A DNA stretch of 64,000 nt from Picocystis sp. L7 (Eukaryota; Chlorophyta; Picocystophyceae; Picocystales; Picocystaceae), in NCBI GenBank assembly GCA_020975725.1, contig QXJR01000009.1, forward strand, positions 833,643 to 897,642. The letters run 5' to 3'. Shown in pieces: positions 1-64,000 of this stretch. Made by a program: the position numbers and the translations under genes. Numbering within the stretch: position 1 is the first letter of the stretch; the number at the start of each line of letters is the position of its first letter. The notes below the pieces were generated by a model. That model was not told the origin of the DNA. It saw only the letters and a list, made by a program, of their open reading frames with translations, and searched no databases.

Positions 1-182
1 CGGGACGAGCTTGCAGAACCCTCCAAAAAGATCTGAGGAACAGGTTGCCATTTGCTGCAAAACTGGCTGTCTAGTGCAAGCAACGAAGCCAGATCTCTCA
101 TTCTGTATGTATCAATTATGCCATGGGTGCAGGAGCCAAGATAAGGAAAGCCTATTTAGAGCATCCGCCCTACCGTCTGTGT

Positions 183-1262
183 TCATTTCATTGCAAGAAA
201 ACTTAATGGATCTGCTTCTTCTGAACAGAGACCCACTTGCTTCCTAAGGTGTTCTTTGTTGAAGAAACCATCCAGGCGATAGTTTCCCTTCAGTGGACTA
301 AGCGTCAGCTCTCCAAAATAGACTGTCTCGTTCACCACATAGAAATCAACGCGAACAAAGCGGAACCCTCTGGCAAGAGCAACTCCGGCATTGAACATTT
401 TCTCGACAGAGGTCACGGGTGGAGGTTCTGCTGCGCTTTGACTCATTTTGTCTACCAAATCAGCGAAAGTGAGAGGTGTCCGGTTTCTGTTCTGGTGCAC
501 TCTAGCCCTGAGTCGCGAACCAGATGTATTCTTCGGCATCTCTTCAAATCTTCTCACTTGGACGGCAAAAGGACGTCCCCCAAACATAAAAAGCTGATAG
601 TCGTAGGGCAGGTGCGAACCAAGAAACTCCTCTACAATGACTGCTCTGCGTACACGCTTGTACTGCGGCTCAATATCACAGCTATAGCATCGGCTGAGCC
701 ACGAGCGTGCCAACTGCTTCATTTCTTCTCCAGTAAATCTTTTCTTCCTGCTGTATCTGCCTTTGTTACCTGCATACACCTTTTTATTGGCCACCAGGAG
801 GTTCATACCTGATCCGTGCACGGCCTTGAACGCAAATGAATCCGGGAATTCGAATGCACGCAGAGCTCTGAGGCGAGGCCTTGTGAAGAGTGCAATGGTT
901 TGCGCCGTGGTGATGTATGGTGCGTGCGTGACTGCGTAGTGCTTGGCGGAGGATTTATCCACGAACCTTGCTAATCGAGTGTATTGACTGCTGTTCATCT
1001 GCCTCCTAATCCAGGCGGAGAAGGACTCGCTGTCTTCCATGCAGCCTTGCTCTGGCGGTTTCGTGTCCCCGCGTTCCAAGTAGAACTTCCAGGTGGCGGC
1101 GTCAATCTTTGGATTCCCCTGCACCACCACGTCCCAAGTTCCGTTCCACCACGCGCATCTGAAGAGCCACAGGACGATCCATGGCCCTGCATGCCACAGC
1201 CTCCATGACCAACTGTGTGTGGCTCGGACACCTTGGGGTCGCATCGTTTCTTCCATCGGCAT
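183..1262 (-). CDS. TupA-like ATP-grasp family protein with an N-terminal membrane segment
   Basis: A 359-residue protein is read from the first ATG of the frame at 1262 (the frame opens upstream only with a GTG). The body resembles the TupA-like ATP-grasp family, which is linked to peptide or glycan modification. Visible blocks are FAFKAVHGSG (about residues 143-152, nucleotide-binding lysine region), VIVEEFLG (208-215), DYQLFMFGG (221-229), FRFVRVDFY (300-308) and YFGELTLSP (315-323), the last carrying the expected metal-binding acidic residue. A Trp-rich hydrophobic stretch at residues 28-39 suggests a signal anchor, so the enzyme probably faces the secretory lumen. The family in algae often sits among wall or surface biosynthesis genes, which fits the surface-protein genes downstream, but the substrate cannot be told. 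A second ATG at 1256 is possible. Confidence 0.75.
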   Translation of the reverse strand: MPMEETMRPQGVRATHSWSWRLWHAGPWIVLWLFRCAWWNGTWDVVVQGNPKIDAATWKFYLERGDTKPPEQGCMEDSESFSAWIRRQMNSSQYTRLARFVDKSSAKHYAVTHAPYITTAQTIALFTRPRLRALRAFEFPDSFAFKAVHGSGMNLLVANKKVYAGNKGRYSRKKRFTGEEMKQLARSWLSRCYSCDIEPQYKRVRRAVIVEEFLGSHLPYDYQLFMFGGRPFAVQVRRFEEMPKNTSGSRLRARVHQNRNRTPLTFADLVDKMSQSAAEPPPVTSVEKMFNAGVALARGFRFVRVDFYVVNETVYFGELTLSPLKGNYRLDGFFNKEHLRKQVGLCSEEADPLSFLAMK

Positions 1263-1845
1263 CTTCGCCACCGCGGACCTAAGAAGGACCCCGGCGGTCC
1301 TCGGATCTCCCAAGCAATCTCGCACTCAAAACGATGGCGATCGATGGGAAGGACGAACGATGCAAGGAGGAGCTGGCAAGTTTCCTCAGTCCATCCGCCT
1401 ACTCTCGATCCTTGTCGCTACGGCGGGTTGGACAGGTCAGAATCAGAAACCACCCGCGGGAGTTTCTTCTCAAACCGGCGAGGAGTGGTGCGTGTGCAAC
1501 ATACGAGAAGATGTCACACCCACCAGAAAATACTTTCTTTCGGCATGAATCGTCCCAAGGGAACTAGCCGGATCGTTTAAAAATAGGGCTTCGTTGGCCA
1601 TCCATTTAGTAGATTGTTGGTATGAGCACGAAAAACATCTCACGTACTGGAGCGGATTGAAGACGCTTTCAAAGATAGAAACCTCATCTTCAAGGATGGA
1701 CCTTACTATTGCTCCAAATCGTCGTCCCAAGCGTAAGGGCAAAGCATTCGTAGCACGAATCAAAAAAACCCTTCATAAAGCCATGAGGTGTAGTTATTAT
1801 TCTAGTACGCGCATGTATAAAGAGAATGGACATTCTTTCGAGTGA
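1263..1845. other. Gene-free stretch upstream of the ATP-grasp gene
   Basis: No convincing protein is seen on either strand; open frames here are short and overlap each other. It must contain the promoter of the minus-strand ATP-grasp gene, but I recognise no specific element. Confidence 0.5.
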
Positions 1846-2577
1846 TGCTGCGACCAACCCTCTCGAGACACCTGTCTTGCCGAGATTGTCCTTCGACGAT
1901 GAGGAATATGCACTCCATCGCGAGGCTCCTGAGAGGTTCTCAATTACATTCCGGCCATTTACTTGGGACTTGTTTGCCTCGCCAAAACATGCTCAATGTC
2001 CGGCCTTCTTTACACGGGAGACCCATGCTCTCGCCCAAGAATGGGCTAGTCTTGGCAACCTATGGGCACACCCACCCTGTTGCCTCATTGACTCCGTGAT
2101 GGGCAAGCTCGAGGCCCAACCTAGAGCCCTTGTGACCATGACCACTCCGCATTGACCACAGGCTCCCTGGTTCCCTCGCTTGCAGCATCTCGCTACCGAC
2201 CAGGAGGTACTAGGGAGGCATGAGGGAATATTCTCGGATGCCCGAGGAAGGACCTTGCCTTCCCCTCACTGGGACGTCCTCCTTAGCCATGTCCCTAGGC
2301 GGATGCAGGGCTAGGACTAACCCCGAATAGGGACCGGTTCGTCCCCCTTTCTACTGAGGGCTCCGTGGCCGATGAACCGGATAAATACGTGGCTTCGCCG
2401 CGGGCGGATTCCCCGATGGAGTTAAGATGTAATATCGATTGCGGCGGAGGGGAACGAGAAAAAAGAACAACGGTCACGACTATCGCTACAACACGAACGA
2501 GCGCGAGCGCACATCAATGTCACCATCATCGATGTTGGCTCGCAACTCAAGAAGGAGGTGGGCGCGTATGCGCCATA
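1846..2577 (+). mobile_element. LTR of the TGTTGCG gypsy family, copy 1 (probable solo LTR)
   Basis: About 730 bp is homologous to two other copies in this window, 27038-27798 (inverted) and 30415-31175 (direct). The left end aligns with TGTTGCG(A/C)CCA as TGCTGCGACC, and the right end aligns with the ...GCGCCACA ends as GCGCCATA. The right third is more diverged than in the other two copies, and no clear target duplication remains, so this is the oldest copy. A frame across its start encodes a peptide with the motif FTWDLFASP, the same one that extends the pol frame into the LTR at 30415. Confidence 0.7.
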
Positions 2578-4085
2578 GTCACGTCCCATTGCAAAGCAAT
2601 GTTGGAAAGTACTCTCCTTGAGTCCTCACGTGTCTACGACCCCCTTGCTTAGTCTTTGAGAGTCGGAGTGGGACATACTCATTAACGCACCAAAGGTCTA
2701 ACAATTTTATGGCTTACTCTTGAACAACGAGTGTCTCCATTTCCACTCCTTCCTCGCTCCATCTTGCCCGTGCACCTTCATCAATGTTAGCTTGATCTTT
2801 GACAATTCTGCCTTGGCCGTGTGCCATGTTGACAGCCCAATGCGTCTTGCACCAACGTATGGACTTCCAAATGAACTATACGATCGACGCTTTCCTTTGT
2901 TATGTGCCACCATTTCAAACGCAAAGCACCAAAGTACCTCAATTTTGAGCTACGTCTTTCTTTTTGCTTGGCTTCCCGAGTTGGAGCCCCTCTCCACCTC
3001 TTTCTCTACGGGGTGCTCAAGGATTTACTTTGCCAACTCTTCCTCGTCTCATTGGACGCTTGACCCACCTGGCTCTACAGTGGCACGAGTACCCTTGTTC
3101 TTCTTTAAAGCTTCGCTCAATGCGTCCATGAGATGCCACCTCATTGAATTGATCAAGAGTTCAAGCCGTTGAACAGTCAATCCCGACCACCTTCAAAGCA
3201 CTCCGCCAGCAAGCATGTGCACTCTTTGTCAGCTTGTGTCCGCGCTTTTTTAGGGGATTGCGTGAGTCGACAAATCATTGGTAGAAAAAGGGAAGGGATG
3301 GTCCGATGTCTATGGTCCGTGCCTCAGCCTGGCAAGTTCAATTGCAGTCTCCGTCCCATTGCTTGCATAGAGGTTGGTTCTCATGAGGAACTTTTGCTTA
3401 TGCCATTGGCCACCGTTTTTTTTAAATTTGGGCTCATTTTCGCCACACTAGGTCTTGTCGTTCCTCGGCGGGCTGAGCTGCTGTTGGATGCCATGCACTT
3501 ACATGCAAAAGCTTAAATGGTTGTTCTAAGTATCTTGTGTGAATGGGTAAAGGTTGCCGCTTCGAGGCAAGCATTGGTGGCCATAGTTTTGGTGGCAATG
3601 TCAGTTAGATATACATTTGCCGAAGTATCTTCAACCGCGCCTCCCCTCCATTCTTGGAAGGGTAACGAAATCCTGGAGAGCGATTTGGAAGGGACGTCTT
3701 AGAATGGGATATGGGTCGAGTTGCAATGTTTCATTTCGGAGCGAAAACGAATCCCTATCGTGGAAGGATTTCCCAACCCCAGACTCTAGACCCTGGGGAA
3801 CTGATTGGTACTGTACCATGGCGACCCCGGGGTAAATACTTCCTTTTGACAGGGAGTCTGGGTCGATACCCGTACTAGCAAATGAGTGTTGACATAGACC
3901 GGCCCGGAGTGAACTGTCTGTTCCAGACTAACGTCATTATCAGATCGTCTGCACTTTGGTCGAAGGCCAAGGGAAGACGAGCTGACGGTTCGACTTGGTA
4001 TCAAAACTTTGCGGTTTTCGGATAGAGTCCATTCAGTCCAAATAAGAGTCCAGTGTCGCAAGGGAAACCGCCGCAAACTATTCCA
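2578..4085. other. Gene-poor stretch with no recognised feature
   Basis: Several open frames of 60-150 codons lie here on both strands, but none resembles a known protein or repeats elsewhere in the window. The part just before 4086 may hold the promoter or an upstream exon of the Cys-rich protein. Confidence 0.4.
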
Positions 4086-5024
4086 ATGCTGTGCGTGGCG
4101 CCAAGAGGGGTGTGCCAACAGACGCAGTGCTTTCGGAAAACGGACATCTCGAAGAAGCTCAGTCCATGGTACAGGTCAGTGTGGAAGCTTACAAGGAGTA
4201 TCATCTTGATAGCACTTCTGAGCAAAACCAGTGTTTACACAGGAGCATTTGCTGAGGACCTCCCAGGTTGTTCCTGCGAGGTTGGGTCTCTAGACTGCCA
4301 ATTGGCTGCAGATACTGCCGAAGATTCAATTCGATATCTTTCAAGTCACGATTGTGCAAACCAGTGCCAAGCCGACAGAGGGTGTCAGGAAGCATTCTTT
4401 CGACTAGAGCAGATTTTACAAGGCTGTCCAGTGGGAACTGTGCAGGAGAGGATCAGCTACCATGCTTTTGAATTCGAGAGCAGCTGTTCACGCTGTAGAG
4501 AGTACCCTCCGAACCAAGCAGGAAAAAAGTTGTGTCCAGCTTCTCTTCATTGCCAGAATGAAACTCAAGCCCTGGAAGCCCTCAACTTTCTCAGACGGTC
4601 TTGCAGGGGTTCCAGGGGCTGTGTTAATAATCCGCAGTGTGAAGAGTCCTGGCATCGCCTATATGCAATGGAGTACATGTGCGCACCTCACGATGTTAGC
4701 CCCAAGCTCAGAGAATCTATAAGATCTTGGGGCATTAGCAATTGCAAAGGAGAGATGTGTAATCTTCATAAGAGAGAAGTGTACTTTGGACCTGATTGTC
4801 TGGCCGAGAACGAAAGCTACTCTAGTGGAATATCGAAGGGTGCCATTGCTGGGATAGTAATTGGAGGATTGATTGGGGCCCTACTCATAATTGCAACAAC
4901 AGCTTTTGCTCTCAAGGCAAGAAAGAACCCGTTCATGCCGTTTGAGATGGCTACAGATGCAAAGGCCAACGACCAGCATGACGCACTGCCACCGCCAGCT
5001 TCTTTTCATGCGGCGAGAAATTAG
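4086..5024 (+). CDS. Cys-rich single-pass surface protein (two Cys-domain copies, C-terminal TM)
   Basis: A 312-residue protein from the first ATG of the frame (the open frame starts with GTG at 4053). A hydrophobic stretch at residues 38-55 acts as signal or anchor; its long N-terminal lead suggests that the true start or a first exon may differ. Two tandem copies of a Cys-rich module follow (about 89-137 and 172-220), with the pattern C-x3-C-x5-CQxAF...GCxxGT...Y..FE..C..C in the first. A strong membrane segment at about 252-276 (small residues plus Ile/Leu) precedes a short basic and acidic cytoplasmic tail. The first Cys module matches the protein at 5986 position by position, so the two genes are tandem paralogues. 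I do not recognise a named family; the GDNF-receptor/GAS1-like spacing of cysteines is only a resemblance. Likely role: cell-surface adhesion or sensing (inference). Confidence 0.6.
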   Translation: MLCVAPRGVCQQTQCFRKTDISKKLSPWYRSVWKLTRSIILIALLSKTSVYTGAFAEDLPGCSCEVGSLDCQLAADTAEDSIRYLSSHDCANQCQADRGCQEAFFRLEQILQGCPVGTVQERISYHAFEFESSCSRCREYPPNQAGKKLCPASLHCQNETQALEALNFLRRSCRGSRGCVNNPQCEESWHRLYAMEYMCAPHDVSPKLRESIRSWGISNCKGEMCNLHKREVYFGPDCLAENESYSSGISKGAIAGIVIGGLIGALLIIATTAFALKARKNPFMPFEMATDAKANDQHDALPPPASFHAARN

Positions 5025-5985
5025 GTGCAACATTCTGAGGTGCCCTCTGCACAGTAGCTTTGTAAGCTAATTTGGCGCAGCAAGAACAATGATTGCATGT
5101 ATTTACAGATACGACTCTTCAAATCTATCAGTGTGTGCCTACATTGTTTGGTTTTGTAAACCTGAGCAACTTGAAACTGCTGATCCAGCAGGAGGCCCAA
5201 TATCCGCAACACTCCTCTTCTGTCTGCAACCGTGATCACTTCTTTGACAGCCATTCTTTGTTGCCCCATTCTGTGCACCGGTGTCCATGCATAGTAGGGC
5301 TCGCTCGTTGGTTGAGCAGCCAATTGCCACAACACATTTTCCTCTTTACCACAGTCCCGTTGACAACCGTTGAAGCAGCACACACAATGGCATTATCCCT
5401 TCCTTGTCGCCCTTCCACACGGATGATAGTACCAGTTCACTCACCCAAATTATTGCACTGGCCACATCCTTGCACTTTTGGAGAGTGAGAGGTCAATAGT
5501 CATGGTAGCTTCCTTGTTCGTGGAGATAATAAATGCAACAATTTCTGAGCCTAATTATAAAATCAAACTCAACAGAAGTACAACCGGTCCACGTTTGTGG
5601 GTTCCACCACGACCCATGCTGCAGACCGGTTGAAGGCCGCAGTCTAAAGCCGAGGATGTCCGCAACGGTCGTCAGGGCACTTTACGCATCCTTCCACCAA
5701 GCGTCTCAGTCACTATATAGCTTCTGGTGTAGAGTTGCCCCATTTCTGACATTCGATCCTCATTCTGGGGTCTGTAGGGTTTTGTGGAGTGCGGTTCGGT
5801 TGCAACAGACTCGTTGGGATGTCGACATCGCCCCGACCCTGTCGACACTATCTGGGACACGAAGGGGTCGGAAGTTTGAGAGAGGGTCGAGTATACGTCG
5901 GAGTCGCCAACAAGCAACCCGTGGTAACGACTCAAGTTGCAGACACCGGTGACGAACGGTATCAAAGCGTGCATCTACAGGTAGC
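5025..5985. other. Intergenic region between the Cys-rich paralogues
   Basis: No gene is recognised; open frames on both strands overlap and have no domain signatures. It presumably contains the 3' end of the upstream gene and the promoter of the gene at 5986. Confidence 0.5.
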
Positions 5986-6810
5986 ATGGCTTTGACAGTA
6001 ATTGCCGCATCCTTGCTTGCTTTGCAGCTGTCGTGCGAAGGGCAGCTGACGTCCAGAAGTTTTTCTCTTCAAGATCCGGAGACATGGCCAGATTGCGAGT
6101 GCGTCTCCATGGATGGACCGATCAAGTATTGCGGCAACCTTGATGCGTTGACTGAAGTGAAGCGGGAGATCATCGACCGCAAATGCGAGGACGATTGCTC
6201 GCCGGAAGCGTGTCAGAGGGCATTCTATACGATGATGCAACATCACGATGGTTGCCAGGCAGGTACCTTCGACGCCATTTATGGAGTTTTTTATCATGAA
6301 ATCGAGTGGGACTGCCGCATCAGGTGCTACGAAGATCCGGCCCCAAGGACTGGCTTGGACACATGCGAGTACGAATGTGACGATACGGGTGAGGCCAGAA
6401 ATGCTGTATCGACACTCGAGGGTAGCTCATGCCCAGGTGATCCTCCCTCCCAAGAATGCAAGGATGCTTTCAAAACGTTGGAACGCTATCACCACGTGTG
6501 TCGCGGCGGTGACCGAGGATTGCTTTCCAGCTATCACAAGTTCAAAGGCGAGTACGATCCTGCCTGCAATCCTCCCCCACGGGAGAGTCGGTCTATTGAT
6601 TGTGATTCTGCGATTAACAGGGAGGCAATTCAGGGTTTCAATGGAAACGGTCCTTCCCCAGAACCCTCCACGTCCCCCAGTCCTTCTCCAGGACCACCCA
6701 CGCCTTCCAATGACGCAAGAACTGTTGGGGGTGTAAGCAAATGTGCCCTCGGAGCAGTGACTTTGGCAATAACAACTATGTGTCTTGCATTTGCCACGCC
6801 TTTTGTATAG
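5986..6810 (+). CDS. Secreted Cys-rich protein with Ser/Pro-rich stalk and hydrophobic C-terminus
   Basis: A 274-residue protein from a clear ATG. Residues 1-19 form a signal peptide. Two Cys-rich modules follow (about 67-114 and 127-194); the first, C-x3-C-x4-CQRAF...GCQAGT...FYHEIEWDC, aligns with the first module of the neighbouring protein at 4086. A Ser/Pro-rich stalk occupies residues 222-241, and a hydrophobic C-terminal segment (about 250-274) with almost nothing after it looks like a GPI-attachment signal rather than a true transmembrane anchor. Probable role: wall- or membrane-attached surface protein. The stalk is encoded by an 84-bp DNA block almost identical to one in the unrelated gene at 9851. 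Confidence 0.7.
   Translation: MALTVIAASLLALQLSCEGQLTSRSFSLQDPETWPDCECVSMDGPIKYCGNLDALTEVKREIIDRKCEDDCSPEACQRAFYTMMQHHDGCQAGTFDAIYGVFYHEIEWDCRIRCYEDPAPRTGLDTCEYECDDTGEARNAVSTLEGSSCPGDPPSQECKDAFKTLERYHHVCRGGDRGLLSSYHKFKGEYDPACNPPPRESRSIDCDSAINREAIQGFNGNGPSPEPSTSPSPSPGPPTPSNDARTVGGVSKCALGAVTLAITTMCLAFATPFV
6649..6732 (+). repeat. Ser/Pro stalk module, copy 1
   Basis: An 84-bp stretch encodes GPSPEPSTSPSPSPGPPTPS followed by NDARTVGG. It matches 10667-10750 at 82 of 84 positions by my count, while the sequence on both sides is unrelated. Identity at DNA level, including synonymous positions, points to copying of the segment, not convergence. Confidence 0.9.
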
Positions 6811-9800
6811 CGTGGGTTGAACAGTTGGTGTCTTCCACGGCCTGGTGAGATTAAGAAGGATATTTCAAGAAGAAAGTTCGTCACTGATCTTTCTTCCTCT
6901 ACATGTAACAAAATTTGCCAAGTCGGCATTACGGTGTGATTCCTCCCCAAGAAGGAGCAAGGGGTACATTTTCAGGGCATATGAATCACCTGAATTATGA
7001 TGGTGGGCGTGCAGTTGCAATTGGTGCCTATTGAATGTGTAGCTGCAGGCAATTTCTACCTGTGCAAGATGATATTAAAAATCAACAGATGCATGAAGTT
7101 CCTTAGCTTCTCATTCTCACCGCATTCAGAGCATCCCTTGCCTTGAATATGCTGTCATATACTTAAGACTTAATCCTCTCATAGACTACGGTACACCTTC
7201 GTGGCTAGTGAATATTTGAATCCTGTCTCGATTCTGTGTGGCAATTTTTCTCTTGAATATGACTCTTGAGCAAAACTGTCCTTGCTTTACAACGTTCTAG
7301 CAGGTGTAGAGATTCTGTCTTTATAGGTATCATCATTTAGGCTCAATTTCGAATGGCAGGTCAACGGAATTGGGTGACAGTGTGCAAAGAGGGTCACACG
7401 CACAGGTATCACATGAATTGAAGAGGCAATCACGACTTGTGATCAGAAGCAGTTGGGTAGAAAATCTTAATGTTAAAACATTCAGCAGCTTATCACTCTA
7501 TGAATCTGCAGAGGATTGATGAACGCTTGAGGGAAGTTTTTCATGCTTGGTTCAGCACATCAACTTGCAGCTGCATATATCATTCACACACTTTGAAGTT
7601 TCTGGTCACTCAAAAGCTGGAAGTGGTGTAACGGTGGGGAGATTTGGGCAACATAGGCATGCAGATTTGTTACACCGTTGACACCTTATCAAAGGGATTC
7701 GGTATGAGGATCGTACCATCAGACTCTGGCAAACACGATCCGGCATTCTTTTCCAATAGCACTAAAGCATAAGCAATTCACGCATGAAGCCACCATGCCC
7801 TATGTCTTTCTTCTATAAAAGTCGCCTCGCTTACTATGAGAAGCTACCTGATTTGCACAGGTGCCTTGGATTATTCCAATTCTGAATCATTGCACCATGA
7901 CAACGTAGAAAGTACGCATACAATATCTACTTAATATGGAATTTTCAAGTTGTTATGAGCACCTCGCCCAATGAAAGACAATTGCTTCCATCTATTCAGA
8001 CTTTTATGCCGAGATTAAGATGCAGTGTCTACGAATGCTGCAAAAGATGAACATCAACAATCATGGCTTAGTTTGCGATGTAGTTGGCACAGGGACTTTG
8101 TACCCAATAGAAGGACTTTTCTAACTATTCACCACCATTGCGTACACAAACAGCGAGCCAGTTTAGGGCGGACTATAGCACTATAAAGACTTCATAACCA
8201 GTTGTTATTCACGAGCCACTTAGCACATTGCTAGGAGTTAAGTTGGAGCAATCGTGATACACGGAAAGGCGTAACCATGACCTGTATTTGGAGTAACTTC
8301 AAGTCAGTATGATTGTGTAGAGCAGTATAAGGTGTTCAAGAGCACGGCTGAGCATTAGGTATTTTCTTTCATTCTTGCCATTTCAAGTACCCTCTTCCAT
8401 ATTCAAAAATTTACAAAAGACTGTCTTGATGTCAGTGCCTGTGTGTTATCCAAACAGAGAAAGAAACGAACGACACACGCTTGGTTGATTCTGATCTTAG
8501 ATTCTATGCACCAGGTGCTGGATTGATCAATAAAGCTCACGATACCGGGAATAGTGTGTAAAGGTTTGCAACGCTGCAAAGTTTGCAGAGCCCATCCATC
8601 AGTGCAGCAACACATTTACATTAAGCTCCTCAGACAAGGGATTGATACCATCTTTAAAAGGCATGTCAAAAGTAAAAATCTCAATAGACTGCAAATTTTG
8701 TTTGAGCTCCTTTCCAATGGCCTACAATCTTCTTGGCATGACTTGTCGGGACAATTGCTGGCATCATCAGCTGCACCTGTGCCATTTACAAATGAATTGA
8801 TATAAATACATTGTGCTGGACAAAGGTGAAAGGCGGACTGGAAACACTGAGGAAATCCCTGCGACTAATATCATGCTTTCCAGAATACACTCCGTTGCTG
8901 TGTTCAAATGAGCTAATTATGCCCAAGTCCAAGAAAAGAGGTGCAATCAAGGCTTTGCTTAGGGCCAATGGCCCACATAGTATGACTATTCAAATCGCTT
9001 TGTTGCTACATACAATCTACCTCACAGAATTAATCCATGCTGGCCAGCAAGAAAGATTTACTTGGACTGAAAACTAATTTTAAGACCAGCACTGGCGTCT
9101 GAGCCTGTCATAACACACACAATAGGATTTGAGGTACTGTGTAAAAGAATGGTGTTTATATACTTCCAATCAACAGTTCAGAACTTGTGTCACAAGGGAA
9201 TCAATGGCATAAGACCATGGTCAAAAGAGAAGAGTTGCCAAGTCGCGCTGGTGATGTATGGGTACAAAGCTTTCAATTGAGACGTCCATATTCTTGTAGA
9301 TTCCGGCAAAGTATTTTACCATCATCCCGGCAGAAAGAACTTGCACAATGTTCCGGAGCACCCTCTATGCAATGTAGGTTTGCTTGTGTGAGGGCAGTTT
9401 TCCCACCTCGTGTTCATTTCCTGTTTCGCAAAGTCGATCGAACCCAGTATGCGATTGTTGACTCGTTATTAATGCTTCGTAAAAGCGGACTGAGATGAAT
9501 CTCGACTCGTTTGGCCCGATGTGAATTTCAAGATATTCTCGAACCCCTGCCGATACTTGGTGGACAGTTGGACAATACCACACCAGCAGAAGGGACCATG
9601 CGTCGGGAGTGTCGGCTTCACGACCCTGAGTGGGACAGTCAGGGTCAAGGGCAGTTTCATGGAATCATCGAAGTGGGGTCGGTGCCAGACTGTCCGTACA
9701 ATATGTCGACACCATGCGGGCATTCGGGTAGGTGTCGACATCTGAAACGGCTGACCCTGGATATGAGGGCGACATGGAACACAGAAGGCATCAGAAGTGT

Positions 9801-9850
9801 GAGCAGGCTGTTGCCTCAGCGGGTCGACCTTGGATTGGCCTGCGGCTCAA
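6811..9850. other. 3-kb gene-poor, AT-richer stretch
   Basis: No protein-coding gene, RNA gene or transposon signature could be supported. Open frames are short and scattered, and base composition is visibly more AT-rich than the transposon regions. Non-coding RNA genes could be hidden here, but I see no cloverleaf or other structure that I would defend. Confidence 0.45.
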
Positions 9851-10810
9851 ATGGCCAGGATGCTTTTGAAGATCTCTAATTTTGCACTGTTGCTTCTTGT
9901 TCTGCTGCATGCGAACGTTCCTGTCCACGGCAACATCGAAGTTTTCAAGATCAAGGATCGAAATACTGGAAGAAATGTCGTCGCGGAATTGAAGGATGGT
10001 GTATGGGAAGGTGAATTGAACATCGTTCCATTGCATGGCCGTCGATCCTCTTTGATGGCAGAAGTAAGATGCAATGGAGTAGATGCCAATTTTGACAGGG
10101 ATCTTGTCCCCATTCAAAGCCTGAATGTGACGATTGCTTCTTCCGAGGACCCACCAATACTTACAACTGGCTTATTCCAAGATCACGTTCATCTTTACGC
10201 AGAACGAGCCGGCACAGCAAAGGTGGCATTTAGTTGGGAAAGTCCAGCTGGAAGTGATTCCCCACAGTGTACTACCCCCCCAATCGATGTTCGCGTCCCC
10301 AATGTGGAAACATTCGAAATTCTGGACCGTGGCCAGGATCGCAAAAAAATTGCGTACGCACACGGAGACCATTGGCACTATTCTGATGGCCCCCCCGAGG
10401 TTGGCTCAGGAAGTGCTAGGGGGTCATACAGTGCGAATGTCAAGTGTGACGGCAAGGAACCCGACTACGGTGCTGGTGACTCTCTGCATGTGGAACTTGG
10501 AAATGGCCAACCTGAATTTGTCGAGACTGAATCGCATGGCGATCATGTTCACATCAGAGCTACAGATAATGGACAGACTAAGGTTGTTTTCTCATGGATG
10601 CATAATGACCGTGTTGAATGTTCTGTTCCTGAAATGACCATCAATGCGAGGATGGGAGACGTAAATGGTCCTTCCCCAGAACCATCCCCGTCCCCCAGTC
10701 CTTCTCCAGGACCACCCACGCCTTCCAATGACGCAAGAACTGTTGGGGGTTTGGCCACGTTTCTGATCTTGCAGGTGGTCGCAGTGACATGGATACTGAG
10801 CTTGGTTTGA
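9851..10810 (+). CDS. Secreted two-domain protein with HxxHxH motifs and Ser/Pro GPI-type tail
   Basis: A 319-residue protein from the ATG at 9851 (the frame opens earlier only with TTG); the strong signal peptide (residues 1-27, poly-Leu core) supports this start. Two tandem beta-rich domains of about 120 residues follow (28-149 and 152-269), sharing the layout (I/V)E(V/T)F(K/E)I(K/L)DR... and a late [DG]DHVH...A...G..KV.FSW block. The second domain has two HxxHxH motifs, HGDHWH (171-176) and HGDHVH (229-234); the first domain keeps only DHVH near residue 112. HxxHxH is the signature of bacterial histidine-triad zinc-binding surface proteins, so extracellular zinc or other metal binding is a reasonable guess. 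The C-terminus has the same Ser/Pro stalk as the protein at 5986, then a hydrophobic tail (about 301-319) suited to GPI attachment. No family name is recognised. Confidence 0.65.
   Translation: MARMLLKISNFALLLLVLLHANVPVHGNIEVFKIKDRNTGRNVVAELKDGVWEGELNIVPLHGRRSSLMAEVRCNGVDANFDRDLVPIQSLNVTIASSEDPPILTTGLFQDHVHLYAERAGTAKVAFSWESPAGSDSPQCTTPPIDVRVPNVETFEILDRGQDRKKIAYAHGDHWHYSDGPPEVGSGSARGSYSANVKCDGKEPDYGAGDSLHVELGNGQPEFVETESHGDHVHIRATDNGQTKVVFSWMHNDRVECSVPEMTINARMGDVNGPSPEPSPSPSPSPGPPTPSNDARTVGGLATFLILQVVAVTWILSLV
10667..10750 (+). repeat. Ser/Pro stalk module, copy 2
   Basis: Second copy of the 84-bp stalk-encoding block at 6649-6732. It differs at two positions (one silent, one Thr-to-Pro) and ends at the same DARTVGG codons. 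Confidence 0.9.
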
Positions 10811-12053
10811 GAACAGACATCAATCAATGGAACATGGGTTTATGGTAACTCAAGTTGGCTGTTTTCCATACTACCTCTTCCGATATTGTAATTTTCCTTC
10901 TACTTAGATGGTGATTGCCTGATTTCCCTTTGTCATCTTAAGTGACATACCTTCCATAGTGCTGAGATACAGCGTAGCTACTTATGGGTGTGGATGTTCC
11001 CATCTACGCGTCGACCCCAAAAGTTCGGCTAGCTCTTCCATAGAGTCGCAACTCGATTGCGACATTTGCAAGTGTGACTGTCATGTAAAATGGTTTAGCT
11101 GTAAGTAGTAATTTAGTACCTCCATTTGTTGGTGTGCGTGCTTCGCAACAAATAACTTTGTGATTGTTTGAGTTGGAAGTTTGCATGCTAATTGCTCGTG
11201 ATGCTTGAAAAAACTATCTATATAACCATGTTGATACGTCAATGCACGACATGACAATGAGTACAGCATGCAAACTCGGTAGCATGCACATTAGGATCTT
11301 GTCCACCTAGGAGCGAAGGATGATAGTACTTTGTCCGTGCTAGGCAATTTCCTATTGGTGAAAGAACCATCATGTCACGAAGAGGACTCAACCAATCCGC
11401 ATTAGTCTTTGAATGGTGATGTGAACCTTTCCGTTAAAGTACAAATTGTGCCTCCTAGTCATAGGTTGCTTAGCAATTATTTGTGTGCATATCTATCCTT
11501 CACTTTCGTGACACTAGTATTGTAGAGCGTCCGTGGAGACATTGCCGGTTCACACACGTTTTGGGTCACAACGAGGCCAAGATGCAAGGAAAGAAGTTGG
11601 GAACCGCTTTCAAGGGCACGTTTGTGGAGCGTCAGCCATCTGGGAAGGCTCCTGCTAACTGGCGCGAGTCTCGGCGATGTTGGGAAGCCGCAATAAGCCC
11701 GTGCTTGGTGGAGGCATGCACTCGAGAAGTCGTCAAGGCAAAAGTCTATATTCAAGTCAAGTGAGGGGGCCTCTAGAGGGCCCCAAGCCGATAGCGGTTC
11801 AGGGTGGTACCTTTATCTCCATGGGGCGCCTGGTGGTCACGTGGCCCTGTCGCCCTCATCGGACGCTTGCACGGCAGGCAAGCACGTGACCTAGATCCCC
11901 AGGGTGCTTCCCCACCCTTCGATCGAGCTCGGGAGATTCGGGGGGATACGGTCCACCCTTCTGCCCGAGTCCCCTAGAATTGCCTCGAACTAAGCATGGG
12001 AAGACTTCTGCAAATCGGGTCAACCCGGATTTTGGTGCAACTGGTTTCGGGTG
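10811..12053. other. Intergenic region and left flank of Harbinger A
   Basis: No gene is recognised from the end of the histidine-motif protein to the transposon accessory ORF. A change to GC-rich sequence at about 11.77 kb may mark the left boundary region of transposon A. ATTTTGGTGCAACT at 12029-12042 recurs near that element's other end. Confidence 0.4.
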
Positions 12054-12839
12054 ATGATGTTCCCCTTCTTTCCGAGGGCCCGTGGGCTTCCGATCCCGGA
12101 CCAACTGGAATGGAGCAACAGGGACGTCCTCTGTGGCACTTGTCGAAATATCGATTGTTCGGGGACTGGCGGGAAGGTCGGGTGGGCAGGGACGACCGTC
12201 GGCCAATGCGCCGATGGCGATGATGCATGTTCCAATGCCGGGGATCCAGAGAGGAATGCGCACAAAATTGGTGCGAACACGTCCACGCAAAACCGGGGTC
12301 GGACGTGGACGCTAGCGCACCAGAAGGCGCTCCTCCGTACCGTCCTGGACGAGGAATGCTGCTTCTTCGAGAAGGTCTCGAATGTGGAGAAGAATAGCGC
12401 GTGGAAGTTGCTGTTGGAACGGATGCGAGGATCCTACCCGGACCTCTTCGGCGGTTGGATATTGCATCGAAATGTGGTGCAGAGGAGATTGATGGATATT
12501 ATCCGCCTACACCGCGAGAACGAGCAGGAAGCGTTGCGAGCGACTAGTCGCGGAGGAGGGAGAGCGGACGAGGAATTCGCCCAACTGTATGAGGTTAGCG
12601 AAAAGATGGAGGAGGCGAAGGCGAGGATAGGAGCGGAGGCCAGCCAGAAAAATCTGGCTCGCGAGGAGAAGGAGCGACTTGGCGAACTCCTGCGGGAGCA
12701 CAAGTTGCAACGCGCCGGGAAGCGAAAGCGATGAACGTCGCCTACCAGCAAGTCACCGGACGAGGCTGATGGACGTGGGGGTGGGCGACGTCGTCGCTCT
12801 TCCGCGACGAGAGAACGAGAAACACGGGTTACTTGCTTC

Positions 12840-13565
12840 TGTTACGCAAGGTCACCCTACCCCCATCGAGGGTAGCTCCAATTCAAAGGATAGACAGTAA
12901 CAATTGCAGTGAAAAGTGGGGAGAGGCCTTCCCTTAGTGAGGACTGACCCGGCTCTGAGCCCAATACTCTCGACGGGACGGGAAGTCCCCCCAATCAAGA
13001 CTGGGACTGAATGGACCAGCTTCAGGAACCCGGGTTCACCCCCCTTACTAATTGGGAAACAGACCCGGGCTCAGTCGGGGCGAATCCCCCCCAAGTGGAT
13101 CGAACGGTGGAATACCCTGGTGACCGGATAGGGTCGGCAACTACACAGCCCGAGGACCGTCCGATGGGGACGCGGGGGCCCACGTGGGCCCCCAACTACC
13201 TGTTGAGCGGATAAGGAGGGCAGTTTCCACCACTCGTTCTCCACGAGAGATCGAAAGAAGAAGGGGAGCAACCCACTTGCTAGAAGAGAACTTTGCTTGA
13301 GCCAGCAACCGGCTGTCCCCTTTCCCTCGTGAGCTTGGTGCGCCATTCTCTTCGGTCGCCAACTGCTCCGGACGACCAGCAAGAAGCTCTCCTACGACCC
13401 CAACCGAGAGGAACTCCTCACTTGAAAAGGAAAGCGAGAGAAGACCGGGAACTAGGGACCTCCCAAGGCGCTCTACGACCCTTTTTCCTCCAACAACCGG
13501 ACAAGGACAAGGTGCACAGGGAGAAAACGTGTGTGAAAAGTGTCCCTCACGGACGCTTGGTAACA
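12840..13565 (+). repeat. 5' LTR of DNMT-Gypsy-1
   Basis: 726 bp, TGTTACGCAAGG...GGTAACA, with a 6-bp inverted terminus. Matches 19875-20600 with no difference noticed. It must drive transcription of the element, but I could not identify a TATA box with confidence. Confidence 0.95.
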
Positions 13566-13611
13566 CTGTCGAAGCCTAAGCTCCAGGTGTACTCTTTGAA
13601 CGACCCGTAAC

Positions 13612-14868
13612 ATGGAGGAAGGTGACCCTGCCACCCGTATGGGTACACTTCGGAGGGAGCTTGAACAAGAAAAAGACCGAAGAAACGCTCTTGAAGTCCA
13701 GGTGGCTGAGCTCCAGCAACTCCTTGAAGAACTTCAAGCAACGAAGGCGAATGAAGCTGAGGATGGTGACGAAGAACCTCTTGGCGAGGAGGTACCCCAA
13801 GAAGACACGAGCATGGAAGAAGAGGGTGTTGTCATCCCATCAGAGAGAGAGGGCTTGCCACACCTCATTAGTGTATATGGCACAGCCTTACAAGACTCAA
13901 AAAATATATCCAAGGTGTCGTTGGAGAAGCCCGACAAGTTTACGGGCCTAGAGCTAGAGGACAGCCCCTACGCCCTCATGTATTGGTACCGAGACGTTCT
14001 TTGCTGGTGCCAAGCCTACGCCTTTAATAGGCCAATGGAACAACTGGTTCTTGCTATTAATCAAGCCTTGGCAGGTACCGCAAAGGCAATGGTGCAGAAT
14101 CTGATAATGCGAGACCCAAGCGCGCTCTCGTCAGTGGAAGACCTGTATCGGTACTTGCGTCGAACCTTTCAAAACCAAGACCCCGGGCCGGAAGCGTGGC
14201 GGGAATTCCATACCACCCGAATGAAGCGAACAGAAAATGTCTTGCAATTTCTCAACAGATTGGTGCAGTTGAGCTTTGTCGTTAACGCGAGCAGCTCACC
14301 TGTGTGTCGAACGCTTACAGAAAATGACATATCCGCTCGTCTTCAGCATGGTCTTCCAGGACATTTGCAAAGCGCTCTGTACAAACACCTGGACCATCTG
14401 ATTGAAGTGGACAAAGCTCCTGACATGGAGCCTGGAAGTCTCGCCGCAATCATTTTCAAACTGGAGCGTGAGATAAACGAGCATGCGAAGAAGGACACTC
14501 GGCAACCAGTGAACAATTGGAAACCGCGTTCTACAGGTGGGCCCTTCAACCGAACATCGCGCTACCCAGCCTCGCAGTCACCAGCAGCAATGGCAGCTGC
14601 TCTACCTACAGCAAGGCCCAGCAATAGTGCTAAGGAGAGCTCTCCAGCAACACGGCAACGCAAACGATTTGATGACCTGGATGAAAACCAGAAGACTTCC
14701 ATCATCAGAGTGCAAACTCAGTTAGCGAACAAGCCCTTGGGTGCGAAGTTGACACAGGAAGAGCGAGACCTCTGCCTGTCACATGCCTTATGCTTGCGCT
14801 GCCGCCGATATGGTCACGACCAGGCGGCCTGCAAGATGGCATCTGTGATGGGTGCCCCAAAAAACTAG
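13612..14868 (+). CDS. gag: Gag of DNMT-Gypsy-1
   Basis: A 418-residue capsid/nucleocapsid protein from a good ATG 46 bp after the LTR. Residues 8-60 form a charged coiled coil. The middle (about 120-275) is a Ty3/gypsy retrotransposon gag capsid domain ([15 protein letters not shown], then [17 protein letters not shown]). The C-terminus has a CCHC zinc knuckle, C394-x2-C397-x4-H402-x4-C407, for RNA binding. The gene ends in ...CCA AAA AAC TAG, where the last sense codons form a -1 slippery heptamer. It is closely related to the gag at 39319. Confidence 0.93.
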
Positions 14869-14906
14869 TGGCGCTCCGTCCGGTAACTATAGTTACCGAG
14901 ACGGAG
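14859..14906 (+). promoter_or_regulatory. Programmed -1 ribosomal frameshift signal, gag to pol
   Basis: The heptamer A AAA AAC (14859-14865) is in the gag frame immediately before the TAG stop. After an 8-base spacer a strong hairpin follows at 14874-14906: CTCCGTC pairs with GACGGAG (one unpaired A) and CGGTAAC pairs with GTTACCG around a small loop. Slipping back one base enters the pol frame at CTA 14865. The same heptamer, spacer and stem occur at 40572-40619 with stem-preserving changes. A AAA AAC is a classical retroviral slippery sequence. Confidence 0.85.
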
Positions 14907-17900
14907 CCGGGAGCGAAATCTGCAGCCGCCCCGGTTACCAAGAAAAGGGATCCCGTCTGCCTCCATTCACTCACTAACAACAGGCCTAGACATGAGTTCC
15001 TTGCTGCTGAGACTTATTTTGGGAAGAAGCCCAACAAAATCAGAACCCAAGCATACCTGGACACCCTAGCGAGTTATTGTTTCATCAGTGAACGACTCTT
15101 CGATACACTGCGGCAATCTGACCCACAGGGTCTGTCCTGGGGATACACTACACAGACTTACGAATACAGTGTGGCTGTGGGCGAGCAAGTCCACACTGCC
15201 CCAGTAATTCAGGCTTCATTTTCGATCGATGGGTTCCGAGCCCGCATCGAGTTTGGAGTGGCACCTCTGGAAACATTCGATTGTATTCTGGGTGCGACCT
15301 TCTGTCACAAGCATTTGAAAGCACTTGATTGGCAGAATCATCGAATGATTCTCTGCAACAAAAATGGGACCAGTTTCTCAGTATATGGAGACCATCAGTT
15401 CCTCGCATCAAGGAAGCTGGACCTGATCGTTCCACGCAGTGAGGCTCGGAAAGCGGTGAAGCACCCTGGCTGTCTACTCTTAATGATACAGCCAATGGAC
15501 ACGACCCCTGAACTGGTCAGTGAAGAATCAGATTTTAGCGCTATGCGCAGCACAGTCAGCGACGAATGGCCACTAAGCGATAGCGATAAGGAAAGGCTGG
15601 ATACTTTAGTGAACAAGCGATACAAGCATTTATTTGAACCTCGCACAGAGCTACCGCCTGAACGGGCACCGGGCGAGCTATTCAAAATCCAGTTGGTCGA
15701 TGGCGCTACGCCACAGTACAGAAATTACTATCGCCTCTCCCCGCAACAACAGGCTGCCCTGAAAGAGCTAGTGGCTGAATATGTTGACGCTGGGAAGATG
15801 GACCTCTGTGCTGGGTCAAGCTGGGGAGCCCCAGTCATCCTGGTTCCTAAGAAGGACGGTGGCTGGCGTGTCGTGTTCGACTATCGTTTATTGAACAGTG
15901 TCACCGTCAAGGACAGGTACCCCCTCCCCAGAATTGATGACTATTTACAGAATCTCCGGGGTGCAAAATTCTTCTCCTCCCTGGATGCGCTGGACGGTTT
16001 CCATCAGGTGCGAATGGATCCTGCAGATATTGACAAAACAGCAGTTGTTACCCCGTTCGGGTCTTATGTATGGAAGGTTATGCCCATGGGGGCAGCCAAC
16101 GCCCCAGCCATGTTTCAACGCATGATGAATAGGGTATTTGGGCATTTACTTTATCTGAAAGTATATATGGACGATATCTTGATACACTCCGAAACAGCAG
16201 AGCAGCACTTCAGCCACCTCGAGGAGTTCTTGGCCACCTGTGAGCACGCTGATATTCGGTTAAAAAGGTCAAAGTGCCACTTCTTTATGAGAAAACTGGA
16301 GTGGGTAGGATTCAGTATTAGGGACGGTCAGCTTGCTTGCACTGATCACTTACTGTCCAAGATACAGCAATTCCCCCGCCCCCGAACACAGCGCGAGAAT
16401 ATGGCCTTCCTTGGACTCTGCCAGTTTTACATGAGGTTCGTGCCTCACTATGCGGAGCTAGCGGCACCCCTCACTGAATTAAACCAGATTGCATTGAAGC
16501 ATAATTTCGACGCTTACTGGAAGGCGCCGCAGGAACAATCCTATAAGGACCTGGTAAAAGCTTTAACCTCAGCGCCAGTACTTACGCTGTTTGATGAAGA
16601 TCGGCCAATTAGGATCGAAACGGATGCATCTGATATTGGAATGGGTGCAGCCTTTATGCAGCAAGACAAGCAGGGCATGTGGCAACCGGTAGAATACTGG
16701 TCCAAGAAGTTCAACACGGCACAGCAGAACTACCATCCTGCTGAGAAAGAGACGTGTGCGATACTTTATGCACTGCAACATTGGAGGCACCTAGTATTTG
16801 GGCAGCAGTTTACTGTCGTCACCGACAATAAAGCTAGCCAGTTCATTGGGACAAAAGCGACCGAACAGCTCTCACCTCGCGAGATGCGATGGGTCGAAAA
16901 GCTGGCCTATTTCGCACCGTTTACGATCGAGTACAGGCCAGGCAAGGAGAATGTAGGCCCAGATTACCTTTCTCGACATTCAGCGAAAGTCAGCGGTGGC
17001 GAGACATACTGCATCTTAGACCTTTGCGCTGGCATGGGCACAACCTTGCGGGCGCTGGAGCTGGTGATACCGGAAGCTGCCCACATCACGATAGATTACA
17101 TAGCAGTGGAGAAAGATAAGGACTGCCGTAGCGTAATTTCACGTGTGTTCCACCAAGTCCGCCTAGCCCGTCCTGGATTGTTCACACGTAAGGACATCTT
17201 CCGTTACGGCAACGATGTTACCACTCTAGTACATCGACGGAAACTCCCCCACGCGCATCTGATTATTGCTGGGGTGCCCTGCCAACCATTTTCGAAGGCA
17301 AACACGGATTTTACCAGGCCCCCGTTAGGCCTGTATGATACCCGAGAGCTCTTTACAGCAGTGGCTAAGCTTCGCGAGCGTTTACGGTCACCTGATTTTA
17401 TACTGGAATGCACTCCGTTTGCCCCTCATCTGGCGTCCCACTTGGAGACAGTTGCAGAATGGTTTGGGGAGCCCCAACGCGAGGACCTGTCAGCGTATTG
17501 TGCACAGTCTCGACTACGACTGTGTTGGACATCATTACCAGCTTCTACACCGCAGATCAGCCTACTCGAACGACTTTCGATGACCTGGCAAGACTGCCTG
17601 GATGCTGGCTCACGAGTGCCGCTGGACGCATTCGATCAACCCCGCCTGAAATGCCCCACCTTGATGGCTAGCGCACGATCCCACAGTGATCGCTCGCGTT
17701 CCACATGGGTGCATGATCTGGAGGGAGCATTGCGCCCGCTTACGATAACTGAGCGGGAGCGACTCGTCGGTATGCAAGCTGGGGACACTGCTGCACTTCA
17801 CGTCAGCGAACCCAGTCGGCAGCGCATGTGTGGCAATGCATTCCCAGTGGGATGGATTGCGCACATGCTACACCGATGGATGAACCACACACGGACGCTT

Positions 17901-19847
17901 CGACCGCTAGCTAGCCGCAGTCCTGCGGGGACTGTGTGTGGATCAATCGCGTCTTTAACAGATCAACATCCCGATCGAACATCCTTGACAGGACAGACCA
18001 ATGAGCCGCCGCCTATACTCGACCGTATACGAGTTGCCGCTGAAGCTGATCCACAGTACCAGAGGCTGTTGAGGTCACCCCCAGAGAAATCAACAGTACG
18101 CGATGGCCTCCTTTTTGAGGTCTCGACTAATGCTCAACCAGTCCTGGTCGTTCCATCGGACAATTCCTTGAGACAGGAGTTGTTGCATATGATACACGAC
18201 CAGCGACACTTTGGATCTGCGCGAACGTTCGCAGATGCCAAGCGTCACTTCACATGGACAGGCATCCGATCGCACATCGATCACTTTGTTTCACGTTGTC
18301 CTGTGTGTCAGCTTCAGAAACCTGGGAACCGGTCACGACTTGTGCCGTTATGTCCAGAATTCAGATTCTACCCTTATCCATTCCACACGGTGGTGCTGGA
18401 CGTGGTAGAAAACTTGCCCCTCACATCGCTAGGGCATAATGCAGTGCTAACTATTGTGGACAAATTTACGAAGTTCGCAATCTATATACCAATTCATTCA
18501 ACTTGGAGTGCTCATCGACAAGCACAATGCATAATGGATGGCCTGGTGTACAAATACCATACACCTGTGCATATACATACTGACAATGGCCCAGCTTATC
18601 GGGCCCTCTTCCAAGCTTTCTGCAGAGCCTTAGGAGTCAGGCATGTCACAGGGACACCATACCACTCTCAGTCACAGGGTGGGGCAGAAAGGCAGCATCG
18701 CACACTTCTGCAGACGCTGCGTACAACGTGCGCTGAAAAACATCAGTGGGACCAGTACTTGCAAGCTGCTGCGCATGCGTATAACGATACGGTGCACACT
18801 GTCACTCAGCACTCTCCTTTCGAGTTACTTTTTGGCTGCCCAGCCAGACTACCATGGCATCTGCAACTGCCCACATGTGAAGGACTGGAGCAGAATCAAA
18901 CCATTACCACCTTCGATAAGCGGGTCACAGCCTTGTTAGCCAAGCACCGTACGGTGTATCAGGCCGTGCAGGACAATCTGGTCACGGCCGCCGACCAGAT
19001 CGCTAAAGCTACAGCACATCGACCCAAGAAAGCCTTCGCTGTCGGAGACAAAGTAAAGGTCCAGTACGGCCTCAAAGGACCCACAGACAAACATAAATTG
19101 GATCCATATTTTGTGGGGCCCTACATAATCAAACAGGTGCTGAAAAACGGATCATACCAACTGGACTTACCACCGGGCTCTGCCTTTTCAGATCGCATAC
19201 ATGGCAACAGATTGGAACCTTGGGTGGACTCAGACTTGACACTATTCCCAATGGATGAACACAGGCAGCCCGCTATAACACCCTTGCAAGATACAGCAGC
19301 CATGCAGCTTGAAGCTGCATCATACCGCATCAGAAGATACTTGCTCCGCGATTACTCCGCATTCCCTACATTGCCTGTTAAGTACTGGATTGAGAGCAAT
19401 TTGACTGACGCTTCGCAACGATACTTCTGGGTGGATGAGTCCTCTCCCCTACTTGAGGAATTCTTACCGCTGGAAGAAAACAACGGGTGTATCCCTGAGA
19501 AGGGCATCACACCAGCAAACTATGAAGCCGTCAGGACACACAAAAAGACAACCTATCTGCAGTCGCCAGCTCCCATCATGATCAACACCTGGCCCTTCAA
19601 CAAGTTACCATACGAGACAAGACGACGACCCCAACTGCCAGCGCCCTCAGACCTAGTAGGCTGCGTGATACAAGAATTGTTCCACTTGGAGGACAGGCCA
19701 GTGTACTATCAGGGCCTCGTCCAGGAAAAGGAAGGGGACCTTTTTGAAGTCTTATGGACAGATGGAAAGACCGATTACTACCTCGAACATCAGGTTCGAT
19801 CAATGATTTATGACCCAGTAGCCTACATATACGACTTCCAGGCATAG
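14865..19847 (+). CDS. pol: Pol polyprotein with embedded cytosine-C5 DNA methyltransferase (DNMT-Gypsy-1)
   Basis: Read by -1 frameshift from gag; intact over ~1660 codons. In order: aspartic protease (active-site-like DTLAS at 15060 instead of DTGA/DSGA); reverse transcriptase with YMDD at 16164-16175; RNase H (catalytic D at 16623); then an inserted DNA methyltransferase, about 17008-17880. The latter has motif I DLCAGMG, motif [10 protein letters not shown] with catalytic Cys at 17280-17282, motif VI ECTP (usually ENV; Glu at 17406), motif VIII QSRLR, motif IX-like [12 protein letters not shown] and motif [10 protein letters not shown]. Integrase follows: HHCC finger 18183-18320, acidic residues D18399, D18582, E18687. 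A GPY/F module lies at ~19060-19215 and a C-terminal segment at ~19650-19815 looks Tudor-like (VGCVIQ...YYQGLV...VLWTDGK). The methyltransferase probably modifies cytosine in the element's own cDNA or near integration sites (inference). Confidence 0.93.
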
Positions 19848-19874
19848 AGCCCTCGAAGTCTGAAGCCGGGAGAG

Positions 19875-20600
19875 TGTTACGCAAGGTCACCCTACCCCCA
19901 TCGAGGGTAGCTCCAATTCAAAGGATAGACAGTAACAATTGCAGTGAAAAGTGGGGAGAGGCCTTCCCTTAGTGAGGACTGACCCGGCTCTGAGCCCAAT
20001 ACTCTCGACGGGACGGGAAGTCCCCCCAATCAAGACTGGGACTGAATGGACCAGCTTCAGGAACCCGGGTTCACCCCCCTTACTAATTGGGAAACAGACC
20101 CGGGCTCAGTCGGGGCGAATCCCCCCCAAGTGGATCGAACGGTGGAATACCCTGGTGACCGGATAGGGTCGGCAACTACACAGCCCGAGGACCGTCCGAT
20201 GGGGACGCGGGGGCCCACGTGGGCCCCCAACTACCTGTTGAGCGGATAAGGAGGGCAGTTTCCACCACTCGTTCTCCACGAGAGATCGAAAGAAGAAGGG
20301 GAGCAACCCACTTGCTAGAAGAGAACTTTGCTTGAGCCAGCAACCGGCTGTCCCCTTTCCCTCGTGAGCTTGGTGCGCCATTCTCTTCGGTCGCCAACTG
20401 CTCCGGACGACCAGCAAGAAGCTCTCCTACGACCCCAACCGAGAGGAACTCCTCACTTGAAAAGGAAAGCGAGAGAAGACCGGGAACTAGGGACCTCCCA
20501 AGGCGCTCTACGACCCTTTTTCCTCCAACAACCGGACAAGGACAAGGTGCACAGGGAGAAAACGTGTGTGAAAAGTGTCCCTCACGGACGCTTGGTAACA
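19875..20600 (+). repeat. 3' LTR of DNMT-Gypsy-1
   Basis: 726 bp, apparently identical to 12840-13565. It is followed by CTTC (20601-20604), the second copy of the target duplication. Confidence 0.95.
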
Positions 20601-20865
20601 CTTCCGTGAGGAGCTGAAGGTCATGCGCCGAGAAAGAGTGTACGACCGCGCAATGAGGGAGTACGAGGTGCAATCGAGATTGTTCCGCAAGAATCCGGTT
20701 CGCTTCCCGGAGCCACTGCCACTGGAAGAATACGTTGGGTGGCACTTGAAAGGACATTCCACCATCACGACTTCTTTGACGTACGAGTGTTCGACGCACA
20801 TCGATGAAGTCGAAGTTGAAGTCGAGTCTCCAAACAAGGAGCGAAGTGGAAAAGACCAGTAGTAG

Positions 20866-21140
20866 GTTGTAAATGTAATCGGCTTGCATCTAGTACTACA
20901 AATGTTTTGAAATCAATGTAATAGTTGCTTCTTCTCAATGAATGCGTTTGACAGGACTTCTCTTGTCCACTTCCAAGAGTACAACTCCCATGCCCATTTG
21001 CAACTGATGGTTCTTGCAGTTGGTCCCCACAGTGATGGCTGCCCAAGCCTTGCAGTAGCTCCTACTTCCAAATAAAGACTGATGCTGATGAAAAGAAGGA
21101 ATGCCGTTCATAGATTTGCTGTTGCTGAAAAGAAGGAATG
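20866..21140. other. Harbinger A internal sequence with short repeats
   Basis: No gene. Before the solo LTR the sequence holds imperfect direct repeats of a unit containing AAGAAGGAATGCCGTTCATA, which continue on the other side of the LTR from 22274. Confidence 0.5.
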
Positions 21141-22273
21141 TGTTACGCCGGGTAAAGCTTACTCCTATGAAGCCACGCTCTTCTTTGTACCAATAGTAAT
21201 TAGCGACAAGACCCCAACTACCGATCAGTTCATCGGACAGCCCTGTTGAAGTACCCGAAGTACTGGAGGCATGGATAGCCCCAACCAAAGGGTCGACCGA
21301 CAGATCGACATGTGGGCCGACGAACGTTTCGTGGGACGGAACAAACTGTGCGTCCGAGGAACGAGCAACTAAGCCCAACAAACTCGTGTCGATCACAGCA
21401 AAATAGACCAATTATAAATCATTGGACAAACAAACCAGTGCGACTATATAAGGAGCGCGACACCTTACATGTAATAGAACTTACAACCTAATACGACATC
21501 AACAACGTGCCTTCTTCCTCCATTGAGCTCCACAAGCAGCTCTCGAACACTTGACAGTCATCACCGTCGACGTATCGCCACACCGGATCAGAAAGTGAAC
21601 GTACGGAGGGAAAGAAAGAAACCCTACCAACCAGTTCACAACAGGTTCACAACAGCGAACACTACAGAAATTTACTAGAGTGAAGAAGACCCTCATTCAA
21701 CAATCCCCCCCCGGACTGATTTCCCAATTAGTCGGAGAGCTGTCCGGGCAAACCGGGACTGAAAAGGCCCCCAACAACGGCCGAATCTCTCGGAATCTTT
21801 GAGGGGACAACGAAGGGCGAGGATGTTGTCCGACCAGATTGGGTGAATCACAAGCTCAGTGTTGAACCTTCCGATCGAAAAGCGGGGTCCACGTGACCAC
21901 CAGCAACCGCTGGTTCGTAGGGGAGCTCCACTTGGACCGCTCCTTCCTATGGTGGCCCTTAGGGGGGCTCCTTTGCCGTGAAATAGAGAGAATTTGCTTA
22001 GCCTACGGGAGGACACGCTACCTCTCCCACGAGCTTGGCGCGTCATCTCCACACGGAAACTGTTCTTCAAGACCACCGGAAGCTTTCTCGCGGCGTTCCT
22101 CGTGCTAGGGAGCCGAAGAACCCCCCTCTTGAGGCCACGCAAAAGGCCCGAGGAAGCACAAGAAAAGGATTTCCTTGCAGCCCAACCGGCCTCTCCCACC
22201 TTCTCCCGTGGAAGCTCGAAGTACATCAGAGAAAACCGTGTGTAAAAGTGTTCCTCACGGACGCTTTGTAACA
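21141..22273 (+). mobile_element. Solo LTR of the DNMT-Gypsy group, with ~480-500 bp of extra sequence
   Basis: It starts TGTTACGCCGGGTAAAG and ends CTCACGGACGCTTTGTAACA, matching LTR ends of DNMT-Gypsy-1 and -2. It is flanked by the 5-bp direct repeat GAATG (21136-21140 and 22274-22278), so it is a genuine solo LTR left by recombination. At 1133 bp it exceeds the 656- and 726-bp LTRs of the intact elements; roughly 21175-21690 has no counterpart in them and contains TATATAAGG at about 21445. The extra block may be a second insertion or the original promoter region of a longer LTR subfamily. Confidence 0.75.
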
Positions 22274-22712
22274 GAATGCCGTTCATATATTTGTTGCTGC
22301 TGCTGGAAAGAAGGAAGTTGATGACGAAAAAAGAAGGAGAAGCTCTGCTGCTGACGACAGTAACGTGCAAAAGTGCGCAAACTCTTGCACAGCCTTTTGC
22401 TGGAACCTTCCATCGACTTGTTCGTGCACGAAAGTGCAAGGATCCAACTTCGTCTCCTTCTCTTCCTTCCTTCTAGCTGCGATCCATGGCCTCGACTGGC
22501 CGAAAAGAAGAACACCAACGTAGAAAAAAATGTCAGCCTCACGAACGAAGACGACGTCGCTTGCACACGTTCCAACCACACGTACCGTCTCCCGCACGAG
22601 ACATCAGCCTCTCGTATTCCTGCAGCGTCGGCGGTGCGATGCCAAGGTAGTCGGTGGTGACGCCACCACAAAGACACGTGTGAAAGATAGTCGATAATGC
22701 GGCGATCACATC
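22274..22712. other. Harbinger A internal sequence between LTR and transposase
   Basis: No gene is recognised. Overlapping small open frames occur on both strands in sequence rich in AAGAAGGA-type short repeats at its start. Confidence 0.45.
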
Positions 22713-23862
22713 CTACCTACCGGTTTGACGCAGTATGATTGAACGTCTCGTTTTGTCGCCCACGAGCGGCCAGAGCTGACCGATTTTCCCAAGCATCCAT
22801 TCCACTGTTTGCCGGAATGAACTCATCTCCTCGTTGAAGGCCGCCTCACTTGCACTGAGGGCTCCGCGGTTTAACTCGATGCGGCCTATGAATGACACTC
22901 GAGAGGGAGTAGGCAGCGTCTCCATAGACGCTTATCGTACTTCCCAATCTGATGCTCATTGCTCGAAGCCGATCCTCCACGTTCGATTGATGCAAGATGT
23001 TCCCGTCTCCACCCGAGCTTTCATGTGGACCATCGTAGTCCCAAATCAAGAAAGTGGCCAGGAACAAAGCTTGGTATTTCGTTGCGTGCATCCTCGTCCA
23101 ACCATTATACGTTGCATCCTCTCCTTCCGTCGGTCTTCAAATCTTGAAGATCGTTCCATCGATGAACCCGCAGCATGTGGGGATAAGGCACCCTTGCTGA
23201 TGCAACTCCTGCGCCAATCGCGGGAGCTCATCCTCCCACACCTCCAATCGCAAAGCTCGCTTGGCATACGGATAGACGTGGTCGAGCATGGCATTATGCA
23301 ACTCCAAGATCGCGGTTGGCAAGCGAACGAATGTTGCACTGAGGTGGTATAGGTTTTCCAAACCTGCGAGGCGTCGCAGCATCACCAACATTCCCTCCTT
23401 GCCGGTGAGGACCCTTCGAGATCCCGGCACTCGGATGATGGGAGGTACAAGGAGGATCCTCATGAGCTCCCGTATCTCCCAACCGACGAAGCGACAATGC
23501 TGTCGCAACCACTCATCGTCGAAGTTGGCGATTGGGCGCGGGATGTTCCCTACCACTCTGGCGAAGTTGAAACGGCGCTCCGCCTCCCTCAAGTCCTCCA
23601 AGCAGTCGTCCATGGCTTGGACGATCATTTCAAGTATGACGACAACGTCATCTCGATATTCCTGGAATTGGGTGAACTCCACAAAGAGTTCCGACAGCTC
23701 GTCGAACTCTTCGCGGAGCTCCCTTCGCTCCAGTGCGCTCCCCATCCTCGAGGGCATGTCCGCGATCGAATCGTCGACTTCCCGCCGATCGGTTTTGGAA
23801 CCACGAGGACGAGCCCCTCCGAGGACGTAAACCCTGTTGCACCAATTTTCCTCGAAGGCCAT
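22713..23862 (-). pseudogene. PIF/Harbinger-type DDE transposase of Harbinger A
   Basis: Start ATG at 23862 (MAFEENWCNRV). The protein aligns with the transposase at 53732: a helical N-terminal part with RRLAGLENLYHLSATF, then first catalytic Asp in CGFIDGTIFKI, YNGWTRMHATKYQ, second Asp in VYGDAAYSLS, and the third acidic residue in RQTVEWMLGKIGQLWP. It is broken by a TGA at 23137-23139, where the relative has Cys (IFKI*RPTEG against FTICRPTEG), and by a frameshift between about 22930 and 22846. Its DDE residues are still readable, so inactivation came from the stop and frameshift. It would have cut and rejoined the ends of Harbinger A with help from the plus-strand accessory ORF. Confidence 0.85.
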
Positions 23863-24635
23863 GGTTAAATGCGATGGGTTAATCGACAAATCATTCTCCT
23901 GTCCCCCCGGGTTCGACAGATGGGGTAGGGCCGAAAACCATTCTGGTGCAACTCAGGGGCCTCGAGTTGCTCGAAAATGAGATTTTGGTGCAACTCGATT
24001 TGCTGGGGTCGAGAAAAACTCTCGAGTTGCACCAAAATCAAAATCAAGGCAATTGTAGAAGTCCTCCCTCGGCTTCATCGGGTTCGCCCTGGGTCTATTT
24101 GGACGGCTTGTATCGGGGAGACCCTTTGTACCCTCGGACCGTGGTACCAAGGGCGCCCCATCACCCGCCTTCCCAAGTCCTGAGCCGCACTCGTCCACTT
24201 GGGGAGGGGTAACCCGTCCTGCACGTGACCTAACATCGAGCGATTCAGAGCAAGCTCCAAGATCGCTTATCTAAGCTACTGCTTGACAACAATCGTTGTC
24301 AAACACCAGGTCCCATCGCAGAGCCGTGTTCACACCCTCTTTTTGGGGGGAATCCAAGGAACCGGGGGAGGATTTGCGTGTTCACACCCTCGACCTCGGG
24401 GAATGTCCGAACCGGATTTCCGACGCGAATATTCGGATTCTATTCATTGGTGGCCGTGCGGTTGGAAGGGCGACGTGACCATCGTAGCGCGGTGAAGGTG
24501 GAGCTCAGAGTTTCCATTGGGGGAAAAGTGTGAGCCAGCTAGCTTTCAAAGACGCGCTACGCTTCAGCGTATTTGAAAATGGACGGACTCAAGACTTCAT
24601 GGCGATCGCGAGCGCCAACCGTGAACGAATCGTAG
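23863..24635. other. Right end of Harbinger A and spacer
   Basis: No gene. It contains the inverted repeat described at 23981-24039 and GC-rich sequence to about 24240, then a short spacer before the next transposase pseudogene. Confidence 0.5.
23981..24039. repeat. 18-bp perfect inverted repeat (hairpin)
   Basis: GATTTTGGTGCAACTCGA at 23981-23998 is repeated in reverse complement at 24022-24039, separated by 23 bases. The core ATTTTGGTGCAACT is also present at 12029-12042, near the opposite end of Harbinger A, so this is probably the subterminal region recognised by its proteins. Confidence 0.8.
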
Positions 24636-25887
24636 GTGGCTTGGTTGCAAATACAGGAAGCTTTGGAAAAGGACGAAGACGACAAAGAAAGCGAGCGGAG
24701 GCAAAGTATGGTTGAAATGTTGCACACTCAGCAAACGGCATTGGTCATGTGCCTTGAGGTGGTGTCCAGCGCATTCGCCAACACTGCGTTGCCTAACATC
24801 CTGGAAGCCCAGGAGCGGTCTTGTTGGAACTTGAACAGGCGACAGAACAACTTCGAGGAGTTGTTTGGAAAACGAACGAACGAGGAGACGTTCAAGCGTC
24901 ACATGCGTATGACAGAAAGCAGCTTCGAAAACCTTTTGGACTTGGTTCGGGATAGGTTGCAGCCGTCGCCTTTCTCGAGACTCGACTACATGTCCCCAAG
25001 GACAATACTGACCCTCACTGTGTTACGTCTTGCTCACGGATACACGTTTCATAACTTAGGTCAGTTGTTTGCGATTGGGGTATCCTCTGCGCAAAAGTGC
25101 TATGCCAAAGGTATCGAGGCGATTTGTGGTCTGCGAGTGCTGTTCATTAGGATGCCGTCAACTGAAGCGGACATTGCTTCTTGCATAGCCAGCTTCAGTG
25201 AACGTGGGTTTCCTAGTGCATGCCTGGTTGTGGATGGATGCCATGTCAAGGTAGAGCTAGCAGATCACTTTGACAGCCTACAGGATTTCGTATGCTACAA
25301 GGGGTTCTAGTCCTTGAACAGCATGGCGTATGTGGATGGGAATGGGATGTTTAGGGCAGTGCCATGTGGATGGGCAGGATCTTGCGCAGATGGTGGTGTC
25401 ATCATGGAGATGCACTTCACCAAAATGCTGCAGGTGGGTTAGAGGGTGCATGGTTGGATAGACTTAGGTTGTGCAAGTGTATTGATCGGTTTGATATTCA
25501 CACCACTGGTACGGCACGTAGGATGCTTTGCTCACCAATATGCAAAGGCTGTACAAGCCTATCCCCTTACTCGATACTTCACGGCACAAAATCACTTTGC
25601 AGTTGCCTCCTATGGTATTGGCTAACTCGGCATTTGGACTGGAGGCTTGGCAGATGATACCGTTCAAAATTGACAACGGTGCAGTTTTCAAAATACAGCG
25701 GAGGTTCCACTGGATTCATATTAGTGCACGGGTGGTGGTGGAGCACGCCTTTGGGAGGCTCAAGGGTAGGTCCGGGTTGCTTCTTGGCACACACAAAACA
25801 TCTTGGCAACTGGGAGCACATGCAATCATGGCTGCTTTGGTACTCCACTATTTTCTAGGTTTGCATAATCATGACTTCCTTGCTTAG
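24636..25887 (+). pseudogene. PIF/Harbinger-type DDE transposase of Harbinger C
   Basis: The frame at 24636 (it opens with GTG) runs to a TAG at 25308 and the homology continues in a second open piece at 25528-25887. Recognisable blocks: a helix-turn-helix-like section (RTILTLTVLRLAHGYTFHNLGQLFAIGVSSAQ), first acidic residue in LVVDGCHVKVE, second block VLANSAFGLEAWQMIPFK, third block RVVVEHAFGRLKGRSGLL. In the second block the usual Asp (LADSAF or GDSAY) is Asn, codon AAC at 25624-25626. With the premature stops, at least one shift between 25310 and 25528 and the lost Asp, this copy is dead. It differs clearly from the transposases at 22713 and 53732, so it represents another subfamily. Confidence 0.8.
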
Positions 25888-26112
25888 TGGGCAGAGGGTG
25901 TAGAGGAATTGGAGAGTAGTGGGGAGGGTGCTAAAGGCCCAATGGGTAGTGCTCTGACGGAACAGCTAGAAGCAGCAATGGTGTTTAAAGATGGATTCAC
26001 TGATCTTCATGCTACATGGACAGCTGGTGCGTAGGAACAGGAACAAGTGAAGACACAACCGCAGGTAAGTAATGCAGTAAGTATATTCTATGGTTGAGTG
26101 GAGCAGAGCACG
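25888..26112. other. Spacer between convergent ORFs of Harbinger C
   Basis: No gene. It lies between the 3' ends of the transposase pseudogene and the minus-strand accessory ORF. Confidence 0.5.
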
Positions 26113-27018
26113 CTAACAGTTCTTCCGCAGTGCCTCTTGCAAACTCATCACTTGCTGAATTGCCTCATCTGCAGTTGGTCGAGGCCCAATGTAGCTCGTG
26201 ATGAATTCAAGTGGGATGCACTGTGCTGCCAAGAAAGCAAGACGTTCATCCCAACTTCTCTGGATCTTCATAGCTCTGTCAAGAATGAGAGCCTCTCGAT
26301 CATTGGTCTGAAGCTTGGCCTGAAAGTCTGTGATAGATTTTGTAACATGTGTTACAATTTCTTGCACCGTACTTGACTGTTCCATCATGATTGAGACCAC
26401 CTGGTCGTGCCTTCGGTCTGCGTTGCTAGGACGCCTGCCCTTTGGCATTGGCGGTGCGGCCTTACGAACGGGCGATGATGCTTCGTCTGGGCGAGTGGAC
26501 TTCTTCTTACTGTAATCAATACCATCTTTTGCAGCAGTAGGAGAATTCTCGTACACCTTGCACTGCACGTCTCCAGATTTGCCGTCCATGCACACTTGTG
26601 AAGGTCCGTCGGTGCATGAAACATACTTGGTCGAAGGCGTGCAATTCTGTAGTATGACTTGCGAAGGTGGACACACTGATGCCCTGTGTAGCATTGCTTG
26701 CTGCATGATGTCGAAGAACTGCCACTCAACTTCGTCGAGTTGAGCCTCTCCTGTGCAATTCGCACGTTTCTTCACAACCTTCCCACAGTCGTCGAGGACT
26801 GTGACTGTCCCTCGCTTCTTTTCCTTGAAGACCTCCTAGAGGTACTTCCACTTCTCCGTGGCCTTTATTTTGAAGACCTCCTTGAGGTACGCATCGGCAT
26901 CGATGTTGTGCTCGTCGCAGAAGTTGCGGAAGTCATGACCTCCCGTGACGAACCACGGTGCAAGCGCGCCCAGCTTGTCACACATTGCACGCCGCACCAT
27001 TTGCCATCCACTTTCCAT
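26113..27018 (-). pseudogene. Accessory ORF of Harbinger C
   Basis: From ATG 27018 (MESGWQMVRRAMCDKLG) the minus-strand frame runs to a TAG at 26836-26838 and stays in the same frame from there to the stop at 26113, about 300 codons with a single in-frame stop. The N-terminal part is helical and acidic/basic mixed (HDFRNFCDEHNIDADAYL). The middle has KKKSTRPDEASSP and a basic proline stretch, and the C-terminal third is helical (SIMMEQSSTVQEIVTHV). It has the position and orientation of the Myb-like DNA-binding partner of the other two Harbinger elements, but I cannot see a convincing Myb domain. The upstream side is cut off by an LTR at 27038. Confidence 0.5.
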
Positions 27019-27037
27019 GTGCTTGCCTCGTGCAATA

Positions 27038-27798
27038 TCTGTGGCACTTGGGCACCCACCTCCTTCTCCCTTGATGAGCCGGCGGCGCTCGTGGTGGCAT
27101 CGGCGTGCGTTCGCGCTCGTTCGCTTGTGCGTTTGTGTCGCCGCGGCGCTCGAGACCGTTAGGCTGAACGTCGAGAAACGTTGTTCTCGTTCCCCTCCGC
27201 CGCAATCGATATTACATCTTAACTCCATCGGGGAATCCGCCCGCGGCGAAGCCACGTATTTATCCGGTTCATCGGCCACGGAGCCCTCAGTAGAAAGGGG
27301 GACGAACCGGTCCCTATTCGGGGCTAGTCCTAGCCCTGCATCCGCCTAGGGACATGGCTAAGGAGGACGTCCCAGTGAGGGGAAGGCAAGGTCCTTCCTC
27401 GGGCATCCGAGAATATTCCCTCATGCCTCCCTAGTACCTCCTGGTCGGTAGCGAGATACTGCAAGCGAGGGAACCAGGGAGCCTGTGGTCAATGCGGAGT
27501 GGTCATGGTCACAAGGGCTCTAGGTTGGGCCTCGAGCTTGCCCATCACGAAGTCAATGAGGCAATAGGGTGGGTGTGCCCATAGGTTGCCAAGACTAGCT
27601 CAATCTTGGGCGAGAGCATGGGTCTCCCGTGTAAAGAAGGCCGGACATTGGGCATGGTTTGGCGAGGCAAACAAGTCCCAAGTAAATGGCCCGAGTATAA
27701 TTGAGAACCTCTCAGGAGCCTCACGATGGAGTGCATATTCCTCATCGTCGAAGGACAACCTCGGCAAGACAAGTGTCGCGAGAGAGTTGGTCGCAACA
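27038..27798 (-). mobile_element. LTR of the TGTTGCG gypsy family, copy 2 (inverted)
   Basis: 761 bp, nearly identical to 30415-31175 but in the opposite orientation. Its two flanks belong to unrelated sequences (Harbinger C on one side, the middle of a piggyBac transposase on the other) and show no target duplication with each other. This is explained if recombination between this copy and the opposed copy at 30415 inverted the DNA between them. Confidence 0.85.
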
Positions 27799-29054
27799 AC
27801 ACCAAGCTGGTTGGTGGTTGTGGATGAGTCACTGTTGAAATGGATGGGCAGGTACATGCCCTCTAGGATGTTTTTGCGCAGGAAACCTGACCCGCTACGT
27901 AGGAAGCTTAAAATTGTGTGTGATGGGCTGACCGGTGTCTGCTTTCGTATGGAACCAGTGGAGAATGCAGGCTTGATGAAGGAGAAAGAATTCTTTGCAG
28001 AATTTGGCACCACAACGGCAACCACCCTTAGGCTGATGAAGCCGTTCTTTGGCAGTGGGCGTGTCTGCCTTGGTGGCAGCTAGTTTAGACCAATCGAGAC
28101 ATGCTCTGCGCTGCTTGAGCGCAGTCTGGACTCTATGGTGTATATGAAAACATCACATAGAGGTTTCCCCAAGACTGCACTTCAACATTTCCTCGCCGGT
28201 GAGGCCAACCAATCTCAACTCACTGTTTGCATTCTAGGAGAGGCCACTATGCGCAGGACCCGCATCAAGATGATGGCAACTGGCCATCGTGGGCCCGCTC
28301 GTGTACCACTGTGCTTGGTGTCTTCCTACTTCACCACACAGCCAGTAAGCACCATGAAGTACATGATCAAGCATCCAAGCGACACCACGCATTTATTGGC
28401 AAAGGAGATCCAGTAGATGACACGACGCAAATGTACAAGTCGAAGTACAGCATCGTGGACCGGCACAACCGGATGCGAACGGATAGTGTTGCGTTCCATG
28501 ATGCGTGGAAAACGAACGACTTTCGAATTCGTGAATCGAGCGAGCTGATTGGATTGGCGGAGGTGAACACCTTCGTGCTCATGCGTGCAAACGGAGCAGG
28601 GCAGGTGCGACAGAAGCATTGCAGGATGCTCCTCGCAAAGGAGCTGCTGGAGAATCCGTGGATAGTGGCAGAGTTTGAGACGGAGAGGCAGCAAGCTCTC
28701 CGTCTACGTCCGTTGATCGTTGCGATGGGTGATTCGGGTGGAGGAAGTGCACACCGTCTGGTGGCACTGGAGGAAGTGATGAGGACGACAAGCGAAGACA
28801 CGCAAGCGAGGAAGGTGACGCAGCGTCGCTGCATCATGTGCGGTAGGAAAGCCTCGGCAGCATGCCAGGCATGTCACAAGCCAAGCGAAGGCACCGTTGC
28901 CTACCTGTGTGGGCCATACACGGGCCGTGATTGCGCTGCACTGCACATGGCAGGAGTCCCCTCTAGGCGACGCCGGAGGGTGTCGGGGGCGGACGTGCAC
29001 ACAACTGCACCGGCCTGTCCGATGCGAGGTCGGAGGCGTAGCTCCACAGAGTAA
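27799..29054 (+). pseudogene. piggyBac-like transposase, C-terminal half
   Basis: Begins at the LTR junction with TPSWLVVVDESLLKWMGRYM, the first catalytic Asp block of the DDE_Tnp_1_7 family, and continues with RRKPDPLRRKLKIVCDG. A TAG after GRVCLGGS (28081-28083) sits where a second Asp block (LDSWF-like) is expected, so that block is lost. The frame resumes with FRPIETCSALLERS, then shifts to the frame of 28227-29054. This last part has the third block (YKSKYSIVDRHNRMR) and a C-terminal Cys-rich finger (CIMCGRKASAACQACH...YLCG...RDC) typical of piggyBac proteins. At least one stop and one or two frameshifts make it non-functional. Confidence 0.8.
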
Positions 29055-29183
29055 TAGATCCAAACGTTGACCTCCTAAGCTTTCAAATGAGCCGTGCGAC
29101 GCGACATGCGATTGCGCGATGTGTGTACACGGACCGCGCAAAATTGGGCGCTATTGTCCTATGGGTTGACGAAGGGCCGGATG

Positions 29184-29374
29184 TACGGGGCGCTAGATGA
29201 CGACACGAGGCGTCTCTCCGCTCATGCGCATGGACTTAGAACCTTCAAAGAGTTCTCTACACGTCCTAGAACGCGCAAAAGAAACGCGCATGGTTATGGT
29301 GGCGAACGCGCGCCAAACGTCATTGTCCCCGATTGTCCTATATATAGGACAATGAGCTGGGGATTTACACACTA
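29184..29374 (+). repeat. Transposon-end sequence with palindrome, copy 1
   Basis: About 190 bp homologous to 56021-56210; both copies end at GGGATTTACACACTA. Inside, ATTGTCCTA and TAGGACAAT face each other around TATA (29332-29353), a perfect palindrome. It lies just past the piggyBac transposase C-terminus, so it is probably this transposon's 3' end. The truncated gypsy pol starts about 20 bases after it. Confidence 0.65.
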
Positions 29375-29392
29375 AGAGAGAAAGCAGACCCT

Positions 29393-30613
29393 GCGTGCAA
29401 GCGACTCCATTCGCTGTTTGACGCTCGCCGAGAGCTCTACGCTCAAGTGCAAAAACGACACGCCCTCTATCAACAACAAGTTGAAGATAGATTGAACCGC
29501 CAAAGGCAGGTTCGACGCTTTCGCGTCGGGGATAAAGTCAAACTGCAACGCGGTATGAAGTCCTCCAGGGACAAAGGAAAGCTCGAGAGCTACTTTGTAG
29601 GGCCGTACACCATTGGGGAGGTGTTACCAAAGGGAGCTTACCGCTTGGTTCTACCTGACGGCACTCGACATTCCGCCACAGTCAATATCGAACGACTGCA
29701 TCCCTGGCATGAGAGCGAACATTCAAAGTTCCCCCATCGCGAACTTACTCCTGAACCTCAAACGGTTCCTCTCCCAAATGGATTAGAGGATACTCGTATC
29801 CAAGTGGAGCGCTTCTACATACGTGATTGGACCACTTTTCCACCTAGGTACTATGTCCAATTTGCTTGTAGCGCTGATGCCCCTCTTCACGAACATCGCG
29901 GGTATGTAGAGGAAACGTCGGATCTCATTGACCACGTTTGTGAGATCGAGGAACTCCTCGGGCATTTCCCCGAGCAAGGCATCACCGCACGTAACAAGAG
30001 TCGCGTGTCTCGCTACAAGTCCAAATTTTATCACCAGAAGAGGCCCATCCTAAAGGATACGTGGCCGTACGCTCTGCCATACACTAGCCTAAGGAAACCG
30101 CGCTTTGCGAAACCGCCAAGTACGAACTTGGTTGGGCAAGTCGTGCAAGCAAGGTTCTTGCTCGAGCTCATGGACGGCTCAACTCGCCTAGAGTTTTGGA
30201 CTGGCCTTGTGGAACGCTTTCGAAAAGCGGCGAAATCTTCTCCCGCTGCTTACGTCATCCGGTGGACGGACGGGACTACTTCCTCCTACCGTCCCGATGA
30301 CGCACACACGATCCTATTTGATCCCGTGGCGGCCGTGTACGGCCAAGCTTCCCTCGTCTCGCCAGAGCCACTCGACGATCGGGCTGAGTTGCGCTTAATG
30401 GTGGTCCGGGAGGGTGTTGCGCCCAGCCCTCTCGAGACACCTGTCTTGCCGAGGTTGTCCTTCGACGATGAGGAATATGCACTCCATCGCGAGGCTCCTG
30501 AGAGGTTCTCAATTATACTCGGGCCATTTACTTGGGACTTGTTTGCCTCGCCAAACCATGCCCAATGTCCGGCCTTCTTTACACGGGAGACCCATGCTCT
30601 CGCCCAAGATTGA
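29393..30613 (+). pseudogene. 3' fragment of gypsy pol (TGTTGCG family): GPY/F, Tudor-like tail, read-through into LTR
   Basis: The frame is open from about 29393 and lacks everything upstream of the integrase C-terminus. It shows the GPY/F module (VGDKVKLQRGMKS...ESYFVGPYTIGEVLPKGAYRL), then the linker seen in the DNMT elements (IRDWTTFPPRYYVQF, FPEQGITARNKS), then a Tudor-like block (LVGQVVQARF...FWTGLVERF...YVIRWTDGTTSSY, about 30124-30340). The frame continues about 200 bases into the LTR and stops at 30613, encoding FTWDLFASPNHAQ. The upstream truncation abuts the transposon-end repeat. Whether this family carried a methyltransferase cannot be seen. Confidence 0.8.
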
Positions 30614-31175
30614 GCTAGTCTTGGCAACCTATGGGCACACCCACCCTATTGCCTCATTGACTTCGTGATGGGCAAGCTCGAGGCCCAACCTAGAGCCCTT
30701 GTGACCATGACCACTCCGCATTGACCACAGGCTCCCTGGTTCCCTCGCTTGCAGTATCTCGCTACCGACCAGGAGGTACTAGGGAGGCATGAGGGAATAT
30801 TCTCGGATGCCCGAGGAAGGACCTTGCCTTCCCCTCACTGGGACGTCCTCCTTAGCCATGTCCCTAGGCGGATGCAGGGCTAGGACTAGCCCCGAATAGG
30901 GACCGGTTCGTCCCCCTTTCTACTGAGGGCTCCGTGGCCGATGAACCGGATAAATACGTGGCTTCGCCGCGGGCGGATTCCCCGATGGAGTTAAGATGTA
31001 ATATCGATTGCGGCGGAGGGGAACGAGAACAACGTTTCTCGACGTTCAGCCTAACGGTCTCGAGCGCCGCGGCGACACAAACGCACAAGCGAACGAGCGC
31101 GAACGCACGCCGATGCCACCACGAGCGCCGCCGGCTCATCAAGGGAGAAGGAGGTGGGTGCCCAAGCGCCACAGA
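30415..31175 (+). mobile_element. LTR of the TGTTGCG gypsy family, copy 3
   Basis: Starts TGTTGCGCCCAG directly after the pol fragment and ends ...GCGCCACAGA; 761 bp, like copy 2. On the right is the N-terminal half of the piggyBac transposase, whose first bases GTGT (31176-31179) are the complement of ACAC at 27799-27802, next to copy 2. These look like the two halves of one 4-bp target duplication, now separated by an inversion. Confidence 0.85.
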
Positions 31176-32936
31176 GTGTAATGCCGGGACGCATGTGCAT
31201 TCCATGCATTCTAGAACCAGCGCAGTTCCCAATGAGAATCACTCTGCAGCGTATGTAGGGTGCCTTTGGGTCCCTTGCAAGCTCCAGCTTGCTTAGGCTT
31301 GTCCTCTCTCGCTCCTCGCTTCGTTGTGTATTTTGGGACACTACTTGCCAATAGTTATTGGAGGCGGGCAAAGTCCCTTCTGCACAGGATCTTGTTCCGG
31401 TTGAAGTGGACCGCCAATGGGTCCTTCTCCACATCACTCACTTGCTAGAAGGCCTTCCTGCTATGCCGAGGGTGCAAGAACATGCACATGAAGACCCAAC
31501 ACGCTCAACAACATACCAGGTGTACACTCTCTGTCGTAAGACAAGAAAGTGTCACCTCGTCTCTTGTACTTGCTTCGACCACGCCCGGTAATCTCAACAA
31601 TCCAATCATGCAACAATTCGTACGCAGAGAAGCGTAGGAAATACTGCAATGCTTCCGTCTCATGGAACGGCTCTGGTAGGTACGAGCAAGGTGAGCGATA
31701 GCCTCGCTGCTTGTCCATGACCCCACTGGTTGCATGTGAATCGACCATCACGTGCGCCTGCTCCTCCTCCCACACCACTCCAAAATCACTCCCAACAACT
31801 TTGTTGGCGTCGACGCCATCTCCAAGCGGGTCCAAGCATTCCTCGTGGAGCGTTGCGCACTCCTGGACGTCAAGAAGGCCTCCTCGGGTGGTAACTCCGA
31901 GGATGGAGGTACCAAGTCGTCTTTCCCACCCGCATCCGTTCCAGTGGGTCTTTCTTCCTCCATGGCCGCGCGGTGCGGTTCTTCTTCCGGTGGATGCTCC
32001 ACAACCGTGTAACGCCTTACCGTTTCCTCGGTGACCTGCCATGCCTCCGTCGAGGTGCCCGACATGTCGCAGCTAACAATGGTCTCTTGCTCTCCTGTAC
32101 GTAAACTGTAACGGCCAGCGAGGCCTGCCAGGGTCCCTACGAGACCCTGGCCTACGGGACTAGACCCCCGGGACCCCATATGGATGAGGGGCAATGGTAT
32201 CCCCTCTCAAACAACGGCTGTACCGTTCCGGAACTGGAGTCAGTCCCCTTGGGAGTTCGTATTGAAGGAAGGTCGCCCCGGTTCAGAACGGGTTTTCTGT
32301 AAGGGACATCGAGGATTTAGACCGAAACAGACCGACTGAAGGGGACCGACCACATCGTTACCTTCGCTTCTGGAAGGTAGGGTTGGGAGCTGGACGGTGT
32401 CGATGCGACTGCCAGCTCACGTTCGCCCCGGGGCGAACGCAACGGACGGTCAGATGTGACTCTAGGGAGCACGTGGGCTGCCATGACGCCCCAGTTGCCC
32501 CAATTCCAACCGCGAGTGAGAGGCGGTGAGAGAGGTAGACCCTTGGTCCCTCTTTGCTTTGTGATACACTTCTTCTACTTGCCAAGCCAAGTGCGCAACA
32601 CGCCTCCTCCTCCGACCCTGACCAACGCGACAGGAGACACCACCTGGACGCTCCAGCTCGTCCGTTCTCGCCTCCCACGCCGGCCGAGGCTCCTTCAACG
32701 CAAGGGAGAAGAGAGAGAGAGAAGAAGACCCCGGGACAAGGGGTGAGAAGCCCGTCCTCCACGAGACCCTCGTCACCAAGAGTACGTGTGTTGGGTCATT
32801 CAACCACGGACGCAAGTCTAGTAGTAAACGCATCAGGCGGAGCACCATGCCGTCATACCACGTGTCGCTCCACGCCTCCCCATGCACTTTACGGGCCCAT
32901 TCTTCGCCAAACTCGGTTGCTGGAATCCGAACGCGC
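31176..32936 (-). pseudogene. piggyBac-like transposase, N-terminal half, interrupted by a solo LTR
   Basis: On the minus strand a coding stretch reads IGARVRIPATEFGEEWARKV...DGMVLRLM to 32830 and is interrupted by an LTR. It resumes in frame at 32100 with RTGEQETIVSCDMSGTSTEAW and VTEETVRRYTVVE. After a frameshift it continues with the piggyBac N-terminal block (EALQYFLRFSAYELLHDWIVEITGR) and ECTPGMLLSVLGLHVH. After more damage the frame ending MHMRPGIT meets the LTR at 31176. Joined to 27799 it would read MRPGIT-PSWLVVVDES, in frame. No start codon can be assigned, since a TAA precedes the first conserved residues. Confidence 0.7.
32107..32823 (+). mobile_element. Solo LTR inside the piggyBac transposase
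   Basis: About 717 bp flanked by GTAAAC (32101-32106 and 32824-32829). It begins TGTAACGGCCAGCGAGGCC, resembling the TGTTACGCCGGGTAGGCC start of the DNMT-Gypsy-2 LTR; near its right end CGTGTGTTGGGTCATTCAACCACGGACGC resembles those LTR ends. Removing it with one GTAAAC restores an uninterrupted piggyBac reading frame, which confirms the boundaries better than the weak termini do. It does not end in CA, so the exact right edge is uncertain by a few bases. Confidence 0.7.
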
Positions 32937-33931
32937 GCACCAATCAGCGGATTGGGCGGCTGTTACCGGCGTTGCTTCCGCCGCTACGCCATGGCTAATC
33001 ACGTCCGAAATCCTATTGGGCTTCCTTCCCTGGCGGACAACTCGAGAATAAATACTGAGCTTACCCATACTAATTCCGTCCCATGATTGGAACATGTCTT
33101 GGGCATCTAGGCATCAATTCTCCCACCCTAAATTGGGCAATTTGCAGAAAAAACGTTCCTATTGGGAAGATTGTCCTACATGTAGGACAATAACACCTTC
33201 ATTGTCCTATGTATAGGACATATGGCGATTCGTACAACAAGATAGAAGCCATGTTTTGCATTCAAGGTAAGGCTTTCTTTAGCAACCTTGGTTTTCGCAC
33301 GTCGTAGAACGACCTTGAAGGGAGTATTTGAGTGAGCAGTGTGTTTACAAAGCATGGCCATGGTAGAATAGCTGCAAGGAAGAGTCAAGGAATCACAACA
33401 TTCCAAGGTAGTGGTGATATTTAGGTTGAGATGTTCCTCTGGCGGAAGTTCATCCCCCATTTCCGAAGGATTTCCAAGAACTTCTTCGTTGGTTTAAACC
33501 ATGGAAGTTGGACGATGGATCCAATGGACGAGCCAAGGCAAAACTGGAACCCTTGACGGCGGCATTCTGATTGAAAATAGGTGCATCGATGTGTGCGTGT
33601 CAAGTATCTAATGTTGCATGGCATTGAATTTGATTCAGTCCGGTAGCAAGCCCTTTCGAAGCCGTCGTCCGTACGTGCAACAAGGAGTATACTTTCTTAT
33701 CTGGGAGAACGAACTCTCCCACTGGAACGGCGTAACCCAAGTCTCTTGATTCCCTTTCACTGGCCCTTTGCTCCAACCGGGTTTCTCTTCCAACAAAGGC
33801 TCTGGAATGGTTCCAATCGGAAGGCGTATATCATTGTGTCGTGACGGCTTTGGGCGTTCGGCATGCCCGTCCAACGCTTCATCGAACGTCGCAAGTATTG
33901 CTGATCGACAACGAACGCAGTAAGAAGGACC
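32937..33931. other. Gene-free stretch; piggyBac 5' end and SNARE promoter region
   Basis: Contains the palindrome of ATTGTCCTA arms at 33170-33191 and a second, imperfect one at 33201-33221, probably the left end of the piggyBac-like element. From there to 33931 no gene is recognised; the promoter of the SNARE gene must lie here. Confidence 0.55.
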
Positions 33932-34780
33932 ATGGATCGCACGCAGGAGTTCGTGAACCTCGTCTGGAATCGTGGTGGAACCGTCAATGCGCTCCATGAA
34001 CCCTCGAAAGGGAGGACGGGGCACAGCGCAAGTTTCTTGACGGCAATGGATTCCCTCCGCGAGAAGGTGAAAACCGTGGCATGTGCGGTAGAGGGTCCAT
34101 CTGGAATCATTCGAAGCACCTGGAAAACTCGCAGAGAGGTCGAACGAGAACAAAAAAGAATGAGAGGCGATATCCAAAGCTGCCAGAAGCTTCTGGACCA
34201 GCTACAGTGGGAAGCGAAAGAACGGGGAGCACAACATAAGCCAATGGAGAGAGCACATGCGCAAGGCATGCTTCTCATTGAATCCGAGAGGTTGTCTGAA
34301 GCCACCAAGAAGTTTGATCAAATGTACAGTAGAACACTCCTCCGAGGACAGAAGAAAAGAGCACGAGTGGACGCAAAAGAACAAAGTGTAGCTTCAGAGT
34401 GGAATGCATGCCAGGGGGAGGAAGAGGAACAATTGCACAATACATTTGATTCAATAAGCCAACAGCAGCTCCTAGCATCGAGCTCTAATTTTACTGCAAC
34501 ATCAGTGAGACTTGATGAACTGGAGATGGCCAGAGATGCGCATCGAGCGGTCGTTCAAATATCATCGCTCAATCACTTATTCTCCACTGAAGTGGTACGC
34601 CAAACCCATCAAATTGAGGCCATGTACGAGGATGCTCTAGCAGCCACGCATAATTTTCAAGTGGCCAATGTGCACCTGCAGAAGACCATTGAGCGTTCCA
34701 GTGGCTCCCAATGCTACGTTTTCCTTTTTTTCGTGGCTGCTTCGCTCGCTCTGCTCTTCTTGGATTGGCTTTCTGGGTAA
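33932..34780 (+). CDS. Syntaxin-18/SYP81-type Qa-SNARE
   Basis: A 282-residue protein from a clean ATG. It starts DRTQEF, like the conserved start of plant SYP81 and animal syntaxin 18, has a helical N-terminal region (about 35-200), a SNARE motif at about 205-258 (SSLNHLFSTEVVRQTHQIEAM...NVHLQKTIER) and a C-terminal membrane anchor at 260-279 ending LLFLDWLSG. The LFLDW end of the anchor is characteristic of this subfamily. Syntaxin 18/Ufe1 proteins sit in the endoplasmic reticulum and receive COPI vesicles returning from the Golgi. The gene is intact, has no visible intron, and ends 16 bp from the end of the convergent EXO84-like gene. Confidence 0.9.
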   Translation: MDRTQEFVNLVWNRGGTVNALHEPSKGRTGHSASFLTAMDSLREKVKTVACAVEGPSGIIRSTWKTRREVEREQKRMRGDIQSCQKLLDQLQWEAKERGAQHKPMERAHAQGMLLIESERLSEATKKFDQMYSRTLLRGQKKRARVDAKEQSVASEWNACQGEEEEQLHNTFDSISQQQLLASSSNFTATSVRLDELEMARDAHRAVVQISSLNHLFSTEVVRQTHQIEAMYEDALAATHNFQVANVHLQKTIERSSGSQCYVFLFFVAASLALLFLDWLSG

Positions 34781-34796
34781 CCGGGTGGGCATTGCA

Positions 34797-35975
34797 CTAG
34801 CGCACTTGAAATTTTCGCATAAAGATACCATGCTGTGCAGCAAATTGTCGAGTGAAGTGCTCAAGAATGAACTCAAGCCCAGCTTTAGGAATGGTGCCAT
34901 TGGCAGCGATTCTGGAGAGTGTGGTTTGGAACACTTCGGCCGACTGACCTCGGACCCACATGACGAAGGGCGCCAGGATTTGCTGCCCCCGTCGGGCTGT
35001 TCCAAGCACGCTCTTGAACGCCTCAAATGTGTCGCTGATGGTGCAAAAGTAGGTGTCTATACACTCGAGCACTGCGGTATTGTGCTGCTCCTCGTTCACT
35101 CGTGGTACATCTTCAATGGCCTGAAGTTGAAAAGCAAGCCTTTTCCCATGGAACTGAATAAAAACTTGAACAGAAAGCTCTGGATAATTTAGTTTTTCCC
35201 CAAGAGTTCGGACGCAGTCATGGAAGAAAGCCATGTCCTGGGGTCCTGCATATTGCGCCAACTCCAGCAGATCTTTACCAAGCTCCGCTCGTATTCCCTC
35301 CCGCTTCTCTTTCGAGATGCTCGTGCAGGTCTGGAGAAGCCCTGTGGCTTCAGACAGCTTCATCTCTGCTCTTAAGGCTTCGATGCGCTCTAGTTCAGAG
35401 CTGTGAACCGCTTCTTCCACGTCCTGGTCAGGTTCTTCCTTGGCCTGCATGGTGGCCGAAGTATCCCTCCACTTCGTTTCGCTGATTTTTGCATACATAT
35501 CCAGCTGGTCCTTGAACTCGTGCGAGATTTGCGGAAGGTTGTGCACGTCTTCGGCGACTTGTTGCAGGTCTTTGGAGACTTTAGCGAGCACGTCGTAGCT
35601 TTGCATCAGCTCCTGGGAGAGTTTCCCGTGGAGCCTTGTCTGCAATTCTCGGAACCTTTCGAGCGCGACGTGCATGTCTGTTTCTGAGAAGTGTCCGATT
35701 CGATCGAGATGCAACGTTTCGTCTGCGAGCACTCTTCGAAGGTCCATCTTACCTTCGTGCAGCAGGTCGTCCACGTTCCATTCCTTGGCACGTCGGACGC
35801 ACAACTCCGCCACGGGATCGTTGGTGGACACGACTTGGCGCACCACGGACGTCCTTCGTTCATCTTCCAACCCATTCTCCTTCTCTTCCACTTGTACTTC
35901 CACTTCTGACTTGCGTTTGGTCCGAGAGAGTCCCATCCTCCACCTGGAACGCGTGGAAGGTTGGCTGCTCGGCAT
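34797..35975 (-). CDS. EXO84-like exocyst subunit
   Basis: A 392-residue protein if read from the ATG at 35975 (MPSSQPSTRSRW); the frame is open further up to 36365, but that part has no conserved look. After a basic N-terminus come DPVAELCVRRAKEWNVDDLL and long helices. The C-terminal half follows the Exo84 C-terminal domain: EALRAEMKLSEATGLLQ, then IRAELGKDLLELAQ, SVQVFIQFHGKRLAFQLQAI, ISDTFEAFKSVLG and LAPFVMWVRGQSAEVFQTT (compare the conserved 'SELVMW..KQTEAFA' block of plant EXO84). Exocyst tethers secretory vesicles to the plasma membrane. It is shorter than typical plant EXO84 (about 750 residues). A related tethering-complex subunit cannot be excluded. Confidence 0.65.
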   Translation of the reverse strand: MPSSQPSTRSRWRMGLSRTKRKSEVEVQVEEKENGLEDERRTSVVRQVVSTNDPVAELCVRRAKEWNVDDLLHEGKMDLRRVLADETLHLDRIGHFSETDMHVALERFRELQTRLHGKLSQELMQSYDVLAKVSKDLQQVAEDVHNLPQISHEFKDQLDMYAKISETKWRDTSATMQAKEEPDQDVEEAVHSSELERIEALRAEMKLSEATGLLQTCTSISKEKREGIRAELGKDLLELAQYAGPQDMAFFHDCVRTLGEKLNYPELSVQVFIQFHGKRLAFQLQAIEDVPRVNEEQHNTAVLECIDTYFCTISDTFEAFKSVLGTARRGQQILAPFVMWVRGQSAEVFQTTLSRIAANGTIPKAGLEFILEHFTRQFAAQHGIFMRKFQVR

Positions 35976-37178
35976 GGTGTCGAGTGCAATCTCCATACGA
36001 ACCCAGAAGCGGGAATCCCAACCAGGGAAGAAAGGGACGTGTCGAAACCATCGGGGATCGAGTCCGGGACAGAAAGAGGAATCTGAACCGTAAGGCCTAC
36101 GATATGACAGGGCAAGGCCACGGGTGTGGTGGTCGAAAACACGTGCGGATGAATGAAATGTCATGGAAGCAAGGCGTACAAGGCGAGGAAAGACGCAAAG
36201 CCATTCAAAGAAAGAAATCCATCTGCGATGCGGCTTCTCCAGGCTTGCCATAAGAGGTGTCCCCAGGCATGTCTGGTTTGATATTCGTCTAGCGAGGAAT
36301 ATCTCATTCGAAAAACGATGGTCGAAAGCAACCGTGTGTTGGACCCCTATGTACAGCAATTGCATGTTGTCCTCTCAAAAGCAAACGTGACGGCCATGTG
36401 CGCATCGCTTTTCGCTTCCAAATGGGTCACATGCAGCAAGCTCCTCGTTGAATCAAGAATGGCCATGTGAAATCGCGCCCGCTTTAAGGTCGAAAAGTCT
36501 AATCAAGTAAGAACGCTTTGCCTTTGTCCCTTGTTTGCTAGCACTCACTCTCTCCCTTCAACAAGCGACCCGAATACCTTCCTACACGCTTAAAATGGTC
36601 ATGTTTGACCAGGCTTATCTTGCCAATTGCCTAAGAAGTCATCGTTCAAAAAGCTTTCGATCCAACCCAACTTGTCGAGTGCGTGCGATGGATGTGACTG
36701 CTGTTGTCGCTATCGTTAATGTGCTGCGGATGGTGCTTCTCATGCAAGGTGTATTTCACTGTATCGATGAATCTTCTAGATACTTGAACCATTGGCAAGA
36801 TGGGGTTGTTCTTCATACCTTTAAACGAATCGACCTACAACACACACAACCGTGATCATCAATCGTCATTGATTCCATGCTACCGATCAATTGTGAGCAA
36901 GGTATGAATTGATTAGGGATCAACATAAGGATGATTAGTGCAAATGTGGAACCTTGCCTTGTACCACGCACGTAGGGGAAAACCAAGGAAAAGATTAGTC
37001 ATTCTTGTAAGCATTTTGGAAGATGTAAACTTTACGTTTCGATCATAGGGTGCATGTCCAAAGGGTACATCTTGGGGAGCTGAACTTCTGCTCGCTCTGA
37101 CGTTCATCGGTACACAAATCCGATTGGTTTGATAGAGATAATTTACGTGCTAGCTCATAGCAATTTCTTGAGGTGGAG
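35976..37178. other. Gene-free stretch between EXO84-like gene and gypsy element
   Basis: It contains the presumed EXO84 promoter (nearest the gene) and then about 800 bp with no supported coding sequence or repeat. The short plus-strand frame at 36535-36855 has no recognisable features. Confidence 0.45.
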
Positions 37179-37399
37179 TGTTAGGATCCAACACCCCTAT
37201 TGGGTCCTCACCCATTGGAACCCTAAAATGGATTGGTGACCTCCGGTTGGGGAAAGTAGTTAATGTCCCGCAACCACACGCTTTAATCAAGTTGATCCTG
37301 ACCTTGAAAGACGAGCCGCCTCCCACGCGATCCCACGTTGTCCAAGGCAACTTCCTCCACGTAGGCGAAGCTCAAGAGCAAGGGATCGTATCCCTAACA
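37179..37399 (+). repeat. 5' LTR of DNMT-Gypsy-3
   Basis: 221 bp, TGTTAGGATCC...TCCCTAACA. The same 221-bp length is found in the rebuilt 3' LTR and in the LTR at 55685-55905. Confidence 0.85.
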
Positions 37400-37678
37400 T
37401 AAATAAGACTTCCAAGCACTGTGAGAACGCCTACGCGTGCGTTGGAAACTTGGCGAACCCCTCCGCGGTTGTCGTACATGGCGGTCGAACATCAAGGTTT
37501 TCTTGGAATCGTCTTTTGGGCATCACTTGGTCGGAGCGAGGCCAAATCGAACGTTCGACATCCTCTAAGAACGGCCGTGAGGAGACAAATTACAACGGTG
37601 TGTAGACCTTATCCTGTTGAGTTCCCTGTCAAAAGTTGAAAATCGACCGGTTGGAAAACAAGAAGGGAGGTGACAAGG

Positions 37679-38619
37679 ATGGAAGAGCTTAAGGAGGAGT
37701 TGGAAGCCCTCAAGCTACAACTCACCCCGCAAGGTGAGGAGTTGGAGAGGTTGAGAGACAATCCTTCCTCCTTTTCTCTAGGAGGAACGGTCACTCATTC
37801 CGCGCTACCTCCACCGACTCATCACGGGTCCGTGGAGACCATAACCAAACCCAAGCCGTTTTCCTTCCACAATGTTGCAGAAGAAGTTCTCTCCGAGATG
37901 TTTGAGGCTAGGTGGAGTAGTTTGACGAGGAGGTATGGTCGGCGCAATGCGCGTAATCCGGATTTGGGGGAGGTCGAGTTTGCTGTGGATCTTCTCGACA
38001 TGATCCAACGGCCCAAGTATGCCGCTCTTAACTCATTGAATGAGAAGGGAACGCTCCCGCGCGAATTGGGAGCATTTAAGAAGCTACTCGTCCAAACCTA
38101 TCGTATTCGTCCATCAGCGGAGGCGGCCAATAAGGAGTCTCAGAAAGCCTACCCAAAGCGTGATATGAGTGTACGCCACTTCTTGCTGAACCTCGGGGAG
38201 TTACAAAAAAAAGTAAATTTGGATGATGGCAAACTGATCCTACAAATCAACGACGATATGGTATTGCTCAAGCTACTTAGTAGCGTATGGATCGGCATCC
38301 GTGACCAATCGCGTGCTAAGTTGGAGGTGGATAAATTGGACGGGAACAAAGAGCCGTTGCAAACGATGGGGGATTGATTGGAATTGATGGAATACTACAA
38401 GAAACGGCATGCCCGTGAGAAGGAGGCACAGGAACGCGAGGGTCGGCGCTACCTGCGGACCTCAAAGGCAGTTCGTCAAAAAATTGAGCGATCCTTTGCG
38501 GCTGTGGCTGTGCCAACCCTGGAACACCGTATCACTCCCGAACAAGAGAGTTTTCGTGCTAAGTGGAAAGAGAAGCGACCGACCTCCCACGTGATCGAAC
38601 TATGCAAGCGATTGGGATT
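37679..38619 (+). pseudogene. gag: Gag of DNMT-Gypsy-3, 5' part
   Basis: From ATG 37679 (MEELKEELEALK) a coiled-coil start is followed by a capsid-like helical region (FEARWSSLTRRYGRR...LLDMIQRPKYAAL; FKKLLVQTYRIRPSAEAA). One in-frame TGA at 38375-38377 interrupts it (MGD*LELMEYY). The frame then continues to the insertion point of DNMT-Gypsy-2 at 38619, ending ELCKRLG, and resumes after that element at 46251. Confidence 0.75.
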
Positions 38620-39275
38620 TGTTACGCCGGGTAGGCCTGGCTCTCCTATGAAGCCATGCCCTTAGAGTTCCAGGAGCAGTGGGGGGCAGGACCCCGACAA
38701 TCGGCCGGTCAATCGAGTGAGCCCCGGACTAATCCCCGGGTTAGTCGGACGGAATAGTCCGGGCGAACCGGACCCAGACCGATCGACCCCCGGGCCGAAT
38801 CCCCTCGAAGATTCGAGAAGGGGGCACGAAGGGTGGAGATGTTGTGTGGAAGATTCGGTCGGCTTAGGAACTGAATCTTGGCCGTCCGATGGATGACGTA
38901 AGCAACACGTGACCATCAGCCGCCGCAATTCAGTTGAGGGGGCTACGTACGAACCCCTCAACCTTCAAGGGGAGGCTCTTAAGGGAACCTCCCTAGCATG
39001 TAGTAGATGAGAACTTGCTTGACCCCACGACGTCCACGGCGCCTCTCCCACGGATTTTCGCGAGCCATCAGCACTTTCCGCGCCTGAGAAGCAGCGCTCC
39101 AAGTCTCTCCAAGTGCCGAAGGAAACACCACCGAGCCAAGAAGGGGACGGACGCCGCTCTCGCCAACGAGAAGTGCGCCACCCCAAAGAAGAAGAAACCG
39201 CCTCCATTTCGTGAGAGGTCGAAGTTTCCAGGAGCAAACCGTGTGTCCAACGTCCTTCACGGACGCTTTGTAACA
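38620..39275 (+). repeat. 5' LTR of DNMT-Gypsy-2
   Basis: 656 bp, TGTTACGCCGGGTAGGCC...CTTTGTAACA; the partner is at 45591-46246. Confidence 0.95.
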
Positions 39276-39318
39276 CTGTCGAAGCTTGAGCTTTTGAAAA
39301 ACTTCTACTCGCCGAACT

Positions 39319-40581
39319 ATGGAGGAGAGCGACCATGCAACCCGCATGAGCACGCTTCGTAGGGAACTCGAACAAGAACGGGAGGAGAGGTCCTCCCTTG
39401 AGACGAAGATTGCTGAGCTCCAGCAACTCATTGAGAAGCTCCAAGCTCACAAAGTTGAAGAAAGTGAGGAAGAAGAAGAGATGGTGGTTGAAGACGGCCC
39501 CGAGGGTGTACACCTCGCGGAGCCAAAGGAGCCGAGCCTACAAGAAGTCACACCATCAGAGCAAGAAGGTTTACCTCATCTCATCAGCCTCTATGGCATG
39601 GCTTTACAAGATTCCAAGAATATCTCAAAGGTGTCCCTGGAGAAACCGGACAAGTTTACCGGTACGGAACTTGAGGACAACCCCTATGCCCTTACATATT
39701 GGTATAGGGATGTCCTTTGTTGGTGCCAAGCATATGCCTTTAACCGCCCGATGGAACAACTTGTGTTAGCCATTAATCAAGCACTCGGCGGTACGGCAAA
39801 ATCCATGGTTCAAAACCTCATTATGAGAGACCCGGCAGCCCTTAACTCCGTCGAAGACTTGTATGGTTACCTCCGTAAAACCTTCCAAAATCAAGACCCA
39901 GGACCGGAGGCTTGGCGGGAGTTCCACACCGCCCGTATGAAGCGGACAGAAAATGTGCTGCAGTTCCTCAACAGGTTGGTGCAACTGAGCTTTGTAGTTA
40001 ATGCAAGCTCCTCACCTGTGTGCCGGACTCTCACGGAACATGACATCTCGGCCCGTTTGCAACATGGCCTCCCAGGCTACTTGCAAAGAGCTTTATACAA
40101 GCACCTGGATCATCTAATTGATGTGGACAAAGCTCCTGACATGGAGCCTGGAAACCTTGCTGCCATTATCTTTAAACTGGAACGGGAAGTACATGAATCA
40201 GCAAGGAAAGACTCAAGACAACCAGCGGACAACTGGAAATTGCAGAGCAAAGGAGTCCGTAACACCGGTACCATGCATGGCTTTCCAAATCGATCCAGCA
40301 TAGCCACAGCGGCAGCGTTACCGTCATCGCATCCAGGTAACTCAAGGGTGAATGGGCCAGCCAAGCGACAGCGAAAGCGCTTCGATGAATTGGATGAAGA
40401 ACAGCAGAGTTCGATCGTGAAGGTGCAGACTAGGCTGGCCAACAAGCCCCTAGGTGCAAAACTTACTCAAGAAGAAAAGGATCTCTGCCTAGCGAACGCG
40501 CTGTGCCTACGCTGTCGCCGTTACGGACATGATCAGGCAGCCTGCAAAATGGCATCCGTAATGGGTGCCCCAAAAAACTGA
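39319..40581 (+). CDS. gag: Gag of DNMT-Gypsy-2
   Basis: 420 residues from a clear ATG, colinear with the gag at 13612: N-terminal coiled coil with an acidic run (ESEEEEEMVVED), a gypsy capsid domain ([32 protein letters not shown]) and a C-terminal CCHC zinc knuckle ([14 protein letters not shown]). Amino-acid identity with the DNMT-Gypsy-1 gag is high in the capsid domain, while the linker before the knuckle is variable. It ends AAA AAC TGA at the frameshift site. Confidence 0.93.
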   Translation: MEESDHATRMSTLRRELEQEREERSSLETKIAELQQLIEKLQAHKVEESEEEEEMVVEDGPEGVHLAEPKEPSLQEVTPSEQEGLPHLISLYGMALQDSKNISKVSLEKPDKFTGTELEDNPYALTYWYRDVLCWCQAYAFNRPMEQLVLAINQALGGTAKSMVQNLIMRDPAALNSVEDLYGYLRKTFQNQDPGPEAWREFHTARMKRTENVLQFLNRLVQLSFVVNASSSPVCRTLTEHDISARLQHGLPGYLQRALYKHLDHLIDVDKAPDMEPGNLAAIIFKLEREVHESARKDSRQPADNWKLQSKGVRNTGTMHGFPNRSSIATAAALPSSHPGNSRVNGPAKRQRKRFDELDEEQQSSIVKVQTRLANKPLGAKLTQEEKDLCLANALCLRCRRYGHDQAACKMASVMGAPKN

Positions 40582-40619
40582 AGACCCTCCGTCCGGTAAC
40601 TACGGTTACCGGGACGGAG
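40572..40619 (+). promoter_or_regulatory. Programmed -1 ribosomal frameshift signal, gag to pol
   Basis: Heptamer A AAA AAC at 40572-40578, directly followed by the gag stop TGA. An 8-base spacer leads to a hairpin at 40587-40619: CTCCGTC with GACGGAG and CGGTAAC with GTTACCG, loop TACG, one unpaired G. Layout and spacer length are identical to 14859-14906, although the stop codon, loop and bulge differ. Confidence 0.85.
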
Positions 40620-43600
40620 CCGGGAGCGAAACCTGCAGCCACCCCGGTTACCAAAGATGGGAATGTAGTCTGCCTGCACTCACTTACCAATGACAGGCCT
40701 AGACATGAATTCCTGGCTGCCGAGACTTACTTTGGAAAGAAGCCACATAAAATCAGAACACAAGCTTACCTGGACACCTTAGCAAGTTACTGCTTCATGA
40801 GCGAACGCCTCTTCAAAGAGCTGCAGCAAGCTGACCCTAAGGGACTGTCCTGGCAGTATACATCAGCGGCCTTTAATTATAGCGTGGCTGTGGGCCAACA
40901 GGTCCACACTGCCCCAGTAATTAAAGCGCAATTCTCGATCGATGGGTTCCAGGCCTGCATCGACTTCGGAGTTGCTCCTCTGGAGACCTTTGACTGCATT
41001 CTGGGAGCAACCTTCTGCCACAAGCACTTGACAGCACTGGACTGGCAGAATCATCGCATGGTACTACGAAGTAGCAATGGTACAAAGTTTACTGTCTATG
41101 GAGACCACCAGTTTATATCTTCAAGAAAACTGGACCTGATTGTGCCCCGTAGTGAGGCACGTAAAGCGGTAAAGGATCCAGGCTGCCTGCTTCTAATGAT
41201 TCAGCCGGTAGATACAACGCCCGAACTACTCAGTGAAGATTCAGACTTCAGCAGCATGCATAGTCAGGTCAGCGATGAATGGCCTCTTGATGACGCTCAC
41301 CGACAGCGGCTGGACGACCTCGTGAACAAACGGTACAAGCATTTGTTCGAGCCTCGCACAGAACTACCACCAGAACGGGTACCGGGCGAAACATTCAAGA
41401 TCCAGGTGGAAGAAGGAGCCACTCCACAGTACAGAAACTATTACAGGCTTTCCCCTCAGCAGCAAACTGCCCTCAAGGAGCTGGTGACTGAGTATGTTGA
41501 AGCTGGAAAGATGGACCTATGCGCAGGATCTAGCTGGGGTGCCCCAGTGATCCTGGTCCCCAAAAAAGACGGGGGATGGCGGGTCGTTTTCGATTATCGC
41601 CTACTGAACAATGTGACTATTAAAGACAGATATCCGCTTCCACGGATCGACGATTACTTACAGAATCTCAGAGGAGCCAAGTACTTCTCATCGCTCGATG
41701 CGCTGGATGGGTTTCATCAGATACGCATGCATCCGGATGACATCGACAAGACAGCGGTGGTCACCCCGTTTGGCTCTTACGTCTGGAAAGTAATGCCCAT
41801 GGGGGCAGCAAACGCACCCGCGATGTTCCAGCGTATGATGAACAGGGTGTTTGGTCATTTATTGTACCTGAAAGTGTACATGGATGACATTCTTGTTCAC
41901 TCTGAAACAGTTGAGGAACACTTCAAACATTTGGAAGAATTCTTCGCCACCTGCGAACGTGCCGACATTAGGCTGAAGAGGTCTAAATGCCACTTTTTCA
42001 TGAGTACACTGGAATGGATTGGTTTCCGCATCCGCGATGGTCAGCTCGCCTGCACTGATCATTTGCTGTCCAAGATCAAACAGTTTCCGCGTCCCCGAAC
42101 GCAGCGAGAAAACATGGCATTCCTTGGTCTCTGCCAGTTTTATATGAGGTTCGTCCCTCGCTATGCGGAACGGGCAGCTCCCTTGACAGAATTGAATCAA
42201 GCTGCTCTGAAGCACGGCTTCGCTTCATATTGGAAAGAGCCACAGGAGAAGGCATACCAGGAGCTCATCAAAGCCTTGACCACAGCCCCGGTATTGGCTC
42301 TATTTGATGAAGACAGGCCCATACGGGTCGAGACCGACGCTTCCGATGTGGGGATGGGAGCAGCTTTGATGCAGCAGGATCAACAGGGAGGTTGGCATCC
42401 GGTTGAGTTCTGGTCAAAGAAATTCAATGCTGCCCAACAGAATTACCATCCTGCTGAGAAGGAGACATGTGCAATATTATATTCACTGCAGCATTGGAGG
42501 CACCTCCTGTTTGGCCAGCAGTTCACGGTCATCACTGACAACAAGGCCAGTCAGTTTATTGGAACAAAAGCTACTGAACAGCTATCTCCGCGCGAAATGC
42601 GATGGATCGAAAAGTTGGCGTACTTCGCCCCGTTCAAGGTGGAGTACAGGCCAGGCACAGAGAACGTTGGACCCGATTACCTTTCCAGGCACTCAGCTAA
42701 GGTGAACGATACGGACACATATTGCATCTTGGACTTATGTGCAGGTATGGGAACAACGCTGCGTGCGCTTGAATGCGTAATACCAGAATCGACCAATATT
42801 ACCTTGGATTACATAGCAGTGGAACAAAATGAAGACTGCCGCAGCGTAATTGCACGCGTGTTCCACCAGGTTCGCTTAGCACGCCCTGGGCTCTTTATGC
42901 GCAAGGACATCTTTCGGTATGGAAACGATGTGACTGAATTGGCGCATCGACGAAAGCTCCCCCAAGTCCACCTGCTGATTGCTGGGGTGCCCTGCCAACC
43001 ATTTTCGCGGGCGAACACCGACCCGTCAAAGCCACCGCTGGGCCTTTACGACGAACGTGAACTGTTCACAGCAGTGTCAAAGATACACAAGCGGTTGCGG
43101 TCGCCAGACTACATATTGGAATGTACGCCGTTCGCCCCGCACTTGAAAACCCACCTGGACAAGATTGCACACTGGTTTGGAGAACCCACCTGCGAAGATC
43201 TCTCAAAGTACTGTGCGCAAGCTCGAGTCCGGCTGTGCTGGACATCATTACCTCCGCTTAAACAGGATCCTGGAGAAATGGGGACAATACCTATGACCTG
43301 GCAGGATTGCCTAGATGAAGGATCGAAGGTACCTACGGACGCATTGAACCGACCCCGCTTGAAGTGCCCCACTCTGATGGCCAGTGAACGATCGCACAGT
43401 GACCGTTCGCGTTCCACCTGGGTGCACAGTCAAGATGGGACCCTACGCCCGTTGACCATCAGCGAGCGGGAAAGACTCGTCGGTATGCAGGTTGGTGACA
43501 CTGCAGCGCTCAATGTCAGCGAAACCAGCCGGCAACGCATGTGCGGCAACGCCTTCCCCATGGGTTGGATTGCACACATGTTACACCGATGGCTAAACAA

Positions 43601-45563
43601 CACACGGACGCTTCGACTGCTAGCCGGCCGCGGTCCTGCTGGGACTGTGTGCGGGTCAATCGCGTCTATTACAAGTCAGCAATCTACGCAATCATTGCGC
43701 ACAGGTCTTACAGGTCAGTTGCCTCCCATACTGGACAGGATTCGCGTCGCCGCTGAAACAGATCCAGAGTACAAGAAATTACTGCGCGCACCGCCGGAAG
43801 GCACGACAGTGCGCGATGGTTTGCTGTTCGAGCAATCGGCCAATGCTCAACCAGCACTGGTGGTACCAGCAGATAATGCTCTACGACAGGAACTGCTACA
43901 CATGGTGCACGATCATCGACACTTTGGGTCAGCCCGTACACTCGCTGACGCCAAGCGACATTTCACCTGGACTGGTATTCGATCGCACATCGAGCACTTT
44001 GTCGCTCGCTGTCCTGCCTGTCAGCTTCAGAAACCAGGTAACCGGTTACGACACACACCGCTCTGTCCAGAAATGAAGTTCCACCCTTACCCTTTTCACA
44101 CGGTGGTACTAGATATGGTGGAGAACTTACCCCTTACTGCCCTGGGTCATAATGCAGTATTGACAGTGGTGGACAGGTTTACTAAATACGCCATCTATAT
44201 ACCTATCCACTCTACCTGGAGTGCTCATAGACAAGCTCAGTGTCTTATGGACAGCCTCGTCTACCGGTTCCATACACCTGTACATATTCACACAGATAAC
44301 GGACCGGCTTATCGAGCATTATTCCGAGCATTCTGTGCCGCGCTGGGTGTCCGCCACGTAACCGGAACGCCGTACCATTCACAGTCTCAGGGTGGCGCAG
44401 AACGGCAACATCGCACCCTGCTGCAGACGTTACGGACGACGTGCGAGAACAAACATCAATGGGATCAGTATTTACAGGCAGCAGCACATGCTTACAATGA
44501 TTCTGTGCATGATGCAACCAAACATTCCCCTTTTGAATTGCTCTTTGGCTGTCAATCAAGGCTACCGTGGCACCTCCAGTTGCCCACAAAGGATGGACCA
44601 GCTGATCACCTGACAGTAACAACCTTCGACAAAAGAGTAACAGACCTGCTGGAGCAACATCGCGCAGTCTATCGGGTTGTACAGGAAAACTTGGTGAAGG
44701 CTTCGCAGCATGTTGCGGCAGCAACAGCGCACAGACCTAAGAAGGTGTTTGCTGTTGGAGACAAGGTGAAGGTGCAGTATGGGCTCAAGGGGCCCACCGA
44801 TAAGCACAAATTGGACCCTTACTTTGTAGGTCCTTATCTCATCAAGAAGGTGCTGAAGAATGGTGCATATCAACTGGAACTACCACCGGGCTCCGCCTTT
44901 TCAGATCGTATCCACGCCAACAGGTTGGAACATTGGGTGGATTCAGATCTCACTCTTTTCCCAATGGATGAACATCGGCAGCCCGCAACGGCACCCTTGC
45001 CTGATACTGCAGCCATGCAAAGTGAATCAACTACCTATCGTATTCGACGATACTTGTTACGGGATTACTCAGTGTTTCCTGCACGCCCCGTACGTTACTG
45101 GATTGAAAGCAACCTGGCTGACGCGTCGCAACGCTATTTCTGGGTGGATGAGTCCTCTACCCTGCTGGAAGAATTCCTACCTCTCGAGGAGAACAATGGC
45201 TGTATCCCTGAAAAGGGCATCAGCCCCTCGAATTATGACGCAGTCAAGACACACAAGAGGACAGTTTACCTACAGTCACCTGACCCAATCATGATCAATA
45301 CTTGGACGCAAGCAAAGCTACCGTACCAGACTAGACGACGACCTGTTGTTGCTGTGCCCACCAACCTCATTGGCTGCGTGGTACAAGAACTTTTCCATTT
45401 GGGCAACCACAAAGCTGCATACTACCAAGGATTGGTGACCAACGTCGTTAATGGGTTGTTTGAAGTGTTATGGACAGATGGAAAGGTAGAGCATTACACA
45501 GAGCAGAAAGTAAGGAGCATGGTGTATGATCCAGTGGCAGCCATCTACGACTTTCAGCTTTGA
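40578..45563 (+). CDS. pol: Pol polyprotein with embedded cytosine-C5 DNA methyltransferase (DNMT-Gypsy-2)
   Basis: Entered by -1 slip at CTG 40578 and open throughout; the first ATG inside is only at 40797, after the protease motif, which supports frameshift expression. Protease again has DTLAS in place of DTGA. RT has YMDD at 41877-41888; RNase H follows (VETDASDVGMG). The methyltransferase spans about 42716-43600: [15 protein letters not shown] with catalytic Cys at 42993-42995, [31 protein letters not shown]. Integrase has the HHCC finger (CPACQLQK) and core acids in [17 protein letters not shown] and GGAERQ. GPY/F ([17 protein letters not shown]) and a Tudor-like end (IGCVVQELF...YYQGLV...VLWTDGKVEHY, about 45361-45530) close the protein. 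Every catalytic motif I can judge is intact. Confidence 0.93.
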   Translation: MKTLRPVTTVTGTEPGAKPAATPVTKDGNVVCLHSLTNDRPRHEFLAAETYFGKKPHKIRTQAYLDTLASYCFMSERLFKELQQADPKGLSWQYTSAAFNYSVAVGQQVHTAPVIKAQFSIDGFQACIDFGVAPLETFDCILGATFCHKHLTALDWQNHRMVLRSSNGTKFTVYGDHQFISSRKLDLIVPRSEARKAVKDPGCLLLMIQPVDTTPELLSEDSDFSSMHSQVSDEWPLDDAHRQRLDDLVNKRYKHLFEPRTELPPERVPGETFKIQVEEGATPQYRNYYRLSPQQQTALKELVTEYVEAGKMDLCAGSSWGAPVILVPKKDGGWRVVFDYRLLNNVTIKDRYPLPRIDDYLQNLRGAKYFSSLDALDGFHQIRMHPDDIDKTAVVTPFGSYVWKVMPMGAANAPAMFQRMMNRVFGHLLYLKVYMDDILVHSETVEEHFKHLEEFFATCERADIRLKRSKCHFFMSTLEWIGFRIRDGQLACTDHLLSKIKQFPRPRTQRENMAFLGLCQFYMRFVPRYAERAAPLTELNQAALKHGFASYWKEPQEKAYQELIKALTTAPVLALFDEDRPIRVETDASDVGMGAALMQQDQQGGWHPVEFWSKKFNAAQQNYHPAEKETCAILYSLQHWRHLLFGQQFTVITDNKASQFIGTKATEQLSPREMRWIEKLAYFAPFKVEYRPGTENVGPDYLSRHSAKVNDTDTYCILDLCAGMGTTLRALECVIPESTNITLDYIAVEQNEDCRSVIARVFHQVRLARPGLFMRKDIFRYGNDVTELAHRRKLPQVHLLIAGVPCQPFSRANTDPSKPPLGLYDERELFTAVSKIHKRLRSPDYILECTPFAPHLKTHLDKIAHWFGEPTCEDLSKYCAQARVRLCWTSLPPLKQDPGEMGTIPMTWQDCLDEGSKVPTDALNRPRLKCPTLMASERSHSDRSRSTWVHSQDGTLRPLTISERERLVGMQVGDTAALNVSETSRQRMCGNAFPMGWIAHMLHRWLNNTRTLRLLAGRGPAGTVCGSIASITSQQSTQSLRTGLTGQLPPILDRIRVAAETDPEYKKLLRAPPEGTTVRDGLLFEQSANAQPALVVPADNALRQELLHMVHDHRHFGSARTLADAKRHFTWTGIRSHIEHFVARCPACQLQKPGNRLRHTPLCPEMKFHPYPFHTVVLDMVENLPLTALGHNAVLTVVDRFTKYAIYIPIHSTWSAHRQAQCLMDSLVYRFHTPVHIHTDNGPAYRALFRAFCAALGVRHVTGTPYHSQSQGGAERQHRTLLQTLRTTCENKHQWDQYLQAAAHAYNDSVHDATKHSPFELLFGCQSRLPWHLQLPTKDGPADHLTVTTFDKRVTDLLEQHRAVYRVVQENLVKASQHVAAATAHRPKKVFAVGDKVKVQYGLKGPTDKHKLDPYFVGPYLIKKVLKNGAYQLELPPGSAFSDRIHANRLEHWVDSDLTLFPMDEHRQPATAPLPDTAAMQSESTTYRIRRYLLRDYSVFPARPVRYWIESNLADASQRYFWVDESSTLLEEFLPLEENNGCIPEKGISPSNYDAVKTHKRTVYLQSPDPIMINTWTQAKLPYQTRRRPVVAVPTNLIGCVVQELFHLGNHKAAYYQGLVTNVVNGLFEVLWTDGKVEHYTEQKVRSMVYDPVAAIYDFQL

Positions 45564-45590
45564 TTGGCTGAATGCCGGGAGCCAGGAGAG

Positions 45591-46246
45591 TGTTACGCCG
45601 GGTAGGCCTGGCTCTCCTATGAAGCCATGCCCTTAGAGTTCCAGGAGCAGTGGGGGGCAGGACCCCGACAATCGGCCGGTCAATCGAGTGAGCCCCGGAC
45701 TAATCCCCGGGTTAGTCGGACGGAATAGTCCGGGCGAACCGGACTCAGACCGATCGACCCCCGGGCCGAATCCCCTCGAAGATTCGAGAAGGGGGCACGA
45801 AGGGTGGAGATGTTGTGTGGAAGATTCGGTCGGCTTAGGAACTGAATCTTGGCCGTCCGATGGATGACGTAAGCAACACGTGACCATCAGCCGCCGCAAT
45901 TCAGTTGAGGGGGCTACGTACGAACCCCTCAACCTTCAAGGGGAGGCTCTTAAGGGAACCTCCCTAGCATGTAGTAGATGAGAACTTGCTTGACCCCACG
46001 ACGTCCACGGCGCCTCTCCCACGGATTTTCGCGAGCCATCAGCACTTTCCGCGCCTGAGAAGCAGCGCTCCAAGTCTCTCCAAGTGCCGAAGGAAACACC
46101 ACCGAGCCAAGAAGGGGACGGACGCCGCTCTCGCCAACGAGAAGTGCGCCACCCCAAAGAAGAAGAAACCGCCTCCATTTCGTGAGAGGTCGAAGTTTCC
46201 AGGAGCAAACCGTGTGTCCAACGTCCTTCACGGACGCTTTGTAACA
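45591..46246 (+). repeat. 3' LTR of DNMT-Gypsy-2
   Basis: 656 bp with one visible difference from the 5' LTR, followed by the target duplication GATT. A purine-rich AGGAGAG lies just before it. Confidence 0.95.
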
Positions 46247-46250
46247 GATT

Positions 46251-46371
46251 GTGCCTCATCTTTCGATGCTTAAGTCCAGACCATGTAGTCAATGACTGTC
46301 CCTTCAAAAACAGAAGTCCGGGAACGGGAAACGGCCAGGCCCCCGGCAACGGGATACCCCGGAGGGCGTAA
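46251..46371 (+). pseudogene. gag: Gag of DNMT-Gypsy-3, 3' part with zinc knuckle
   Basis: When DNMT-Gypsy-2 and one GATT are skipped, the gag frame from 38619 continues here as LCLIFRCLSPDHVVNDCPF and stops at TAA 46369. The spacing C-x4-C-x4-H-x4-C is close to a CCHC knuckle (normally C-x2-C), so the insertion hit the nucleocapsid coding region. Confidence 0.7.
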
Positions 46372-46668
46372 ACACAACTTTCCCTTTGAGTGAAGGTGAG
46401 GGGCTTGAGTCTTACGTTGCCCCCACCAACAGGGTGAACCCATTGGAACTTCGCCCGTTTAAGGAGGAAAGACGTGCTACAAAACCAGCAAATTTAGCAG
46501 CCATCCAATTAAGGTCGCAAGACGACACAGTTTTACAAGACAGTAAGTACCATGTTGAATATAGTCGAGACCGGTCCACTTTTCAGATCAGTGACTTAAC
46601 AACTGGGGTTGGGGAGCACCCATCGACAGTCGCTCATTCCCAGGTTGTTGTCAATTTAGCCCTGATAG

Positions 46669-49600
46669 GATTCGCAAGTCTTTCTCAGACCTGCGTACGT
46701 CCAAGGAAAAGAATTGAGGACACTGTGGGACACCGGCGCAGGCCGTTCCTATGTGCACAAAAAATTCAGAAATTTTGGCAAAGTTATCAACAGGTCCCAC
46801 TATGTTCGAAGCGTATTTGCCAATGGGCAAGCGCATACGACCAATGAACTATTGCAACTTTTAGTCTTACCGGGTCCAGGCGATCCGCCAACTAAGAAAA
46901 CAATTGAGGTAAAGGCAAAGGTCATCCCCATGGACCTACCTGCGAGTTACGATCTGATATTTGGTTTCGATGTTATGAGCCAACTACAAGCTTCGTTGAA
47001 TTTGGATCGTAATACGATCCAGTTGACACACCGCAATCAGACGGTAACTTTGGTTCAGGCCAAGTTCAAGACAGGAGAGACGTCCCCTGTCAATGGCCTG
47101 GCTTCCGCAAGCGTAAGTTTTGCGGAGCAACACGCTCACCACCCTGTATCTTTTAGCACTATGGAAGAAGAGTTCGGGCCATTTAAGACGGCGCTGTTCT
47201 TAGCAACAACAACTGGCCTGGCGACGCTCAACTATGCTGAGCCAGAAGAAGCAATGCGCCAAGACTGGGGAATATTACCTGGACCCATTATATGTGTCCC
47301 ACCTTTGAGATTGTTACCCCAGGTCACACAAAAGCTGCAAAGTACAGCACCCTTAAGTTTGGTGCTGTTGGCCCCTTTCATGCCTACCAGTCCATGGTTT
47401 CGGGAACTAAGACCCTTCATACAAAAGGGTAGGGTAATACCGTCAGCGGACACAAGTTATGGATATGAAGCGGCAACACAGGCAAGCAGCGCCACCACCT
47501 GCCCAATGGTAGCCCTGCAGATCAACCGCCATGCTTCAGCAGAACCGACAACCTTGAGTGCAATACAGGAAAGTCGCCCTACAATCACTAGGACAACCAT
47601 CGAGAGTTTAGAGTTGCCTGAAACCCTTGATCCTGCACAGCAAAAACAATTGAAAGACTTGCTGGGAAGATATATGCATCTAATGCAACCTCCTGGGGAC
47701 AATGAACCACCGCCTGCCCCTTCAGAATTCGATCATCGCATCGTCTTAACTGAGGGAGGAACACAACGAGTACAGACTCGCCCAATACGTTTAGCGGCAG
47801 ATCAGACAATTGAATTGCAGAAACGGTTCGAACACCGTTGCAACCGTGGTATCATGCGGAAGGCTGCCAGTGATAGCCGAACTTGCAGATCTGCAGTTTT
47901 TATGGTAAAGCGTAAGGACGGCCCCGATCGCGATGTCGTTGACTTCAAAGCCTTGAATGAAGTGACTGTGAAGGATCATTTTCCCTTACCTCTCATTGAT
48001 GAGCTCTTGGATGGGTTAAGTAAGGCCCGCTACTTCATAAGCGTTGATCTTAAGGAAGCATACTACAACATCCGTATGCACCCTGACAGTATAAGAAACC
48101 CCGGTACAATCACCCACTTTGGGTTGTTTGAATGGCTGATACTGGTTATGGGCATGTGCAATGCAGTCGCAACCTTTCAGCGCATGATGGACGCAAGGTT
48201 CCATCATCTGATATATGACAAGCGAACAGTTGCTTGTTATCTGGATGACCTATTGATCTACGCAAACAGCTTCCAGGTCATGATAGATACCCTCTCACAG
48301 GTACTGCAAATCTGCGATCGATATCGCTTCAAACTAAACATGCACAAAAGTACCTGGTTTCAGACACACCTGACCTACTTAGGACATATTATAGGGGAGG
48401 GACAGTTGCGGCCGGACCCCCGACTAATCAGTGCAGTAAGGGATTTCCCCCAACCTAGGACTCCCACGCAGTTGCGTTCATTTTTGGGGTTGGCAGGATA
48501 CTACAGAAAGTTTGTTTCGGGATTTCAAACCAAAGCATCACCGCTTTACGAATTGACCAAGACAGCAGAGCCGTTGGTCGCCCGATGGACCGACCAGGCC
48601 GAATCGGCCTTCCTGGCTCTTAAGCTTGCCTTGACTTCAGAACCTGTATTGAAGCTTTGGACGACTGGATGCGCAACGGAGATTCATACCGATGCATCTA
48701 ATATTGGTCTTGGAGTTGTATTGCTTCAACAACACCACGGCCGTTGGCACCCTGCCGCCTATTGGAGCAAAGCTCTACAAGGCGCACAGAAGAACTATAC
48801 CACCAGTGAACTGGAGATGCTTGCCATCGTGCTCGCACTGGAAACGTGGCGCCATTATTTGTTTGGTGTCCCCGTTGTTGTGCGCACTGACCATCAAGCG
48901 TTGGTTCACTACCTGCACAAGCGACCTACAAAACTACAACAACGCGAGTTGTCGTGGCTTCCCCGTCTTGCCAACTTTCAGATTTCTATTGAGTACAAAC
49001 CAAGCAAGAGCAATTTATCGCCGGACGCTCTCAGTCGTAGACGCCCAGAGCTGAAGCTCACTATACTGGATTTGTGCGCAGGCACTGGCACCGTCATTCG
49101 TAGTCTCGCGCACACAGTACCAAAACACATCCGCATTGATTACCTCGCAGTGGAAAACAACGCAGATTGCCGATTGGTGATTCAAAGGGTGTTTAACTTG
49201 GTTCAACGAGACCGCCCAAACATGTTCCTACGCAAAGACATCTTTCGGTTGGGCCATGATGTCAAAGACCTGTGCAACAGGAGAGTTCCTAAGGTGGACT
49301 TTCTCATTGCAGGTGTGCCATGTCAGCCTTTCAGCACCGCCAACCCAAATAACAAGGGATTACAGGATGAGCGTTCGCTTTTCCAAACGGCGCACCAGCT
49401 CATACTCCGAACGCAGGCTACCTTCTATGCCATTGAATGTACGCCGTTCGCTGCCCACCTGCAAGGGGATCTCACACAAATTCAGCATTGGTTGGGACAA
49501 CCAACTGTCCATGACTTGAGCCAATGGTCAGCGCAGCAACGCACTAGGCTGCTTTGGAGTAATTTGGATACAGATAATCTAGTTCCGCAACCAACGGAAC

Positions 49601-51841
49601 TAATTCAGCCGCTCTCTTGGCAGGATTGCTTGCAGGTGGGGTGGGTAGCACCCACCGATAAGGCTCCCACTCTGATGGCCAGCTGGCGCAATACGCACAA
49701 CGTGCGTAATGGCCACTCCTTGGTGCAACAGAAGGAGTCAACAACTAAAAGGCATATGACTCCCGAGGAGCGCGAGCTACTGGTAGGATTGGAGCAAGGG
49801 GATACAGCGGCCCCAGGGGTGGACAAGGCAGCCCGTAATCGCATGTTAGGCAATGCCTTTCCAGTTTCCTGGATCACTTCTATCTTACGCATATGGATCG
49901 ATACAGTAGATGATAGCGCTTCGCATTCAACAGCATGCTTATCTCAGCCCTCACCCGGGGCACAGGATAGTCCTTTTTACCAAGCTGTGAGTGCTTCAAC
50001 GCAACCCCTGCAATCGATACTCACAGCAGTCGACATTGGTAAAATCAGCCAATTGGATGCACTAATTGCGAAAGCAGCATCGAACGATCGAAAATACCAA
50101 AAACTTTTAGAGACAGATAGTTTGCAGAAGTTCGGTGACTTGAGATACAAAATTATCAATGATCAGAAGAGGTTGTATGTACCTGACGATCGAACAGTCC
50201 AGTACCTTCTTCTTATGATTGTGCACGATCTGCCTTACGTAGGGCACCCAGGAATCCTTAAGACAACCCAGCTTGTGACTCGCCAGTATTACTAGCCCGG
50301 CATGCATGCAGACATTAAGGCATACTACAAACAATGCTATGCCTGTCAATTCGGAAAGATCAGTAAGTAGCGTTACAAAACGCAGAACCATTCTACAAAT
50401 CACGGTTCGTACCCAAACAAATGGGTAACGTTGGACATAGCAATGGGGTTGCCTACCAGACACCAGCATGATGCAGTCCTGGTTTTCGTCAATCGATTTA
50501 CCAAATATTATGTATATGTGCCCATCCCTACCACCATGATTGCAACAAAATTGGATCTCTAAGCGTGGTAGTCCTACCAACCTGATAACGGACCGCGACA
50601 CGAAATTTACCCGCACATATTGGTGCGACTTCATGGAAGCACTGGGCATCACTGCTAGGCTTACTACTGCCTACCATCAGCAAGCCGACGGACAAACAGA
50701 GCGACAAATCGCAACGCTCGCTGATAATCTGTGCGTAGCAATTATCGATACACTCAGTGCAGATACAGATTGGTATCGCTACCTGCACATTGCAGAATTT
50801 ACCACCAATAATACCATCCGCGCCGCTATTGGGGTCACTCCATTTCATAAAGAATTGGGACGCCGTCCGACAATGCCATTCTATTTACTGCCTAGACCTA
50901 GTGATCGTACGCTTGATCAACATGTCTCAGCATTATGCAAGCACCATCGGACACTATATCGCCAGATGGCGATCAACATTGCCGGTGCAGAAACAAGTAT
51001 GAAAATTTTCCGCGACCGGCAGCAGACCACCAAGTTCTTAAATCCATGACAGGTGGTAAAGGTTCTGATTGGACGTGCAACGCGCTCCGACCAGAGCAAG
51101 TTGCAGCAACGCTTCCGGGTGACCGAGGTCGTCCGCTCGCTGGGAAAGGACAATTATGAGATTCGCTTGCCGGAAGGCAACACCATACATCCGATCGGCC
51201 ACGCAAAAAAGTTAGAAAAGTTCTGGAATGCAGATTCAACCAAATTCCCTTTGGCTCAACAACCTGCACCATCGGTGTTGCCGGCGCAGCCACATGCGCA
51301 AGTTTCAAAAAGGCGACCATCCTATCCTATCAGGAAATATCTTTTGCGCAGTTGGAGTACGGTACCTCCACGCTATTATGTTCAGTGGGATACCCCCTCC
51401 AAAGACCTGGGGTGGGCAGTCGAAGACGCCGGAATTATCAGCCATGTGATTGTCTATGAGAAAGTCAACGGTATCTTGCCTGAGACAGGAATCACAGCAA
51501 CGAACTCAGCAGCCGTACAACAACACAAGCAGGTCAAATACCTGCATAAGACACCAATCCTCCGCAAAACCCGGAAAGGAAAGGCTCCTTGGGCAGCAGC
51601 CTTGGGACGTACAACCACTGTCAAGCTAGCAAGCTGCATGACACACCTCAAACAAACTTGCATCGCATCGTTCAGAATCGTTTCGGTGAACAGGGTTTGC
51701 TCATGCATTATGCAGGTGAAGTGGTGGCAGCTCCTAAAAGTGCCAATGGCAAGTACACGATTCGTTATACAGATGCTTAAGAGGAAAAAGTTGGACATCA
51801 AGAATAGAAGAAACTGCTATACACAACGCCCAATCGGATAG
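46669..51841 (+). pseudogene. pol: Pol of DNMT-Gypsy-3 with embedded DNA methyltransferase, decayed
   Basis: After a stop at 46666 the frame gives a protease with a canonical DTGAG, an RT with YLDD at 48238-48249, RNase H (IHTDASNIGLG) and a methyltransferase at about 49057-49905. The latter has [15 protein letters not shown] with Cys at 49321-49323, ECTPF, QQRTR, MTPEERELLVGL and LGNAFPVSW. Integrase begins but is cut by TAG at 50293 (RQYY*PGM) and further stops or shifts near 50368 and 50560. The core resumes at 50540-51049 (LITDRDTKF, GQTERQ). After a TGA at 51047 the GPY/F-like and linker region runs to 51841, with the Tudor-like tail now in another frame (51650-51780, ending YTIRYTDA). 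RT and methyltransferase are well preserved although integrase is broken. Confidence 0.85.
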
Positions 51842-51989
51842 ATTATGAACGTTGAGGAGTTTTTGACTTGAGGGCAGGTTTTCTCCTTTGTTACTTGATT
51901 GTTTTAGTGAAGTCTAGCACCGTCGAGGACGCCGTTGCTTGGGTTGTTCCCTGTTAGGACCCAACACCCCTAGTGGGTTCTCACCCATT

Positions 51990-52027
51990 AGAGGCATTCC
52001 GTTTCCCCGAAAAAAAACCTTCCGGTC
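51990..52027 (+). repeat. Left terminal inverted repeat of Harbinger B
   Basis: 38 bp starting AGAGGCATTCCGTTT, with an A8 run and CCTTCCGGTC at its inner end. Three mismatches against the right end, all in the 5 bases before the A-run. Confidence 0.92.
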
Positions 52028-52335
52028 CGTTTCGCCCCGGTCTTTGCGGTCGTAATTTTTCCGGTCAAAATCGAGATTCCGCTTTTCTTCCCCGAAATCG
52101 TCCCCAAAGAGGGGGGTCTTGTCCTCCACGTGTAATGTAAGCTATTGACCATTTAATACCGAAAACAAGGATCCTGCGATTTGGCGCGAAAGGGAACCTT
52201 GCCGGTTTTTGACCTGGACGATGATCCAATGGAGGGCGACGAGCTCCAACAATTATGCAAAATTCTCCACAATGCATGGCTCGACGAGGAAGCAGGACTT
52301 CTTCCTCAAGCTATGGCGTTTGAATTGAGCGCGCA

Positions 52336-53199
52336 ATGGGTAGCAACCAGGCGCATTTGCCATTGGTCGTGCGTGACGACAATGTCGAAGCCACAGCGGT
52401 GGTTGTCTATGAGCCTACAAAGGTAAAGCGCAACACGTGGAACGAAGCGCAGCAGATTGCGCTGGTCAATCAGACATACTTGGATGAGTTCTGTCCCATA
52501 GGTAAGCGCTCACACGCGGAGATCAATGCAACGTGGTCGAAGTTGCTAGCAGCGCTCTCTGAACATCCGGATGGCATCTTCGACAACTTCAACTTGTCGC
52601 AACGGTCAATCCAGCGCCAATTGACGGCGTTGATGGAAAAGCAGGACAAGCAAAACGCTGAGGCTCTCGCTGCGACTGGGCGAGGGGGGTGTGCAGTGCA
52701 CACGGACCTCGAACAAGGGGTTCAGCGCTTGATCGACTTGCGGGACGGGCTCAAGCAGAAGCGTGCAGTGGAGAAGGAGGAGAAGAACACGAGGTCCGCG
52801 CGGTTGGACGAGGATGCGAAGAGGGCCTTGAAAAGGTCGATGGAGACGCACGCGAAGAAAGCGAGGCGTCCATCCTCGGAGCGACTCAGTGGAGCATCGC
52901 TCCGTGCAGGCGCAGTCGCTGCGACGATCACCGCAAAGATCGCCACTGCGAATCAGCTCATCAACGTGGCTATGGAGGAAAACGTGGAAGCGACTGCGGT
53001 CATCACATGGATGAAGGCCGATAAGTTCTATCGATTGCAACCGGACGTGGCGGAAGATCCTGGACCGAAGGAGGCTTGGATTGCGAGCGCAGTCGAAGCA
53101 CATCGTCGCAAGGTGCGAGAGGCTGCCGCGGGTAACACCCCTTCATCCGAAGAAGACGAGACTGGGAATGGAGTTGTACATCTTGACCATAAAGTGTAA
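52336..53199 (+). CDS. Myb/SANT-like DNA-binding protein of Harbinger B
   Basis: 287 residues from ATG 52336, intact. A Trp-anchored helical domain (NTWNEAQQIALVNQTYLDEF...IGKRSHAEINATWSKLL, about residues 35-75) resembles the Myb/SANT-like domains encoded beside PIF/Harbinger transposases and aligns with the ORF at 12054. A charged coiled-coil segment and a basic stretch (HAKKARRPSSERL) follow, possibly a nuclear localisation signal; the C-terminus is acidic. In PIF/Harbinger systems this partner binds subterminal DNA and brings the transposase to the nucleus. Confidence 0.8.
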   Translation: MGSNQAHLPLVVRDDNVEATAVVVYEPTKVKRNTWNEAQQIALVNQTYLDEFCPIGKRSHAEINATWSKLLAALSEHPDGIFDNFNLSQRSIQRQLTALMEKQDKQNAEALAATGRGGCAVHTDLEQGVQRLIDLRDGLKQKRAVEKEEKNTRSARLDEDAKRALKRSMETHAKKARRPSSERLSGASLRAGAVAATITAKIATANQLINVAMEENVEATAVITWMKADKFYRLQPDVAEDPGPKEAWIASAVEAHRRKVREAAAGNTPSSEEDETGNGVVHLDHKV

Positions 53200-53476
53200 T
53201 AGATTATTGTTGTGTTTCTTTTTACTACGATGCTTCGTTTCATCATTGCGCATCATAGAGTTTGCGCACGCATCGTGACGGGCTAGTCGTCACTACGATC
53301 TTCTTTCGGACTCGTACACGAAGGGAGGAGTACTATAGGTGGGAGACTTCTAAACATTCATTACAACGATCATATTGTGCACTGCCAATGTGCTTGTGCT
53401 GCACACAGAGGATGCTGAAATTCATGCACATAGAAAGTGCACGAGCTATTCAGCTCACGAGCTGCTCAAATGCTAC

Positions 53477-53701
53477 TGGACTGCCGTGGACTGCTGGAAG
53501 ATGGATTGCTCTGCTGGAAGATGGATTGCTGGATGGACTGCTCTGCTGGATTGCTGGAAGATGGATTGCTGGATGGACTGCTCTGCTGGATTGCTCGATG
53601 GACTGCTCTGCTGGAAGATGGATCGCTGGATGGACTGCTCTGCTGGAAGATGGATCGCTGGATGGACTGCTCTGCTGGATTGCTGGAAGATGGATTGCTT
53701 T
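53477..53701. repeat. Minisatellite between the two Harbinger B genes
   Basis: About 225 bp of imperfect tandem and interleaved copies of GCTGGAAGATGGAT and GGATGGACTGCTCTGCTGGA. Because it has few stops, it creates repetitive open frames on both strands (SNPSSSNPAEQS-type peptides on the minus strand). I regard these as by-products. Confidence 0.85.
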
Positions 53702-53731
53702 GCAACGTGGGTGAACTCGGAACCGTCAGCC

Positions 53732-54892
53732 TTACTCTAAGTGGTACATTGCTCGGTACTCCTGCATGGTGGGAGGCCGAGTCTCAAAGTAGCTGTTCGC
53801 GACGCCGCCATAACGACAAGTATGGTAGTTAGTTAGAAGCGCAGCAACCCAATCCTCCTTGCTCGTGGCCCGTGCGCCAATCATCTTTCGCGTGGCATCC
53901 GTTACAAATGGCCAGAGGTTGCCCATTTTCCCGAACACCCATTCCACGCTTTCTCGATAGTGCGACATGGCAGTGGCGTACTCCCGCATCGCTGGTGTCC
54001 GATTGTTCCTTTTTGGAGCCCGCAGCAAGACGTCACTCAATGGGTACGCTGCATCGCCGTAGAGGCACACTCGCCGTCCAATCCGTTCGCACATCGCACG
54101 CATTCGAGGAACAAGTCCCGAATCAACCAACATTTGCGGATCGTTCGTTCTTCCTGAGGCGGGTCCATACCAGTCGCCGATCAGGAAGTTGGGCAAGACG
54201 ACGCACTGGTACTTGACCTTGTGCGCTCTTTTCCACCCATTATACATGCTTTCCTGTCCCTCCGTCGGCCTGCAGATGGTGAACATCGTCCCACCGATGA
54301 ACCCCGCACAACTCTGCTCCACGCAACCGCAACGCGCAAGGACGTCCGCAAACGCCACGAGGTCCTGCTCCCACATCTCCAGCCGCATTGCACGCCTCGC
54401 ATGCTCGTATACGTGGTCCAGCACCACGTTGTACATCTCGGAGATCCCAGGTGGCGATCGTCCGAAAACCTGCGCCAGCTCCATATTCCGTTCGCGTCCA
54501 GCGAGTCTACGCAGCAGGAGCAGGAACGCCTCCTCTCCTTGGAAGGCATGGTTGCTGCGCGACCGGAAGATCGGTGGGATGCCTAGCAACCCTCGCAACT
54601 CCGCGATCGCCTCCCGGTCGAAGCGGAAGGACGCTCGCAGTTCGTCCTCCGTGAAGGAGTTCGCGCTACGACCAGGGCTCGCAGGAGGAGCTTGCGGGCT
54701 CCACCATTCCATCATTTCCTCCACCGCGGCATCGCATTCGCGCGCAAGCTCGTCGAAGTAGGTTGCGAACGCCATCCCTAGATTCGGTGATCCACGCGTG
54801 ACCACGATCGCCGTACATCGCAGGCACGCGATCTCCACCTGCATCTCCCGCAGCTGCATGATTTCCAGAATCCAGCCTTGGCGCTGCGGCAT
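53732..54892 (-). CDS. PIF/Harbinger DDE transposase of Harbinger B with mutated first catalytic residue
   Basis: 386 residues from ATG 54892 (the frame opens with GTG at 54928). The open frame is intact. Blocks: FQGEEAFLLLLRRLAGRERN (N-terminal helices), CAGFIGGTMFTICRPTEG, YNGWKRAHKVKYQ, IGDWYGPASGRTND, LYGDAAYPLSDVLLR (second Asp, residue 280), YRESVEWVFGKMGNLWPF (third acidic residue, Glu317). The first block should read GFIDGT; here residue 200 is Gly (codon GGT for GAT at 54293-54295), whereas the decayed relative at 23137 still has Asp. DDE chemistry needs all three acids, so this protein should be catalytically dead although otherwise complete; it could still bind DNA. Confidence 0.85.
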   Translation of the reverse strand: MPQRQGWILEIMQLREMQVEIACLRCTAIVVTRGSPNLGMAFATYFDELARECDAAVEEMMEWWSPQAPPASPGRSANSFTEDELRASFRFDREAIAELRGLLGIPPIFRSRSNHAFQGEEAFLLLLRRLAGRERNMELAQVFGRSPPGISEMYNVVLDHVYEHARRAMRLEMWEQDLVAFADVLARCGCVEQSCAGFIGGTMFTICRPTEGQESMYNGWKRAHKVKYQCVVLPNFLIGDWYGPASGRTNDPQMLVDSGLVPRMRAMCERIGRRVCLYGDAAYPLSDVLLRAPKRNNRTPAMREYATAMSHYRESVEWVFGKMGNLWPFVTDATRKMIGARATSKEDWVAALLTNYHTCRYGGVANSYFETRPPTMQEYRAMYHLE

Positions 54893-55174
54893 GGTGCCGC
54901 TGTCGTCCCTCCTTCCCGCGCTCTTCACGTGGTCTTGCTACCGCTGAGGAAGGGGTCCCATCACGACCGAGGCCACGAAGGGATTATTTTCCTCAAAGCA
55001 TGTGTCCAAATTGCTCCATAATGACGGATGGAGTGTTCTCCTTGTTTCGTTCCTTTTTCGCGGACCCGCAGAGGATCCCCCAAAATAGAACCACTATTTG
55101 CGGCAAATAAGGTCAGGATTATATTTTCCGGTCGGGCAAACCCGGGTCAACGGTCAAAAAATTACGTAATGCGC

Positions 55175-55212
55175 GACCGGAAGGTTTTTTTTTGGCAAAA
55201 CGGAATGCCTCT
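55175..55212 (-). repeat. Right terminal inverted repeat of Harbinger B
   Basis: Reverse complement of the left 38-bp repeat with three mismatches; followed by the target duplication ATT. Confidence 0.92.
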
Positions 55213-55398
55213 ATTGGAACCCTCCAATGGATGGGTGACCTCCGGTTGGGGAAAGTACTTAATTTCCCGCAACCACACTGTTTAATTGAATTGATCTAGA
55301 CCTTGAAAGACGAGTCGCCTCCCAAGCGCCTCCACGTCCTCGAAGACAACTTCCTCCATGTAGGCGGAGCTCAAGAGCAAGGGATCGCATTCCTAACA

Positions 55399-55684
55399 AC
55401 CGGGTAGTACAGAAGCGCTTGGACGTGCAAGGGCTGCTCACGTATTACACTCTAGAGGTCATCACCTCTCCCAAACCTGGTGTAGTACGATATGCTATCT
55501 GTTACACCGACGGATACGAAGAGAAAGACAAACATCAGGAATTGAAAAGGTTGCTTAGTAGAGCCTCGTCTAGGATAGATTAAGTTTTCTTTAGGAGTTT
55601 TTGACCTCAGAGCAGGTTTTCTCCTACCACCTGTTTGTTCAGTATACAAGGACCGTCGAGGACGCCGGTGTTGGGGCTGGGGAG
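55399..55684 (+). pseudogene. 3' tail of a fourth gypsy element (pol C-terminus and UTR)
   Basis: Directly after the 3' LTR of element 3, an open stretch reads RVVQKRLDVQGLLTYYTLEVI...VRYAICYTDGYEEKDK up to a TAA at about 55581. It aligns with the same region of element 3 (RIVQNRFGEQGLLMHYAGEVV...YTIRYTDA) and is less damaged there, so the Tudor-like YTDG core is clear. The non-coding part shares GGAGTTTTTGAC...GCAGGTTTTCTCC and ACCGTCGAGGACGCC with element 3. All upstream parts of this element are missing. Confidence 0.75.
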
Positions 55685-55905
55685 TGTTAGGAACCAGCCC
55701 CCCCCTTGATTCCTCACCCATTGAACCCCTTCAATGGATGGTTAACCCTCGATGGGGAGGAGTACTTAACTCCTCCCCCACACACCTTGCAATCAAGTTG
55801 ATCTTGACCTCGAAGGTGGAGCCGTCTCCCAAGCGCCTCCTTGACCTCCGAGGCAAGTTCCTCTGCACTGGCGTAGTTCAAGAACAAGCAGCTTCGCTCC
55901 TGACA
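55685..55905 (+). repeat. LTR of the fourth gypsy element
   Basis: 221 bp, TGTTAGGAACC...CTCCTGACA; the same length as the LTRs of element 3 but clearly diverged from them. Confidence 0.8.
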
Positions 55906-56020
55906 TTCACGTAGGTCATGCAAATCCAGAAACAAGTATCCGGTTACGGGTTCGAAGTTAGTAAGGAGAACCAAGGGTTCCTCATAGGGGGACCTAGGAC
56001 TAAAAGTCCGTTTCGGGACA

Positions 56021-56210
56021 TACGGGGCGTTGGACGACAACACAGGGCATCTCTCCACACATGCGCATGGACTTAGAACCTTCAAAGAGTTTACTACACG
56101 TCCTCGAACGCGCAAAAAAACGTGCATGATTATGGTAGCAAACGCGCGCCAAACGTCATTGTCCTCCCCATTGTCCTATGTAGGACAATGAGCTGGGGAT
56201 TTACACACTA
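56021..56210 (+). repeat. Transposon-end sequence with palindrome, copy 2
   Basis: Homologous to 29184-29374 from TACGGGGCG to GGGATTTACACACTA, with a near-perfect palindrome of ATTGTCCTA arms at 56170-56189. No transposase lies next to it, so this is a stray end or a short non-autonomous copy of the piggyBac-like element. Confidence 0.65.
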
Positions 56211-56538
56211 TGATGGTCGTATGCAAGCCCGCTGACATGCTTGGCATGGCCTTCATTCGGTCTCGAGGGTGGCTTCCGCATTCTCTAGTGCTATGCTTGA
56301 TCCTGCCGATAGTTGGCCGCAGTGACCGTGACTTGTTCGCTCCCGTCAAGCAGCAGGCCACACCCATGTCTACGTGGGAGGAAGATGCTCCTCCGGATAG
56401 GGGCTCCATCAAACACAAGGTCGATTTTCATTAAGTAAAACCGCTCCTTCAAGCCCAGGACAGGGTACGAGCAAACTCAATGGCAGCCCAACCAAGCAAA
56501 GAAATTCATTGAAGCAGGTCCCACCAATCTAGTGCTCC
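56211..56538. other. Intergenic stretch without recognised gene
   Basis: A 74-codon open frame starting near 56210 has a hydrophobic segment (SLVLCLILPIVG) but no other support. Nothing else is seen. Confidence 0.4.
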
Positions 56539-56933
56539 TTATCCTACGAAGGATGAAAGGCAAGTACCCCAAACTGGCTTGTCGACTGTCCAGGCGGTTG
56601 CTCCATTGTCAAAGCCAAATGGTATAGTAGCAAATTGGAGACAAACCAGGTGGAGAGATCTTACTTGAAACTGTTGACAAAACTGAACATACCATTCATG
56701 TTCTTCGCCTGGCCGGTGTCCCAACCTCCAATGTTTTCGTTGAAGTTGACGGCATCAAAAAGCAAGTTTCCAATGTTGGTCAAGTGGCTGGTATCCCAGC
56801 TCCCGATGTCTTGGTCGAAGCTGGTGGCAACGTGGACCATGCTACCCATGTTGATCACCCGGCTGGTGTCCCTCTTTCCAATGTCTTTTTTCAAGTTGGG
56901 GGCCTACGCAAACACGGACCGAGGGTTGGCTGC
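56539..56933 (-). pseudogene. BspA/DUF285 repeat fragment
   Basis: On the minus strand, degenerate repeats read [40 protein letters not shown] and DTGQAKNMNGMF, clearly copied from the C-terminal repeats of the gene at 57139. A weak match to its terminal block (DLSTWFV) follows and then stops. It lies 200 bp downstream of that gene, so it is a truncated tandem duplication. Confidence 0.75.
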
Positions 56934-57138
56934 ATGGGTCGTGTCCCGTTCCACATTTGTGTGTAGCGTATCAAAATCAAGTTTTTGTGACCGAGTCTTT
57001 GCAGGGCAGCAAGTCAAACTGGCTCAATTACACATGGCGTCTTCAGCAACTCCTAAAAGTGGGGACTTCACGGGTGGTAACCCTACGAAGAGGAGGATGC
57101 TGGCACACGTCTCACCAAATTGCAACTGCCCACACACA

Positions 57139-59442
57139 TCAGCCAGGTCCAGCGCATGGAGCCCTCCATTTTGGCTGTTTTGCAAGGTCGCTGGCAAACG
57201 CTGCGTTTCTGTTGAAGTTGGATGGTTTGTCGATGATCTGCTCTACACACCAACCCGACAGGTCTTGGTCGAAGTTGGTGGCATTTTTGAACATGGACAC
57301 CATGCCGGTCACCTGGCCGGTGTTCCAGCTCCCGATATTTTGGTTGAAGTTGACGGCATCAGAAAACATGGACCTCATGTTGGTCACCTGGCTGGTGTCC
57401 CAGCTCCCGATGTCTTGGTCAAAGCTGGTGGCAATGTGGAACATGCTACCCATGTTGATCACCCGGCTGGTGTCCCAGCTCCCGATGTCTTGGTCAAAGC
57501 TCCTGGCATCAGTGAACATGAAGCTCATGTCGGTCACCTGGCTGGTGTCCCAGCTCCCGATGTCTTGGTCGAAGACGCTGGCCTGATCAAACATTAACCC
57601 CATGTCACTCACCTGGCTGATGTCCCACTTTCCGATGTCTCGATTGAAGCTGCTGGCATCACGAAACATTTGCTGCATGGTGGTCACCTGGCTGGTGTCC
57701 CAGCTCCCGATGTCTTGGTTGAAGCTGACGGCACTATAAAACATCGATTTCATACTGGTCACTTTGCTGGTGTCCCAGTTCCCGATGTCCTGGTTGAAGC
57801 TGCTAGCCTCTGTGAACATACCAAGCATGTCGGTCACCTTGCTCGTGTTCCAGCTCCCGATGTCTTGGTTGAATCTGCTGGCTCCATCAAACATGAACTT
57901 CATGTTGGTCACCTGGCTGGTGTCCCAGCTAGAGATATCCCCATTGAAGGTACTGAAATCAAAGAATGAGCCAATAACAAACAAGCTTCCCATGTCAGTG
58001 ATCCCGCTCGTGCAGGTGGTGGCTAATTCCGGATCGTTCTCATCCTCATAAATCAATTCGTCCAGTTGGCCTTTGTCACGCTTCGTGTAAGTCACTCCTC
58101 CCACCTCTCCCAAATCTCCGACTTCAGCGTCCGGACACAGCACCGTCACCCCATTTGGATGAAGGTAAAAATCCTTGGATGGACCCATGGAGGGAGTGGG
58201 CGGTGGGCTCGCTCCCCCAGGGCATGTCCCCCACACCGGAAGCTGGTCCACCTGCAGCTGGCTGTCGGTGGCAAAGTTGCTGGGCGCTAACTGGACCTTG
58301 GACACACACCAAGCCGACAGGTCTTGGTCGAAACTGCTGGCAGAACTAAACATGTAGTACATGCTCGTCACTTTGCTCGTGTCCCAGCTCCCGATGTCTT
58401 GGTTAAAGCTCATGGCCCCCCAAAACATTGCCTCCATAGTGGTCACCTGACTAGTGTCCCAAGTGGAGATGTCCCCATTGAAGCTTGAGTTGCGGAACAA
58501 CTCACTCATGTCTGTAATGCCGCTCGTGCAGGTGCTGGGTGCATCGGTATCCCTGACCTGTTCCTTCGTCCGTTTGGTGTAGGTAATCCCATTCACCACT
58601 CCCTGGTCGCCCACGTTTGCTTCCGGGCACATGACCGTGACACCGTTCGGAGCAAGGTAGAACAGCGGATTGAGCGGCCCTGAGGAAGAGGAACTGGGGC
58701 GTGCCCCATCCAAGTAGGTCGATGTCACCGTGGACTCGATGCTGTCCCCCGGGCCCGATTCCAGTTTGCGTCCTTCCTCCGCGGTCCCGTTGGAAAGGAG
58801 GAAGCCCGATCGGGCCAACAGATCGCCCACCGAGTCCGTGAAGGAATACCCCTGCGCCGTGAGCGTAACCCCACCCACTCGGCTGAACACGATGCTCAGT
58901 TTCTTCTGCTGCCCTTCCTGGTACCGCACGTAGCCTGCCACGTCAAAGCTGGCGTAACTGCCCGTCACGGACCGGAAGCGGAGTCGTTCTGCCTGTTGCA
59001 AAACTGCATCCTCCAGGTCCAGGTTCAGGGGATAGTCGTGGCTGGCGATCCCCGTGTGCACGAGCTGTCCGTTCCCTTTGTCGGTCAGCATGACCGTTCC
59101 GTCATCGGAGCTGGTTTCGGTGTCCTTCACTTTCACCAGGAGCGCCCACACCGTCCCCACGATGGCGGCCACCTGGATCAGCGCAAAGACGCACAGGGCC
59201 AGGATGATCTTCATGGCAATCCCGTACTGTCGCTTGGATTCCCGGTACATCCGCACGCTTTCGACGATTTCGGACACGGACAGGGTCCCGCTTTGATCCA
59301 CGTCCAGCACCTCCAGTTCTTCCGCCAGTGACGCGGGGAGATCCGCCATCCGGATGGACCGCACCTGTATGCGGTTCTTCTTGTTCGCGGCATCTTCCTC
59401 CACGTCCACCTCTGGCACCAGCTTGTCGGTGCCGTCACGCAT
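57139..59442 (-). CDS. Membrane protein with EF-hand and two BspA-like (DUF285) repeat blocks
   Basis: 767 residues from ATG 59442 (the frame opens with GTG at 59460). N-terminal region: a canonical EF-hand loop (D47, D49, S51, T53, S55, E58 in [12 protein letters not shown]), then one membrane segment at about 77-104, placing the EF-hand in the cytoplasm and the rest outside or in a lumen. Next is a folded region (about 105-250), then two units that each start [13 protein letters not shown] / [13 protein letters not shown], contain a TCTSGITDM cap, a series of 24-25-residue repeats ([20 protein letters not shown]) and a closing DLSxWCV...W.xPC block. The first unit has about 3 repeats, the second about 11. 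DUF285/BspA repeats form leucine-rich-repeat-like surfaces used for adhesion. Function here is inferred: a calcium-responsive surface receptor or adhesin. Confidence 0.8.
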
Positions 59443-59460
59443 CCTCCTTGCTTGGATCAC
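58510..59460 (-). repeat. 951-bp inverted duplication, left arm
   Basis: Reverse complement of 60327-61277, with only about six differences noticed. It covers the bases just before the start codon, the EF-hand, the membrane segment and the domain up to TCTSGITD; beyond both ends the similarity drops sharply on the outer side (diverged repeats) and stops in the spacer. Confidence 0.9.
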
Positions 59461-60326
59461 GTGTACCTGGTGTATGAGGCCTACACTGGTGTATGTCCAC
59501 TAGATAAGCACGCAGATGGCTTACTTCTGGCCCTTTTGTAGACGTGTGCTGGATTATTTTTCCTGTCGTACAACGTCTTCTTCACACCTGGTAATTCCAA
59601 GCAGACTTGGCAAGTATTTGAGAATGCGGAGTGGTCGCGACTGCCTGCGTTTCTAGCCAGGTCCTTTGTTACCGAGTCAATCGGTTCTGGCTTGGAAGTA
59701 CGTTTTTCTCAACTCAGTAGCGGGTGTTTTTCACACATTGCGGTGGTGGTGCATACGGGCAAGCTCAGTGTTGGATCCTCCAAACCTGATCGAATGGTTG
59801 CGCAATTGGTGAACGGTGTTCGATTTGACGGTGAGGTGGACGTTCGCCCGATCCAATGTACCCACGGTAGATCTGATCGCAGCGATCGCAACTTCAAGTG
59901 TCTTCGGACGGAAGAGCAACTATGAACGGATGTACGAAGATGCGCGACGGTGCGTTGCTTCGTTCCTGTCCAAAGAAGGACCTCTTCTGGGTACGTTTGG
60001 TCCTGGTCTTCCCTTTCGTCGATGGGACGTGTTCCAATCTGCCGGTTCAGGAACGGGATGGGTCGGAGACGTATCCCCAACGGTTTGCGATCCCACCGAT
60101 CCAAAGGAACCGTACCAGCCACGTACAGGTCCACGTCCACCTCCCTTCCTCCTCCAACGGGGTGGACGGGTGGGGAGTACCGTATCCACGCTGAGCAATC
60201 GATCCTGCTTGCTCAGCCCATCGACCGAAACGAATGACCCCAATCTGGAACCGGGCAGTAAGGAACAGAAGAAGGTGGGACGATCACACAAGTCCAGGGA
60301 TCCCACCGATCGTCGTCGTAGCGAAC
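59461..60326. promoter_or_regulatory. 866-bp spacer between the divergent BspA-like genes
   Basis: It must contain the promoters of both genes. The two halves are not mirror images, so the genes do not share duplicated control sequences beyond about 18 bases before the start codons. A plus-strand open frame starting at 59816 crosses the spacer into the duplicated arm in another frame and looks like chance. Confidence 0.5.
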
Positions 60327-61277
60327 GTGAACCAAGCAAGGAGGATGCGAGACGGCACCGACAAGCTGGTGCCAGAGGTGGACGTGGAGGGAGATGCCGC
60401 GAACAAGGAGAACCGCATACAGGTGCGGTCCATCCGGATGGCGGATCTCCCCGCGTCACTGGCGGAAGAACTGGAGGTGCTGGACGTGGATCAAAGCGGG
60501 ACCCTGTCCGTGTCCGAAATCGTCGAAAGCGTGCGGATGTACCGGGAATCCAAGCGACAGTACGGGATTGCCATGAAGATCATCCTGGCCCTGTGCGTCT
60601 TTGCGCTGATCCAGGTGGCCGCCATCGTGGGGACGGTGTGGGCGCTCCTGGTGAAAGTGAAGGACACCGAAACCAGCTCCGATGACGGAACGGTCATGCT
60701 GACCGACAAAGGGAACGGACAGCTCGTGCACACGGGGATCGCCAGCCACGACTATCCCCTGAACCTGGACCTGGAGGATGCAGTTTTGCAACAGGCAGAA
60801 CGACTCCGCTTCCGGTCCGTGACGGGCAGTTACGCCAGCTTTGACGTGGCAGGCTACGTGCGGTACCAGGAAGGGCAGCAGAAGAAACTGAGCATCGTGT
60901 TCAGCCGAGTGGGTGGGGTTACGCTCACGGCGCAGGGGTATTCCTTCACGGACTCGGTGGGCGATCTGTTGGCCCGATCGGGCTTCCTCCTTTCCAACGG
61001 GACCGCGGAGGAAGGACGCAAACTGGAATCGGGCCCGGGGGACAGCATCGAGTCCACGGTGACATCGACCTACTTGGATGGGGCACGCCCCAGTTCCTCT
61101 TCCTCAGGGCCGCTCAATCCGCTGTTCTACCTTGCTCCGAACGGTGTCACGGTCATGTGCCCGGAAGCAAACGTGGGCGACCAGGGAGTGGTGAATGGGA
61201 TTACCTACACCAAACGGACGAAGGAACAGATCAGGGATACCGATGCATCCAGCACCTGCACGAGCGGCATTACAGAC
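60327..61277 (+). repeat. 951-bp inverted duplication, right arm
   Basis: Partner of 58510-59460. The coding differences seen are Glu/Gly and Lys/Glu near the N-terminus and Val/Ile and Pro/Ser near the end of the arm. Confidence 0.9.
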
Positions 61278-61589
61278 TTCAGCTACTTTGCTCCCTATCT
61301 TAGAGGCTCGACCAATAGTTTCAATGGGGACATCTCCACTTGGGACACTAGTCAGGTGACCACTATGGAGGCAATGTTTTGGGGGGCCTTGAGCTTTAAC
61401 CAAGACATCGGGAGCTGGGACACGAGCAAAGTGACAAACATGCGAAATATGTTTCTTTGGGCTAAAAATTTTGATCAGGACCTTTCTGCTTGGTGTGTAG
61501 AATTGATGCTTGCTGCGCCAGAAAACTTCGCAGATAACAGCATGCTCCAAAGTAAACACCTCCCACGGTGGGGAACTTGCTTGGGCTAA
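60345..61589 (+). CDS. Short paralogue of the EF-hand/BspA-like membrane protein
   Basis: 414 residues from ATG 60345, the codon matching the start of the paralogue; the frame is open back to an ATG at 60234, but those 37 residues are not shared. EF-hand, membrane segment and the middle domain are nearly identical to the minus-strand gene. After TCTSGITD the two diverge: here only about two BspA-like repeats ([32 protein letters not shown]) and one closing block (DLSAWCVELM...LPRWGTCLG) follow, and the whole second repeat unit is absent. Intact. Confidence 0.8.
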   Translation: MRDGTDKLVPEVDVEGDAANKENRIQVRSIRMADLPASLAEELEVLDVDQSGTLSVSEIVESVRMYRESKRQYGIAMKIILALCVFALIQVAAIVGTVWALLVKVKDTETSSDDGTVMLTDKGNGQLVHTGIASHDYPLNLDLEDAVLQQAERLRFRSVTGSYASFDVAGYVRYQEGQQKKLSIVFSRVGGVTLTAQGYSFTDSVGDLLARSGFLLSNGTAEEGRKLESGPGDSIESTVTSTYLDGARPSSSSSGPLNPLFYLAPNGVTVMCPEANVGDQGVVNGITYTKRTKEQIRDTDASSTCTSGITDFSYFAPYLRGSTNSFNGDISTWDTSQVTTMEAMFWGALSFNQDIGSWDTSKVTNMRNMFLWAKNFDQDLSAWCVELMLAAPENFADNSMLQSKHLPRWGTCLG

Positions 61590-62556
61590 GGGATTCGGTT
61601 TTGCTAAGAAAACCTTGCCCGTTTGCCATACATACTCATCGACCTTTGACCCAGGCTTGCATGCCGGGAAGTGAACCCTCGCTTTCAATGAAACTAATCA
61701 TGGTTCTGCTAGGAACCCCTCTTCGCGGAATTTCGTCACCCCAGCGTCACCCCGCTCGCACCCCAGCCCGATCTATTAGAAAGAACTTGATCAGGGTCCT
61801 TCTGTGTGGGACAATTTGGGTCACGTTGTGAGTCTGATCCGAGGGTTTCGTTGCTGCGAAGGTTTTCTCCTTCTCTGTGGTAGCGATCCACACGAGAGGG
61901 GTACCCCAAAATGCCCGTGCCCGAATAGGGATTAGGGGTTGTTTTGGGGACGTCCCCCAAAGGACATCGAACGTCCCCCAGAGGACATTTTGTATGAATT
62001 TGAGAGGAACCGTACCGGGATCCCCCCATCTTGATACGGTTTACAAAAGGAAATCCGCACCTATGAGTAGGGATTCCCTCTCTTCGATTGGTTGAAAAAC
62101 CGCGGTTGAGAGGTCCGAATAGGAGGGGATCGAGAGGTTAACGGAGGAATCCCGCATCTTCGAGTCTCTCTTCGGTAGTTGTTCCCTTTTGGTTCCAGAT
62201 CGTGGAATAAAACCTATCGCTGCCAGCATTCGAAGAAGGAACCTGTCGAGGATCCCGTCGGGTCTGGACCAATCGCAAGCGAGAACGAAGGGGGGTATTG
62301 GAGACTCGAAATCGACGCGGTTGGGAGGTACAAAGGGGGGCACTTTGATCTGTTTTCTTCCTCCGATCTTCTACAAATGTGGTGTCGAAACAAGCAGCGC
62401 CAGGCGAGCTTCGAATCACGGAACTACGCCGATTCGATCTCGAAAAACTTCAGATGACAGCCATACAAGCATGAAAGGTAAGTAAAGTTGAAACAGCTCG
62501 AGATGAGTGATTGGAAGTCTTCTCCCACACATCGTGCGAATCCCCTGGCCACCTTC
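61590..62556. other. Subtelomeric unique sequence without gene
   Basis: Only short open frames. At 61950-61988 there are two GTCCCCCA(A/G)AGGACA units, the same motif that forms the minisatellite next to the telomere. GGGTGTGAGCGGGGTGACGC-like sequence repeats occur around 61740 (CAGCGTCACCCCGC). Confidence 0.5.
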
Positions 62557-63720
62557 GGAAGGACGAGCTGCGCGCAAGGGACGGAAGGGTCGTGGATCCA
62601 CCAGGCGACTCCGTGGCCGATTCGAGGCACCCCCGATGGGTTTCCCGACCCCTCCATCCTCTTCCGCTGGCTTCGAAAGGGGGGTGGCCGTGTTTTGGGA
62701 TCGATTCCTACCGAAACGACGAAATTCCATCGGGACCTCCATCGGAAGGACGAGCTGCGCGCAAGGGACGGAAGGGTCGTGGATCCACCAGGCGACTCCG
62801 TGGCCGATTCGCGACACCCCCGATGGGTTTCCCGACCCCTCCATCCTCTTCCGCTGGCTTCGAAAGGGGGGTGGCCGTGTTTTGGGATCGATTCCTATCG
62901 AAACGACGAAATTCCATCGGGACCTCCATCGGAAGGACGAGCTGCGCGCAAGGGACGGAAGGGTCGTGGATCCACCAGGCGACTCCGTGGCCGATTCGAG
63001 GCACCCCCGATGGGTTTCCCGACCCCTCCATCCTCTTCCGCTGGCTTCGAAAGGGGGGTGGCCGTGTTTTGGGATCGATTCCTATCGAAACGACGAAATT
63101 CCATCGGGACCTCCATCGGAAGGACGAGCTGCGCGCAAGGGACGGAAGGGTCGTGGATCCACCAGGCGACTCCGTGGCCGATTCGAGGCACCCCCGATGG
63201 GTTTCCCGACCCCTCCATCCTCTTCCGCTGGCTTCGAAAGGGGGGTGGCCGTGTTTTGGGATCGATTCCTATCGAAACGACGAAATTCCATCCGGACCTC
63301 CATCGGAAGGACGAGCTGCGCGCAAGGGACGGAAGGGTCGTGGATCCACCAGGCGACTCCGTGGCCGATTCGAGGCACCCCCGATGGGTTTCCCGACCCC
63401 TCCATCCTCTTCCGCTGGCTTCGAAAGGGTGGTGGCCGTGTTTTGGGATCGATTCCTATCGAAACGACGAAATTCCATCGGGACCTCCATCGGAAGGACG
63501 AGCTGCGCGCAAGGGACGGAAGGGTCGTGGATCCACCAGGCGACTCCGTGGCCGATTCGAGGCACCCCCGATGGGTTTCCCGACCCCTCCATCCTCTTCC
63601 GCTGGCTTCGAAAGGGGGGTGGCCGTGTTTTGGGATCGATTCCTACCGAAACGACGAAATTCCATCCGGACCTCCATCGGAAGGACGAGCTGCGCGCAAG
63701 GGACGGTAGGGTCGTGGATC
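62557..63720 (+). repeat. 187-bp subtelomeric satellite, ~6.2 copies
   Basis: Unit starts GGAAGGACGAGCTGCGCGC at 62557, 62744, 62931, 63118, 63305, 63492 and (truncated) 63679; spacing is exactly 187 bp each time, with few substitutions between units. The unit has no stop codon in any of the three plus frames, and 187 is one more than a multiple of three, so the array generates three long overlapping open frames that rotate frame at every unit. I treat these as artefacts. Confidence 0.95.
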
Positions 63721-63721
63721 T

Positions 63722-63912
63722 TGGACCCTGAGGACATGTCCCCCAGAGGACACTCAATGCCCCCCAGAGGACACCATGTCCCCCAGAGGACACTCGACGT
63801 CCCCCAGAGGACACTCAATGTCCCCCAGAGGACACTCAACGTCCCCCAGAGGACATGTCCCCCAGAGGACACCATGTCCCCCAGAGGACACTCGACGTCC
63901 CCCAGAGGACAT
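63722..63912 (+). repeat. Minisatellite of GTCCCCCAGAGGACA units next to the telomere
   Basis: About nine to ten units of CCCCCAGAGGACA joined by ACTCAATGT, ACTCGACGT, CCATGT or TGT, so the period alternates between roughly 15 and 21 bp. Each unit contains the imperfect palindrome GTCC...GGAC. Confidence 0.9.
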
Positions 63913-63914
63913 GG

Positions 63915-64000
63915 TTAGGTTAGGGTTTAGGGTTTAGGGTTTAGGGTTTAGGGTTTAGGGTTTAGGGTTTAGGGTTTAGGGTTTAGGGTTTAGGGTTTAG
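63915..64000 (+). repeat. Telomere, TTTAGGG repeats
   Basis: About a dozen TTTAGGG repeats (the first two are TTAGG and TTAGGG) run to the end of the window. The G-rich strand is 5' to 3' outward, so this is the right chromosome end. The sequence type is shared by plants, many green algae and some other protists. Confidence 0.97.

What the first reader, a model, noticed from the sequence alone, without database searches (positions are those of the whole stretch)
14865..19847. DNA methyltransferase built into gypsy pol between RNase H and integrase, in three elements
DNMT-Gypsy-1, -2 and -3 all have a full-length C5-methyltransferase at the same place in pol (catalytic Cys codons at 17280, 42993 and 49321), with motifs I, IV, VI, VIII and X recognisable. 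Two copies are intact in elements with (near-)identical LTRs, so the domain is under selection and the elements are recently active. A retroelement that can methylate DNA could pre-methylate its own cDNA, mark its insertion site or interfere with host silencing. Methyltransferase-bearing retrotransposons are known from dinoflagellates and charophytes; these may be a further lineage.
Basis: partly seen in the sequence, partly recalled or inferred. Interest (0 to 1): 0.92.

Follow-up and report, generated by a model that had tools for sequence, protein, structure and literature searches.

The report
Methyltransferase-carrying retrotransposons in green alga
A small green-lineage alga carries many young retrotransposons whose polyprotein includes a DNA-methylating enzyme resembling the animal DNMT3 type, and the enzyme seems to have passed as a module between distant retrotransposon lineages, extending a phenomenon known from a few other organisms.

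Summary
Elements 1 and 2 are Ty3/gypsy-type LTR retrotransposons with LTRs identical or one base apart, 4-bp target duplications, gag, an A_AAA_AAC frameshift site and one pol frame with a C5-methyltransferase between RNase H and integrase. Element 3 is a broken copy of another pol lineage with a related domain in the same slot. The domain is DNMT3-like: DNMT3A is the best solved structure by sequence profile (E 1.4e-10), and DNMT3A/B/C fill the top 39 fold rows. The catalytic Cys is in 49 of 49 domains; dN/dS between elements 1 and 2 is 0.08. The genome holds about 160 such domains. Lineages of elements 1/2 and 3 are 37% identical in RT/RNase H but 47-49% in the faster-evolving DNMT, with boundaries near the domain edges, so the DNMT probably moved between lineages or was captured twice from one source. 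And the position of DNMT3A's R836 (recalled as the CpG reader) is Ser in 48 of 49, with no CpG decay seen. DNMT-bearing retrotransposons, one gypsy-type included, were published in 2018: a new variant of a known kind. Methylation of its own cDNA is plausible but untested.

The parts
12840..13565 (+). Element 1 5' LTR (TGTTAC...GTAACA)
   Evidence: 728-base 100% match to 19875-20602; the last two bases, beyond CA, are taken as chance
19875..20600 (+). Element 1 3' LTR; 4-bp target duplication CTTC at 12836-12839 and 20601-20604
13612..14868 (+). Element 1 gag ORF (418 aa)
   Evidence: weak gag matches PF14893 E 0.021 and PF03732 E 0.041, below cut-off
14859..14865 (+). A_AAA_AAC slippery heptamer directly before the gag stop: predicted -1 frameshift into pol
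   Evidence: same site at the gag end in element 2 and in 14 of 18 further loci examined
14865..19847 (+). Element 1 pol: protease (weak), RT, RNase H, DNMT, integrase, SH3-like C-terminus (below cut-off)
   Evidence: open frame 14685-19847; Pfam
15843..16319 (+). Element 1 reverse transcriptase (RVT_1, E 8.1e-36)
16518..16913 (+). Element 1 RNase H (E 5.4e-33 and 1.6e-32)
17010..17891 (+). Element 1 DNMT3-like C5-methyltransferase; catalytic Cys codon 17280
18159..18668 (+). Element 1 integrase: H2C2 zinc finger (E 8.5e-15) and rve core (E 7.6e-11)
38620..39275 (+). Element 2 5' LTR
   Evidence: 655 of 656 identical to 45591-46246; C/T at 38774
45591..46246 (+). Element 2 3' LTR; target duplication GATT at 38616-38619 and 46247-46250
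39319..40581 (+). Element 2 gag ORF (420 aa), ending in A_AAA_AAC + TGA at 40572-40581
40578..45563 (+). Element 2 pol, same domain order as element 1
42723..43604 (+). Element 2 DNMT3-like domain; catalytic Cys codon 42993
46714..50295 (+). Element 3 pol: RT, RNase H, DNMT; frame ends inside the integrase; lineage B
49060..49908 (+). Element 3 DNMT3-like domain; catalytic Cys codon 49321

Best explanation
These are Ty3/gypsy-type LTR retrotransposons of a small green-lineage alga that carry a DNMT3-like cytosine-5 methyltransferase, with its catalytic residues kept, as a standing domain of pol between RNase H and integrase. Shown by sequence: position, conserved catalytic residues, purifying selection, very recent insertions, and a domain whose divergence pattern differs from the rest of pol. 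Inferred: the domain is made as part of Gag-Pol through -1 frameshifting, is packaged in the particle with RT and integrase, and methylates the element's own double-stranded cDNA as it is made or integrated. The new copy then looks like methylated, already handled host DNA, which would help it escape attack on naked cDNA or tune its expression after insertion. Because the equivalent of R836 of DNMT3A is Ser, the sequence context is predicted not to be the DNMT3A-type CpG.
Against: No enzyme assay, expression or methylation data. Transitions in CpG/TpG/CpA context between related copies are not raised (0.0271 against 0.0292 elsewhere, ratio 0.93), and no trinucleotide context stands far out (highest 1.37-fold). 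Element CpG observed/expected, 0.75-0.81, overlaps that of the rest of the window, 0.78-0.92. DNMT tolerates more change than RT: element 2 against L024/L030 0.09 for DNMT and 0.016-0.022 for RT. Gypsy copies with frames of up to 2672 residues and no recognisable DNMT exist in the same genome, so the domain is not needed by every gypsy here. In the precedent paper the gypsy-type DNMT (KnitGypsy) showed no activity in yeast, which its authors call inconclusive.
Confidence: 0.6

Rival explanations
1. The DNMT acts in trans on host chromatin: it marks target or flanking DNA at integration, or perturbs host silencing, rather than methylating the element's own cDNA.
For: The domain sits directly before integrase in pol. 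The host has its own methylation machinery to interfere with: DNMT1, CMT, PWWP-DNMT and DRM types. About 160 copies could supply enzyme.
Against: Predicted synthesis as Gag-Pol through a frameshift site points to the particle. No chromatin-reading domain such as PWWP or ADD was matched in the three pols; nuclear signals were not tested. No raised CpG decay in element copies.
Confidence: 0.22
2. The domain serves RNA or a non-catalytic role: methylating the genomic RNA or primer tRNA, or working as a DNA-binding or oligomerising part of the RT-integrase complex.
For: DNMT2-type enzymes of the same superfamily act on tRNA (PMC9998398 passage). No DNA-methylation footprint was found. The R836 equivalent is Ser in 48 of 49.
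Against: Among solved structures the closest are DNMT3, not DNMT2, in sequence and fold ranking. Catalytic Cys, Glu and Arg residues are kept, which a purely structural role would not demand.
Confidence: 0.12
3. The domain is a passenger, carried along by young copies without selection on its activity.
For: Young copies give little time for decay; at dS 0.01-0.1 the median dN/dS is 0.386 (23 pairs), at 0.1-0.4 0.367 (8 pairs; 4 of them involve L035, whose DNMT lies in a short frame of 527 residues). Some gypsy copies do without a DNMT.
Against: At dS 0.4-1.5 the ratio is 0.07-0.11 (8 pairs), with elements 1-2 at 0.082; at 1.5-3 the median is 0.103 (30 pairs, up to 0.349). The catalytic Cys is in 49 of 49 domains. 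The domain is kept in three divergent pol lineages and in 20 database relatives.
Confidence: 0.05
4. The closeness of the DNMT in lineages A and B reflects rate differences, not transfer; all lineages inherited one DNMT vertically.
For: RT+RNase H data do not reject A+B as one clade (AU p 0.274). DNMT data neither demand nor reject A+B (p 0.329). The DNMT of lineage C has the longest branch, which lowers A-C identity. A-B exceeds A-C in some RNase H windows too.
Against: Integrase data reject A+B (p 0.0029; B is there a single long-branched row, P0021). Within families the DNMT evolves faster than RT (patristic ratio 1.44-1.8), yet A-B has ratio 0.40. The block of excess identity coincides with the DNMT.
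Confidence: 0.2

Closest known systems
KnitGypsy-Dnmt3 of Klebsormidium nitens (PMC5890265; abstract, introduction, results and discussion read)
   Same: Gypsy-type pol with a Dnmt3-related C5-methyltransferase inside the Pol frame; catalytic residues conserved; purifying selection on the domain.
   Different: There the repeats are arranged as in DIRS elements (figure legend); here ordinary LTRs with 4-bp target duplications. Its sequence could not be obtained, so relatedness was not tested.
SymbioDIRS-Dnmt3 of Symbiodinium (PMC5890265)
   Same: Dnmt3-type domain in Pol, many copies, purifying selection; activity on CG shown in yeast.
   Different: DIRS element with tyrosine recombinase and split repeats; different RT class.
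SymbioLINE-Dnmt (PMC5890265)
   Same: Retrotransposon-borne C5-methyltransferase in many copies.
   Different: LINE ORF1, orphan DNMT class, CpG-depleted copies.
Animal DNMT3A/3B catalytic domain
   Same: Fold and motif order I-IV-VI-VIII-X, the SA-x(2)-R-x-R-x(2)-W stretch and the R-x(2)-LG stretch near the C-terminus.
   Different: 21-24% identity in the structural match; no PWWP or ADD matched; R836 equivalent is Ser in 48 of 49; the GR of LGRS becomes GN in 49 of 49.

Membership tests
Ty3/gypsy LTR retrotransposon | Pol order protease-RT-RNase H-integrase with integrase after RNase H | tested here: met
   protease match only E 0.0055 in element 1, below cut-off
Ty3/gypsy LTR retrotransposon | LTR pair with TG...CA ends and short target duplication | tested here: met
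   elements 1 and 2; not found for element 3
Ty3/gypsy LTR retrotransposon | RT groups with known Ty3/gypsy RTs in a tree | not tested
   no named reference RTs were put in the trees
DNMT3 family | Best match among solved structures is DNMT3, in one stretch over most of the catalytic domain and in unrearranged motif order | tested here: met
   DNMT3A E 1.4e-10, positions 72-285 of 291
DNMT3 family | Closer in sequence to DNMT3 than to stand-alone methylases of bacterial type | tested here: inconclusive
   With the 7-row profile the best stand-alone proteins reach 50-51 bits against 44.1 for DNMT3A; with the 52-row profile 32.6-46.7 bits for 16 of them, in one or two pieces, against 47.0 in one piece for a DNMT3A fragment without motif I
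DNMT3 family | DNMT3 fold closest among solved structures | tested here: met
   ranks 1-39, of 1000 chains realigned
DNMT3 family | Clusters inside eukaryotic DNMT3 in a tree of all DNMT classes | not tested
DNMT3 family | Arg equivalent to DNMT3A R836 in the target recognition loop | tested here: not met
   Ser in 48 and Ala in 1 of 49; its CpG-reading role is recalled, and whether all DNMT3s keep it was not tested
DRM (plant rearranged DNMT3) | Motifs IX-X placed before motif I | tested here: not met
   order is I-IV-VI-VIII-X; the host's own DRM-type gene is rearranged
KnitGypsy-Dnmt3 | DIRS-like arrangement of repeats | tested here: not met
   ordinary LTRs
KnitGypsy-Dnmt3 | Sequence relationship to the Klebsormidium elements | not testable with these tools
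   no Klebsormidium element sequence was obtained

The most novel reading that the evidence does not exclude
A DNMT3-type methyltransferase of altered, non-CpG specificity is a mobile module of gypsy pol: it was passed between at least two deeply separate pol lineages in green algae, decayed in a third (a long-ORF copy keeps a 208-residue filler in the same slot), and pre-methylates the element's own cDNA in the particle, so that a retroelement uses the host's silencing mark as a passport.
Probability: 0.2. Interest if true: 0.85.

Novelty: new variant of a known kind. Interest (0 to 1): 0.6.

Why it matters
Why a parasite would carry the host's silencing enzyme was left open by the 2018 paper. 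This genome is 20.5 Mb and holds some 160 DNMT domains in elements, many in long open frames, beside gypsy copies without DNMT as internal control, so the question becomes testable in one small cell. The evidence that the domain travels between pol lineages independently of RT and integrase suggests that it confers an advantage wherever it lands. The Ser at the DNMT3A R836 position gives a concrete prediction about sequence context.

Tried and rejected
CpG decay: in 26 aligned stretches between related copies, transitions in CpG/TpG/CpA context were not raised; the trinucleotide table from eight chosen pairs showed no strong context.

DNMT remnant in the long-ORF copy L041: alignment of its 208-residue slot to element DNMTs gave 1 of 300 shuffles at or above the observed score for P0020, 29 of 300 for lineage A, 35 for B, 100 for C and 296 for P0022/23; hhalign probability 6.7%; no Pfam match above cut-off in the slot. 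Left open, not claimed. That the 19 DNMT-less RT matches form one family was judged by eye from frame length (1438-2672 residues), and only L041 was read.

Source of the DNMT in the host: DNMT1, DNMT2, CMT, PWWP-DNMT and DRM types were found, and I saw no unrearranged DNMT3 outside the elements. The search scores only best candidates (123 of 177) and misses genes split by introns, so absence is not shown. Origin from a stand-alone bacterial-type methylase is not excluded: see the inconclusive row of the membership test; one of those 16 proteins is named from a bacterium, the type of the others is inferred. Viral contigs gave 8 loci at 24-35% identity, not followed up.

Topology alone does not settle the transfer: the AU test on RT+RNase H does not reject A+B, the DNMT tree leaves B unplaced, and in the integrase tree B is one long row. 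The groups were named after the identity table was seen, which the AU test does not allow for. The case rests on distances and on the boundaries.

Host species: not identified. A public set labelled Pavlova lutheri holds 95-100% matches, but a nuclear rbcS, a CMT and a DRM fit a green alga, so I suspect mislabelling or contamination. The 18S search did not complete.

Prior print: five text searches on the subject plus one on DRM, in an open library only; I saw listings and abstract starts of most papers and opened five (PMC5890265; passages of PMC12344493, PMC9998398, PMC6624907, PMC10538959). In what I saw, C5-methyltransferases inside retrotransposons are described in PMC5890265 and in PMC12344493, which repeats it (and writes LTR Copia where PMC5890265 says Gypsy). 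A report in an unopened or unheld paper is not excluded.
Full report
OBSERVATION. The window lies in a 20.5-Mb, 30-contig genome (G000:C7:833643-897642). Element 1 spans 12840-20600: LTRs of 726 bases, identical (728 of 728 aligned), with CTTC on both sides. Element 2 spans 38620-46246: LTRs of 656 bases with one C/T difference at 38774, with GATT on both sides. Both have a gag ORF that ends in A_AAA_AAC followed at once by a stop, and pol in the -1 frame. The same heptamer plus stop lies at the corresponding place in 14 of 18 other loci examined; L027, L033 and L034 have none and L039 only one elsewhere. Pol holds RT, RNase H, a C5-methyltransferase and integrase in that order. Element 3 (pol 46714-50295) has the same order but its frame stops in the integrase. 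Its relative P0021 aligns on to 51843 in other pieces, and element 2 appears to sit inside element 3.

HOW MANY. PF00145 gave 121 matches in the genome, the element 1 domain 133 and a lineage C domain 135; the tool calls such counts lower bounds. Merging 133 rows with 23 and 9 further rows that I picked gave 163 places. One of them proved to be a host DRM-type gene, leaving 162; a few of the rest were not looked at singly. 143 of the 163 had no stop in the matched stretch, and 64 lay in frames of 1650 residues or more. Of 150 scored RT matches (273 candidates), 119 had a DNMT within 2.5 kb downstream and 31 had not; 19 of those 31 have long frames (1438-2672 residues), and the one read, L041, has no recognisable DNMT.

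SELECTION. Elements 1-2: DNMT dN 0.150, dS 1.83, ratio 0.082; dN for RT, RNase H and IN is 0.058, 0.083 and 0.083, with dS saturated. Over all pairs the DNMT median ratio is 0.386 (dS 0.01-0.1, 23 pairs), 0.367 (0.1-0.4, 8), 0.089 (0.4-0.8, 3), 0.075 (0.8-1.5, 5) and 0.103 (1.5-3, 30). RT has 0.376 (8), 0.057 (6), 0.060 (6) and, at 1.5-3, 0.030 (12). RNase H and IN at 0.01-0.1 have 0.371 (18) and 0.246 (10). The 0.1-0.4 bins hold different pairs: four of the eight DNMT pairs involve L035. Where the same pairs can be compared, element 2 against L024 and L030, DNMT has 0.09 and RT 0.016-0.022. So the domain is constrained over long times but less than RT. Pairs are not independent and include decaying copies. 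CpG decay was not seen.

HISTORY. Three pol lineages carry the domain: A (elements 1 and 2), B (element 3, L017-L020, P0021) and C (L005-L012), with P0020 and P0022/23 as further relatives. Within families the DNMT diverges faster than RT: 77 against 90% identity for elements 1-2, 76 against 88% for element 3 and L017. Between A and B the order is reversed: elements 1/2 against element 3 are 37-38% identical in RT/RNase H and 47-49% in DNMT. Median patristic DNMT/RT ratios are 1.44 within A, 1.8 within B, 1.09 A-C, 0.77 B-C, 0.40 A-B and 0.41 B-P0020. Along pol, mean A-B identity is 49 against 36% for A-C in the DNMT, while before it both are 37% and after it 26 against 31%. Smaller excesses of A-B occur in other 60-residue windows, up to 11 points in RNase H and up to 6 after the DNMT. 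Sliding a 294-column segment round the alignment, the best excess of A-B over A-C starts at reference position 440, and 5 of 1164 shifts reach the DNMT segment's value; against within-A identity the best start is 450, and 2 of 1164 do. The DNMT starts at 451. Integrase data reject A+B as one clade (p 0.0029, with B a single row); RT+RNase H (0.274) and DNMT (0.329) do not. I conclude, at about 0.75, that the DNMT moved between A and B or was captured twice from one source. Direction and date are unknown.

HOST. Own DNMTs: two-BAH DNMT1 type (L001), BAH-chromo-DNMT of CMT type (L023), PWWP-DNMT (L022; the type called ChloroDNMT in PMC12344493, passages), DNMT2 (L002; by the CFT motif, recalled as its mark) and a DRM type (L051: 4onq E 7.5e-38, recalled as tobacco DRM, and DRM2 7l4h E 9.1e-29). 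rbcS was found in the held contigs and rbcL was not, which fits the green lineage, where rbcS is nuclear (recalled). PMC9998398 (passages) found no DNMT3 in green algae of the MMETSP transcriptomes. I saw no unrearranged DNMT3 outside the elements, with the limits told under Tried and rejected.

MECHANISM. Shown: architecture, conserved catalytic residues, constraint, recency, and a divergence pattern that points to a modular history. Inferred: synthesis as Gag-Pol, action on cDNA, benefit to the element. The precedent for activity is PMC5890265 (abstract, introduction, results and discussion read): both tested SymbioDIRS-Dnmt3 copies methylated CG in yeast, while KnitGypsy-Dnmt3 and SymbioLINE-Dnmt gave no activity, which the authors call inconclusive.

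NOVELTY. Retrotransposons with C5-methyltransferases are known, including a gypsy-type pol. New here, as far as the searches and the five opened papers show: ordinary LTR elements of this kind in a small green-lineage genome, their number, the evidence for exchange of the domain between pol lineages, and the Ser in place of the R836 equivalent.

CHANGES AFTER CHECKING.

Noticed in passing
L051:1934-3142 (G000:C20:154500-158500): Host gene with a rearranged DRM-type methyltransferase (4onq E 7.5e-38); PMC12344493 (passage) found DRM restricted to streptophytes, so either the host is one or DRM is wider.
   Followed up: partly
L041:1562-2185 (G000:C3:1012000-1015500): Long-ORF gypsy copy with 208 residues of no recognised family in the slot where others carry the DNMT; a decayed DNMT is possible but not shown.
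   Followed up: partly
G000 contigs C3 and C4: 70 of 163 DNMT places lie on two contigs that make up about 12% of the genome (C4 length taken from the last match), like outlier chromosomes.
   Followed up: no
G000:C4:1048329-1063457: Three lineage B copies with identical DNMT domains at 7149-base spacing (L017-L019), as if from LTR recombination or array duplication.
   Followed up: no
window 37214-37399, 38620-46246, 46434-51843, 55213-55398: Element 2 seems nested in element 3, with an 87% repeat of 186 bases on the far sides as a possible LTR remnant.
   Followed up: partly
P0022, P0023: Deep relatives without a source name: gypsy-type pol with a DNMT only 32% identical in the same place, a hint of a wide and old distribution.
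   Followed up: partly
P0004, P0024, P0027, P0028, P0034-P0038, P0041-P0043: A public protein set labelled Pavlova lutheri holds these elements, one stretch at 100%; the label conflicts with the green-type genes of this genome.
   Followed up: partly
window 14790-15305 and 46714 onward: Element 1's protease region reads DTLA where element 3 has DTGA; the protease Pfam match of element 1 is weak.
   Followed up: no
window 56658-59499, 60195-61589: 75-base repeats and ORFs matching DUF285 (PF03382 E 3.7e-133 and 4.4e-25).
   Followed up: no
window 62549-63783: Six tandem copies of a 187-base unit; four are 98% identical to the reference copy, the last 83%.
   Followed up: no
window 53732-54937: DDE_Tnp_4 transposase-like ORF on the minus strand (E 4.4e-16).
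   Followed up: no
window 183-1325: TupA-like ATP-grasp ORF on the minus strand (E 1.3e-13).
   Followed up: no
window 1842-2463, 27038-27802, 30415-31175: Three copies of a repeat of up to 761 bases, 97-99% identical, one inverted.
   Followed up: no
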